NCBI GenBank assembly: GCA_009733575.1
Contig: ML769453.1
Location: 1-64,000 of the forward strand
Origin: Gymnopus androsaceus JB14
Lineage: Eukaryota > Basidiomycota > Agaricomycetes > Agaricales > Omphalotaceae
DNA: 64,000 nucleotides
Direction: 5' to 3'
Shown here piece after piece: positions 1-64,000 of this stretch. Under the pieces are notes generated by a model. It was not told where the DNA came from and made no database searches. It saw only the letters and a list, made by a program, of their open reading frames with translations. A program made the translations under genes and the position numbers. Within the stretch, counting starts at the first letter, position 1; each line of letters begins with the position of its first letter.

Positions 1-2272
1 TGCAAGATGAATATCTGCACCAGAGTCAACCAAGAGCCTAACTACTTCCACATGTCCTTCTTGAGATGCCCATCTCAATGCAGTATCACCATCCTGTTCT
101 TGTGCATTTATCCTTGCTCCACTCTGTACTAGCAATGATATGATTTCCACATTCCCCTCTTCAGCAGCAAAGGCCAGAGCAGCTTTATTTTCAAACCCAC
201 TGATGTTTACATCAGCCCCTTCTTCAATGAGTAAATTAGCAATACTGAAATTGCCATTAGATGTTGCTGCAATCAATGCAGATTCCCATTTTCCCCCCTT
301 CACATTGATCTCCATCCCCTGTTGTATCAATTTTGTAACAACACTTTCCAAGCCGCAACTGGAAGCATAATACAGTGGCTGTGGGTCTGTCCAATTATGC
401 TCTTCGTTATCCTCAAACTTTCCTAATCTAAGCAAATTCAAGTACACACAGTCTTCACATGTCAGGAATTGATAGGCAAGATCCAAGATCTTATCACTGT
501 CTGACATGTTCTTTGTATGTAGGAACCAATTAGTTGCAGCATATGCTGCTAATGGATAGGCCTCCTTTGCTTCTTCAATGTTCACCAGCTCATTGTGAAA
601 CTGCTGCAAATATACCATGCAACATTGTGCCATGAAATTGTGTGCCAGATCTTTACTAATGTGAAATTGTCTCACTGAGGGGTTGGCATGGGTTCTCAAA
701 TGTTCAGATATCAGAAATTCCTTTACAGACACATGCGCCAACTCCAAAATATTTTCAGAATTCAGATAAACAAGAGTTGCTCCTAAAAATGTAATTTGGC
801 TTGGAGAATCAGGCCGATTTTCCTCACAAAACTTCAAGTTTCCATCAACTTCTGCAAAAGCAACCACCTCTGCAAGTGTGTTCAATGTCAAAGGCTTCTT
901 TGCAAAGCAAAGCCACTGCAAAATGTATTTGGTATCTTCTATACCAAAATGTTCCAGCCTTTCAAGAGCATGAATATATGTTTCATCCAAGTTGGCAGGC
1001 AGTTGATTTAAGGCTGCCCGGACTTGCTTGGGCATTTTGCAGCTCTGGACTGTGTTCAGTTGACAATCAACCCAGCGGAACCTGTATTAAATATCAGACT
1101 CATTTAAATAAAAAAGAATCTGCATAGGCACTTACATTCCATTAGCATGGGCCATTAAGTACTCCCGGATTTCCTTCTTCTGAGCACCCTTGCGCCTTTT
1201 GAATTCCTGGTGATGTTGCATTGTATATTCCAAGAATGTCCCCACATCTGCATTAATGTGTGCTTTATCCATTGTGACTATGCCAATACTTTGAAGACAA
1301 AGCTCCTTCAAGCCATCCTCATATGGGACTCCAGGACGGCTGGTGATAAGTGTATGCAAATTTTCATGAGACATTGCAAAGAGCTGCTCCAGAAGATGAT
1401 AAAAAGGGCCAAATGCCATGTTCTCCATTTCATCCAAGGCATCAATGACTACAAATAAAGGTGCTCCTGTCAAAGTTGAAATAACCTTCTTGAATACTGC
1501 ACTCCATTCATTATCAGATGGAGTGCTGCTCTTTAGCGGTTTATGTTTACTATATACCTCCTTAATACTCAAAAATACTTCTTGTCTCCTGTGAGTTGCA
1601 AGAAGGTGATACAAAAGAGAGGTTATAAGGCTCTTAAAACTTTGTCGAAAAGACTGTCTGAAATCAAAATAGTAAAAAGCAATAAGATGGTTGTCAGAGC
1701 CATCCATTTTCTGGATGTGATCAATAATTGCAGATCTGTAGAATGAGGTTGATCAGTGAGCAGAAATAAACCATTGAATTAGCTCCTACGCTAGCACACT
1801 TTTTCCAGCACCAACTAACATTATCATGAAGATTAGTATATTCCCCCCTTATTAAGTAGCAAACCCACCATGACCTTGTAACCAAAGAAATGAATTAGGT
1901 GCATTTTTCCACTCATTGAATTTGTTCCCCTCCAGAAACCATCCACCTGTTTCAGCTGTTTTCTTGCCCAGGAAAAAATCGAGGCTCTGAGATACATTAA
2001 CAGGACTCATCCATTCAATAAGCTCTACCAGCTCATGCTCATCCACAGCTAAACATCAATATGAACATATCAAAGGAGAAACATTTGAGTATCTACTTAC
2101 GCATCCTTTGAGGGCCATCTTGATTCCAATGTTCCTCTAAGTCCAATGTTGGCGAATAATCATAAAATACTCACAGTAATTATGAATGTTGCGTGCATTT
2201 TGAAAATTCACATGGTCCATGTGAAAATTATGGGCTCCGGAGAGCACGTTTGGAGCAGTGGGCACTGCCATC
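1..2272 (-). CDS. NACHT-ankyrin STAND protein (NLR-like), 3' part missing
   Basis: This is a signal-transduction ATPase of the fungal NLR-like kind, probably acting in self/non-self or stress sensing (inference from the family). On the minus strand a start near 2272 gives a short N-terminus rich in N and H, typical of basidiomycete NACHT proteins. A NACHT domain follows. Its Walker A motif (GHVGAGKSVLASA) is assembled across two introns near 1740-1870, and Walker B (PLFVVIDALDEM) lies near 1430-1465. An intron at about 1085-1133 leads into a winged-helix-like region and then ankyrin repeats (for example GDTALRWASQEGHVEVV at about 40-95). The frame is open to base 1, so the C-terminus lies outside the window. 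The first exon junction (around 2110-2165) is uncertain: the obvious GT-AG pair gives a stop codon, so the exact N-terminus is doubtful. The NACHT and ankyrin assignment is firm; the ligand is unknown. Confidence 0.85.
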
Positions 2273-2339
2273 AGCGTGAGTATGAAAGGGCGAAATCAAC
2301 CAAGCAATCCTCTTATATACTGAGCCGAGCTCCGATCAC

Positions 2340-2475
2340 ATCAGCAAAACCTGTATCAACTGGGGCCCTCTGGGAGCGCTGGCAAGCGCTTTCCGGCACT
2401 GCCGAGTCCTGTCCAGTGCCGGCAAGCACTGGCCAGCGCTCCCAGAGGGTCCCAGTCAATACAGGTTTTGCTGAT
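2340..2475. repeat. Long imperfect inverted repeat (hairpin)
   Basis: Two arms of 62 bases (2340-2401 and 2414-2475) are reverse complements at 56 of 62 positions by hand count, separated by a 12-base loop. Both outer ends read ATCAGCAAAACCTGTAT towards the loop. It lies about 70 bases upstream of the proposed start of the NACHT-ankyrin gene. It could be a foldback transposon, a small-RNA precursor or a transcript structure. No clear flanking target-site duplication was found. Confidence 0.85.
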
Positions 2476-3000
2476 GCACCTGATTCTTGATGCACACAGT
2501 GTATAGATTCTTGGACCAATCGGAAATGTGCGATTACATTCATTGTGAGCGATCTCTCAATGCTTGGCATCGCCGTTTTCCTCCGAGATAAGTTCGGATA
2601 AGCTAAAATCGGAACGATGCCGTCAGCACTGAATTAGATTAGATAGTTCATGCATGCCGCATCAAAATACAACAATGGCTGATGATCACTCGGAACAATC
2701 CTCACAAATAGGAAAGCGCAAGAATCCTGGCTGGGACAGTGCACGTTCTAATCGGAAGAGAAAGCCACTGCCCACTACTAGTACCAGTGCATGTGCGATA
2801 AGATGTTAGATAAGCCCGGTACTACCTCCGCCTTCAACTAGGTTCAATCAACTTCACAACCCTCTGTAACAGCAGCACCATTCTTTGCTTTGGGTACTCG
2901 GACGCACGGACCATATGCATCACATGTGTGTATTTTATTTTGGACAGTGCATGTGCCAGAGAGTCACACTCGCGCTGTACGCAGCCGTCGATTGCTACCG
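2476..3000. other. Intergenic stretch with one short ORF
   Basis: No gene is supported here. A 44-codon ORF at 2675-2809 (+) starts MADDHSEQSSQIGKRKN and ends in CAIRC. It is Lys/Arg-rich and could be the remnant 5' end of a nuclear or transposon protein, but nothing downstream continues it. Confidence 0.4.
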
Positions 3001-4632
3001 CTACACAATATGGGGTACATGATCTAATTGGGTATGTTGAGTCGTAAATTGAATAAGGATATGAGATACTGTATATATACCTTCACGATTCTTTGCAAGA
3101 CCGCGACACTCCTTACAATGCTTTTTCCAATGGGATTTCTGGCACGGCTGGCCACAATAGAAAGCTATTGCACATCCAGTGCAGCGAAAAACCTTGGTGT
3201 TTGGCGGAGCTTTGCACTAATGAATAAAATAGTATCAGTGCGTGCATCTTTCTCAAAGTTACTTAGACCTACCTTTGGATTTGAGCACAAAGTGACCTCT
3301 TCTTCCCATGTGCGTCTGAGTTTGATCCTGTCCTGAATTGTGGCTTTGAACTGACCCCATACGGATTTCGTTTCATAACTATTATCTGTATTGTGGTTGG
3401 CCTCTATCTCGTTCAACGGATACTTGTTCAAAAGCTCTTCGAGCAGCTTCTCCACCGAGCGGTAGAGCGATGATGCTCCGATGAAGGCAAGGGATGCTCC
3501 AATGGACAACACTATGTTAGACTCAATCTTCTGCTGGGATAACCGCCACAGCCCTTCCAGGTAGCCAGATTTGAGTGCCAAAACGATGTTATCGTAACCG
3601 CGGTATTTAAATGACACATGCAGGAAAAGGATGCAGAGCTGAGGAATAAAAATGATATCCGGGTGTTTCAAGGAGATTGGGCCCTTGGTTTGGTGCGAAA
3701 GAACTTTACTGATGCGACCGAAGATGGAGGTGACGAGGTAGACGGATCGATGCTGGAGTAATTCTCGATTAAACGCGGTAGAGTAAAGGAGGACCGAACT
3801 GAGTAGACGGAACCATGGGTGTAGCAGACTGTAACGCAGCGTGCGTTCTTCAGCAAAGCGAGAAAGGACTCGTACCAGAACGGGGACAAGGCTAGGATCG
3901 AAGGTCTCCAGACCTTGAGAATATACGTCCACCTAAAAGTTATCCCAGTCTTTCATGAATACTCCTGGAATTAGATCACCTGCCATCCTGCAATTTTGCT
4001 CCATAAACGAGGCTTTATTTTCAGAGTCTTCGGGGAAGAGAGCATACAGCTGCACATGGATAATCAAATTCCCTGCACCCACAGCCTCAATCTCTCGAGT
4101 ACGAATAATGGCTTCGCCATTAACATGCTCCAAGAGAAAGGTGAACAACGCGGTCAGCGCACCGAGTACTTTTCCGGCAGTCTCTCGCTAGCTTTTGATA
4201 CGCTTTCAGGTCATGTTCAACATACGACGTCACCAAGAAGGTGGCCCATTTATGTATATCCCGCCACTGGGATCGCAAAGACGACGCGATTTGCTTTTCA
4301 TCATCCAGAGGCCAAGGCACACCTCGACGTGAAAGTCCGTGGTATATCATAGCAAGAACCAAGAGAGCAGCCGAAATTACTTCTGGAGGAGATGCGCTAT
4401 TAATCATATCTTCGGTCAGCAGCGGCGGTTCCTCCGACAGGAAGTGACCGATGACAGGAAGTGCATCCATAAATATCCAAGGATCCTTGACGGTAATATG
4501 ACAAAGGTCTGAAGTAGCCTGAAGCGATCCATCCTCGCCAGATAACGCTTTTTGTTTCAAACGCTGAAATAAAGCGATGAGCAACAAGTACAAGTAGAAT
4601 GAGAGCAATATCACCTCGAATTTTTCACTCAT
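3001..4632 (-). CDS. MYND-type zinc finger protein
   Basis: A protein of about 430 residues with a C-terminal MYND zinc finger, a protein-interaction module; this family is strongly expanded in mushroom fungi and its members mostly have no known role. The start MSEKFE (4632) is followed by a 51-base intron that otherwise reads as a false hydrophobic segment, then by a long helical region. Further introns are inferred near 4190-4240 (GTGACG to CTAG), 3911-3976 and 3200-3260. After the last one the finger reads CSNPK-CKAPPNTKVFRCTGC and then FYCGQPCQKSHWKKHCKEC, with all expected Cys/His ligands. The stop codon lies at 3001-3003. The middle region has no family I recognise. The finger is certain; exon borders are moderately certain. 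Confidence 0.75.
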
Positions 4633-4863
4633 GATGGCAGGAGCTACTGCAGGTGACGGTTCAAGAACAAGAAGGATTTAAACCGAAAGAAGTTTTGCTT
4701 CGAATTCGTTACGTGTAACCTCGCTGATCGATGTGTATGTACTTACAGAGCCGGCCATTCGTTCTTGAAGGCAAAAACTGGGCAAGTATTCAGACGCAGT
4801 CCTGAAGTGAACAGTTCGCTGAGCGAGCGCAGTACTTACAAGCCACCACAGAATTTGGCTCTG

Positions 4864-4990
4864 TCACAACCTGAAGTCCGCGGGAAAAAAAGGAGATGCC
4901 TTGTCTCATCGCAAGTTCACCGATCCCAAATACTTTTGTTTATTAGCCGTTCTTGTCGTCTTTGGAGATGCTATTCTCAGAACTCATCAT
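4864..4990 (+). pseudogene. Broken duplicate of the ALG3 5' end
   Basis: This stretch matches 7399-7545, the promoter-proximal part and first exon of ALG3, at roughly 85-90% by eye. Shared runs include CCTGAAGTCCGCGGGAAAAA and GCCGTTCTTGTCGTCTTTGG. The ALG3 start ATG is kept, but indels put the copy out of frame after a few codons, and it stops being similar just before the start of the next gene. It is a partial duplication, probably now part of that gene's upstream region. Confidence 0.8.
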
Positions 4991-4992
4991 TC

Positions 4993-6641
4993 ATGTCGAT
5001 CCTCAAGGGAGGAAGACTGTACACAGTTCCTGCATCGAATATTCCCAAATTTCATACATTAGAACCCCCTACAATTCTTCCAGACTATGTTACTCAAGTA
5101 GGCTCCCATCACCCAAGAAGTTCTGCTTCCATAGCAGAAGAACTCCTCTCTGAAGACAATGGTGACTTTTTAACGCGCAGGCTAACGCTAGCTTTGGAGA
5201 AAGGACACATTATCAACGTGGATCGGCAAGACAAAACTATGTCCGCAGCAGTGGTGCTAGTGGTGCTAGATTAGGTTTCTCTGGCCGCTCTTCATGGACT
5301 GATGAACAATATTTAGGCAAAGTTTCTGGTCAATCTCGGAGTAGTCGATAGACGCATCAGGGACGATTTTCATCTTGAACATACTTGCCAATTTGATCTG
5401 CTGTTCGTTGTTTTCGGTTTCGCGGTACGAATAGTATTGACTGAAATAACAGTTTCCGATGGCCTTCATCCTCTATTTGGTACATATGGTGCATTCGCCT
5501 ATGTACCGTCGAACGATTCGATGGATGTGTTACTCGATATTGTCAGAACACGCAATGAATTTCTACAGTATGTTATCGATAATGTAAACCCTTTTGAGAC
5601 GGGGAAAATCCGTGATTTCATGGTGTGCTGTTATTTTCTCTTCAAAATTCGAGCACTCAACGTCAACCTAGACCTCTTTCACCGAAGAGATTTGGAGTAC
5701 ATTCACTTACGAAATTGCCATCCTACTCCCCAAACACTTTCTACCATTTAAGCAAGAGCTGCTTATTAGGAACCCAACCACGCCGGATGGAGCGTCGCCT
5801 ACCCCTGATGAGGACTCGACCATGCCAGATGTCTCGTATATCAGGACCAGAGTCATCAAGAATGAGCTTTGCATTATACCCACCGAACTAGGCATTGAAC
5901 CAGCCATCTATCCGCCCTTCTCCCATGCTACCAAGCGAGATGGACCGAACCGTGTCAATCCATTCTTCCTCTGTATAAATGCTACTGACAAGTATGAGCG
6001 TCACTGTCGCAAATATGGGATGGGAACGATGTCTCCACGAGTAAACGCTTTGTTCCAGAAAGCTGTACTGATCGTGGCCCTGGTCTACGCCGTTTTCGAA
6101 CCAGCGCCTGGTTCTTATGGCGCCAAGAAGAAAGCTGAAAGGGGTGAGGACCGAAAGAGGAAAAGACAGGAGGAGGAAGAGAAAGAAGATGGCCGAAAAA
6201 GAGGTCGCCAGGCTCGTTCAAGGCAAGCTGGTCCGACGATTGAAGGCAGTGGATCAGAGGCCATTGCAGACAGTGAGTTGAAGACCCTTGGAAGTGGCGA
6301 GTCAGAAGGAGCCATGGTCGATCAAAGGAGTGACTTTGGTTCAGACACGGATGAGTCCAGTAGGACTCCAGATGCTGACGAGGACATTGCATTCTTCGAT
6401 GCTATTACAGAGGAACTAAAAAATCCTGGACTGTCTATGCACGAACGGGTGCGACTGGCAATGCTGCAATTGTTTGGTGGAAAAGGTCAGTTCTACGATT
6501 GTATCTCTGGCTGGGCTTTATCCTCATTTCATCTATATAGACTATGAGACCCCGCATATACCAGGAGTGCCAGACCCACCTTCAGTCTTTGATCGTATTT
6601 CCAGGGGAGATTACGATGCTTACGAGCCACCAGAGGAATGA
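4993..6641 (+). CDS. Uncharacterised nuclear-type protein
   Basis: I do not recognise this family. Start MSILKGGRLYTVP at 4993 (the frame is open upstream to 4765, but that part covers the ALG3 fragment). Introns are inferred at about 5261-5316, 5620-5669 and 6488-6540; with these removed one frame runs to a stop at 6641 (ending DAYEPPEE), about 470 residues. The first half is hydrophobic-helical and globular in look (LAKFLVNLGVVDRRIRDDF; LLDIVRTRNEFLQYVIDNVN). The second half has a strongly basic/acidic stretch (KKKAERGEDRKRKRQEEEE) that would serve as a nuclear localisation signal, then an acidic Ser/Asp linker. Coherent splicing and a sensible C-terminus support a real gene. Confidence 0.65.
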
Positions 6642-7428
6642 TTGGATTTCGTTTCTTTTTGTAATTTTTCTTAATCTGAATCGCTTTCCTGCCTTCTGCC
6701 AATGAGAACCGGGCGCTTGCATTCCGAGCCTATCCTGAATCTTTATGAATAATGAATTTATCATCTCAAGCCTCTTTCTTCGTTCGTGAAGCTGTCTCGG
6801 AATCTTGAGGACTGAAACCGCTTTTTCCCTAATACTCGAAGAACGTTGGAAGACAGGTCGATGTATGGAAGTGATAATGATCATGTTCATACAGAGGGAA
6901 TATGACAGACTGAGGAACTGAACAGGCGTTCAGCAAACCTTCCTATCCTCTGTAGAGGGTGGGTTAAGTACCAAACTAGGTCCGTTTAGCTGAATTAGAT
7001 CCAAGTTACTTGTCCCTACTACAGACAGCCTTGGTGAACCGGGAAGTGAAACGACTAAGCAAAACTGGCCATTACTGAGCAAAATCTGTACATTTTTGGT
7101 GTCTTCTTGTGCACAGAATGACACTACAGCATTAATAGTTTGTCCTCAATTTTTGTTAGAGTTTATTTTGATGATGTGCTCACTGTAGCGGTGAGAATTT
7201 TCGAGATGTAGAAAATAGGGATGCGAAACGGTCAGTTTTCAGCCCGCTCTTGCACATAAAATCATTTCCTCAAGCTGCATGTATGGGGTGGTAAATGAAG
7301 GTGGACAGCCAAAGCTACAATACAAGAGGGAAGCAGAGAAACAGCACTCTGATTTTTGGCTGAATTTCCTGAAATTTATTTTTTCTTGGAATTTTGTATC
7401 CCAGCCTGAAGTCCGCGGGAAAAAGGAG
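6642..7428. other. Intergenic region upstream of ALG3
   Basis: No convincing gene. Short ORFs on the minus strand lack family features or sensible splice partners. The last 30 bases before 7429 belong to the segment duplicated at 4864-4990 and probably hold part of the ALG3 5' UTR. Confidence 0.5.
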
Positions 7429-8885
7429 ATGCCTTCTCTCATCCGGCAAGTTCATCTTCTCCTCACAGACCCCAAATACTTTTGGTTATTAGCCGTTCTT
7501 GTCGTCTTTGGAGATGCTATTCTCTCAGAACTTATCATTCGTTTCATCTCTTGTCAGTCATAGTCTTTCTCCCTCTAATCCTCACTCAAGTCTACACAGA
7601 TACCGAAATCGACTGGGAAACGTACATGATACAAGTCGAGTTGTATCTCAAAGGTGAACGAGACTACTCCAAAATTTCTGGTCCTACGGGTCCTCTGGTG
7701 TAAGCCACTTGCAAAGTGGGAGCCCGGGCGCGTTGTCTAATTACTTCGTTAGGTATCCTGCTGGCCACGTATACATTTTCCGTCTTCTCCACGACATTAC
7801 AGATGCGGGCAGAAACATACGCTTTGCACAACATCTCTATGCGCTGCTTTACGTGGTATCTGTCTCCTTGACTAGTGCCATCTACGGCAAAGCAGGCAAC
7901 ATACCGAACTGGTTGTTGCTAATCCTTCCATTGAGCAAACGACTGCATTCTCTATACATGCTGCGCCTCTTCAATGACTGTTGGTCCGTTGTGGCAGTTC
8001 AAGCTGCGATATTGGCGTTCCAAAATGAGATGGACGATATAGGCACATTGTTGTTCAGGTATGTTGTACGCGACGTGGATTCTAAGCTCGTTTATCTGAC
8101 ACGCCTACTTACAGCGCCGCTCTCTCTGTCAAAATGTCGATCCTTTTGTATCTGCCAGGACTACTTGTCATTCTAGTGAAACGCAATGGTCTTGTATACA
8201 CTATGCGCAAGATGTTCAATATCTTCGGTATCCAGGCGATGCTCGCGTACCCCTTCCTCCGCGAAGATTGGCACGCTTATGTCCATTCTTCCTTCGACTT
8301 TTCTCGCGTGTTTTTGTACAAGTGGACAGTCAACTGGCGTATGGTTCCGGAGGACACCTTTCTAAGCCAAGGATGGGCAAGAGGCCTCATGGTTGGGCAC
8401 TTGTCGCTGTTAATTCTCTTCGGGCTATCCCGTTGGTGCAAGCAGGATGGTGGAGTATGGGTCGTCTTGGATCGGACTCTGCGACGACCAACACTCCCTG
8501 CTGGAATCGTCCCGGTCACTCCTGATTGTGAGTCTCACCGAGTTTCACTCTTTTCTTACTAATACGCTCCGAGTAGACGTTGCTACGGTCATGTTCACGT
8601 CCAATCTAATCGGTCTTGTATTTGCGAGATCATTGCATTACCAGTTCTACTCATGGTATGCTCAGTCAATACCGTTCTTGGTTTGGAGAACGAAATACCC
8701 AGTGCTTCTTAGGTGTGTGTCTTCGGTTCATTTTCTGTATATTGCCCTAACCAGTCTTCAGGTTATTGCTTATTGGAACGATAGAATATGCTTGGAACGT
8801 TTATCCGTCTACTACGATTTCATCGTCAGCATTACTGGGGGCAAATGCACTTGTATTGGCTGGAGTATGGTTTGCTACCGCATAA
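7429..8885 (+). CDS. ALG3: Dol-P-Man:Man5GlcNAc2-PP-dolichol alpha-1,3-mannosyltransferase
   Basis: ALG3 adds the first lumenal mannose (alpha-1,3) to Man5GlcNAc2-PP-dolichol in the ER, using dolichyl-phosphate mannose. The start ATG at 7429 gives [19 protein letters not shown] followed by a hydrophobic segment. Removing the intron ending at the acceptor CTACACAG yields the family hallmark [18 protein letters not shown]. Next come [17 protein letters not shown] and further membrane segments (for example [26 protein letters not shown]). Introns are inferred near 7553-7599, 7700-7752, 8059-8114, 8527-8576 and 8713-8761. The gene ends LAGVWFATA at 8885, 31 bases before the convergent RRP3 gene. 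About 400 residues, the usual ALG3 size. A broken copy of its 5' end lies at 4864-4990. Confidence 0.92.
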
Positions 8886-8916
8886 CAGTACAAAATACCA
8901 AAAAAAAATGCTTGAA

Positions 8917-10477
8917 TCATCCACGTCGCCCCGATTTTGAATTCCGTTTCTTGGAAGGCATGCCAGCTTCAACCTCATCGTCATCTCTGTCTCTATCGTC
9001 TCCACCACCACCATTGCCGCCCCTCTTTCGTTTACTATTGCTATTCTTTTGTTGCTCCTTGAGCTCGGTGGCTGCAAGACGGCAGGCTTCGTTTGCTCGT
9101 TCTCTGAGCAAGTCTACTTCTTCCTTGTCTGTATCCCATAGATCCATCTTCTTCCCGGTGACTTTTTCAATCCGCTGCACGAGCTCTACATCGTATTGTG
9201 TGACAAGAGTGATAGATTTTCCCGCTCGGCCTGCTCGAGCTGTACGGCCGACACGATGGATATAGTCTTTTGAATGGGTTGGGATATCAAAGTTGATCAC
9301 TATGTCCACTGAAGGGATATCCAGACCTCTGGAAGGGAATAGTTAGGCTACTATTCATGTTTTATTTTGCGATACTCACCGACTGGCAACATCCGTCGCA
9401 ACAAGCACTCGTTGACCGCCGCTTTTGAATTTACCCAGGGCACCTAATCGTTGGCTTTGGTTGAGTTGACCATGAAGAGGTATAGCGGGAAAGCCCAGTG
9501 ATCTCAGAATGATAGCAAGTCTGGTAAAATTCATTAGTCGACGAGTTCAAGATCTTATGGGTACAACATACCTGGCTGCATCGTGCACTGTTCTTGTAAA
9601 GATGATAATCGAATTTTGAGCCAGCGTGTTGGCCAAATAGATCAAATATGTATCCTTGTCCTTCAGCGGCATGAGACAGTAGTATTGAAGCAGCGTAGAA
9701 ACGGTTTGATACCTATGGAGAAAGGTTTAGCTATATCGACCAGCCGCAGAGTATAGAACTTACCTGGAGGATACCTCCACTCGTACGGGATTTGACAAGC
9801 TTGCCCGTTGCAGTTTTGCAACCTTGGTAGTCATTGTCGCGGAGAATAGATATGTGGATCGTTCTGTGGGTATGACTTTGAGAATTTTGTCGATGACTGG
9901 GCCGAAATCCATATCTAGCAAGCGATCAGCTTCATCCAAGACCTGGGGAATCAAAGTTGTTATTATCATCCAAGGAAAGATTAACAGTACGTACCAAGTA
10001 CTTGAGATTCCGTAGGTTGAAACCTTTCGTGTTCTCCAAATGGTCATTTAGTCGTCCAGGCGTGGCCACGATAATATGCGGTTTTTTGGCAAGCGCGACA
10101 GCTTGAGTAGTGATTTCCATCCCTCCTACAATTACCGCACATCGTACACCCATAGCAGAACCCAAAGCCTCGAATTGTTGTGATATTTGGTACGCCAACT
10201 CACGAGTGGGCGCAAGGATGCAAGCAAAAAGTCCTTTAGGCTCATCCCAGAGTTTTTGTAGAATAGGCAGTGCAAATGCAGCAGTTTTACCCGAGCCAGT
10301 CTCAGCGACACCGATGATATCTCGACCTTCCAATGCATATGGAAGCGCTTGAGACTGAATTTCAGTTGGCTGAGTGAATTTGAGTTGTTCTAGAGCCTTT
10401 AGAAGAGGGTCAATCAGACCTAGAGACTGAAAGATTACTGGTTCTGTGGAAGTGCTCGCTTCCTCTGGTGAAGGCAT
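8917..10477 (-). CDS. RRP3: DEAD-box ATP-dependent rRNA helicase (DDX47/Rrp3)
   Basis: A nucleolar helicase for pre-18S rRNA processing. Start [10 protein letters not shown] at 10477. All DEAD-box motifs are present: Q motif [14 protein letters not shown], motif I AETGSGKT, Ia PTRELAYQ, Ib [17 protein letters not shown] (across an intron), [30 protein letters not shown] and [15 protein letters not shown]. The sequence around the Q motif and [15 protein letters not shown] fits Rrp3/DDX47 better than other DEAD-box groups. Introns lie near 9943-9994, 9712-9763, 9521-9571 and 9329-9380. The tail is basic and Gly-rich ([11 protein letters not shown]), as usual for nucleolar helicases. It shares an 89-base promoter region with RPT3. 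Confidence 0.93.
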
Positions 10478-10566
10478 TGTTAAAAAGATAGACGCCCGAA
10501 AAAATTGTGGGAATAAATATACGCGCGCGCGGTGAAGCGCTTACGCGTAGCTCTCTTACTTGCACC
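10478..10566. promoter_or_regulatory. Bidirectional promoter RRP3/RPT3
   Basis: Only 89 bases separate the start codons of the divergent RRP3 (-) and RPT3 (+) genes, so both 5' UTRs and core promoters must lie here. It contains the alternating purine-pyrimidine run ACGCGCGCGCGG. No individual element can be named with confidence. Confidence 0.6.
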
Positions 10567-12169
<1,603 letters not shown>

Positions 12170-12940
12170 TTCTTCCGTATTACATCTGGTATGTCTCGTG
12201 TCGCATACCTTTCCTTCACCAAGCTGACTCAACTTTTTTTAGTTTGTCTCATATTATGAATATGCATCTTCAAAACTCTTTACCGCGTGTTACTGTGTGA
12301 ATGCAAGAACGCTCGATTTTCACTTTGGCATCTCTTCGAATTTTTATACGAAGAGGCGTCCATTCTTCAGAGCAATATTGAATCACCTTGTGCCTATTAG
12401 TCGGTCCTGCTTGGCCTCAGAGGCACTCTCATTGGTATGACCATTTGGAACTTGGGGATATACTGTAATTAGTTGAACGTTGGTCGACGTCACTAGTTTT
12501 GTGAGTTGCCCGTCATTTCTCTCGTCGTCCCGTGCTCATTACCTCTTCCAGACCATGTAGCTTCAATCTAATTTCATTTGATTTTACATATATTTCGCCT
12601 CGCTCACGATTGATTCATGCTCCTCAACACTCTGGACGGCGTTCTGAAATATACACGCACGTTCTCATTTTATGGGAGCTAGATGGAAGAACGTACAGCA
12701 ATATTCTATTTGCATGTTTCCCCTGTTGTTGTTGGTACCTTTCATCTGTAGAGGGTCTGAAGATAGTTGGGGTACAATCTGAGCAATACATATTCTTTGA
12801 CTATCCTAGTCTCTGCCTCTTCAGCTCACCTCTCAATCACGAGCTTGTGTCCCAAGGCCAATATACGACACCGCAAGTTGCTGGGTCCAGTTGAGTTGTG
12901 AACGTTTGAAGGTTATGACGGCGCTACTAATGAACGATAA
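12170..12940. other. 3' flank of RPT3; no gene seen
   Basis: A 120-codon ORF at 12532-12894 (+) has no domain, no splice-consistent continuation and atypical composition. I see no supported gene in this stretch. Confidence 0.5.
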
Positions 12941-15130
12941 TTAGTTCGTGGTCCTATCCATGGTAACTTGACAAACCTTCCGCATTAGCCTCTGGGTATC
13001 GGGATAACGACGCGAAACGCGCCTGATATCAACCCGCACGGATAGATCTCCTCCTTGCGACGCTTGAGGCGGATCCGACGTTGGAGGGGACAGTGGATGA
13101 TAGGTAGAGGAAGCGACCTGAGCTACGTCTGTCACCGGATGCCAGGCCTGTGAAGTTTCCAAGGCACTTCGGAGATTCAGTGAGAGTTCCGTCGCCAGGT
13201 GTCAGCCTAGATTGCGGAGAAGGGTAGGGCTGGAACGGCAAACGGGGCTCGACGGTATCTCGGATTGGGGTGGAAGGATTCTCGTGAATGTATGCGCGAT
13301 GGTCGACCTGCCCAGGGGGGATTCTCTGCGGGCTCTCATGATCCATATCCATATCCTGATTATCGAGTGGCGAGTGATCTTCATGCATCGCGACGTCCCG
13401 AACATCTGGAGACATATATCGGCTTTCGGAAGGAGCTTTAGGCGTCACCTTCAGCGGCGGAGGCAGGAATGTTATCACTCTTCGCGAAGAGTCTGCGGAC
13501 ATCCCTGTCTTCTTTCCCTCTCCTGCATTCCGGCCAAGACCAGGCAGGGTAAATTGAGACTTTCGAGTTCCAGAGTCGTTGTCTCTGCGAGTGCGATTTA
13601 GCTTAGCGGGAATCGTCTGAAACTGCTGCTTACATTTTTGCTTTCTTTCTCGCGGACCCTAGTGTACTCCATTCTTCGTCGTCATTGGTGGGTAAGGAGC
13701 TGTATGGCTTCTGAGGGTTGGATCGGGCAGTATTTCCAGCAGTCGGATTACGAGGCCGTTTAGCACTACCGCCTTGGGGTTGTCGTGTGGGAGATGAGGG
13801 CGGAGAGCGTCGGAAAGTATGTTTCTGGCGTGCATTTAAAGGAGTAGAAGTCTTGATTTTACGATCGATCTTGTTTGTATTCGAGATAAAATGCAGAGGT
13901 GATGTTTGGGACGGTATGGATGTCGATGATGAGATGGAATCAAGAGACTGTTTATGGCACGGTACGCGAACCGGGGGTTCATCGAATGAAGTAGGAATTT
14001 GGACAGGAGGTGCAGTTGGAATCGATGGAGCAATATAAGAGATTGAGCATGGGAAGCAGGCAGTGGGTATAAAGCACGTCTCGCGAATGGAAGCGGACGA
14101 GTGGGTCGTGCATGCATTCTAAACTCGATGTGAAGGCAAAGGAGGAGATGATGCAGGGTAGTGATCCATAGGAGAGCTCGATGCTTCGGCGTTGGAGAAA
14201 TTAGGTCGGATTGGAGATGAGAAAGTAGTATGCGGTTCGCGTAATTGCGGTCGCGGTAGAATGGGTGGTACTTCGGTGAATGAACCGTTGGCTGTATGCT
14301 CCAACGGTGGAGCTATTTCGGTCACCTTCGAAGCTGGGAAGTTGCGGAAGAGGATGTTCATTTGGTACTGCAGCACCGACTTCAGCTTGGACAGGAGAGT
14401 CAACCACGTCAGATAGAACAGCTTTCTGGCGTGCTGCTTTGAAATAACGTTTCGTGTAGCAGAATCCGAAGAAGCCATAACTTTAGCTTTCTTCGCTTGA
14501 TTCCTGAAACCATCGATGATAGTTCCTTTGGCCGATTCTGGTTTTGTCGACGCGACCGGTTTAGATTTGTTGTGAATCCGAGAAGATGTAGGAGGTTTAT
14601 TTGCACGGGAAGCTGCATTGATTTTAGCGATGCTGAATGGATTGGGTTTGTAGAGAACAGCCTCTTCTCTGCTGGAGAGGTCAAACTCGTTGATCAGTTT
14701 CGCCTCGTCGAGTGAAGGATTAGTGTCTAGAGAAGCATTCTCAGTATCAGAGTCGGAGTCAGAATCGTATTTTCTAGCACGAAGATTAAATGCCCAAGCA
14801 TTTTCAGAAGGCATGCGGATGAGGTGGTTAGTGTGAGAGCTTGCGTAGTACGTAAACTTGAAATCTCCAGCTTTGACATCCTTCTTTGGTTTAGGCCCCC
14901 CAGAACCCACCCAAACTTTGAAGTACGCTATTCCGGCAAAATCCTTGTTCAAAAATAGCTGAAAACTCAGATCCTTGTCCCATATAGCGTGCTTTAGGCC
15001 AAAAAACCAAGATCTTCGGAGTGTAAATAATCAAGGTGCCAGAATCTATGCATCTTTTGAAGAGCTTTTGATCACACAGAACGCTAGTAAGGCCTTTCCT
15101 GTTTGTGCGACCTTCCTCGTTCTAAATAGC
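12941..15130 (-). CDS. Uncharacterised, largely disordered protein; frame interrupted
   Basis: I do not recognise this protein. Reading on the minus strand, an exon beginning near 15128 (NEEGRTNRKGLTSVLCDQK) joins across an intron at about 14962-15012 to LFLNKDFAGIAYFKVWVG and KFTYYASSHTNHLIRMPSE. After that the protein is Ser/Pro/Lys-rich and disordered to its end (a Ser-Pro segment near 14120-14200, SRRVITFLPPPLKVTPKAP near 13440-13500). The likely frame changes near 14400-14440 and 14330-14350 and again near 13140-13200 with no good intron, so single-base indels or decay are present. The true 5' end lies upstream of 15130 and was not found; the 3' end is either 13029 or 12941 depending on frame. 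The ordered N-terminal part could be a small domain in a nuclear scaffold protein (guess). Confidence 0.45.
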
Positions 15131-15247
15131 GTACTCGAGACCATCTCAGCGGATAAGGTTCAGTAGCAGTTTCCGAGGGCCTTCTGGTCTTCAGTATTAA
15201 TCTGGTATATTACTTAAAAGTTTCTACATTACAGGCCAGGGCACGCC

Positions 15248-16588
15248 TCATAGGGAGTCTTTCCTAATCAGGGGATCGTCGGATCGGCCGGCGGATGTGG
15301 TAGTCAATCTTTGACCAGGACTATGCAAAGGAGTGTATGCCGAGTTGTCTGCCCCTTCATCGTCAGAATAGACTGATCGATGTGTAGCATTGAGGAAAAT
15401 GACTACAGTTGGGTACAGAGCCTAAGTAAAGATCAGCGCCCTGTATCGCTTATAGGTAAACAATCACTCGCCGTGATTTGAGGTACTATTGCCACCAGCA
15501 TAACTGTAGTAAATATAGGACTGCCAAAGACATTGTTCACAAGGATTAGTAGCTGAAATTCCAGATAAGCAGAGCGTTCAAGCTTATATATTGATCAAAG
15601 GAGTTCACCCAAATAAACGAATATGCAAATCCGGACTCCAGCATATGGATCAGTATTCTTCCCATAGTGCGAAATTGTTTGTTATCGGATCCCCTGTATG
15701 TTAGGTGCATGGTATGTCGAGATTCCCTACAGCGAAAGAAATTGAATTATGTAGAGTTTTAGACGATTGCAGTGACGGACCATGCAATTTTCCCAATGAA
15801 TGATGTTGCCACTACGTTTGTTACGAATAGCGTTAATGGGAGCATAGCGGCCAACGCGATTGAAGTGTTTAAAGGCGAATCGTCTGGTTCGAACATCGCC
15901 ACTGTGGCCGTAACTATGCTTGAAATCACGGCAACTATAAATTAACTAGATCAGTCGATTGTGCTTTTCTTCAACAAGATATAATGCGTACCGGTGCTTG
16001 CACTCAAGCATACAAGAAGTAGGTATCTGGCGCGAGGGTATCTGCTACTGGCCAGAGTCCACGCTCGCCAAACAACGACGATGTCACTTAGTAGGTACTA
16101 CCCGACAAAAGTAACAAAATCAGTCTACCAAAAAGGCACATTTAAATAAGACCTTACGGTGAGTTTGACAATCACGTCGAGAGCTATACCAAGCTGCGTA
16201 GATTGCTCAACCTTGTTGGTGAACAAAGCTTCGATAATGTATGCTATTAGCAAGAATATGAAAGTCGTATCGCAGAGGAACATGATTGCTATGATGGTAA
16301 GGAGAAATTTTCTCGATGTGTTCACTTTCTGGCGTTCGTATCTAAGCAGAAAAACGGCTAAGTATGGGCTCGCAAGACGAGCGCTGGCTGATCTTACATT
16401 AAGAAGTAGGTCGAGACTCCAGAGATGATGACAGAAGCGCCTGAAAAAGATCCATTAAACTTCGTTGTAAATTTGAACGAGATTAACTCACCGTACAAAG
16501 TACAGGCCACCGCTATACCTATGAGCGCTAATTCCACCGCTTCCAGCATATCACTCCAATCATTACTGGTACTATCAGTTGAAGCCAT
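15248..16588 (-). CDS. Multi-pass (about seven TM) membrane protein
   Basis: A membrane protein of a type I associate with mushroom fungi, with no assigned function that I know. Start MASTDSTSNDWSDMLEAVE at 16588. Exons splice to give hydrophobic segments ELALIGIAVACTLYG, ASVIISGVSTYFLM, FLLTIIAIMFLCDTTFIFLL, YLLSDIVVVWRAW, YLLLVCLSASTVAVISSIV, MLPLTLFVTNVVATSF, ILIHMLESGFAYSFIW, LLILVNNVFGSPIF and a last ALYPTVVIFLNATHRSVY, followed by a cytosolic tail ending DPLIRKDSL at 15248. Motifs such as LSDxxVVWRAW and ALYPT recur in this family (from memory). One intron (about 15417-15470) appears to use a GC donor (ACG|GCGAGT). Orientation and splicing agree well, so the gene looks intact; its ligand or transport role is unknown. 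Confidence 0.75.
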
Positions 16589-17480
16589 TCCTTGAAAAGT
16601 GGGAGGGCGTGTCACTGCGAGATAGGTGTACAAGGTAGAGCGACGTCGGAGACTTGAATATATAGTGATTTTCAAGAAGACTAGACGGTCAGGGTCACCG
16701 AAGACAGCCGTTGAGAATCCCGTCATACAGTAGTAAACATACTTAAATCAAAAACTAGCCTAAGCGCTGCCTTAATTTGATGGAATTTCGGAAGATGGGC
16801 ACGCCGAACTCGAATGTCAAGTTCCTTAAATATACATAGTAAGAGAATAGAATAAGTACCTTTAGAATACCCCAAAATACAATATCAAGTTTCCTGTCAG
16901 CGCTGAGCACCGTGAAAGGCGGCGCGCGCGGTGGTATTGATGCGCGGACTTGCTGTCAAAGGCCTTCAATGAGAATCTGTTCGGCAATGGCATCTGGATT
17001 CACTCCTTTGTAATTTGGCTGAGGTCCATTTGTTCTCCGACGTGCGAAAGCCGAGCAAAAGGGCTGCAAAAAGCCACAAAGCCTATCAGTTTGACCGCCG
17101 CCTTGGTGAATCTGGCTGAATGACCCCGGTGTAATCAAAGCCGAGACGAAGGGGGGTGCAAGAAGGCGCTAGAGTAAAGCCCAATGTAGCATAGACTCGG
17201 AGACTAGGGTCTTCATAGGCAGAAACTCAGCTACCTACAGCAGATGTGGAGGAAGAGGTTAGTAGTACAAGTCGCTTTGGCCACCGTGGAAAATCTAATC
17301 TCTACTTCTTACTACCACAACAACGCGAAAATTTTCACGTTCACAATTTCAAGTTCAAGCAAACTACCTTAAGATGCGGTGATCTTCATTGCATACTTTT
17401 TCTGGCACAAGATTGGGCATCGCCATACGCGCGGAGCGCCGCCGAGGGCAACCGCTCTACATCACAGTATCATTAGAGTC
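16589..17480. other. Intergenic region before the tandem array
   Basis: A 60-codon ORF at 16956-17138 (-) is the only sizeable frame and has no recognisable features. From about 17480 onward the sequence becomes similar to 21400-21800, marking the left limit of the repeated units. Confidence 0.5.
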
Positions 17481-17853
17481 ACTGGGTTTATACATCTCTG
17501 CTGAGGCTGAGTCCTTTCTTTGTTTTTCCCGCCACAAATACTTCTGAAACATTCTCGTCATGTTCTTACAATGTAGGACCACGCTTCCATAGATGATGAT
17601 AGTAGTTGTGCAGGAAACAGATGAGGTGTCATCGACGTCGACTTGATGATCATGGATCATGGATATATAGCTACGTACTTGTGTGCTATATACCTATCCG
17701 GTATCAGTCGTTGGGCTGGGATGGGCCAAAGATCATCATCACTGGAAAACTGGAACACTGCAGAAAGCAACGCCAACTTTGTATCAGTGAAACCTCTTGA
17801 TATAGCGGTAAATTGTAATGTCTCGCAGCTAGCTTCCCTTTCCTCCTTCCTCC

Positions 17854-18882
17854 ATGATGTCGTCCTTGAGTAAATTATGGCTTGGGTAGGTGGCTTGGGT
17901 TCTATGTCGGAAGCACATTCACTGATTCAACAACAGTCTTCTTGTAGCAATTCTATATGCGCCATTGAGTATAGGAGTTGTTTTTCAAAATGTCACCACA
18001 GATTCTAGTACCCATCCATTAAAAGAAGTGAATGTAACATGGGTGCACGAGAACAACGACACATTTAGTTGGACAGCGCAGGCTACCTTCAATGATGACA
18101 AGTCTTCCAGCTTAATGCCAGTGCCCAATTCAACACAACCATCTGGATTTTTCTTTCTGCCTCTGCCTGTTCCGCCACCAAGGTGAGTTACACACTACTT
18201 ATGTTGAAAAGGTTTTATCTAGAGCTCATTTGTGCCAATGGTATAGAAATGTTACTCTGGAGGCATTGCGGTTTGGCATCTTCAACATTACGTAAGCGAG
18301 GATTACTTTATGAATTAAATTTTTATAGAAATCGAGTACCCTTTCAGCATACCCGACCAAAATTCAACTCAGAATTTTCCAATTCCAGCCGTTGGTTTGA
18401 ATTTCGGACCAGGGCATTCTTCTCATCATGCAACTGTCAGTGTTACACCCACAGGATCTACGACCAGGCAAGTTCAAAAGTACCAAGTTGGATTATATTA
18501 CTTGCTAAGATCCATTGAACCTCGCAGCACTACGATTCCTTTATTGAGCCCGACTTCGAATTCAAATTCAACTTTGTCTTCTGTGACGGGTTCGTCCAAG
18601 TCACATACAGATGTGATCATTGGTGCCGTTGTCGGGTCCGTCGCGTTCCTGCTCATAGCAGGCGTACTAATTTTCCTGTGCCTACGGAATCGGCGTTGTC
18701 GACTTGAGAGGACCGATCCTCCAGAGTTCACAAGAGATAAAATGGTCCGAGAACCATACACCGGTTTCCCTCCATTGCATCAATCAACGACGCGCGATAA
18801 TTTGTCTACTCGTAGCTCACTCTACTCTGATGGCAGTGGCCGGCCGCTGCAATCAGAACCGGTGGACGCATGGGCAATATAA
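17854..18882 (+). CDS. Single-pass membrane protein, array copy 1
   Basis: A type I membrane protein. Exon 1 plus the acceptor AACAACAG gives a signal peptide MSSLSKLWLGLLVAILYAPL. A short ectodomain follows, rich in N-x-S/T sites, with the pattern VNVTWVHENNDTFSWTAQATF, which recalls the beta-sandwich of Kre9/Knh1-like fungal wall proteins (inference). Later exons carry a Ser/Thr linker and then one membrane helix (DVIIGAVVGSVAFLLIAGVL), basic stop-transfer residues RNRRCRLER and a cytosolic tail with DPPEFTRDKMVREPYTGFPP and a C-terminus EPVDAWAI. Exon borders near 18180-18300 are unsure. The tail is nearly identical in all array copies while the ectodomain differs. Function unknown; surface sensing or adhesion is plausible. 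Confidence 0.72.
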
Positions 18883-19149
18883 GGAAGTAACTCATGTCAT
18901 AGTTGGGTTGGGTTGGACGCTTACGCTCAGACTAAATTATTCTTTCTTCCGAGTCACTCCTTTAGATACCCATTATTGTACATAGAATCGATGTACATAT
19001 AGCATGTAAAATATTACCATGGCCTTGACCTGAGGCTTGATTTTGATGGTCAAGTACTCCGACATAAGGAGGTTCACTTAATTGATTCTCGATGCAATGT
19101 CTTGCAACAACAATGAATTAAATAATGTAGAAACCCACTCGGACTAATT

Positions 19150-20975
19150 CTACTTTTTGTTTGGTTGTCCCAGTTCGCTTGAACGGTCGGTAGCGATTTG
19201 AATACAACGAGCTATGGTAGATCTGACCTTTCCATCTTCCAATGCAAGTAGGCCTGCAATCGTACATCCTCTTGGTGCTGAAAAAAAAAACAAAGATTTG
19301 AATCAAAGCTTGAAGATAAAACTATAGAGAGAAGCTCACTCGTTACTGCATCTCTAATTTGCGCATGATGCGGTCCGGCGAGCAGCACCTTGTAATGCTA
19401 ATACGGAATAAGTGGCAAATGAGAATGCGAAAACGTACTCTGCGAAGCTAGTTCCAAGGCTTCCACACGCGAGAGACCCATCAACACACCCCCATCGGTC
19501 ATAGTTTCCTAAAAAAATACATGCAAACGCGGGACCAGAGCCAGAGAGTGCCGTACACACATCGAAATGCTTTTTGTCCAAAATGCGACAACGACCGGTA
19601 GAAGAAAATTTTTTTAGGATGATGGCACTGTCGATTTCCTCAGTGGGAGAGCTGGGGATCGTTGAAACGACGGTCATGCCTAAGCATACTCAGGATCGGG
19701 AAATAAAAGGGAAGGAAAGATTGGAACACCTTGCAAGGGGTATTAGGCATCGCTCGAATCACCTTTGTCGATGGAAGGACCCAACTAGATAGCTGAGAGA
19801 TGGTGACACCAGCAAGTATACTGATGAGCAGCTTTTGGTCCAAGGCTTCCTTCATTCCAGGTTCTGACAACATGGCATGTACTACTTGAGGCTTGCAGTT
19901 GTAAGGACAATATCTTATGAACGATGTCCAGATAGACGTACCACAGTAGGACGACATCCGATTCTTGTACGGCCTGCACGTTCTGGGACACAACAACTTC
20001 GATATTCTGGCCATGACACCCATCGAGGCGAATATACCTTTGAGCTTGACCGTGCTCTCCTCGCGCTTTACACAAGCAATGAAACGAGAGGGAACGGTCT
20101 TATCATCTGGAGATCCAGTGGGAGTTAGTGTTCCAGGCGTATGTGATTCCCATTTCTCGCGATTGCCGTTTGAAAGACGAGATGGAATATCCAGACTGTC
20201 GACTATATCAGATAGAGCTACCACAATAGGACGACATCCGATTCTTGTACGGTCTGCACGTTCTGGGACACAACAATTATGGATATTCTGTCAGGCCTCC
20301 AGAAGCTCCGCAGACCCTCGCCCGAATTAGCGTAAATTAGGACCGGAATCCTTGGCCGTTTTTAGGGTAAAGTAAGTAGGCCTCAAAGCTCAAAGCCTTG
20401 CCCATTATAGCGTAAATTTCGGCCGAGGAGGAGGAATTTTAGAGGTAAGCGTACCTCATGGCTATAAATCACGGCAAGAAATACGAAAAAGGGACCGTTT
20501 AATTCGAAACTCCGGTGTACCGAAGACTATTTAACCCCCAGAAAAACGCGCGCTGCGCGCACCGAAAAATTGAAAGATTTTTGGCGTACTTATGATACAT
20601 CATGATCCGAATTAGCGTAAATGAGGCTGAAATTCTAGGGGCGGAGCTTCTGGGGCCTATTCTGTCCCATCACACCATCGAGACGAATATACCTTTGAGC
20701 TTGACTGCGCTCTCCTCGCGCTTTACACAAGCAATGAAACGAGAGGGAGCGGTCTTATCACCCGGAGATCCAATGGGAGTTAGTGTTCCAGGCGTATGTG
20801 ATTCCCATTTCTCGCGATTGCCGTTTGAAGACGAGATGAGAATATCCAGACTGTCAACGACTCCAAAGTACAGCATACCATAGTACCGCATCCTAGTTGA
20901 TTAGATAAAACAAAGGTTACATGAGAGTTTATTAGATAGAATCAAAGAACCTAGGACGCAAAGTGTACAACCGAT
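19150..20975 (-). pseudogene. P5CR copy A, disrupted
   Basis: Remnant of pyrroline-5-carboxylate reductase, the last enzyme of proline synthesis. The start codon of the functional copy (ATG GGT TAT) reads ATC GGT TGT here (20973-20975). Exon 2 is interrupted by a MITE at 20293-20658. Just after the partial exon, at about 20224, the sequence jumps back to the GTCGACAGTCTGG part of exon 2, so much of exon 2 is present twice (20224-19950 and 20895-20225). The distal part still encodes ALSGSGPAFACIFL and the end of the enzyme, but with extra frame shifts. It cannot encode a normal enzyme. Confidence 0.85.
20293..20658. mobile_element. hAT-like MITE, copy 1
   Basis: A 366-base insertion in P5CR copy A. 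Ends are inverted repeats AGGCCTCCAGAAGCTCCGC and GCGGAGCTTCTGGGGCCT. It is flanked by the 8-base duplication ATTCTGTC (20285-20292 and 20659-20666), which is single in uninterrupted P5CR copies. Three copies of TAGCGTAAAT lie inside. There is no coding capacity. An 8-base target duplication and short TIRs fit a non-autonomous hAT element. Confidence 0.85.
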
Positions 20976-21010
20976 TGCAGTCAAAGATGGGGAAGGAAAA
21001 ATGAAGTCGC

Positions 21011-21355
21011 ATGCTGTTTTGTAAACGGTCGGCTCGACGCGTTCGATGCTCTCATTCAATCCGTCTTTCTCGTCCTATATCTATCCAGTCTCTCAGAAAA
21101 AGGCTGCTCCCATATGTCATTCAACGCGGAAATTCTGAATTTCCGTATGTTCCTATTATGTTTATTTCCTGCTCAAGGAGAGCAATCGTTCCAACTGGGA
21201 CAAGGATGGAGTATCCGAGTCGATAGAGCGTTAAGTTTAAGCCATCGCTTCAGGTGGATTACGAAAAGACAGATTTAGTAATTAGCCATACTGGTTCGAG
21301 TGACGAGTCTATATGTGCGAAATCAGATTGAACATTGAAGGAAGTGATGATCAAG
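21011..21355 (+). pseudogene. Truncated ALG13 fragment 1
   Basis: Matches the first exon and first intron of ALG13 (33972-34310) but is shifted by several single-base indels and ends at GGTTCTGG, where unit 2 begins. It lacks the second and third exons that hold the conserved C-terminal half, so it cannot make the enzyme. Confidence 0.8.
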
Positions 21356-21818
21356 GTTCTGGCCGACGCTGAACACTGCCAAAACACACTGAAAGCAACG
21401 CCATCAACATCTCTGCTGAGGCTGAGTCCTTTCTTTGTTTTTCCCACCAAAAATCCTTCTGGAACATTCTCGTCATGTTCTTGCAATGTAGGACCAGGTT
21501 TCCGGTTTCCATAGATGATGCTAGTTGTGCAGGAAACAGATGAGATGTCATCGACTTTGTGATGATGATGGGTATAGCTACTTATAGGCTATATACCTAC
21601 CAGTACCAGTCGTTGAGGTGGGATCATTGGGCTAACGATCATCACTGGAACACTGAATTCCAATGAAGGCAACGCCAACTTTGTATCAGTGTAACCTCTT
21701 GATATAGCGGTACAAAGTCGTGATGATCCTGATCATGGGCTTTTCAGGATTGATACTTTATGTTCGAGCGTAAAGACTCCCAGCTAGCTTCCCTTCCCCC
21801 GTGCATATCCTTTCCTCC

Positions 21819-22813
21819 ATGCCATCCCCTAATAAACTATGGCTTGGGTAAGTGGCTTGGGTTCTACGAGCTCAGAAACATTCACCAATTCAAGAATAGT
21901 TTTCTTGCAGTAATTTTGTATGCGCCATTGAGATCTACATGCTCCATTAATTTCAGTGTCCCCAATCCTACGGCACCTAACGTGACGGTGTATTGGACAC
22001 GGAATGACACAGACCCGGCTATTTGGGAAGCGTCGGCTTCCTGGAATTCTTCGACTCTTAGTACCAACGAAATCTTCAATGTGCTCAATTCGAATTCAAG
22101 CCAAGGCAACTTTTCACTGTTTGCTCCTTTACCGGGGTACGCGACATTATCTATGTTTAAAGAAATGCTTCAATTCACTACGTGCAACTATTACAGAAAT
22201 CTTACTCTTCACATACAGGGTTTTGAATTCCCTAAGTGAGCATATTCTGTTAATTTCTTGATTTAAAGAATACAGAAGACTTTTAGTAGTGGTATGCGTA
22301 TGCCTAAAGCCATTTCCAATCCCACAACTTTCGAAATACCAGCAGTGATAAGTCCAACACCGCAAGCGACGATTGAACCAGGATCGGGACCGAGCAGGTA
22401 AGTTCACAAAGTTCGAGGTTTCAAAATTATCAACCAAGATTTGAATTTTGAACTTTCGCAGTGCATCCGTTGTCTCACTCCCGAGTTCGAGTTCGAGTTC
22501 GGCTCTAACTTCATCTCCTATCGCGAGTTCGTCCAGGACAGATACAATTATTGGCGCCGTCGTCGGGTCCGTCGCGTTCCTGCTCATAGCAGGCATACTA
22601 CTTTTCCTGTGCCTACGGAATCGGCGCCGTCGACTTGAGAGGACCGACCCCCCAGAGTTCACAAGAGATAAAATGGTCCGGGAACCATACACCGGTTTTC
22701 CTCCAACGCATCAATCTACGACGCGCGATAGATTGTCTACTCGTAGTTCACTCTACTCTGATGACAGTGCCCGGCCGCTGAAATCAGAACTGGTGGACGC
22801 ATGGGCAATATAA
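21819..22813 (+). CDS. Single-pass membrane protein, array copy 2
   Basis: Same build as copy 1. Signal peptide MPSPNKLWLGFLAVILYAPL (across an intron with acceptor AAGAATAG). The ectodomain contains VTVYWTRNDTDPAIWEASAS and many N-x-S/T sites, and is the most different of the array ectodomains. The TM helix DTIIGAVVGSVAFLLIAGIL and tail are almost the same as in the other copies, ending SELVDAWAI. Exon borders between 22140 and 22460 are approximate. It faces the P5CR copy B remnant tail to tail. Confidence 0.72.
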
Positions 22814-23073
22814 CTCGTGTTATAGTTGGGTTGGGCTGGAGGCTTACGCTCATACTAAAATATTCTTTCCTTCCGAGTCACTCCTTAGATACCCATTATT
22901 GTATATAGAATCGATGTACATTCAACACAACATCCATGTATGTAAAATATCACCACTGAGGCTCTGCAGTATTCCGACATAAAGAGGCTTTGGCCCACCC
23001 AAATTTAATTGATCCGCGACACAGTCTTTTACAGCAACAATAAATTAATTGTAGAAACCCACTCGGGCTAATT

Positions 23074-24670
23074 CTACTTTTTGTGTTTGGTTGTCCCAGC
23101 TCGCTTGCACGGTCGGTAGCGATTGGAATACATCGAGCTATGGTAGATCTGACTTTTCCATCTTCCAATGCAAGTAGGCCTGCAATCGTACACCCTCCTG
23201 GTGCTGAAGAAAAGATGTGAATTAAAGCAAGATAAAACAACAAAGAGAAGGTCACTCGCTACTGCATCTCTAATTTGTGCAGGATGCTGTCCAGCTTGCA
23301 GAACCATACGAGCAGCCCCTTGTAATGCTGATATAAAATAAGTAAACTTTACTTGAAACAGCCAGACGAGAAGCGGAAACGTACTCTGCGAAGCTAGTTC
23401 CAACGCTTCCGCGCGAGGGAGACCTATCATCACACCTCCATCGGCCATAGCTTCCAGAAAGATACATGCAAACGCAGGACTAGAGCTAGAGAGTGCAGTA
23501 CACGCGTCGAAATGCTTCTCGTCCAAAATTCGACAACGACCGATAGAAGAAAAGATTTTTAGGATGATGGCACTATCGATTTTCTCAGTGAGAGAGCTGG
23601 TGATCAACTGGTGATCGTTAAAATGACGGTCATGCCTTCGCGAATCTAAGCATAGTTAGGATCGGGAAATAAGAGGGAAGGAAAGATTGAAATACCTTGC
23701 AAGGCGTATTAGGCATCGCTCGAATCACCTTTGTCGATGGAAGGACCCAGCTAGATAACTGAGAGATAGTGACACCAGTACTAGTAAGTATACTGATGAG
23801 CAGCTTTTGGTCCAAGGCTTCCTTCATTCCGAAGATGGCATGTGCTACTTAAGGCTTGCAGCTACAGTATAAGGTCAATATATTATGAACGATATTCAGA
23901 TAGACGTACCACAATAGGACGACATCCGATTCTTGTACGGTCTGCACGTTCTGGGACACAACAATTTGGATATTCTGTCAGGCCTCCAGAAGCTCCCGCA
24001 GACCCTCGCCCGAATTAGCGTAAATTAGGACCCGGAATCCTTGGCCGTTTTTAGGGTAAAGTAAGTAGGCCTCAAAGCTCAAAGCCTTGCCCATTATAGC
24101 GTAAATTCGGCCCGAGGAGGAGGATTTTAGAGGTAAGCGTACCTCATGGCTATAAATCACGGCAAGAAATACGAAAAAGGACCGTTTAATTCGAAACTCC
24201 GGTGTACCGAAGACTATTTAGAACCCCCCAGAAAAACGCGCGCTGCGCGCACCGAAAAATTGAAAGATTTTTGGCGTACTTATGATACATCATGATCCGA
24301 ATTAGCGTAAATGAGGCTGAAATTCTAGGGGCGGAGCTTCTGGGGGCCTATTCTGTCCCATCACACCCATCGAGACGAATATACCTTTGAGTTTGACCGC
24401 GCTCTCCTCGCGCTTTACACAAGCAATGAAACGAGAGGGAGCGGTCTTATCACCCGGAGATCCAATGGGAGTTGCTGTTCCAGGCGTATGTGATTCCCAT
24501 TTCTCGCGATTGCCGTTTGAAAGACGAGATGAGATATCCAGACTGTCAACGACTTATTTAAAGTACAGCAATACCCATAGTACCGCATCCTAGTTGATTA
24601 GATAAACAAGGTTACATGAGAGTTTATTAGATAGAATCAAAGAACCTAGGACGCAAAGTGTACAACCGAT
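23074..24670 (-). pseudogene. P5CR copy B, disrupted
   Basis: A second broken pyrroline-5-carboxylate reductase. The start codon is ATC (24668-24670) as in copy A, exon 2 carries the same MITE at the same site (23980-24349), and the reading frame breaks in several places (for example around 23590-23640, where ACTGGTGATC is duplicated). The 3' exons with SPAFACIFLEA and IAGLLALEDGKVRS are recognisable. Start loss and insertion shared with copy A show that the damage preceded the duplication. Confidence 0.85.
23980..24349. mobile_element. hAT-like MITE, copy 2
   Basis: A 370-base counterpart of the element at 20293-20658, with the same ATTCTGTC duplication (23972-23979 and 24350-24357) and TIRs AGGCCTCCAGAAGCTCCCGC / GCGGAGCTTCTGGGGGCCT. 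The two copies differ mostly by single-base changes in homopolymer runs. It sits at the identical position in P5CR copy B, so it was copied with the unit rather than inserted twice. Confidence 0.85.
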
Positions 24671-24694
24671 TGCAGTCAAAGATGGAAGGAAAAA

Positions 24695-25054
24695 ATGAAG
24701 TCGCATGCTCGTTTTGTAACGGTCGGCTCGACGCGTTTCGATGCTCTCATTCAATCCGTCCTTTCTTCGTCCATATTATCCAGTCTCTCAGAAAAAGGCT
24801 GCTCCCATATTGTCATTCAACGCGGAAATTCTGAATTTCCGTATGTTCCTATATGTTTATTTCCTGCTCAAGGAGAGCAATCGTTCCAACTGGACAAGGA
24901 TGGAGTATCCGAGTCGATAGAGCGTTAAGTTTAAGCCATCGCTTCAGGTGGATTACGAAAAGACAGATTTAGTAATTAGCCATACTGGTACGAGTGACGA
25001 GTCTATGTGCGAAATCAGATTGAACATTGAAGGAAGTGATGATCAAGGTTCTGG
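24695..25054 (+). pseudogene. Truncated ALG13 fragment 2
   Basis: Encodes [18 protein letters not shown], then drifts into an early stop (ESIER). It matches the first exon of ALG13 and ends at the same GGTTCTGG junction as fragment 1. No C-terminal half is present. Confidence 0.8.
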
Positions 25055-25166
25055 CCGACGCTGGAACACTGCCAGAACACACTGAAAGCAACGCCATCAA
25101 TGAAACCTCTTGATATAGCGGTAAATTGTGATGTCTCGCAGCTAGCTTCCCTTCCCTCCTTCCTCC

Positions 25167-26183
25167 ATGTTGTCCCTGCATAAATTATGGCTTGGGTAGG
25201 TAGCTTGGGTTCTATGTCGGAAACACATTCACTGATTCAACAACAGTCTTCTTGTAGCAATTCTATATGCGCCATTGAGATCTACAAGCGTCAAGTTTCT
25301 TGATATTACCGCGATAAATTCTACCGATGCGACAGTAACATGGGAACACGAGCACATGCAACCCTATGATTGGAAAGTGCAGGCTACTTTTGAGGGCCAT
25401 AACCCTTCCGACTTAATGACAGTGCCTAATTCAACACTACCATTTGGATCCACTTTTTTTTTGCCGCTGCCTTCTCAGCCACCACTGTGTGTTACGCATC
25501 TATATTGAAGAGATTCTGTCTAGAGCTCACTGCGCCAATGGTATAGAAATGTTATTCTTGAGGCATTTGGAACCGGGCACGTCGCTGCACAATTTAAGTG
25601 AGCCAGGATTACTCTATGAATTGAAAATTTACAGATTTTTGAGTGCCCTTTCAGCGCCACGGGACCCATTCAAGGTTCGATCCAGAAATTCATAGTTAAC
25701 CCACCAGCTAGTTCAACTATCATTCTCGGAGGACCATCGACATCGATATCGACCAGGCAAGTTCAAAAGTACCAAGTTGGATTAGATCACTTGCTAAGGT
25801 TCATTAAACTTCACAGAGATATTCCTCCAACGGGCCCGACTTCGAGTTCCCTTCCAACTCAGTCCCATGTCGCGGGTTCGTCCAAGTCACACACAGATGT
25901 GATCATTGGCGCCGTCGTCGGGTCCGTCGCGCTCCTGTTCATTGTAGGCATACTACTTTTCCTGTGCCTACGGAATCGGCGTCGTCGACTTGATAGGACC
26001 GATCCCCCAGAGTTCACAAGAGATAAAATGGTCCGGGAACCACACACCGGTTTCCCTCCAACGCATCAATCGACGACGCGTGATAGTTTGTCTACTCTCA
26101 GCTTGTCTGCTCGTAGTTCACTCTACTCTGATGACAGTGGCCGGCCGCTGCGATCAGAACCGGTTGACGCATGGGCAATATGA
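25167..26183 (+). CDS. Single-pass membrane protein, array copy 3
   Basis: Signal peptide MLSLHKLWLGLLVAILYAPL after removing the intron with acceptor AACAACAG. The ectodomain reads SVKFLDITAINSTDATVTWE and PYDWKVQATFEGHNP; later exons give a linker, the membrane helix (DVIIGAVVGSVALLFIVGIL) and the shared tail with a small insertion (SLSTLSLSARSSLYS), ending EPVDAWAI at 26183. An almost identical reverse-complement copy lies at 28363-29379. Ectodomain exon borders (25490-25790) are approximate. Confidence 0.72.
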
Positions 26184-26451
26184 GGAAGTAACTCTTGTTA
26201 TAGTTAGGTTGGTTGGAGGCTTACGCTCATACTAAATTATTCTTTCCTTCCGAGTCACTCCTTTAGATACCTATTATTGTATATAGAATCGATGTACGTA
26301 TAGCATGTAAAATATTACTATGGTCTTGGCCTGAGGCTCTGCTACGTTTGATCTTTGACTGAGGCTTTAGCACCCCAAACTTAACTGATCCTCGATGCAA
26401 TATTTTGCAGCAACAATGAATTAAATAATGTAGAAACCCACTCGGCTAATT

Positions 26452-26722
26452 CTACTTTTTGTTTGGTTGTCCCAGCTCGCTTGCACGGTCGGTAGCGATT
26501 TGAATACATCGAGCTATGGTAGATCTGACCTTTCCATCGTCCAATGAAAGTAGGCCTGCAATCGTACACCCTCCTGGAGCTGAAGAAAAAAAAGATGTGA
26601 ATCGAAGCAAAATAAAACAACAAAGAAAAGCTCACTCGTTACTGCATCTCTAATTTGTGCAGGATGCTGTCCAGCTTGCAGAACCATACGAGCAGCACCT
26701 TGTAATGCTGATACAGAATAAG
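26452..26722 (-). pseudogene. P5CR 3' fragment (copy C)
   Basis: The last exons of P5CR (GAARMVLQAGQHPAQIRDAV, then IAGLL and the C-terminus), cut off at about 26722 in an intron. It is nearly identical to the matching part of copy D (29764-30037). It is probably the same sequence represented twice, as an overlapping contig end. Confidence 0.75.
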
Positions 26723-27005
26723 TTGGAGGCATTATGACGGGTATACGCGTCGCGATAGCTAGCTGCGAGACATTACAATTTACCGTCTTACTTTTGTATA
26801 AATCTCAACCGAGGTTTCTTTGATAATTTTGACGCTGTCTGTTACGGGACGGTCCATTTGGTGCCTCCTTTATCGGTCTATCTATTGCATTTTAAACATT
26901 GGAGAACCAAGAGACTCAGCTACGTTGAGGATATCCACGGGTAGTTGGCGTTGCTTTCAGTAGTGTTTCAGTAGTGTTCCAGTAGGTTCAGTGTCGGCCA
27001 GACCT

Positions 27006-27347
27006 TGATCATCACTTCCTTCAATGTTCAATCTGATTTCGCACAGTTTAGACTCGTACCAGTATGGCTAATTACTAAATCTGCCTTTTCAATAATCCAC
27101 CTGAAGCGATGGCTTGAACTTCCATCACTCTATCGATCCCTATTTTCTCCAGTTGGAACGATTGCTCTCCTTGAGCCAGCCAAAATGAACGTATAGGAAC
27201 ATATGGAAATTCAGAATTTCCGCATTGAATGACAATATTGGAGTAGCCTTTTTCTGAGAGACTGGATGATACGGATGAATAAAAGACGGATTGAATGAGA
27301 GCATCGAAACGCGCCGGCTTAGCGGCGACGGTTACAAAAGCGAGCAT
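27006..27347 (-). pseudogene. Truncated ALG13 fragment 3 (in inverted block)
   Basis: Starts MLAFVTVAAKPARFDALIQS, with an altered GSTR region, and follows the first exon of ALG13 to GFLLKRQI-like missense and the usual GGTTCTGG-type end. Near copy of 30992-31338 on the other strand. Confidence 0.7.
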
Positions 27348-27382
27348 GCCGACTTTGTTTTTTCCTTCCATCTTTGGCTGCA

Positions 27383-28298
27383 ATGGGTTATACACTTAGT
27401 GTCCTAGGTTCTTTGATTCTATCTTAATAAACTCCATGTAACTTTGTTTATTTAATCAACTAGGATGCGGTACTATGGGTATTGCTGTACTTTCGGGAGT
27501 CGTCGACAGTCTGGACATTCCATCTCGTCTTTCAAACGGCAATCGCGAGAAATGGGAATCACATACGCCTGGAACACTAACCCCACTGGATCTCCGGATG
27601 ATAAGACCGTTCCTCTCGTTTTATCGCTTGTGTAAAGCGCGAGGAGAGCGCGGTCAAGCTCAAAGGTATATTCGCCTCGATGGGTGTTATGGGACAGAAT
27701 ATCGAAGTTGTTGTGTCCCACAACGTACAGGCCGTACAAGAATCAGACGTCGTCCTTTTGTGGTACGTCTATCTGGGTATCATCCTAATATATTGTCCTT
27801 ACCAGCTGCAAGCCTCAAATAGCACTTCCACCCTGTCAGAACCCAGAATGAAGGAAGCCTTGAACCAAAAGTGCTCATCAGTACGCTGCTGGTGTCACCA
27901 TCTCTCAGCTGTCTAGCTGGGTCCTTCCATCGACAAAGATGATTCGAGCGATGCCTAAATACACCTTGCAAGGTATTCCAATCTTTCCCTCTTATTTCCG
28001 CCATCCTGAGTATGCTTAGATTCGCGAAGGCATGACCGTCGTTCCAACGATCCCCAGCTCTCCCACTGAGGAAATCGATAGTGCCATCATCCTAAAAATC
28101 TTTTCTTCTATCGGTCGTTGTCGAATTTTGGACGAGAAGCATTTCGACGCGTGTACGGCACTTTCTGGCTCTGGTCCCGCGTTTGCATGTATCTTCTTGG
28201 AAGCTATGGCCGATGGTGTGATGATGGGTCTTCTTCGTGCGGAGGCCTTGGAACTAGCTTCGCAGAGTACGTTTTCGCTTTCTCATCTGGCCGCTTTA
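27383..28298 (+). pseudogene. P5CR 5' part in inverted block, cut by gap
   Basis: Keeps a start (MGYTLSVLG, intron, then GCGTMGIAVLSGVVDSL) but loses one base in TLTPTGSPDD (reading TLTPLDLRM) and others further on, and ends at the run of Ns. It differs from copy D mainly by single-base indels, as expected if both represent the same locus at different sequence quality. Confidence 0.75.
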
Positions 28299-28323
28299 NN
28301 NNNNNNNNNNNNNNNNNNNNNNN
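28299..28323. other. Assembly gap (25 N)
   Basis: Twenty-five undetermined bases join a P5CR exon (+) directly to the tail end of a membrane protein gene (-). In every other unit these two parts are separated by the 3' half of P5CR, so at least several hundred bases are missing or the join is wrong. Confidence 0.98.
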
Positions 28324-28362
28324 AGCTCCCAAACCAACCTAACTATAACAAGAGTTACTTCC

Positions 28363-29379
28363 TCATATTGCCCATGCGTCAACCGGTTCTGATCGCAGCG
28401 GCGGCCACTGTCATCAGAGTAGAGTGAACTACGAGCAGACAAGCTGAGAGTAGACAAACTATCACGCGTCGTCGATTGATGCGTTGGAGGGAAACCGGTG
28501 TGTTGGTTCCCGGACCATTTTATCTCTTGTGAACTCTGGGGATCGGTCCTATCAAGTCGACGACGCCGATTCCGTAGGCACAGGAAAAGTAGTATGCCTA
28601 CAATGAACAGGAGCGCGACGGACCCGACGACGGCGCCAATGATCACATCTGTGTGTGACTTGGACGAACCGCGACATGGGACTGAGTTGGAAGGGAACTC
28701 GAAGTCGGGCCCGTTGGAGGAATATTCTCTGTGAAGTTTAATGAACCTTAGCAAGTGATCTAATCCAACTTGGTACTTTTGAACTTGCCTGGTCGATATC
28801 GATGTCGATGGTCCTCCGAGAATGATAGTTGAACTAGCTGGTGGGTTAACTATGAATTTCTGGATCGAACCTTGAATGGGTCCCGTGGCGCTGAAAGGGC
28901 ACTCAAAAAATCTGTAAATTTTCAATTCATAGAGTAATCCTGGCTCACTTAAATTGTGCAGCGACGTGCCCGGTTCCAAATGCCTCAAGAATAACATTTC
29001 TATACCATTGGCGCAGTGAGCTCTAGACAGAATCTCTTCAATATAGATGCGTAACACACAGTGGTGGCTGAGAAGGCAGCGGCAAAAAAAAAGTGGATCC
29101 AAATGGTAGTGTTGAATTAGGCACTTGTCATTAAGTCGGAAGGGTTATGGCCCTCAAAAGTAGCCTGCACTTTCCAATCATAGGGTTGCATGTGCTCGTG
29201 TTCCCATGTTACTGTCGCATCGGTAGAATTTATCGCGGTAATATCAAGAAACTTGACGCTTGTGATCTCAATGGCGCATATAGAATTGCTACAAGAAGAC
29301 TGTTGTTGAATCAGTGAATGTGTTTCCGACATAGAACCCAAGCTACCTACCCAAGCCATAATTTATGCAGGGACAACAT
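28363..29379 (-). pseudogene. Single-pass membrane protein, inverted near-copy of copy 3
   Basis: Reverse-complement counterpart of 25167-26183, including its ectodomain (SVKFLDITAINSTDATVTWE) and the copy-3-specific tail insertion. Small indels break it: the 5' exon is changed, ATTCGGAACC-type runs differ, and a base is lost in the tail (GRRCDQNR in place of GRPLRSEP), so the normal C-terminus is missing. Probably not an extra gene. Confidence 0.7.
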
Positions 29380-29763
29380 GGAGGAAGGAGGGAAGGGAAG
29401 CTAGCTGCGAGAACATCACAATTTACCGCTATATCAAGAGGTTCATTGATGGCGTTGCTTTCAGTTGTGTCTGGCAGTGTTTCCAGCGTCGGCCAGAACC
29501 TTGATCATCACTTCTTTGGGTTGGGTTGGAGGCTTACGCTCATACTAAATTATTCTTTCCCTTCCGAGTCACTCCTTTAGATACCTATTATTGTATATAG
29601 AATCGATGTACGTATAGCATGTAAATATTACTATGGTCTTGGCCTGAGGCTCTGCTACGTTGATCTCTTGACTGAGCTTTAGCACCCCAAACTTAATGAT
29701 CCTCGATGCAATATTTTGCAGCAACAATGAATTAAATAATGTAGAAACCCACTCGGACTAATT

Positions 29764-30957
29764 CTACTTTTTGTTTGGTTGTCCCAGCTCGCTTGCACGG
29801 TCGGTAGCGATTTGAATACATCGAGCTATGGTAGATCTGACCTTTCCATCGTCCAATGCAAGTAGGCCTGCAATCGTACACCCTCCTGGAGCTGAAAAAA
29901 AAACAAAGATGTGAATCGAAGCAAAATAAAACAACAAAGAAAAGCTCACTCGTTACTGCATCTCTAATTTGTGCAGGATGCTGTCCAGCTTGCAGAACCA
30001 TACGAGCAGCACCTTGTAATGCTGATACAGAATAAGTAAAGCGGCCAGATGAGAAAGCGAAAACGTACTCTGCGAAGCTAGTTCCAAGGCCTCCGCACGA
30101 AGAAGACCCATCATCACACCCATCGGCCATAGCTTCCAAGAAGATACATGCAAACGCGGGACCAGAGCCAGAAAGTGCCGTACACGCGTCGAAATGCTTC
30201 TCGTCCAAAATTCGACAACGACCGATAGAAGAAAAGATTTTTAGGATGATGGCACTATCGATTTCCTCAGTGGGAGAGCTGGGGATCGTTGGAAACGACG
30301 GTCATGCCTTCGCGAATCTAAGCATACTCAGGATGGCGAAATAAGAGGGAAAGATTGGAATACCTTGCAAGGTGTATTAGGCATCGCTCGAATCATCTTT
30401 ATCGATGGAAGGACCCAGCTAGACAGCTGAGAGATGGTGACACCAGCAGGCGTACTGATGAGCAGCTTTTGGTTCAAGGCTTCCTTCATTCTGGGTTCTG
30501 ACAGGGTGGAATGTGCTATTTGAGGCTTGCAGCTGTAAGGACAATATATTATGGATGATACCCAGATAGACGTACCACAAAAGGACGACGTCTGATTCTT
30601 GTACGGCCTGTACGTTGTGGGACACAACAACTTCGATATTCTGTCCCATAACACCCATCGAGGCGAATATACCTTTGAGCTTGACCGCGCTCTCCTCGCG
30701 CTTTACACAAGCGATAAAACGAGAGGGAACGGTCTTATCATCCGGAGATCCAGTGGGAGTTAGTGTTCCAGGCGTATGTGATTCCCATTTCTCGCGATTG
30801 CCGTTTGAAAGACGAGATGGAATGTCCAGACTGTCGACGACTCCCGAAAGTACAGCAATACCCATAGTACCGCATCCTAGTTGATTAAATAAACAAAGTT
30901 ACATGGAGTTTATTAAGATAGAATCAAAGAACCTAGGACACTAAGTGTATAACCCAT
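29764..30957 (-). pseudogene. P5CR copy D, frame-shifted
   Basis: A full-length copy with start MGYTLSVLG, all introns and the stop at 29764. It has one extra base in TVVSTIPSS (frame then stops at PQLSH) and two bases missing in MADGGVMMG. Without these it would encode the same protein as copy E. Either a recent pseudogene or a functional gene with sequencing errors; the second is quite possible given the noise nearby. Confidence 0.7.
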
Positions 30958-30991
30958 TGCAGCCAAAGATGGAAGGAAAAAACAAAGTCGC

Positions 30992-31338
30992 ATGCTCGCT
31001 TTTGTAACCGTCGGCCCGGGCTAAGCCGGCGCGTTTCGATGCTCTCATTCAATCCGTCTTTTATTCATCCGTATCATCCAGTCTCTCAGAAAAAGGCTAC
31101 TCCAATATTGTCATTCAATGCGGAAATTCTGAATTTCCATATGTTCCTATACGTTCATTTTGGCTGGCTCAAGGAGAGCAATCGTTCCAACTGGAGAAAA
31201 ATAGGTATCGATAGAGTGATGGAAGTTCAAGCCATCGCTTCAGGTGGATTATGAAAAGGCAGATTTAGTAATTAGCCATACTGGTACGAGTCTAAACTGT
31301 GCGAAATCAGATTGAACATTGAAGGAAGTGATGATCAA
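30992..31338 (+). pseudogene. Truncated ALG13 fragment 4
   Basis: Begins ATGCTCGCTTTTGTAACCGT. The insertion CCGGGCTAAGCCGG replaces the codons after VTVG and brings a stop. It ends at the standard GGTTCTGG junction, then continues into the leader of the next unit. Confidence 0.8.
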
Positions 31339-31480
31339 GGTTCTGGCCGACACTGGAACCTACTGGAACACTACTGAAACACTACTGAAAGCAACGCCAA
31401 CTTTGATATATCAATGAAACCTCTTGATATAGCGGTAAATTGTAATGTCTCGCAGCTAGCTTCCCTTCCCTCCTTCCTCC

Positions 31481-32450
31481 ATGTCGTCCCTGCATAAATT
31501 ATGGCTCGGGTAGGTAGCTTGGGTTCTATGTCGGAAACACATTCACTGATTTAACCACAGTCTTCTTGTAGCAACTCTATATGCACCATTGAGATCTGCA
31601 GGCCTCATTTTTCAAAATGTCACGGCTACCCCAAATTCTACCGATCTATTGAACATGACAGTAATATGGATACACGACGACAACCCGACCTTTAGTTGGC
31701 AAGCGCTGCCTACCTTTGATCCCCAGCCTTCAGTACCTCCAGCAATTCGCGTGACTAATTCAACACAACCATCCGGATCCTTTTTTCTGCAGCTGCCTTC
31801 TCCGCCACCAATGTGCGTTACACATCTACGTTGAAGAGATTCTGCCTAGAGCTCACTTGTTAATGGTATAGAAATCTTACTCTGAAGGCATCGATCATCG
31901 GTGGACGACTTGATGGGTGAGCGAGAATTACTTTATGAAATAGAAATTTACAGAATTTTGAGTGCCCTTTCAGCACTCTAAATGCAACCACGAGTTTTAC
32001 AATTCCAGCCCTTGATTTAACTTCCGGAGATGGAGCTTCTTCTCATGGTCCAACTGTTAGTACTAGTGTTACACCCGGGCGATCTACGACCAGGTAAGTT
32101 CAAATGTACAAATAGGTTACTTGCTAATATTCATTGAACCTCACAGTCCTACTGCTTCATCCCCGGGTTCGTCCAAGTCACATACAGATGTGATTGTTGG
32201 CGCCGTCGTCGGGTCTGTCGCGTTCCTACTCATAGCAGGCATAGCACTTTTCCTGTGCCTACGGAATCGGCGTCGTCGACTTGAGAGGACCGATCCCCCA
32301 GAGTTCACAAGAGATAAAATGGTCCGGGAACCATATACCGGTTTCACTCTACCGTACCAATCTACGACGCGCGATAGTTTGTCTACTCGTAGTTCACTCT
32401 ATTCTGATGACAGTGGCTGGCCGCTGAAATCAGAATCGGTGGACGCATGA
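31481..32450 (+). CDS. Single-pass membrane protein, array copy 4
   Basis: Signal peptide MSSLHKLWLGLLVATLYAPL (intron, acceptor AACCACAG). The ectodomain reads LIFQNVTATPNSTDLLNMTV, then WIHDDNPTFSWQALPTF, closest to copy 1. It has a shorter linker (HSPTASSPGSSKS), membrane helix DVIVGAVVGSVAFLLIAGIA and the shared tail. The protein ends SESVDA because the codon for W is replaced by a stop (TGA), three residues short of the other copies. It sits next to the only intact P5CR, so it may be the parental copy. Confidence 0.72.
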
Positions 32451-32716
32451 GCAATATGAGGAAGCAACTCGTGTTATAATTGGGTTGGGTTGGAGGCTTA
32501 CGCTCATACTAAATTATTCTTTCCCTTCCGAGTCACTCCTTTAGATACCTATTATTGTATATAGAATCGATGTACACATAGCATGTAAAATATTTCTATG
32601 GCCTTAACCAGGCTTGATTTTCGACATAAAGAGGCTGGCCCCCAAACTTAATGGATTCTCGACGCAGTCTTTTGCAGCAACAATGAATTAATTATAGAAA
32701 CCCACTCGGGCTAATT

Positions 32717-33927
32717 CTACTTTTTGTTTGGTTGTCCCAGCTCGCTTGCACGATCGGTAGCGATTTGAATACAGCGGGCTATGGTAGATCTGACCTTTCC
32801 ATCTTCCAATGCAAGTAGGCCAGCAATCGTACACCCTCCTGGCGCTGAAAAAAAAAACAAAGGTGTAAATCAAAGCAACATAAAACAACAAAGAGAAGCT
32901 CACTCGTTACTGCATCTCTAATTTGCGCAGGATGCTGTCCAGCTTGCAGAACCATACGAGCAGCACCTTGTAATGCTGATACAGAATAAGTAAAATGGCC
33001 AGACGAGAAAGCGAAAACGTACTCTGCGAAGCTAGTTCCAAGGCTTCCGCGCGAGGGAGACCCATCATCACACCTCCATCGGCCATAGCTTCCAAAAAGA
33101 TACATGCAAACGCGGGACCAGAGCCAGAAAGTGCCGTACACGCGTCGAAATGCTTCTCGTCCAAAATTCGACAACGACCAATAGAAGAAAAGATTTTTAG
33201 GATGATAGCACTGTCGATTTCCTCAGTGGGAGAGCTGGGGATCGTTGAAACGACGGTCATGCCTTCGCGAATCTAAGCATAGTTAGGATCGAGAAATAAG
33301 AGGGAAGGAAAGATTGGAATACCTTGCAAGGCGTATTAGGCATCGCTCGAATCACCTTTGTCGATGGAAGGACCCAGCTAGATAGCTGAGAGATGGTGAC
33401 ACCAGCAAGTATACTGATGAGCAACTTTTGGTCCAAGGCTTCCTTCATTCCGGGTTCTGACAAGATGGCATGTGCTACTTGAGGCTTGCAGCTGTAAGGA
33501 CAATATCTTATGAACGATCTCAAGTACATATCCAGATAGACGTACCACAAAAGGACGACGTCTGATTCTTGTACGGCCTGTACGTTGTGGGACACAACAA
33601 CTTCGATATTCTGTCCCATAACACCCATCGAGGCGAATATACCTTTGAGCTTGACCGCGCTCTCCTCGCGCTTTACACAAGCGATAAAACGAGAGGGAAC
33701 GGTCTTATCATCCGGAGATCCAGTGGGAGTTAGTGTTCCAGGCGTATGTGATTCCCATTTCTCGCGATTGCCGTTTGAAAGACGAGATGGAATGTCCAGA
33801 CTGTCGACGACTCCCGAAAGTACAGCAATACCCATAGTACCGCATCCTAGTTGATTAAATAAACAAAGTTACATGGAGTTTATTAAGATAGAATCAAAGA
33901 ACCTAGGACACAAAGTGTATAACCCAT
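32717..33927 (-). CDS. Pyrroline-5-carboxylate reductase (intact copy E)
   Basis: Reduces 1-pyrroline-5-carboxylate to proline with NAD(P)H in the cytosol. The start MGYTLCVLG (33927) is joined by an intron to GCGTMGIAVLSGVVDSL, giving the Rossmann GxGxxG dinucleotide site. Later exons give VVSHNVQAVQESDVVLLW, VIRAMPNTPC, TALSGSGPAFACIFLEAM and the family signature ending TPGGCTIAGLLALEDGKVRS, then a C-terminus ASELGQPNKK. Introns lie near 33494-33547, 33277-33323, 32990-33035 and 32848-32904. No frame break was seen, unlike the other four copies. It shares a 44-base promoter interval with ALG13. Confidence 0.92.
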
Positions 33928-33971
33928 TGCAGTCAAAGATGGAAGGAAAAAACAAAGTCGCACAGTGACTC
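33928..33971. promoter_or_regulatory. Very short bidirectional promoter P5CR/ALG13
   Basis: Only 44 bases lie between the two start codons, containing an A-rich run (GGAAGGAAAAAACAAAG). Transcription starts must lie here, or inside the opposite gene. The interval was carried along in every array unit. Confidence 0.6.
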
Positions 33972-34604
33972 ATGCTCGTTTTTGTAACCGTCGGCTCGAC
34001 GCGTTTCGATGCTCTCGTCCAATCCGTCTTTTCTTCGTCCGTATTATCCAGTCTCTCAGAAAAAGGCTACTCCAATATTGTCGTTCAATGCGGAAATTCT
34101 GAATTCCCATATGTTCATTTGCTGGCCCAAGGAGAGCAATCGTTCCAACTGGAGAAGGATGGAGTAGCCATAGAGTGTTGGAAGTTCAAGCCATCGCTAC
34201 AGGTGGAATATGAAGAGGCGGATTTAGTGATTAGCCATGCTGGTACGAGTTTAAATTGTGCGAGATGAGATTGAACATTGAAGGAAGTGATGATCAAAGG
34301 TTCTGGGACTATTCTCGACGTGCTTCGCATGGACAAGCCTTTGATTGTCGTTCCCAATCCAACGCTACTCGATAATCATCAAGAGGAGCTAGCGTCAGCG
34401 CTCGAACAGCTGGGCCATCTCAAATCTTCAACGACTTTGTGAGCCCTCTCCTCCAGCTCTCTGGTTCCAACAACATCTCATTTTTTCTATAGACAATTGG
34501 CCAGAACTATTCAAGACTTTGACCCTTCATCTCTAGTCAAGTTTCCGCCATTCGATGGAAGTAAATTTCAGAATTTGTTGGACGAAGAAATGGGATTTAT
34601 ATGA
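33972..34604 (+). CDS. ALG13: UDP-GlcNAc transferase catalytic subunit ALG13
   Basis: The cytosolic catalytic half of the Alg13/Alg14 enzyme that adds the second GlcNAc to dolichol-PP-GlcNAc. Three exons: [19 protein letters not shown] to DLVISHAG, then [19 protein letters not shown] and [19 protein letters not shown], then [19 protein letters not shown] and an end at 34604. Introns are at about 34242-34298 and 34439-34492. The VTVGSTRFD start, the SHAGSGT loop and NHQEELA are GT28 C-domain hallmarks of Alg13. About 175 residues, the usual length. It is the only complete copy of a gene whose 5' end is repeated through the array. Confidence 0.93.
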
Positions 34605-34656
34605 AGAAAAAAAAACTACTTTCTTTCTGTAACCACCACTCACTATACCCAATTTA

Positions 34657-35611
34657 ATGGCACCTCGGAGTGTAACCTCCGTCTCCATCTCTGAAGATCC
34701 TCAGGTATACGAAGACACGCACGTCCATGCAGTCTACGAGGAAATTGCGCCGCATTTCTCTTCTACTCGCTATAAAGTGAATCAAGTTACATTCCGCACG
34801 CGTCTTTCCAACGACTAACGCACAACCAAGCCATGGCCCGTAATAGCAGCCTTCCTGTCAAGTCTCCCAGCAGGATGGATAGGCCTCGACTCTGGTACCG
34901 GGAACGGCAAGTATCTACCACTTCCCAGTGAAAATCCCAGTCGCGTTTGGACGATCGGCCTAGATCGAAGCCTGAATCTTCTCAAAATTGCAAGAAATGC
35001 CGGAGGAGCAGCTCGGGAGGTTGTGTGGGCCAATGTTTTGGATCATCCTTGGCGAGAGGGTATATTTGTGAGTGGATCTTAGGCGTGTTTGTAAAGTATC
35101 TTAAGCTGGGCAGGACTATGCAATCTCAATTGCGACTATACATCATCTAGCAACGCACGAACGACGGAAGCAAGCAGTTCAAGTAGGTTCATTGCTAGTC
35201 CAACCTTTTTTTTTTCCGTTTTTGACAGCGATCTAGCGACTCTTGCAAGCAGTGTCCCCGACTCATGGCCGTATTCTGATCTACGTGTGGGCCGTCGAAC
35301 AGGATGATCTCTCCAAAAGAGAAATTCCCGTCGAGCAGAGCACAGAACTTTCGCTGGGAAAGGATGTTTTCGTACCATGGGTATTATCTTCGAGTGACAA
35401 AACGCAAGCAGATAATCAGGTCTTCAACCGATATTACCACATGTTCGCAAAGGGAGAGTTGACGCAGCTTGTCTCCGAGGCAGCTGAGGAAATGGGACTG
35501 CGAGTGGGCCCAAAAAGTGAATATTCAGTTAGTTGCAGTGGTATCGAGTTTAAGCAGAACGGTTGGGAGAGGTCAAATTATTATGTTGAGCTTCACTGTT
35601 GGGCACAATGA
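34657..35611 (+). CDS. TRM9: tRNA U34 carboxymethyl methyltransferase (Trm9 type)
   Basis: Completes mcm5U/mcm5s2U at the tRNA wobble position using SAM, together with Trm112. Start MAPRSVTSVSISED at 34657. VYEEIAPHFSSTRYK then splices to PWPVIAAFLSSLPAG and the SAM motif GLDSGTGNGKYLPL. Next come TIGLDRSLNLLKIAR, DYAISIATIHHLATHERR and, after an intron with acceptor GATCTAG, RLLQAVSPTHGRILIYVWA. The C-terminus is WERSNYYVELHCWAQ. The YEEIAPHFSSTRYK and SIATIHHLAT stretches are diagnostic for Trm9/ALKBH8 methyltransferase domains; there is no AlkB domain. It ends 59 bases from the convergent NAC alpha gene. Confidence 0.92.
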
Positions 35612-35670
35612 ATATGGTTTCTCCAGCAAGCAAGTGCATATTGTCCAAAGTAATACAGATGAGAAAGTAA

Positions 35671-36538
35671 CTACTCGCTCGCCGCCATGACTAGGGAGAT
35701 GAAATCCGTTAGAGAAAGGAGATGGGGAAATGCAGGCTACCACTCACTGGCATTGATGAGATCTCCTCCACTCTCTTTTAATACTCGCACGGCCTTGGCC
35801 CGAGAGCAGTTGACCTAGAAACGTCCAATGAGTTGTGCGTATGGGGAGAGATCAGAGGATGTACATACCTGGGTCATCACTAGATCGATGTCCTTGGGAT
35901 CTATCCCAGACTGTACGGAAGTGAGACGGGTTTACAGAATGAATTGAGATAAAACGTACCTCATCGACCTCACCCTCCTCCTCAGCTGGCTCCAGCTCGG
36001 GGATATCATCATCATCATCACCGCCAGAGACACCCAAAGATTCCAAGTTGGGCATATCACCACCTGCGTTTGCGAGTTGCTGAGCAGTGGGAACCGGGCC
36101 CTGAGAGTTCATATCCTCGATCTAGATAGATGTGAGTCGAGATTTACGCGTTGAAAACGGAAGAACGGACCTTGGCTTCACCAAAGACGATGTAGCAGTC
36201 GCTGTTGGGCGACTTGTAGACCTCTGGGGTAGCGAGAACGAACAGGACCTGCGGGACAAGATAAATCACAGAGCGGCTCAAATGAACTAGATATCTCGCA
36301 CATTTTTGGGCCTGCGAAGAGTAACACGGGTGATGTTGGGGACTTTTTTCAGGCCAAGGCTGATGAGAGCCTTGCGCGCTTTCCTCTCGGAACGCGACTG
36401 GATTTTGTCGAGGGCAGCAGCAGAAGTAGGGTCCTCTTCATGGTCATGATGGTCATGACCATCATGGTCGTGGCCTTCATGGTTGTGGCCTTCATGGTCT
36501 TCGTGGTCAGAGGTCACTTCTTCAATATGAGCAGACAT
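35671..36538 (-). CDS. EGD2: Nascent polypeptide-associated complex subunit alpha
   Basis: NAC alpha, the ribosome-associated chaperone that binds emerging chains together with NAC beta. The start at 36538 opens with an unusual His/Asp/Glu-rich tract ([20 protein letters not shown]), then [20 protein letters not shown] and the NAC domain [34 protein letters not shown], across introns. An acidic linker and a C-terminal UBA domain follow ([20 protein letters not shown], end IMAASE). Introns are near 36252-36300, 36124-36172, 35899-35960, 35818-35869 and 35692-35747. Complete. The His-rich head could bind metal ions (inference). Confidence 0.93.
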
Positions 36539-37104
36539 TCTGGGAAAAGGTAATCAGCATGTTTGAATACGAATCCAGACATTTCTTTGGTTGAAAGTCT
36601 TTCGAATGTCGATTAGGGATATCTTGTAGAGAATAGACGTACTTTTGAACCGGTTCTGTGCTTCTCGGAGTTTTTTTCAGCTGCTCTCGATGTCTCTCGC
36701 AACGACGACGTGGATGTTTGAGCGCTCGGAAGCGATTCGGCTACTCGGCATTATCGTTCCGAGGAAATGACCCCTATTGATTTTCTCACTACATGCAAAC
36801 CATTAACGACTCTCAGCGTCAGAGCTTCTCAGCAAGCCTGTGGATGATGACCACCGTATTTGCATTGTACCAGCTTTGACGTGGTTGATATACTCCAAGG
36901 GCTCGTCAAAGGCTCAAGAGCCATGGTCTTGGATGAGCCATCCACTTGGATACTGGTAAGGAAAGGAATTAGGCTATTAGCCTTCAAAGTTGGTCATGCA
37001 CAGATGTACTTATTTTACATTATATACATACTAACTTGTCCCACTAAAGGACCGGAACTTGAGCGCTTCGATTTTGCGCGCGTGACTTTCCCTCTTCTTC
37101 TTGA
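36539..37104. other. Divergent promoter region NAC alpha / TSC1
   Basis: About 565 bases between divergent start codons. An ORF at 36860-37192 (+) overlaps the TSC1 start in another frame and shows no family feature, so nothing is called in it. The first ~120 bases left of the NAC gene (about 36541-36660) may contain a 5' UTR intron. Confidence 0.4.
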
Positions 37105-39981
37105 ATGTCACTGTATGAACTTTCACGACAGCTTCGCCTCATATTCACCGAGGCTCCAGATGCCATCTCTTTGGCAGAACTGCTTTCTATAGCAGACAGT
37201 CTCGTATCAGACCCATCCTCGGTCGATTCAGAAGTCTTTTCTGCTCAGCTTGGAGCAGGAACTGCAGACTATACACGACGATGTTGTTGACCATTCACTG
37301 CTATACCACGCTCAAGTTCTTCTTGCAGTCCTCTACCATCTCAAAGCCATTCTTACTCCTCTTACCATCATCACATTCTGGTTTGATATCGTCCTCCGTC
37401 CTGCTTTACGGGAACCGAAACTCGCGACTCCATCCGTGACTCACGCAAAAGAACTGATTCTTGCAGCTCTACACTCGGACGATGGTCGATTTCACGAAAA
37501 GATTAGAGAGTTTAGAACTCGGCTGTTCGACTTGTATCTTCTCGATGCCATGAATGAAGGTTCAGAAGAGGACGTTCTGGAATGGGCTGAGCTGGATAAC
37601 GCGCAACGGGATAAGAAGGCTTGCTGGAAATCTAATCTGGAAGATATTATGCTCCGGTTTGGAGAGATACATCCCAACGTGAGTTCATTCTTCTGCGCTG
37701 CAGCCAGATCTAAAACTCGCAATAGGATTTCATGACTGACGTTCACGAACATTTCAATGTGCCCTCTTCGCGTCTGCAATTAATAATGCTCATGAATTTG
37801 TACACGTCCTCTCCTGTGTTCGAGCCTCTTGCCGCTATCCTGGCTCCTCATCCTCTCATGTCAAGCCTGCTCTCATCTCTGCTATATGACAATTCTTCGA
37901 CATCTTGTACAGTGAGTTTGACTATATTGGTCAAATTGTTACCCATGTTGGCTGTCCATGCTTGTGGAGAGCTCAAATCCATGATACCCCAGCTTTTTGT
38001 GATATTTATTCGCATGCTTTGTTGGAAGGAAAGAGTACCATTGCCTCATGACGAGAGCGATGAGAAGGAGACCGAGGCAGATTTTACGGATGCCGAGGCT
38101 CCGAAAGTCCCTGCCTTGCACCGTGAAAACGACTGGAAACGGCTAGAACTCGTTTTCGGAAGATCTCCTTCTGCTCCTTCGGCCGTAAGAATTTTCACAT
38201 ATTTGTACTACCTTTTCCCCTGCAATCTACTCAGGTTCCTACGTGGTCCCACGGAATACCTCACAGAACGTGGCTATGATTGCCCGTATGTTGGTGGTTG
38301 GGGGGAAGCCTTGGACGCTAGCGAAATCAGGACAAAGAGCGAGGTATCTGACTGTTTGATTCCACCTTTCACTTTGTTATTAACAAGCGTTCCCTAGCAT
38401 CTTATCCGTGGACACATTTGCCATCCACTCATTATCTGGCAGGATGCTCAAGGAGAGCTTTCGAATCCAGATTTTTGGAAAAATTATGATGTTGCTCGTA
38501 TATCGAGCGAGACCATGTCGCTCGACATCAGATACACATCTCTAGCCCTACGCGAACGGCATCGTAAAAAGGCGCCTTCTGAATATGCATCGTCTAGCGA
38601 CGGAGGCGAAACACCCTCACCAACAGAACATGGAGATACTCAACCAAGAGTATCACTCCAAAGTATGGTGGCAGACGTCTGTGCTCCTTAAATCTACAGT
38701 AGATCTCAAAACGGAACCTATAACGGAACCATGGCCTTCGACCATCTTTGCCTCGGACAATCTTACTACATCTAGACCTTCATCAGAGAGCATCGACGAG
38801 TCGGTATTTGAAGCAGATAACCCTCAGGCACCTTCATCTGTTACACAGGCAATCTCTGGCCTGCAGAGAGAGATTCTTCTCCTACGAAATGAGCTCAATT
38901 TTGAGCTCTGGTTGTCACGGGAGAATGTAAAACATATTGGGAGACTCTTCCAGGATCGGCATAATATCGAGGAATGCTGAGGTGGAGAGGCAAGGATTGG
39001 TGAGTGCTCATCTGCGCGAATACCTTTTTTTTTTTTCCGCGACGCTTATGCATCTAGATGCAGTACAATAAACTAAGGAATTACAGAACCCAGGTGGTTC
39101 GTTTGGAACAGGAACTGCGGGAGCATAAAGAGCTGGCTTCATCTGCTAGACAAAAACACACGGACTGGAGCTCGGAATTGCAGACGAAACTGCGAGAATT
39201 CCGAGAAGAAAAGAAAGCTTGGATATCGGAGGCGGCCAGTCTTCGAACAACTCATAAACAGGTCGAGGTGCGTTACGATTCAGCCATCAGTGGGACGCTC
39301 TTACACTACTTTGTAGGCACAGTTTGCTGCGCAAGGCAACACTGTTAGCTGAAGCACTCGATGAAGTGTTCAAGCTTCAAACCTTTATCAAAGAGCACCA
39401 ACATAAGATTGACCGACTTCACGATTACGAGGCTGAGATTGAACAGTCTCGCAAGATGCAGCGTCCTGTGGTAGGCTGTTCATATCCTCTGTGTACTATT
39501 CATTACTCATGCATGCTTTCAGGGATGCCGACTTTGACAAGTTCAGCCGCCGTGGCGAGGATATCGATTTTATGAAGAGCAAATGGAAACAGATGGAAAT
39601 GCGACTCGAGAGTTTTGAAAAAACTCAATTAGAAATGGAGGAACAAGCGAGGTGTGTCATTACTTGCTATCATACTTTCAAACAGCGCTGAACAACCGAT
39701 TTCTTAGGCAACATCGACGTCAAATCCAAAGCTTGGAATCTCGACGAACGCAAGAACATGAGGATAATCAAGCTGCAGGTCGATATCCGGCTATGGCTTT
39801 GGCGACTGTAACAGCGGAAAAGGGGGCGTTGGTCAATACGAATAAACAGCTGGAGGAGAAAAATACAGAGCTGAGGGAGGAAGTGGAGGAGCTTGAAGTG
39901 ATGCTAGAACAATTGCGCGCACAAGTTAGCGGAAAACAGGGCCTTGTTTATTCTGAACCTCGAAGTCCAGTTGTATCATAA
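37105..39981 (+). CDS. TSC1: Hamartin-like TSC1 protein (frame interrupted in this sequence)
   Basis: Hamartin is the scaffold of the TSC1-TSC2 complex that restrains Rheb and TORC1. MSLYELSRQLRLIFTEAPDA opens a helical N-terminal core, and the hamartin signature YLYYLFPCNLLRFLRGPTEY lies near 38190-38260, following an acidic insert. Later exons encode SLQSMVADV, LQREILLLRNELNFELWLSR and ENVKHIGRLFQDR. A long coiled coil then runs to the end (QLEEKNTELREEVEELEVML) at 39981. Frame breaks without good introns occur near 37240, 38660-38690 and 38955 (for example DRHNIEEC where DRIISRNAEVERQGL is expected). The conserved sequence on both sides of each suggests 1-base errors in the sequence rather than a dead gene. 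Confidence 0.82.
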
Positions 39982-40055
39982 CTACAGATAATTGTTCACC
40001 GTTCTACTAAGTACTGTTAGTTTCAAAACCATCAAGTTATTCAATCGCAGGAACT

Positions 40056-40124
40056 AGAAACTTCGCGAAGTTTCGATGGCTGCTTAGTCAGCGTTCCCTT
40101 AAGCGCGTCGTTCCAGAAAGTTCG
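40056..40124. promoter_or_regulatory. Heat-shock elements upstream of HSP90
   Basis: Bases 40056-40075 form four perfect alternating pentamers (aGAAa cTTCg cGAAg tTTCg), containing the 18-base perfect palindrome GAAACTTCGCGAAGTTTC at 40057-40074. A second cluster at 40110-40124 has three more (gTTCc aGAAa gTTCg). This is the binding pattern of trimeric Hsf1. They lie 145-210 bases before the HSP90 start codon. Confidence 0.85.
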
Positions 40125-40267
40125 CTGGGGAAGTGATATTTAAGATCAGACGCGCGTTTTTACAGCTTCTCATTTTTTCTCTATCTTCCAATCCTCCTCC
40201 ACACCTAAAATTTGTACGTCTGCATAACGTGCTTGCCACTCCGTTCTCTCATTTTCTTTTAGCATCA

Positions 40268-42759
40268 ATGGCGACAGAAAGCTTTGGATTTCAGGCTGAG
40301 ATCTCCCAGCTCTTGGACCTTATCATCAGTAAGTTTCTTCACTGCGCGCTAGAGTGGCGGACTCTGACTTTTTCTTTCTTCAGATACTTTCTACTCCAAC
40401 AAGGAGATCTTTCTTCGTGAAATCATCTCCAACGCCTCCGATGCTCTCGACAAAATCCGATACGCGTCTTTGACCGATCCTTCCGTGCTCGACACTGGGA
40501 AGGACTTGATCATCCGTCTCGTCCCCAACAAGGAAGCGAAAGTTCTCTCCATCATCGATACTGGTATCGGTATGACCAAGGCTGATATGGTCAACAACCT
40601 TGGTACCATCGCGAAATCTGGAACAAAGGTCAGTGGCTTTTTCATTTTCGTTTTTCTTCTTTTACTCATTTTCTGTGCGATTTTAGGGTTTCATGGAAGC
40701 CTTGAGCTCTGGTGCCGATATCTCTATGATCGGTCAATTCGGTGTCGGTTTCTACTCTGCCTACCTCGTCGCCGAGCGTGTGCAGGTCATCTCCAAGCAC
40801 AACGACGATGAGCAGTACATCTGGGAGTCGGCTGCTGGTGGTACCTTCACCATCACTCAAGACACCGTCAACCCTCCTCTTGGCCGTGGTACCGAGATCC
40901 GTCTTTACCTCAAGGAAGACCAACTCGAATACCTTGAGGAGAAGAAGATCAAGGACATCGTGAAGAAGCACTCGGAATTCATCTCCTACCCGATCCAACT
41001 TGCCGTCACCAAGGAGGTTGAGAAGGTAAAGTTTCTTCGCAACGTTTAGTACGCGTCGAGCTAACTTGTATCCTTTGTAGGAGGTTGAGGACGAGGAGGC
41101 AGAGGCGGAGGCCGACGCCGAGGACAAGCCCAAGATTGAGGAGGTCGAGGATGAGGACGACAAGCCCAAGGATAAGAAGATGAAGAAGATCAAGGAGGTT
41201 GAGACCACCAACGAGGAGCTCAACAAGACGAAACCCATCTGGACGCGTAACCCCAGCGACATCACCACCGAAGAGTACTCCGCCTTCTACAAGAGCTTGA
41301 CCAACGACTGGGAGGACCACCTTGCTGTCAAGCACTTCTCCGTCGAGGGTCAGCTCGAGTTCAAGGCTATCCTCTTCATCCCCAAACGGTGCGTATGATT
41401 TTCGCGTTGCTTCTGACTTTTTGCTTATCCCTTTTTAAAAATTTTAGTGCGCCTTTCGATCTCTTCGAGTCGAAGAAGAAGCGCAACAACATCAAACTCT
41501 ACGTTCGTCGCGTCTTCATCATGGACGACTGCGAGGACATCATCCCCGAGTACCTCAACTTTGTCAAGGGTATCGTCGACTCTGAGGATCTTCCTCTCAA
41601 CATCTCTCGTGAGACGTTGCAGCAGAACAAGATCCTCAAGGTCATTCGCAAGAACATTGTCAAGAAGTGCATGGACTTGCTCTCCGAGATCGCGGAGGAC
41701 AAGGACAACTTCAGCAAGTTCTACGAGGCCTTTGGCAAGAACTTGAAGCTCGGTGTCCACGAGGATGCTCAGAACCGTAGCAAGCTCGCCGAATTCCTGC
41801 GCTTCTACTCTACCAAGGCGACCGATGAGCAGACCTCGCTCAAGGGTAAGCTCAAATGCTTTTCATTTTGTCTCGCCTATCACTGACATCCGCGCTATAG
41901 ACTACATTACCCGCATGCCCGAAATCCAAAAGTCGATCTACTACCTCACTGGCGAGTCCCTCGCTGCTACCCGCGACTCTCCCTTCCTCGAGGTCCTTAA
42001 GAAGAAGGGCTTTGAAGTCCTTCTCCTCGTTGACCCCATCGACGAGTATGCTATTACTCAGTTGAAGGAGTTTGACGGCAAGAAGCTCGTCTGTGTTTCG
42101 AAGGAGGGTCTTGAGCTTGAGGAGAGTGATGAGGAGAAGGCCGCTCGTGAGGCTGAGGTTGCCGCCTTCGGCGAGCTTTGCACGGTTGTCAAGGACGCCC
42201 TTGGTGACAAGGTTGAAAAGGTTGTCGTCTCCAACCGTATCACTGACTCTCCGTGTGTTCTCGTTACTGGTCAATTTGGTTGGTCGTCAAACATGGTTTG
42301 TAACCGCTTCCGTTGTTTATATGGAGTAGTTTTCTGACCGTCAATGTAGGAGCGTATCATGAAAGCCCAGGCTCTCCGTGATTCTTCGATGTCGTCCTAC
42401 ATGGCCTCGAAGAAGACCCTCGAGCTAAATCCCTCGAATCCCATCATCAAGGAATTGAAGCGTAAGGTTGCAGAGGACAAGGCTGACAAGTCTGTTCGCG
42501 ACCTAACCTTCCTTCTCTTCGAGACTGCCCTTCTCACCTCTGGATTTGCTTTGGACGAGCCTTCATCCTTTGCCAAGCGTATCCACCGCATGGTCTCGTA
42601 AGTATCAGTCGCCGCTGTTCTTCGTTGAATGTACTCACTGTTTTCTTTTTTAGGCTCGGTCTTGATGTTGACGAAGACGAAGCCATCGAGGAGGATACGA
42701 CCGATGCTCCCCCACCACTGGAGGCTACCTCTTCCAGTGCAATGGAGGAAATCGATTAA
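40268..42759 (+). CDS. HSP90: Heat shock protein HSP90
   Basis: The cytosolic ATP-dependent chaperone for kinases and receptors. [20 protein letters not shown] joins across an intron to [20 protein letters not shown]. The GHKL ATP site is visible ([34 protein letters not shown]). A charged linker follows ([20 protein letters not shown]), then the middle domain ([60 protein letters not shown]) and the dimerisation domain. Seven introns of about 50-60 bases interrupt it. The protein ends MEEID, not the usual MEEVD recognised by TPR co-chaperones. Codon use is strongly biased, as for a highly expressed gene, which produces long antisense shadow frames. Regulation: heat-shock elements at 40056-40124. 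Confidence 0.97.
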
Positions 42760-43582
42760 GCTCGAGGTCGTTTCAAGGGTCTTTTGGTCGTCTGCTTGCT
42801 TTTCTTGCTTCTTACATTGCACTATATTTTTTACCACTAGTTATCACGCACGCCAAACTAAAACTGCATCTGACACTGTATCATATCTGAAAATCTACGT
42901 AGTTTAGAAATGAATTCCAATTTTTGAGCGCTGAATCTACGGTGTGATGATTGAGGAGATCTTTGATGCAAACGCGTCGAGTCAAAGAGTTGCGATCTCG
43001 GATCTCCATACAGCTCCATACAGCTTCAATCACTCCCGGTACATGCTGGGTACATGAGTCAAAAACGAGTCGCGATGACTGCAGCGCGCGCTGTGTGCGT
43101 GGAATGATGCTTTCAAAGGTCTTTTGTCCTTTCCATTGTCAAATGTACAATAGCTATTGTGAGTTGCTATGCGAGAGTACGTTACGGATGCAATTTTAAC
43201 TGCAATCTGAAGCCACTGAAGCAGGATCGCGGTTTATTATCCCTGGGGTATCTAACCCTGGCCTAAGCGTTAGTTACGGATGGCGAAGGACAAAGCTGGT
43301 GCTATTGAATCGGGATCTTCCAGCAAGTCAACATTTGATCAACCCTGGTCGGCGAGACCGATTCCGTAATCCTTCCTTTTTTGGCATATTGGGGCTGAGA
43401 GACGGCCGTCTAAAACCTTGGGAAAGTTGCGTCTTTGACATCTTTTTCATACGCCCACCCACCCCCATTGTTCTCCTTCCTTTTTGTTCCTCTACTTATG
43501 AAGTAACGCCTCTTATAACAGCCATTGTATCTATATCTCTCTCCCACCTCCTGTGCTTTGACTTGCCAATCCAGTCCCAAAT
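42760..43582. other. HSP90 3' flank and intergenic region
   Basis: No gene is supported. The only notable sequence is a local repeat (ATCCCTGGGGTATCTAACCCTGG, shown here in two parts: ATCCCTGGGG and TATCTAACCCTGG) near 43240-43265. The pyrimidine-rich stretch at 43430-43580 looks like the promoter and 5' UTR of the next gene. Confidence 0.4.
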
Positions 43583-44315
43583 ATGCACGCCTCCAGCCAA
43601 AGCTCATTTATACGCCCTATTTGGCCTCAAGGCTCTAATGTGCGTCTTCATTGTTCTCCCTTATCATCTACTCATCTAACGCGTTTTTTCAGTCTGCTCG
43701 CGTTGATGCGCCACCTCGGTTGCTCAAGTCTCCATTTCAACTTGCATCCAGCTCCGTGAGTTTTTTTATTTTATTTTCCTCCCTCTGCACGATATCTCAT
43801 ACGCGCGACATTTTTTTTTTTTGCAGCCAACTATAGAGAGACCCCCTGCCAATTCCCACCGAGCTTCTCAGCGCAAGCGCCATTGCGCTCGCGTCGACTG
43901 TCCAGTACAGTCTCAGCCGTCGTCTTCGTCCGTTTTTGACAACCTCCCATGGATATCTGCCATGGATTTGTCGCCAGATGAATACAATCTCGATGATATC
44001 GCCGATCTCTCGCAGCTCCCTCTTCCAGCCTCTTCCGTGGAAGAGAATACGACTACGAGAGGAGCCGGACCTGTTCGGCGGCGCAAAACGTCCCTTCATC
44101 GTACCAGCCCTCTCAGGGCTGCTTCTGGATCATCCACGCAGTCGATACATCATCCTTCATCTGTCCTCAGACATCGGCCAGTCTCCATTACCTCTCCATC
44201 CACTCCACGACCCCGACTTGCACGTTCTCGTATCGCATTCCACGATCTCATGCCTTTATTCACCTGCGACATCCACAAATACCGCAGCTCTAATCCGTCT
44301 TCACCAGCACATTGA
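43583..44315 (+). CDS. Small uncharacterised protein
   Basis: Not recognised. Three exons join in one frame through two phase-0 introns with good signals (43640-43692 and 43756-43826, the second with a T12 polypyrimidine tract). They encode MHASSQSSFIRPIWPQGSN, SARVDAPPRLLKSPFQLASS and PTIERPPANSHRASQRKRHC, then an acidic patch WISAMDLSPDEYNLDDIADL and a Ser/Arg/Pro-rich tail ending YRSSNPSSPAH. About 200 residues, predicted disordered, with a possible transactivation-like acidic segment and basic nuclear-type patches (inference). The consistent splicing and pyrimidine-rich promoter argue for a real gene. Confidence 0.55.
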
Positions 44316-44864
44316 CTGCTTTGCATCTTTTCGTCTCGCTTCGGTTTCCAATCTGCATTCATCATGAATCACAAATCACGGCCATATACAGGTCGCATGC
44401 ATCGACAACAGCATCATATATATATAAGCCATTTTCAAACGCTCAGATTTTTCTACGTGTACCACTGCTTCCAATTCGCGGTAATTATTTCGCCATGATT
44501 TATTCCATGATTTATTCCATCTCGGACTGCATGCATAATATCCATACAGTACCTGCTTCTCCACTGATACTCTTCACGCACCAATCTTCGCGTCCCCGGA
44601 ATTCTTTCGATGCTACAAATAGCCTTTTTTTTGTTACTGCCCCTTCTCGGATTAGCCTGGCAGTTATATACTAATAGTTAACTTTTTTTTTTTCTCGTAC
44701 CTGCTGTGCTTCTGTTTTCTTACTCGCTTATAATTAGTGCTCTGATATTCGCATACGTACGATGACCCCATCTCTGTTCCATATTTGCCATTTTTACGAC
44801 CATAGATCGAAATAACATCTGTACTGTTTCTGTGACTCATAACTCCACTTGACGGAAAACTACC
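44316..44864. other. Promoter region of phosphoserine aminotransferase
   Basis: About 550 bases rich in pyrimidine runs (for example T10 near 44685). Short overlapping ORFs here have no features; I see no gene. Confidence 0.5.
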
Positions 44865-46276
44865 ATGACGGACCCGCGCACGATCAACTTTGGTGCAGGA
44901 CCTTCTGCCTTGCCCGAATCTGTTCTAGAAGAAGCCTGCAAAGGGCTGCTTAACTTTAAAGGAACGGGGATTGGCATAGCAGAAATTTCTCATCGCTCGA
45001 AAGAGTTTACTTCTTTAGTCGCCGAGCTCGAAAACAACATCCGGACCCAGTTGGATGTACCCCCTACACACAAGATTATCTTTACTCAAGGCGGAGGAAC
45101 GGGGCAGTTCTCTGCTGTAGTACTGAATATGCTGGCTCGTCATCGCCTGCTTCATCCAAATCTTTCCGATGAACAGCGGGTGATGGACTACGTTATAACA
45201 GGTTCTTGGAGCAAAAAAGCTGCAGAAGAAGCCCGACGACTGGGCGGAGCCACTATTCACATCGCAGCTGATTCCCGTACAGAGTCTAAAGATTCAAAGT
45301 CATTTGATGGTATTCCCGCACACGAAAACTTCGACTTTTCCGCCGATCCAGCGCTCATCTATTATTGCGAGAATGAAACCGTGGATGGGGTGCAGTTTTC
45401 CAATGATGATCAGTCTCCTGCATCGTTCCCGTTCCATTTGCTGCCTGCGGGAGATCTGTTGCCTCTGGTAGCGGACTATTCTTCCTCGTTCATGTCCAGG
45501 AAGATCCATCGCCTTGCTGATCATGCAATCATCTTTGCCGGTGCTCAGAAGAACATTGGCCCCGCGGGCCTAACCATCCTGATCGTTCGCCAGGACTGTA
45601 TTGTGGATGTAGATGCTGCCGCCAAGTTGGGTGCTGTTCCAGTGCCTATTACATTGTCCTACAAAGCCAATGCGGATGCCGGGAGTCTGTACAATACTCC
45701 TTCAACCTTACCGATCTACATTGCCAGCCTAGTTCTAGAGAGGTCGAAGAAGCTAGGTGGAGTCGAGTACTTTGAGTCACTTAACGGGAAAAAGGCTCAG
45801 AAGGTTTATTCTGCGCTCAAAGAGGGTGAAGAAAAGGGCATCTATCGCTCAAAAGTCAGGGAAGGTGCCGGTAGCTGGATGAACGTCACCTTTGATGTCC
45901 TTGGTAATAATGCTGAAGCCAAGTTTTTGGCTGGCGCAGAAGCATTAGGAATGAAAGCTCTAAAAGGCCATCGGTACGTTTATCTCTTCCAAGAATTTCA
46001 AAAGAGGCTCAAATTCATGTCCACAGTTCGGTCGGTGGTATTCGAATCTCGATTTACAACGCGATAACGGAGGAGCAGACCGACAAGGTTGTCGCAGTAT
46101 ATGAGAGAATTTGTTCAAAACTCGGAGACTCAAGAAGTATGATAATAAACCTGGTCATGTTGAACCCAATTTTACAACAAATGTACTACGTCCGCCCCGA
46201 GGCGATATTAAAACCTTTTCTGCACCATGAACCTGAGACGTTTCAGTATTCGGGATGGCCATCGACCCCATCGTAA
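44865..46276 (+). CDS. SER1: Phosphoserine aminotransferase
   Basis: A PLP enzyme of serine synthesis that converts 3-phosphohydroxypyruvate plus glutamate to phosphoserine. MTDPRTINFGAGPSALPESV opens the typical start. EISHRSKEFTSLVAELENNI, IIFTQGGGTGQFSAVVLNM and VITGSWSKKAAEEARRLGG follow. The PLP lysine lies in IIFAGAQKNIGPAGLTILIV. One intron (45974-46026) links KALKGHR to SVGGIRISIYNAITEEQTDK. The frame then runs on past the usual length to a stop at 46276, giving about 45 odd residues, while two stop codons (TGATAA) in another frame lie at 46140-46145; one indel error would restore a normal end. As read, it overlaps the convergent TRS130 gene by about 120 bases. Confidence 0.92.
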
Positions 46277-49200
46277 CCATGTCCGCGAGAGGCAATGCGT
46301 TTACCATGACCTGGATATGGGTGCAGAAGTTTTCAGACCCGAGTAGCACAAGCTACAGAAATAGAACGCACCTTCGGCAACGTGAACTCGCCGTGATGGA
46401 GAGCTACTAGAGTAAGCGGTACAGTAAATGTGCCATCGTCCTGGAGAGTGTCGTATCAGTTTCATCGCTGGCAGAACGAAACAGACATGACGCTTACAGT
46501 AGCTATGAAGGTGCCGCGCTTCTTCCCGCTGACGAGCCATTCTTTAACCATTTCTTCCACGTCATACTGCATTATATATTGGCGGTCCTTGTCATTTGCG
46601 CTGGTTCCCCAGTGGAACGATGAATGGACGCTGAGGGTGGCAGGAATGGGTTGGCCGGCATATAAAGCTGTATTCTTCTCTGTTGATATCTGTATCCGCG
46701 CTGCGGCCACAATCTGAAGATGATTTGCTTAGTATGGATCGAGCTTGAAACGCTTGATAGAACTTACATTCATGATGGGCACATCAACAGGAATCTTAAT
46801 CTCATGCCATGGTCCCAGAGGCGTATCGGGGTGCGTATGGGTTTGAAGTATCTATACTCGAATGAGTTTCCCCATCGGAACAAGGACGCGAGCTCGCACC
46901 TTCTTCACCACTTCGATAGGTTCTCGCAATGCTTCGTCCGAAGCAGATAGCCCCGGGATATGTAATTCACCAGATATTGCGTACAGCTCAACCCAGCTTG
47001 CATCAGTCTCGAGCATTTGTATCAGCTTGCTGACTAGTGGGATCCGATGAGGCTTCCAGGCGGGTGTCTGCGTTATAGCATGCCCGACTGCTTCCTCGAC
47101 AACAAATTCGACCTCTGATATTATCCAGGTCAGCTCGATGCAGGACAGGATACGAGAAAAACGGTGTACATACCTTCACGTAGCATCCGATATGTGATAT
47201 TCAAACTCAGAGCTTCGCGGACTACAGATCAACTAGATTGAATAATCGTCTTTACATGAACACCACATAAAGCTGCTCACCGGGTCCTTCGGAGTTGATT
47301 TGGAATAAAAATTGTGCGGGCTGCGCGGGAGTGACGGTCTGAAAGATGGTTAGATCTCCATTATGTAGGCGACTACGAGAGGTACTTGCAATAATACCGC
47401 GCTTTGAGGAGGAGCATGCTAATATTTTCAATCCGCTGCTTTCGGCGTCGGGAGGTTCCAGATGTGCGTTCGATATCCGTACGTGCTGATGACTTAGAGT
47501 GGACACGATGAACTTGGAGAATAATCTATAATTGATAGTTAGTGGTTGCCCATATTCCAAAGTCACCAGACTGACCGATCTCCTCTGAAGAAATCTTCAA
47601 CATTTACAGAAACAGGAAGGGTGGTGCTAATGACTCTCGTTAGCCGTAAACTTCGATTGATCGATGGTTCTGAGGTGGTCGTATAATCGACTTCAATCGT
47701 GACTTTCTAAGGAGAGTTATTGACGTCAGAAGAAAAGAAAAAAAAGCCAAGTTATTCGCCGCTTACCATGGAATGGAAATTGGAGACATCAGAGTGGGGA
47801 ATTAGAAGCTCGACTTCTTTGTCTTGCGGAAGGTCTCGAAGTAAAATACGGTCAGGTGTACTATCCGGTAGCGTTATCCCTTCTATAAGCAAAGCCAGCT
47901 GTTCAGTTAAGAGCTTAGATTGACTGAGCAAAAGCATTACTTGTAGAGAGAGTTACGTCTTGGCAATCAAAGGCAACCGAAGGCGCGGACAACTTTAGAG
48001 AAATGGTCGATATCTGATTTCTTCCCGTAGAAACAACTACCAGTAAGCTCGGGGGAGCGCCGAGTGCAACTACCGATGTTATGTTAATACTATGTATAGC
48101 AAAAGAACCGGTACAAGCTCACCGAGTGGAGGTTGGCGAAGGCGGACATCGAAAGCAAGAAGATCCTGAGGAATTCGGACTAGGGTATTAGCATCTTTAG
48201 CATTGGTTCGACTCGAGCCTTTAACAGTTCTTCGATAGGTCCACTGCAAAAAGTAGCCGGTTCATCCGTATCTCACTGCTGTCCAATAGGAAGCTACCAT
48301 GACAAGGTATCTAAGGTTCCACTTAGAAAGTAGATAGGCTTCGCCCAAGCAAGGTACGTACAGGGCAAAAAAGCTTCAGCTTTGTCTTTCCAGGGGAAAG
48401 TGATTCGCTTTCAGAAGTGAATTTGAACCGCTCCAGATCTCTTCCTGCGAGGGTGACGGATGCTTCAGTGATAGGAATAGGCTGTATACCAAATATTAAA
48501 CGTGAATCAGACGCGAGGGAGTATAGACCAACTGACGCAAGGTAGATGATTTTGAATGGTGGCTTCTAGATACGAACCATCTCGAGATTCGTCCAAGAAG
48601 GCTGAAGATGCGACCTGCACCTTGAACGCAGGATGGTCTGGATGCGATAAATCTGATATAAACGATCAGACCCAGCTCACTAGAGGATGAAATACCACAT
48701 ACCCGCGTCCAAGCTCGAAACTGCATTTTTCAGCGCATCCATCAGCTGAGTCATATATGCCACTTTGCTTTCCTCAGACATCACAAGTTCCGCTCCTGCA
48801 CTCTCAGCATATGTTTTGAAGAAAGCAAGAAGGATATGGATCCATTCCCGATTTTTCGGCTTTTCTGCAATCGAGTGAGTTTCTAATGCCCTTGATAGCA
48901 TGACCGACTCCAACGAGGTCCACATGTGAGGCGCGTAGTGTGCAGGAAGAGAATTGTATGTCGCAAGAGCCGTCTCCAACCGACCTCGATGACTGCGAAG
49001 AGGTGGTTGAAATCAAGAGAAGAGACGTTGGAGGAGGAAGGAGGCTTACAGGTCAAGAGCCGCCAGGCTGCCATGCAACTTGAGGGCAAATTTGCGTCGA
49101 CCAGATTTCGCATATAGGTCGATGGCTCGATTAGTGGTATGAATATATAAATCATAAAAGGTATCCTGTTTGTTCAGGGCGGCCGAAAGCTGTTGGTTAC

Positions 49201-50766
49201 TGATTTTCTCTATCGACTTGGGCTTGGAGTCTATAGGACTGGATGCTAGCAATGAACTGGAGAAGGGAGGTTTACAGGGAAGGAATTGGTGTTCTATGCC
49301 GAGCTTGTCAAGCTTGAAAAAATAATTAGACCTCGAGTTTGTCTATCATCCACGAGAGACACCCACTTGGTTTCGAGCGAGTTCTAAGAGCTCGGCTTTT
49401 CCAGCATTGAATGCAGGACGTTTGGCATCCAGGTCCGCAGTAGCGGACCAAGCGTCGCACTGTTCGACCGCGCTCAACGCTGAAGAGTAGACCCACGATT
49501 CGACAAAGTACGGAGGAATCTCCGACTGACCTGAAATTAGCAATCCAGCAATAACTCGGGTGATCGAACATACATACCTCAACTTCACGTAGACGTCGTC
49601 CAAACGCGCTCAAGAACACTCCCACTTTCGTGCATACTTCGGTTAGACGACCTGCTTTCGAGAGGAGCTCGCATTGACGGGAGAGAAGATATATTCGGAA
49701 ATCAAAGACCGATATGTTGTTTGCAAGGATGAGATCTCGGTACGGTTTCTTGGATATGGAAAGCAATGGCGCAGAGTCATCGGTGGGTGTGGGTGTGATT
49801 AGTGTACCGAACCAGGATAGGTTCTTCTCTTTCAGAACCTGGTCAAATGAGACTTCGAGCTCTTCGTATTGAACCAGGGCATCATCAAACAAAGTCACCC
49901 CTTCAAAAGATGTCGCTAGACTTTCCTGTTGAAGCAAATCAGATTGGATTAGGTACGAAAGAGCGGTATATACACACTTTGAGAATGAAGAATGTGCAAA
50001 AATTCCACCCTGGCATCTGTCGCTGACCTTCTGACCGCCGAACTTCATCTTCTCGTTGAACTACGGCCATTTCAAACGCGGATAACACACCGTCCCGGAG
50101 CTTGTTCATGAATTCAGCCCAGGCTGCAGGGTTATTCGCTCCGTTGGACCATACGAGCTGAATACAACTGTTGGTATCATCGTCAACACAATTGATATAT
50201 AGAGATAGATGATACAATTCTGACCGTTCTCGCTTGTCGGTATTGAAATCCGCTCGTACCTTGTCCAGAACTGAACCTTTGAGCGTGAAGAAGGTCCCGG
50301 ACTGTACTCTAGCATCTTGACGAATGACATGCAGGATAAGCCATTCCTGGTTCTTGCGCGAAGAGACGGACCCATGCCATTCCTTAATCTGCTTCTTTAC
50401 TGTAGCGCGATAGGCTTCAAGATCGTGGTTCTTCCGGCGAGAGAATAAGCATATATAGTCGGGGGATGGAATGGGCAAAATATAAAGTACCTCGCAGGTA
50501 ATGACATATACGTTCAATAACGGCTTTTCCAATAATGTAGTCGGTATTTGTGTGGTCAGTTCGTCTCGAATAGTGTCTAGATTGACCAAGGAGACGTCGA
50601 GTTGATGAATAGTTCTTATGGAATTTCGGGATGAAGATTTCCAGTGGATATTGCGCAGGGGGAGCTGGGAATTGAGGGTTTGCAGGATTTGAGCCCAGCT
50701 CGAGGAGGATATAAATGACGGGGTAGCAGAATAAGAAACGATTATTGATTTCTTAGGGCCAGCCAT
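46155..50766 (-). CDS. TRS130: TRAPP complex subunit TRS130 (TRAPPC10)
   Basis: A large subunit of TRAPPII, the Rab11/Ypt31 exchange complex at the late Golgi. The start MAGPKKSIIVSYSATPSF (50766) is preferred over an upstream in-frame ATG at 50931, because that would run into CBC2. The N-terminal region (WKSSSRNSIRTIHQLDVSLV, RKNHDLEAYRATVKKQIKEW, SGTFFTLKGSVLDKVRADFN) is characteristic of Trs130/TRAPPC10. The centre is helical (LEVSFDQVLKEKNLSWFGTL; YRDLILANNISVFDFRIYLL), and the C-terminal third is beta-rich Ig-like with many short exons. It ends TFVVKLGST at 46155. I count at least 14 introns and did not fix every border. About 1,200 residues. Confidence 0.85.
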
Positions 50767-50859
50767 CATGAGCGGTCCAGGTCCAAAGCAGAGCGCGTTC
50801 CGTGCGAACCTTGATCTACTTTGTTCCTGTTCTTCCAATTCAACTACTTTTTTCAAAAC

Positions 50860-51709
50860 ATGGCCCATGTAGTCCAGCCTTTGGACCAACCGTCCAACTA
50901 TAAAGACTCTCAAACTCGCGTCGACCGACAACGACAGAATGAACTGCTTTCCAATTCCACTACGCTCTATGTACGTTTTGGCTCAAATACACCGCCCCTT
51001 CACGCGAAAATAACCAAGCAAAAACAGATTGGAAATTTGAGTTTTTTTACTACTGAAGAACAGATATACGAGTTGTTTTCAAAGTGCGCCAATCCTGAAG
51101 ACGGAGGAGGCATAAAACGAATCATTATGGGTCTTGACCGCAACACAAGGTCTGGCATTCGGACACTATTCTTCCCAAACCTAATAACTGACAAAGAGAA
51201 TGATAACAGGACACCCTGTGGTTTTTGTTTCGTAGAGTATTACACACATAGCGAAGCCCTTGCCAGCATGCGCTACGTTAGCGGTACCAAGCTCGACGAA
51301 AGAATAATTAGGTGTGATTTGGATTTAGGATACAAAGAAGGAAGGCAGTTTGGCAGAGGAAAAAGCGGTGGACAGGTACGAGATGAACATCGGCAGGATT
51401 ACGACCCCGGACGCGGAGGTTGGGGTGCGCAGGCACAAAGGTTGGAAGTGGAGAGAAGAAGAGCAGTAGAAGAGCGATACGCTGATGCTCAGGATGGTCC
51501 GGGAGCTGTTGCTGGGGGTGGTGAAGATTGGAAGGAAGTGGAAACCACGGAAGGTAAACTGAAGCGCGGAAGATCGCCTGAGGACGAAGGAGACAACACC
51601 AGAACGGTTCGTCTTGCACTCTAAATTAACGATGCTGAAAGTTTATGCTTCTTGCTCACAGGGTCAACGAACGCGGATGGAGGATGATGCAGACGTCGAT
51701 AGAATGTGA
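50860..51709 (+). CDS. CBC2: Nuclear cap-binding protein subunit 2 (CBP20)
   Basis: CBP20 binds the m7G cap of nuclear RNA together with CBP80. [20 protein letters not shown] starts at 50860. Removing introns at about 50971-51030 and 51149-51211 restores the RRM: RNP2 [38 protein letters not shown] and RNP1 CGFCFVEYY. The conserved tail is [20 protein letters not shown], then [11 protein letters not shown] longer, charged C-terminal extension follows, and a last intron leads to the end [10 protein letters not shown] at 51709. The invariant C-terminal R-D-E-x-R-Q-D-Y-D-x-G-R-G-G confirms the identity. Confidence 0.94.
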
Positions 51710-51721
51710 ACTGCTACTTGT

Positions 51722-52478
51722 TCAATGTATTATACGCGCCTCGAGTAACTGTGACCATGTATGAAGGGACCTCGTCATATGTAAATCCCGCGCGAGTCGA
51801 TACGCCTCCGATTCCGTCCTGCACTTGACCAGCATTGAAATGGGTTGCATTTTAGAACCTCTGGCGGAGAAGCAAATCAGGAAAAATAGTAGACATATAA
51901 AGAGAAAGAGAGCCCACTTTGTAGCTGTAGGAATAACCGACTCTTCAAATGTTCCAGCTAGCTTGTATTTTTCCAGCGCAGAAGCAAGAGGGTATATGGT
52001 CGAATCATGATAGAACGATGAAAGAAGCACATTCTTCCCTACATTATCGAGACCAGCATGAGGACCTGTGCCAAAGCTAGATTCTGGTAGTCCGGATTCC
52101 GAGTAATCGACGGCTTCATGAGAAAACATTCGTCCACTTAATGACCCGTTCGTGAGTGCTCTGAGATTGTCTCTCAGAAAATTAGGACGAGCCAAAGTTA
52201 TTAGTGCCTGTTTCGCGGGCACGAAATTGTTATATAGTATTGCAACTGGAAGAAAGCAAGTATAGTCAATATCCCGAATAGCATCCTTGGAAACTACGCA
52301 CCATCGCTAACATCCTGTACATTATATCGAGTCAACATGCGACGGAGATCCGCGGTTGTAGTCGGTACTGGGACATTTTTAAGCAAGATATGATGAGCTC
52401 TGGATAATGCTAGAGGAAATAATGAGTTTTGAGCTTTAAGAATAGGAAAGGACACCCACCATCAGCTGCAGCCTGCAT
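51722..52478 (-). CDS. RRM-like protein, probably mitochondrial or RNA-binding
   Basis: Start MQAAAD at 52478. An intron then leads to ALSRAHHILLKNVPVPTTTA and DLRRMLTRYNVQDVSDVAIL, an RRM-like first half. PAKQALITLARPNFLRDNLR and a linker (GLPESSFGTGPHAGLDNVGK) follow. A 57-base intron (about 51862-51918) mimics a membrane helix if read through; with it removed the sequence continues KGSKMQPISMLVKCRTESEA and YRLARDLHMTRSLHTWSQLL, a second RRM-like fold. About 220 residues. The exact family is not recognised; degenerate tandem RRMs occur in fungal mitochondrial RNA proteins (inference). It ends 12 bases from the CBC2 stop. Confidence 0.65.
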
Positions 52479-52607
52479 TTTTTTTAGTCGCGGTTCGCGT
52501 CAAGCCTGATCACACGTTACTGTCACAATTTCTCCCAAACGGCCACCACTTGAATTTATGAACCACGCGTCTACCGTCCACGAACATTAATAAATTCTTT
52601 TCTGACA

Positions 52608-53382
52608 ATGAGTTCTCGTCGGAGAGACAATAGGAGCTGGGAGAGAGAGGATAGGGACCGGGAGCGGGACAAGTACTCTCGCGGGGGACGGAGCAGCTAT
52701 CGAGGAGAAGAAGGCCGAAGACGATCCAGCAGGTCCCGAAGTCCTCGTAGAAGCGACCGAGATCGTAGAGGTGCTTCATTCATTCATTATTTCTTTCACA
52801 ACAAAATCTCACAAAATTCTGTCTAGACCATCGAGACTCTACTCGAAGGGACGATCGAAGGGAGCGAGATTCAAGAAGAAGAGATGATTCACCACCAAGG
52901 AGAAGGGATGATTCACGAGATAGAGATCGTGAACGGGACAGAGACGGAGAGACCCTTCTCGACGGGAAGCGCCTCCTGCCTAAAGAATCTCCCTCAATAC
53001 CCAAACCTGGACCTTCCTCAGAACCTGAAGCCGGCGAAGCTATGCAAGACGACGAGGACGCCATGATGGCTATGATGGGTATGGCAGGCTTTGGTTCTAC
53101 AAAGGTATAGCTTCTCATCTATTCGTGCGTTGTTTGTCCTAACCCCTACATAGGGGAAACATGTCGACGGCAACCAAGAAGGCACCGTGAGCATCAAAAA
53201 GACGAGGACCTGGCGACAATATATGAATAGGTTAGTCTACGGTTCCGATACTATCTGCTTTTTGTTAACATGCAATGTTCTAGGCGCGGAGGATTCAATA
53301 GGTTGGTGACTCTCCATCGCCTCTTCCAAGCGAAAAATGCTAATGACACTCTCCAATCAGACCGCTGGACAAAATCAAGTAG
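52608..53382 (+). CDS. U4/U6.U5 tri-snRNP protein SNRNP27
   Basis: A small SR-like protein of the spliceosomal tri-snRNP, involved in 5' splice-site handling. MSSRRRDNRSWEREDRDRER starts a long Arg/Asp/Ser-rich RS domain (introns near 52770-52826). The conserved C-terminal domain follows: EDAMMAMMGMAGFGSTK, GKHVDGNQEGTVSIKKTRTW, RQYMNR, then RGGFNR and PLDKIK at 53382. The RGGFNR segment is an 18-base microexon (53284-53301) between introns of about 50 and 59 bases. M-G-F-G-S-T-K-G-K-H-V is the family signature. It shares a 129-base promoter interval with the RRM-like gene. Confidence 0.9.
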
Positions 53383-53591
53383 CCGTGTCAGATAAGTCAA
53401 CTACCAACTTTCCATCTTGTTATTTCATAGCTCTATCCAGAAGCGGTCGCACACGTTCTTGGCATGAGTGTAACAGTCATTAAATATAATAGAAAAAACT
53501 CATTTCGAGGGTAGTACATACGACAGACATGAAGCGAAAGCAGTAAAACATTGAGCGTCCTAACGTACAAGAGCGCAATCCACTCCGCCGC

Positions 53592-54120
53592 TCAGAACCC
53601 GTGCACTTTGATAGTGGCCTTCTCGATTCCGTTGTCGATAAGGAAGGTAGAGATCTTGGCTCGCTGGTCACCCTGGAGTTGGATGACTTCGCCCATCTTC
53701 TCATCGTCGACTAGGGTGCCATTGCAGGCGAATTCCTAAAGGACGTGCGTCAGGAAATGGATATTTTTCAAGCGAGTAACTAGTTAGCTGTGCGATACCT
53801 TCTTGAAAGCTTTCAAAAGCTTCTTAAGGTCATACTCTGTATGAATATTTATCAAAAAAAACGTCTGCAAGTCGATGATGACGATGATCGACTCACGTTT
53901 AGGCAAACCCTGCAAGGTAGTCAACGTCTTCCTTCCGTTCCTTTGCTGGATACGAATATGGATGTAATCTGCCTGAGAACCGACGTCTTGGCTGCCTCCA
54001 AGAGGGTCCTCGTCAGCAAAAGGATCTGAACAGCAGCAAGGGTGTCCGTTAGTTGCCTGATAGATAGATAAGAGAAAATTGCGACGACTCACCGATAGAA
54101 TTGAGGTTCTGCACGCTCAT
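53592..54120 (-). CDS. SUI1: Translation initiation factor eIF1 (SUI1)
   Basis: Controls start-codon selection in the 43S complex. MSVQNLNSI (54120) splices to DPFADEDPLGGSQDVGSQAD, YIHIRIQQRNGRKTLTTLQG, LPK, EYDLKKLLKAFKK, then EFACNGTLVDDEKMGEVIQL, QGDQRAKISTFLIDNGIEKA and the end TIKVHGF. Introns lie at about 54028-54092, 53848-53905 and 53736-53799. About 112 residues, full length and strongly conserved. The gene faces FYV7 head to head across 131 bases. Confidence 0.96.
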
Positions 54121-54251
54121 GCGATGTTCAGGAAAATACACAGGAAAAAAACTGAGTGGGGAGGATTTAGAGATGGAAGAAGGAAAGATAGATGAAAAGC
54201 AGTGTGAGTCTGATTACAAAGATCCCGGCTTGACTCGACTCCTTGTCAAAA

Positions 54252-54783
54252 ATGGTCGTATCCGAAGGTCATAAAAAGAAAAAACCTCCAACGTTCAACC
54301 ATTATCCAGTTGCTAGAGGTATTTATTGTATTATTTACTATAACCCCTTCTATTAACCCTGTATCTCTAGCCAAATCTCTCAAAAAATCATGGGTCGAAA
54401 AGACCAAAATAAAAAGCAAATGGAAAGCTGAGAGGCGAAAATTGGGCTTGCCCTCTAGATCGCTTCCAGAAACAAATGACGAGGTCCCAGAGGATGAAGA
54501 AGCCGCGGTCGAAGAAGAACCTTCCCCGAAACCACATCCGAAAGCAACTCATCCCGACACTCCGTCCACGTCCACGTCTCAGCCAAAGGAACATGTCACG
54601 CCTGATCTTCGAGAGCTCACTCGAAAGGCTTATTCCCGAGAAACACTTCACACATATAAATCAGACCCACTGAACCAGAGACGGGGCACAAGTCGAGGCA
54701 GAGGGACCAGAGGAAGAGGGCAACCCAACATGAAATTACGCATGGGAGCGATGCTCGAAAAAATAAAGAGAGATTTTACATGA
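54252..54783 (+). CDS. FYV7: rRNA-processing protein Fyv7 / CCDC59-like
   Basis: A small nucleolar 18S rRNA maturation factor. ATG at 54252 gives MVVSEGHKKKKPPTFNHYPV, joined by an intron (54319-54371) to AKSLKKSWVEKTKIKSKWKA. A disordered acidic/Pro-rich middle follows, then ELTRKAYSRETLHTYKSDPL and the C-terminal signature GRGQPNMKLRMGAMLEKIKR. The basic helix near the start and the GQPN-M-x-x-L-L-x-K-I-K end are typical of Fyv7/TAP26. About 160 residues. Its stop lies 3 bases from the convergent PPP4R2 stop. Confidence 0.8.
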
Positions 54784-54786
54784 CGG

Positions 54787-55907
54787 CTACGCGCTCTGGT
54801 TCTCCTTATTATCATCTACCGCCATCGCATTATCTTCGTCCTCCGCCTTTACGAATCTCGTTTCCAAACTCTGCACAATCGGCGCACCCTCTTTCCCATC
54901 ATCCACTGTTGTCACCGCGGTCAAGGCAGTGGGATGTTCACTCATATGCCCAGGATTCGGATCATCCAGCTCGTCCACCATACCCAACACTGGTGGCTCG
55001 AGCGATAGAGTCTCTGGGTGACCACCACTTGTTGGACCAGCGGAGCTCAGTGCCAGTGGAGAAGGAGGAGGACTTTGTGATTTTGACCTGCGCGCATCGC
55101 CATGTAGGAATGGGACGGGTGAAAATAATGGAGTATTTGGCACAGATAGTGGTTCGGAGCCTGAAGAAAATATATTTCGTATGTTCACGTCCCTCTCCTG
55201 TTCTGTTAGAGGCGGAAATTCGCTCCATGTCGATGTAACAAGCATGGATTTTTCGACGGCTCGGAGATATTTGCCTACGGATTTGTAGTGTTTCTTTGGT
55301 TCAATGCAAAGCTCGCATACGCGCTGTATTGTAAACGGAGGGTCTCTACAAGCATAAATGTAAGCTGATAATCAAGCAAATGAAAACAGAATAAGACTTT
55401 ACGAATCAAAGAAATCGAGCTGAGCAAACACATATCCTTTCATCACGTTCGCTTGTTCCTCATTTATGTAGCTTTGAGGAGCATCGATCATATTGATATT
55501 GCCGTGCTGACGGGGAGGAAATGGCGGAAGTCGAAGTCCGCCGTTCGGCAGAACAACTGGAGTGAAAGATGGAGGAGGCGGAGGCGGAGTCGCACTGGCT
55601 AAAAACATGGAGATATTCTGCTCGGACGATGATTAGAGGCGTAAACGCGAAATATAATGGTACTAAATACCTTTTCAATCTTATGCTTTATTATATTTCT
55701 CAGTAATTCCCATTCTACGCTGTTGCGACCATTAATCGAGATAGGGATGGCAAAAAGGGCGCGCACTCTACAGTGTCTGTGTCTGCAATCTCCTTTAGCA
55801 CGTTATCATGGTCTGAAATAGAATAGTGTCAATAAATTATCAGAAAGATCAGATAAAAGATGACCTGAATTCCACTCGAATTGGGCGGGTAACGCGTCGG
55901 AGGACAT
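54787..55907 (-). CDS. Protein phosphatase 4 regulatory subunit 2
   Basis: PPP4R2/Psy4 directs the PP4 catalytic subunit, which in fungi dephosphorylates histone H2A and other targets after DNA damage. MSSDALPAQFEWNS starts at 55907. Exons then give DHDNVLKEIADTDTVEWELL, RNIIKHKIEK, NISMFLASATPPPPPPSFTP and RQHGNINMIDAPQSYINEEQ. The hallmark PPFTIQRVCELCIEPKKHYK and YLRAVEKSMLVTSTWSEFPP follow, and a disordered acidic tail ends DDNKENQSA. Introns lie near 55808-55855, 55738-55790, 55619-55670 and 55342-55402. Complete, about 280 residues. Confidence 0.85.
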
Positions 55908-55979
55908 GGAAGAAAGAACCAAGTATGTAAAATTGCCGGCCGGAATATTGAGCTCAACCTCGTCCCCAACCACGTCAAA

Positions 55980-57722
55980 ATGCTCGGTCGCTACACGCTT
56001 CTTCCTACTGGTAATGCTAGGATACCGCCCTCCAATGCTTCGTACAGAAAAAGGATGCTGCTCTCATATCTACCAGATTGGTCTGTAGAGCTCTCCTTAT
56101 ACAATGACGTCTGTAATAATGACTGGTTATAGGATCATTACTATTGCTCTAGCGTACGATCCTTGGTTTGTCTTTCGGCCTCAGCTATCTAATCAATGCA
56201 CCTAGTGCTATTATCTTCCTCATAGAAAATGTCGACGGTTTCCAGAGACACTTTTCGCTCAGTGATACTTCGTAAGTGATACATGAGGACAACTGAAAGA
56301 AACTGAGGGTACTTTCAGTCTGCGACATCCGTACGCGTTTGCATTCTTCTGTCAATCTATATGACTCTAATGTAATGGTCTAGCTATGCGGTTAATGAAC
56401 GTGTTCCAGTGCGTCTCTCGCCAAGCCATAGTGATACGGTACATTCCTTAACTAGTGTTAAGGTTTTAGCCCTGTATTTTATCAGCATAGGGGCGCCATT
56501 GGCTATCCAATCCATCGCAAACTTCCTCACTATCCGCTCGTGGTGGGACTGTCACACTAGTACGTTTTGCTCGTGGTCATTGCGTGGTACACTGATCCAT
56601 GCTCACCCCACATTTTTTTCCAGGTACTCTAGGATGTTGGTCTTGCGATTGATGTTTTCCTATCCTGGTCACAATCTGATCTTCTTCCTCGTTCACAGTG
56701 TTCCTATCGCTATCGATTACCGGATCCCTGACACAGTTGACCAAAATTACAGTCGGTCGACCTCGACCAGGTGATTCTACAGTCATTATTCCTACCCCTG
56801 GCTGCGAGTCTAATGTCACTCACTTCCTAGATGCTATCGATCGCTGTCAACCTTTACCGGGCTTAGAGGATCCAGAATATGGACTTTCCACTGTCGCTGT
56901 ATGTACCCAAACTAATATACATATAATGCGCGACTGTTTTCGCTCCTTCCCTTCCGGGCATTCATCAAGTATTAACTCTCCTTGGATTCTATCACCTATT
57001 CTAAACAATCGATTACAATTGCAGTGGCTTTCGCCGGACTTGGATTTCTGGTGCATAGTCTTTTTGAATAGATATGTATCAAGAACGCGAAATTGACTTT
57101 TTTTTTAATGTAGGCCTTCTATCTAGCCGGTAAAATCCACATTTTCGATCATAAAGGCAATGTTGTAAGTTTTCTTGAGGTTCAATATCGCTATGTATAT
57201 CCTCACAGAGTCTTTAATTGCAGGGTAAAGTTTGGATTTTCCTTACACCCTTTGCGGGAGCCGGCTTGGTTGCGATCTCGCGAACTATGGATTATCGTCG
57301 TAAGCTTCGTTCACGCGTGGTCGTCTTGACAGACTGTACCCCACCCTTTCAGATCATTGGCAAGACGTCCTAGTTGGCTCCAGCCTTGGATTCATCATGT
57401 CATATTTTTCTTACCGTCAGGTGAGTTTCCAGTTCGTCCTTCTTCCAGTCATATGGTATGATGTTTCTGACAAGTTGCAACCCCTTGAAAAAAAGTATTA
57501 TCCAAGTCTGGCAGAAGATCTCTGCCATCGACCGTATTCTCCTCGTATCAAACACGAGTCGTCTGATCCATGGTCTTCCCGTGCATTTTCAGTCGTCATC
57601 CCTCTAGCGCGTCTGCACCTGGTGGTTCACCCCCGGGGCGCTATAATGATGATGATGGTGATTCTCCTTCCACTAGCGTACTGGAGCTCGAGGGAAGGGC
57701 CCGCCCAGAGTCAGGGCTGTAG
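55980..57722 (+). CDS. PAP2-family lipid phosphate phosphatase (DPP1/LPP1 type)
   Basis: A membrane enzyme that removes phosphate from phosphatidate or diacylglycerol pyrophosphate. Early exons give a membrane segment ILGLSFGLSYLINAPSAIIF and VDGFQRHFSLSDTSLRHPYA. VLALYFISIGAPLAIQSIAN follows. The three catalytic motifs are complete: KITVGRPRP (K-x6-RP), CFRSFPSGHSS (PSGH) and SRTMDYR-HHWQDVLVG (SR-x5-H-x3-D), the last split by an intron. The tail is Gly/Asp/Ser-rich and probably ends RPESGL at 57722. The start (55980, 72 bases from PPP4R2) and several exon borders before 56400 are uncertain, and a one-base frame problem lies near 56155. Confidence 0.82.
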
Positions 57723-58128
57723 GAATAATAGCACCTATCCAATTCATTTGGACCTTCTCGTGATAGGTAAAATTTATGTACTCCATTATCTTGATATCTT
57801 GAATTTTATCGCGGGGTGCCATCTCTCGCAGGGGTGAAAGACTATATTCTTTACCTAGTGTTACATACTGCGCTATGCATTCTCCGCCGTTTCTGTCCAA
57901 TTCAGTACAAAAGCCAAAGCTAGCTGTAAATCAATCCCAGATCAGCCAGGATAATCCGATTTCGAATGCATTACGATTGATAGGTGGAAGTAGTGTACAG
58001 TAAACTACAGTAGAGCTCGAGTAATAAGTGTTCTAGTCTATTCAAATAAAACACGAGGGGGTACGATGGTAGTGCGATAAAAAGTATCGTACATAAGATT
58101 CATAAAATCGATGAACCCAAGGTACGTT
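57723..58128. other. Intergenic region, tail-to-tail
   Basis: About 400 bases between the 3' ends of the PAP2 and TFIIB-like genes. No gene, repeat or element was seen. Confidence 0.5.
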
Positions 58129-60041
58129 TCATAGATAGTAATCATCGAATGACTTGTCCAAACCTGGAGAGCAAGGTCTCCAATCGTCAACGGTAAGTTC
58201 GTCCTGGGCTCCATACGCGTTACTCGTGCCATGTATGTATCCTTCTTCTTCATATTCATCATCAGTTTTCTCATCCTCGAGGACTTCGAGCCCTAATATA
58301 TCTAGATCAAACATCTGATCAGACTCGTCTCCACTACGCATGAATTGAGCCAAAGCTTCCAAGTTGATTCGCTTCGAAGTCCGATGTCGTGTGCCCATTG
58401 CAAGGTTTTGTTCACTGGCCCTGGCCCGATTTCGAGCTTCGTGTTTCTTTAATGCCGCAGAGCTAGCCTTCTCTAGAACATCGAGCAAGCCTTCGTCACG
58501 CCACCTCTGCTCCAGTCTTTCCATTTCCTCTGGAGAACGCTGAATAGTTTCCCATTCTCCCTCGGCGAGTAGTTCGTCATCAAGGATGACATCTGAGCTT
58601 CCTCGAGCAACTGATAGTTGCTGCAAACGCGAAGGTATTGTGCGGGTACTGGAGATGAAAGACGGAACAGAGAGCAAGTAACAAGACATCGTGAAGGCAT
58701 CAGTCCTGTTCGAAAGAGCGGTAGTCCCTAGTGAAGCCGTGGAGCTAGAAACTTTGCTCGCTCTCCTCGATAAAGAGCTATGCACAGGGTCGAGAAGGAA
58801 ATGTGCGCCATCTGCAATGGCGGAATGGACCACTTTTCTCTTCTTTCGAGAAGGCTGCGAGTCCTCGCTCTTGGCGTTGCTCGAAGACACATCCCAAGAC
58901 GAGCTACAATCCGATTCTGAATCACTGTCGACATTGTTCAGATGAGGCTCCACATTAAGCTTGCCTTCTTTCTCTACCCGCTTCTTCCAGAGACTAGATT
59001 TCCAATTGAGCGCATCTTTTAAGCTCCTGGCACAGAGTAGCCTTTTGGAAACCTTTGCTTGTTTACTGGACTTCTGATAAGAATCCAGCCATCTCACTTC
59101 CTCGGTCCACTTGGCTACTTCATCCTGCAGGGTTTTATAACGTTGCATAACGGTGGCTTTCGCCACCTGGCATCTATTGGCGAAAGAGGTGGAGATATCG
59201 GCCAAGTGACTTAAAGCACTGCGTTTTTCCGCTTCCAGAGACAAGATCAAGATAGCACATGCCAATGCAGCAGGCGAAAGTTGGGATAAGCTCGTTTCAG
59301 GTGAGAAGCGAGCCAAGGTATCGACGAAGAGTCGAGCCGTCTCTGTGGCGGATTGAACCGAAACAGATTTAAGCTCAGAATAAAGCGAGATGTTGAGCCC
59401 GGAAGACTCCACGGGTGATTGGAGAATGGAATGAAGATGGGATTGGAGAGTTGGAAAAAATTGGGCTGGGCCAGTGCGAGTGAGAGTCAGGTTTAGTGCT
59501 CTAAGAACGGATGACAAGGTGCGCTTTACACTAGTATCGCTCCGTTCCAAGAGGAACGCTATGTCCTTGAGAGAATCCGGACGACCGGATTCTCGCATGG
59601 CGATGGATAGGCAAGCTCCGGCGACCATTCTTGCTTTCGTGCCCCACTTGAATTGGGTTGTTCCCATAGCTTGGTCGAACAACGTACAGACGCGAGGAGA
59701 TAGACCGGGCGCAGATAAAGTCAATGTTAGCGATTTGATGAGTTCGTGCAATGCATACTACATTAGATTATCATTGAAAGAACATTCGAGTAATTCATTG
59801 GACTTACTGTATTATTCCTGGCTCTTGCTTCCTTACTTTGGCCCGCTAAATTCCAACTAGAACCGCCGCGCAAACGCTTCAGAGTGTTCGGAGCAGATGG
59901 GCTGAAATACTGACTGGCATCATCGGACTTGACAAGAACGCGTTGAGAAGGGTCAGTCAAGGACCCGCAGGATGTGCAGATATTGGAGGCAGCATCCTCG
60001 TTCCAGACTACAGAACCCTCACATTCTGAGCATCTGGACAT
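58129..60041 (-). CDS. TFIIB-family transcription factor (divergent)
   Basis: MSRCSECEGSVVWNEDAASN and ICTSCGSL form a TFIIB-type zinc ribbon (C-x2-C, C-x2-C). After one intron (about 59761-59811) two cyclin-like repeats follow: CTLFDQAMGTTQFKWGTKAR with MVAGACLSIAMRESGRPDSL, and later LSQLSPAALACAILILSLEA. Then come a basic helical part and a long acidic C-terminal region (DILGLEVLEDEKTDDEYEEE). About 600 residues, close to BRF1 in size and far longer than TFIIB. The BRF1 TBP-anchor region could not be recognised, so it may be a Brf-type Pol III factor or a lineage-specific paralogue. An in-frame ATG upstream (60083) is possible. Confidence 0.72.
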
Positions 60042-60262
60042 GGAAGTATGAAGGGAAGGCGCGCGTGGGTTGCGTGAGAACAAGCTAGTCGATCCGATTC
60101 CGGCTCACTTAACTGGGATCGTCACAGTCACTTGCATTGAGGCTGAACTAGCCTTTCTATGAAAAGATGAATACAATACATTTCCAGAAACGTTCTGGAA
60201 TCTTTTCTCGCATCGTATATAAACCCTAAACGATCGATAATTTTCTTCCCCGCTTTCTTACC

Positions 60263-63200
60263 ATGGCTCCTTCTACCCAAAAGTTTGAATCCGTTCCCAG
60301 TGCTGCTCTCAGACGTCGTCTTTCGTCGAAGGCTACTGATCAAAAGCCCAACATCGCGCCCGCTTTCACACATCTCACTGTACGTAGGTCTTTCGTGCGC
60401 TCTCTGCTTACCGTGTCGCCCTTATCGATCGTTCAATAGCCTATGTGGGCGGGAGTCGCAGGCAGCGTCGTTAACAACAACACACAATACGAAGTTGCCA
60501 TATCTATCCACGATTCGGTTCGCATCCCTATTCTTTGTTTTATTTCTTTCTATTTGACAATATGAGCAGGTCTACAACACCGATTTTGCATCGACCGTCT
60601 TTCCTTACTCTCCCAATACTGATGGTGACACCATGAGCAAAGAGATCGAGAAACATATCTTGGGAACATTCAGAAAGTTTTCCAACGAACATCTTTGCAA
60701 GTTCCTAGGTAAGAATAATCTCACTGATAAGAACGAGTCTCACTTGGGGGACAAGGTGCTGGCGTAACACTTTCTCTGCTGAGGGATGCTCCGAATCTAT
60801 GCACAAGACTTTGGTAACACTCTCTCCATCGCTCTCGGGAAGAGCAGCCAATTTATTCTTTTCACAGGCTCGAGCTCGATATTGTTCCAATTGTGTTCAA
60901 CATCAAGCCTTTCCATACCGAGTCGTTAACCAGACCGAATATCAAGCATCGTATCTCTTCCACTACTGGATCTTACGTTCCATCGGGTGCCGAGACACCT
61001 ACCGTCTATGTAGAAGCCAGCCATTTGGGCGAAAGTGCCCAGCAACTCGGCGTTGGCGCTTCCGGAAAGCTTCCCATTCCCCGCACTCTCGACGAACAAG
61101 CAGATAGTGCTGCTCGAAAGTGTGAGTTGAATCTTTCGCGTGGCTGCTTAGTCGCTCATTTTGTTTGCTCGGTTGCAGGTCTGATGTATTTTGGGCCAAA
61201 CAACAACCCCCGTCTCTCAATTGGACCTCGCAACCAGGTTACCGTTGATGCAGCGGGAAAAATACACCTTTTGGACGATTTGGAAGAATATAGAAAAAGC
61301 GTTGGGGCGGGGTAAACGCGCCTATAAATTTTTTTTGACCGGATGCTTATCTCTGATTTCAGAACTTGGAGGGCAATTAACAAACTCGCCGATGAGCTCC
61401 GCGAAAAGAACATTAAAATCGGATTCTTCTCATCTACTCCCCAAGGAGGTAAGTTGCCACAGCGTGTCGCTCTCAATTTCAATCTTGACCCGTTTTCGAT
61501 TCAGGTGGTGTCGCTTTGGTGAGCTTTTAATAGACGTCCCTATACACAGAATTAATTTCTGGCTTGCAGATGCGCCACGCTTTGATTCGATTCCTGAACC
61601 TGCTTGATGTTGATGCTGCGTGGTTAGTATCTTGCTTCTATAACTCAATTGGACGCTTTCTGCGGGGTTATCGTTTTTACCCCACGTCTTATTTACCCCA
61701 CATCGTATTTACCTCACATCTACCCTTATTTACCCCACATCGTATTTACCCCACACTTCCCCGCATTTTTTGCTTCTGGTTTTGGGAACTGGATGATTTC
61801 CTAGATGACAAATTTTTTACTGATCCCTTTCTCGATACAGGTACGTTCCGAACCCGTCTCCCAGCGTGTTCAGAACGACGAAAAACAACCACAACATCTT
61901 ACAAGGTGTAGCTCCTCCTGACCTCAGGCTTACTCAGGAAGCCAAGGACAACTTCGACGCGTGGATTCTGAAGAACGGTTTGCGATGGACTGCCGAGGGA
62001 GGTCCATTGGCTCCAGGGGGAGTAGACGTTGCTTTCATTGGTGGGTCTTCACTGTTTGATGCTGCCGTTACTGCTCTAACATTCGTCCTATCTATTGAAG
62101 ATGATCCTCAGATGCCGGGACTTATTCCATTGATTCGTCGAACGCGACCAGAGTTGCCTATAATCTATCGTTCCCACATCGAAATTCGTAGCGAGTGAGT
62201 GGCCGATCGGTATTAATCGGTATTAATTGAAGATGGTCCTGACATGTCCAAGTCTTGTTCATATTCCAGGTTCACCGCAGGAAGAAGTTTGGAAGTATTT
62301 GTGGAATAACATTCAGATCGCTGATCTGTTCATCAGTATGTATAGTTGGCACTCCTTGATGCATTACAACTGACAATTTTTTTCTCTCTCTAGGTCATCC
62401 TGTGAACAAATTCGTCCCGCAAGATGTACCAACTAAAAATGTTGCGCTTTTGGGTGCCGCTACTGATTGGTTGGTGTCATCCTGTCTGATTCGTCCTGTT
62501 CATTCCGATTAAAAAATTTTAGGCTTGACGGCTTGAACAAGGAACTGGACCCATGGGATTCAGCTTATTACATGGGCAAGTAGAGTCATCGAATGATGAT
62601 GTTCCAGCACTACTGACACCTCTATTTCAGGCGAGTTCCGCTCGCTATGCATCAAGGAAAAGATGCACGAGTTGAATTGGCCTGTCCGCGACTATTTCAT
62701 TCAAATCGCTCGGTTTGATCCTGCAAAGGGTATCCCTAATGTCATCGATTCCTACGCGCGGTTCAGGAAGCTATACCGCGCGACGGATGAGAACGATATC
62801 CCACAACTGCTTGTAAGGCTTTTTCTGTTTTCATAGAATGACCACTAATTTGTGTGATACTTTCTAGATTTGTGGTCATGGTGCGGTCGACGATCCGGAC
62901 GCTAGCATCATCTATGATCAAGTTCTTCAGTTGATTTACTCTGACCAGTACAAAGAATACGCCAACGATATTGTTGTGATGAGGCTGCCGCCCAGCGATC
63001 AATGTAAGCTGGATCTTTGCTTTAGATGGAAACAAAAACTGAGCAGGTTTTATAAAGTGCTTAATGCTTTGATGGCGAACGCCAAGATTGCTTTGCAGCT
63101 CTCTACCCGTGAGGGCTTTGAGGTCAAGGTGTCGGAAGCTATCCATGCGGGAAGGCCAATTATAGCAAGCTTAACTGGTGGTATTCCATTGCAAGTCGAG

Positions 63201-63559
63201 CATGGCAAGAGCGGATTTTTGACGACACCTGGAGATAACGCCGCCGTGGCGCAACACCTTTTGGATCTGTACACTGATGAGGGACTCTGGAGGACAATGA
63301 GCAAGTATGCCAAAGAACATGTTTCTGATGAAGTAGGCACAGTCGGTGAGTAGCTTCTCCCGACATTATGCTTGATACTAAAGATGTGCTAGGTAACGCC
63401 GCGGCTTGGTTGTATTTGGCTGTCATGTATGGGGCAAGGGGAACGAAGATCGAGCCCAATGGTGCTTGGTTGAACGATATGCTTCGTGCCGAGACGGGTG
63501 AGCCGTACGTGGAAGGCGAACCCAGACTCCCCAGAGGCCATCTCAATGTCCAAGGCTAA
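60263..63559 (+). CDS. Trehalose phosphorylase (retaining, mushroom type)
   Basis: Reversibly splits trehalose with phosphate into glucose and alpha-glucose-1-phosphate. MAPSTQKFESVPSAALRRRL starts at 60263. Exons include AFTHLTPMWAGVAGSVVNNN, TRLWLELDIVPIVFNIKPFH, VEASHLGESAQQLGVGASGK and RTWRAINKLADELREKNIKI. The GT4 fold follows with PDLRLTQEAKDNFDAWILKN, VWKYLWNNIQIADLFISHPV and NKFVPQDVPTKNVALLGAAT. The nucleotide/sugar-binding E-x7-E motif is REGFEVKVSEAIHAGRP, then GGIPLQVEHGKSGFLTTPGD. It ends RLPRGHLNVQG at 63559. About 740 residues with some 15 introns, one unusually long (61623-61838). The sequence agrees with the Grifola/Pleurotus type enzyme (from memory). Confidence 0.93.
61672..61765 (+). 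repeat. Degenerate short tandem repeat in an intron
   Basis: Within a ~215-base intron of the trehalose phosphorylase gene the unit TATTTACCCCACATCG recurs about five times with small changes (TTTTTACCCCACGTC, ATTTACCCCACATCG, ATTTACCTCACATC, ATTTACCCCACATCG, ATTTACCCCACAC). Intron expansion by this repeat explains its unusual length. Confidence 0.75.
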
Positions 63560-63775
63560 GTTCAAGTAGATCTACATACACCAGGATCTTTAGAATCATT
63601 TAGTCATCGTTACATTCAGTAGAGATACTTTTGTACTACTATTACAAAAAAGAAATACAACACAGCTCTGTCAAGATCTTGTATAACTTTGGTCCTTGAT
63701 CAACTGACGATCACGCAGACGTGACAACAATGCAAATCAGTTTCGCCTTGTTCCTCAACCACCACAACCTCCTCT
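63560..63775. other. Tail-to-tail spacer
   Basis: About 215 bases between the trehalose phosphorylase stop codon and the stop of the gene entering from the right. It should hold both 3' UTRs; nothing else was seen. Confidence 0.5.
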
Positions 63776-64000
63776 TCATGATGCGAATGGAAGTCGACGT
63801 ACAGCCGCCCTCGCTTCGGCCTGGGTACGGGCACTCAAATCCTGCAAAGCGCGCGCGCTCGCCAGATGAAACAAATTCACCAAGTCGTCCTGCAGTGAGC
63901 GCGTCTTCGCCAATGTCTTGGAAAATCTTTGCTCATCTTCATTGCAGAAACGTCTTACACTCTCTACTGCTTCCCCACCTGTTTTTCTACGTGATTCGTC
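63776..64000 (-). CDS. C-terminal end of an unidentified protein (partial)
   Basis: From the right edge an open minus-strand frame runs 74 codons to a stop at 63776: DESRRKTGGEAVESVRRFCN, RFSKTLAKTRSLQDDLVNLF, HLASARALQDLSARTQAEAR, ending VRRLPFAS. It is helical and Ala/Arg/Leu-rich, suggesting a coiled-coil tail. The rest lies outside the window and the family is not recognised. Confidence 0.5.
   Translation of the reverse strand, partial: DESRRKTGGEAVESVRRFCNEDEQRFSKTLAKTRSLQDDLVNLFHLASARALQDLSARTQAEARAAVRRLPFAS

What the first reader, a model, noticed from the sequence alone, without database searches (positions are those of the whole stretch)
17854..32450. Tandem family of surface proteins with variable ectodomains and a constant membrane/cytosolic part
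Seen in the sequence: four array copies of a type I membrane protein share nearly identical signal peptides, TM helix (GAVVGSVAFLL) and tail (DPPEFTRDKMVREPYTGF), while the short N-glycosylated ectodomains differ strongly (for example VNVTWVHENNDTFSW, VTVYWTRNDTDPAIW, ATVTWEHEHMQPYDW, MTVIWIHDDNPTFSW). Spacing of the V-x-V-x-W...F/W core is kept. Inference: a constant signalling tail with diversifying recognition domains, as in allorecognition or wall-sensing systems. This is the best candidate here for an undescribed system.
Basis: partly seen in the sequence, partly recalled or inferred. Interest (0 to 1): 0.75.

Follow-up and report, generated by a model that had tools for sequence, protein, structure and literature searches.

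The report
Mushroom surface proteins with swapped modules
A litter-decaying mushroom carries four neighbouring copies of a small cell-surface protein whose outer parts have grown very different while their inner parts were kept alike, probably in large part by DNA exchange between the copies, a layout that would suit a recognition or sensing family but whose job is unproven.

Summary
Four intact five-exon genes (17854-32450) encode type I membrane proteins of 249-265 aa with divergent ectodomains and near-identical membrane and tail parts. Two equal annotated Gymnopus androsaceus JB14 proteins. A fifth, inverted copy beside an N gap differs from copy 3 in its gene body only by one-base indels and is probably an assembly artefact.

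Each gene was duplicated together with P5CR and Alg13 sequence. All six gene pairs step from diverged to similar DNA just before the membrane segment. Third codon positions of the last exon and the noncoding flank are about equally similar, so tail constancy is mainly recent homogenisation (gene conversion or unequal crossing-over) plus mild purifying selection. Among copies 1, 3 and 4, ectodomain exons differ 1.7-2.4 times as much as the introns between them, the reverse of P5CR in the same units; this fits diversifying selection, although dN/dS is 0.70-0.85, not above 1.

A related array in the same genome shows the mirror image: shared ectodomain, different tail, step inside the membrane segment. 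I read this as a fast-evolving, module-swapping surface receptor or sensor family. Ligand, signalling and allorecognition are unshown.

The parts
17854..18882 (+). Copy c1, 265 aa; exons 17854-17885, 17937-18182, 18247-18291, 18348-18467, 18528-18882; intron 4 has a GC donor
   Evidence: gene model; no identical protein among the 3 hits, so predicted here only
21819..22813 (+). Copy c2, 254 aa; exons 21819-21847, 21900-22136, 22197-22235, 22290-22397, 22462-22813; its exon 2 to intron 4 block is much more diverged, introns included, than its 3' end
   Evidence: identical to P0003 (BT96DRAFT_1018557); divergence
25167..26183 (+). Copy c3, 262 aa; exons 25167-25195, 25247-25486, 25547-25597, 25655-25756, 25817-26183; intron 4 has a GC donor; ectodomain type shared with P0002
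   Evidence: no identical protein among the hits
31481..32450 (+). Copy c4, 249 aa; exons 31481-31509, 31561-31812, 31872-31916, 31974-32093, 32147-32450; stop three codons earlier than in the other copies
   Evidence: identical to P0001 (BT96DRAFT_975096)
28324..29514 (-). Inverted near-identical copy of c3 beside an N gap, with seven one-base indels in exons; probable assembly artefact
28299..28323 (.). 25-base N gap
19140..20224 (-). P5CR (pyrroline-5-carboxylate reductase) copy of unit 1
   Evidence: limits approximate
23074..24559 (-). P5CR copy of unit 2, interrupted by a repeat-like insert
   Evidence: limits approximate
29753..30880 (-). P5CR copy between c3 and c4
   Evidence: limits approximate
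32706..33850 (-). P5CR copy of the last unit; PF14748 (P5CR_dimer) and PF03807 found in its open frames
   Evidence: limits approximate
33972..34604 (+). Complete Alg13-like gene (PF04101 in its first part); only partial copies lie in the earlier units (about 21015, 24713, 27347 inverted, 31029)
18528..18882 (+). Exon 5 of c1: end of the Ser/Thr-rich stalk, TM (GAVVGSVAFLL) and cytosolic tail; the divergence step of c1 against c2, c3, c4 lies at 18587-18590, before the GAVVG codon at 18622

Best explanation
A lineage-specific, fast-evolving branch of a family of single-pass fungal surface proteins: signal peptide, about 100 residues of possible beta-sandwich ectodomain, a short Ser/Thr/Pro-rich stalk, one TM, a 62-70 residue tail. 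Shown: a segment [membrane gene, P5CR, start of Alg13] was tandemly multiplied; all four membrane genes stayed open; the 3' half (TM, tail, flank) is far more alike than the ectodomain block, with a step just before the TM in 6 of 6 pairs; in c1/c3/c4 ectodomain exons outrun the introns between them. Inferred: gene conversion or unequal crossing-over keeps the 3' half alike while selection for variety lets the ectodomain diverge, and the TM-coding stretch serves as a homology seam at which ectodomain and tail modules can be exchanged, as in array C402 of the same genome. Most likely work, inferred only: surface receptors or wall and contact sensors with different outer specificities feeding one inner output.
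For: Intact models. Step in exon 5, 32-73 bases before the GAVVG codon, in 6 of 6 pairs, reached by 0 of 300 shuffles each. c2 against the others: trimmed introns 2-4 differ 0.49-0.55, downstream flank 0.15-0.20, Fisher P<1e-10 in 3 of 3 pairs. c1/c3/c4: codon positions 1+2 before the exon 4/5 junction differ 0.33-0.41, trimmed introns 0.17-0.20, P=0.0005, 0.01, 1.5e-6. Control: P5CR exons 0.033-0.075, introns 0.078-0.104, three units compared. P0002: ectodomain 0.66 like c3 but 0.18-0.48 like the others, tail 0.86-0.92 like all four. C402 genes B/C: 0.12 before and 0.57 after a step 12 residues into the TM, 0 of 300 shuffles. The C-terminal part of gene C's tail recurs in seven further rows at E<=1, about six places on four contigs, one of them weak.
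Against: dN/dS does not exceed 1, and the site test depends on the aligner. Synonymous sites of the ectodomain are raised too (fourfold sites at identical residues 0.25-0.34 against 0.11-0.15 in the tail, c1/c3/c4); with the synonymous rate tied to the introns the fit is 25.7 log units worse than free, so exon-limited exchange or alignment error may share the cause. Short introns may be constrained. Fisher counts on linked sites of three genes are not independent. No strain data, no expression data from this strain, no ligand, no partner. Fold models are weak (mean pLDDT 45 and 52).
Confidence: 0.55

Rival explanations
1. Ordinary tandem gene family with relaxed constraint: duplicates hitchhiked with P5CR, their outer parts drift nearly neutrally, and the tail looks constant only because duplication or conversion is recent.
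For: Ectodomain omega 0.70-0.85, ML 0.85 not different from 1. Exon 5 third positions (0.14-0.24) resemble the noncoding flank (0.11-0.20). Close matches in the genome at this locus only.
Against: Drift alone does not make exons differ 1.7-2.4 times as much as the introns between them while P5CR in the same units shows the reverse; all four frames stay open while the earlier Alg13 copies are partial; W-x(9)-W is kept in 5 of 5 rows.
Confidence: 0.3
2. Cell-wall integrity sensors of the Mid2/WSC type: a mannosylated stalk senses wall stress and the tail recruits a Rho exchange factor.
For: Same overall plan; Mid2 profile at its cut-off for c1 (23.2 against 23.2 bits); the database names P0001 and P0003 'Mid2 domain-containing'.
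Against: Mid2 reaches the cut-off in 1 of 4 proteins and covers stalk and TM only; 0 places over the cut-off in an exon-by-exon genome search; stalk only 44-58 residues. Strong ectodomain divergence between copies is not expected of a generic stress sensor (judgement).
Confidence: 0.15
3. True allorecognition or non-self receptors acting in hyphal fusion or mating.
For: Variable ectodomain, shared tail, tandem array and recombination, as in a known system (passages of PMC12324515 on Dictyostelium tgr genes).
Against: No polymorphism, phenotype or partner gene was tested; the sister array also differs in tails, which an allorecognition reading does not need.
Confidence: 0.1
4. The mosaic is an assembly artefact: collapse in a repeat mixed sequences of different copies.
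For: An N gap and an inverted copy with only one-base indels in its gene body lie inside the array.
Against: Four different, fully open, correctly spliced frames and an independent relative (P0002) with the same architecture and a c3-type ectodomain.
Confidence: 0.05

Closest known systems
TM-protein array on contig C402 of the same genome (gene A; relatives P0008, P0011, and the TM/tail-only hits P0009 and Collybiopsis luxurians P0010)
   Same: Signal peptide, W-containing ectodomain, GAVVGS-like TM; three introns at matching places, all phase 2; profile match over 160 columns
   Different: Much longer tails, ending W-A-x-G-L-T-D-E-x-P in 2 of 3 rows; genes B and C keep the ectodomain and differ in the tail, the reverse of the C71 array
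Mid2/WSC cell-wall sensors of yeast and Wml1/Wml2 of Cryptococcus neoformans
   Same: Single-pass, Ser/Thr-rich extracellular region, cytoplasmic tail (passages of PMC6469404 and PMC9765558)
   Different: Profile cut-off reached by 1 of 4; the stalk is short; no Rom2-binding evidence; tandem divergence of the ectodomain
Dictyostelium tgrB1/tgrC1
   Same: Surface proteins in a locus with intralocus recombination, duplications and mosaic genes (passages of PMC12324515)
   Different: Not compared by sequence here; there recombination events are reported across the gene length, here the dominant step lies at the TM; no recognition phenotype known here
Kre9/KNH domain proteins (PF10342)
   Same: Small secreted beta domain in fungi (recalled)
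   Different: No match in the array proteins at E<=5 nor on contig C71

Membership tests
Mid2 cell-wall sensors (PF04478) | Profile match above the curated cut-off | tested here: not met
   1 of 4 proteins reaches it (c1 23.2/23.2; c3 19.5; c4 15.3; c2 not listed), stalk and TM only; 0 genome places over the cut-off in an exon-by-exon search
Mid2 cell-wall sensors (PF04478) | Signal peptide, type I TM, Ser/Thr-rich stalk, short tail | tested here: met
   TM hydropathy maximum 2.76-2.99; stalk S+T 0.37-0.45 over 44-58 residues, tail 62-70 residues; signal peptide judged from sequence only
Mid2 cell-wall sensors (PF04478) | Tail recruits a Rho1 exchange factor and activates the CWI pathway | not testable with these tools
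   needs an experiment
Kre9/KNH (PF10342) | Profile match | tested here: not met
   not among families up to E=5 for 4 of 4 proteins (the filters drop most matches above about 0.1); three sub-cut-off places in the genome, none on C71
Family of C402 gene A | Homologous ectodomain | tested here: met
   hhalign whole 98.5%; ectodomain alone 74.7%, E 3.2e-6 against a single target with small alignments, so weak by itself
Family of C402 gene A | Same intron positions and phase | tested here: met
   introns after exons 2, 3 and 4, phase 2 in both; C402 model made by hand, its first exon not found
Polymorphic allorecognition receptors | High polymorphism among strains | not testable with these tools
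   one genome held; one relative protein of unknown strain (P0002)
Polymorphic allorecognition receptors | Ig-like ectodomain | tested here: inconclusive
Polymorphic allorecognition receptors | Recombination or conversion in the locus | tested here: met
   steps and noncoding similarity

The most novel reading that the evidence does not exclude
Mushroom-forming fungi run a modular surface-recognition repertoire in which the conserved TM-coding stretch is the seam: conversion and crossing-over at this seam put new ectodomains on an old tail (C71 array) or new tails on an old ectodomain (C402 array), so that recognition and output evolve as separate cassettes, possibly for non-self recognition.
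Probability: 0.15. Interest if true: 0.8.

Novelty: new variant of a known kind. Interest (0 to 1): 0.5.

Why it matters
Agaricomycetes must tell self from non-self on contact, yet few surface receptors for it are known (recalled). This array and its mirror-image relative suggest a way in which such genomes could build receptor variety: split genes at the membrane segment, keep one half alike and let the other diverge. The seam, the ectodomain types and the tail homogenisation make clear predictions for any second strain sequenced with long reads.

Tried and rejected
Equal dN/dS as a refutation: not met, but omega above 1 was not shown either. Kre9/KNH by sequence: no match. NCBIfam: only matches far below the cut-offs. 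PDB by sequence: 4 chains at E<=10, beta-dystroglycan twice (5.5e-5, 2.6e-4), CD4 and EphA2, all on stalk or TM, taken as composition. Structure models too weak to name a fold; VIA and Foldseek hits are a mixed, mostly Ig/FN3-like crowd, none at E<=0.001 in Foldseek. Tail motif F-x-R-D-x-M-V-R as a genome-wide tag: seven places, five of them this array with the inverted copy, against two for the reversed control, so no family-wide motif. Annotated homologues: 3 proteins at E<=0.01 among 2827 candidates; 7 at E<=10 with a profile, only 7997 candidates scored; P0002 is the one new close relative. Searches for print accounts: judged by titles and abstract openings of the listed papers; I saw none describing this family. 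My first notebook entry guessed Rhizoctonia; one search names Gymnopus androsaceus. The output was cut.
Full report
What is there. The window lies in an 83.3 Mb genome of 934 contigs. Two proteins of the array equal, letter for letter, annotated proteins of Gymnopus androsaceus JB14 (P0001 = c4, P0003 = c2), so the window is that fungus or a strain identical at these genes. c1 and c3 have no identical protein among the hits and rest on my models. The four genes share a five-exon plan, all introns phase 2, with a GC donor at intron 4 of c1 and c3. The proteins have a signal peptide, about 100 ectodomain residues, a stalk of 44-58 residues with 37-45% Ser+Thr, one TM, and a tail of 62-70 residues. 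Two tryptophans ten residues apart are kept in all five rows of A1 (the four copies).

Fifth copy. 28365-29359 on the minus strand repeats c3. In the gene body it differs by eight one-base indels, seven in exons, and no substitution; in the longer block by 4 substitutions and 11 one-base indels over 1177 aligned bases. A neighbouring inverted block shows 3 substitutions and 17 indel events over 1351. Both adjoin a 25-base N gap. This is what noisy long-read consensus would give, so I left the copy out of the divergence and selection counts. Against a pure artefact: a third, direct block pair beside it (26204-26723 and 29516-30037) shows 12 substitutions and 7 indels over 517, so the local order is unresolved, and a real, broken duplicate is not excluded.

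Unit. Each gene lies in a repeated segment with P5CR on the other strand and the first part of Alg13; the matching pieces of the units are 77-99% identical. P5CR matches at E<=0.001 are found on this contig only (26 of 26 rows on C71). Alg13 is complete only in the last unit of the window. So the membrane genes multiplied with their neighbours.

Where the copies differ. Windowed distances just before the step are 0.39-0.51 for pairs with c2 and 0.19-0.29 among c1/c3/c4; through TM and tail they are about 0.05-0.13, and 0.01-0.27 in the flank. A change-point test puts the step in exon 5, 32-73 bases before the GAVVG codon, in 6 of 6 pairs, reached by 0 of 300 shuffles each. Shuffling ignores the exon/intron structure, so this shows a step, not its cause. 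The 5' flank groups otherwise: over 300 bases c3-c4 differ 0.08, c1-c2 0.20, all other pairs 0.35-0.38, a further sign of a mosaic locus. For c2 the introns inside the ectodomain block are as diverged as its exons (0.49-0.55 against 0.53-0.56) while the downstream flank differs by 0.15-0.20 (P<1e-10 in 3 of 3 pairs). Selection on protein alone would not raise the introns; conversion or crossing-over in the 3' part would explain it. In c1/c3/c4 the introns (0.17-0.20) are close to the flank (0.11-0.16; P=0.48, 0.025, 0.65), yet codon positions 1+2 before the exon 4/5 junction differ 0.33-0.41 (P=0.0005, 0.01, 1.5e-6). These counts treat linked sites as independent. In the same units P5CR behaves normally, exons below introns in 3 of 3 pairs (three copies compared, unit 2 and the inverted copy left out, exon limits approximate).

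Selection tests. NG86 omega is 0.70-0.85 for the ectodomain and 0.43-0.48 for TM plus tail (c1/c3/c4); with c2, 0.70-0.93 and 0.45-0.54. ML on c1/c3/c4 gives 0.85 (P=0.42 against 1) and 0.60 (P=0.14). With the synonymous rate tied to the introns the ectodomain omega would be 2.6, but that model fits 25.7 log units worse than the free one, so synonymous changes are raised too. Tied to introns or flank, the tail omega is 0.39 (P=5e-7) or 0.59 (P=0.007): mild purifying selection. At identical residues fourfold sites differ 0.25-0.34 in ectodomain plus stalk and 0.11-0.15 in the tail (c1/c3/c4). M2a against M1a: P=0.02 with two aligner settings, one omega at its bound, and P=0.14 with a third. I conclude accelerated exon evolution, with positive selection likely but not proven.

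A relative. P0002 (258 aa, one 1272-base contig, source jgi) is listed as one protein from a contig too short to leave much room for the four introns, so I take it for a transcript (inference). Its ectodomain is c3-like (0.66; others 0.18-0.48), its stalk too (0.75; others 0.31-0.38), but its tail is 0.86 like c3, 0.92 like c4, 0.86 like c1 and c2. Ectodomain types thus outlast the tail's history, as homogenisation predicts.

Wider family and the mirror image. A genome search with c1 gives this locus strongly and many weak matches elsewhere, mostly to stalk and TM (83 rows at E<=10 in all). Contig C402 holds a further tandem array. Its gene A has matching intron places and phase and a profile match to our proteins (98.5% whole; ectodomain alone 74.7%, small alignments). 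Genes B and C of that array are alike through the ectodomain and into the TM (0.12) and unalike after it (0.57), with the step 12 residues into the TM. The C-terminal part of gene C's tail recurs in seven further rows at E<=1, about six places on C310, C104, C129 and C77, the last weak (E 0.195). I looked at three of these loci in one orientation: at C129:15026 the tail follows a TM, and an upstream open frame shows no clear likeness to gene C's ectodomain (not modelled, so whether it is the same gene is inferred); the other two did not show the gene in that orientation and were not followed. So both arrays have a step at or near the TM, in opposite directions.

Verdict. Observation confirmed; interpretation partly supported. 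On present evidence this is not a new kind of system but an apparently undescribed (searches), fast-evolving surface family with a module seam at the membrane segment that any second strain could test.

Noticed in passing
L036 (G000:C402) 2659-6071: Two adjacent TM genes share ectodomain and half the TM but have unlike tails, the reverse of the window's array.
   Followed up: partly
28299-29514 and 26943-28298: Inverted near-identical blocks, differing mostly by one-base indels, on both sides of an N gap: probable misassembly that may mislead annotation.
   Followed up: partly
20200-20660 and 23960-24350: A repeat-like insert of about 0.4 kb sits in or beside the P5CR copies of units 1 and 2; it may be a mobile element.
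   Followed up: no
2339-2476: A 138-base stretch matches its own reverse complement at 85.5%, an imperfect palindrome.
   Followed up: no
1-1086: Open frame on the minus strand with ankyrin repeats, running off the window edge.
   Followed up: no
8414-9262: ALG3-like gene piece, so two N-glycosylation pathway genes (ALG3, Alg13) lie near the array of sequon-rich proteins; probably chance.
   Followed up: no
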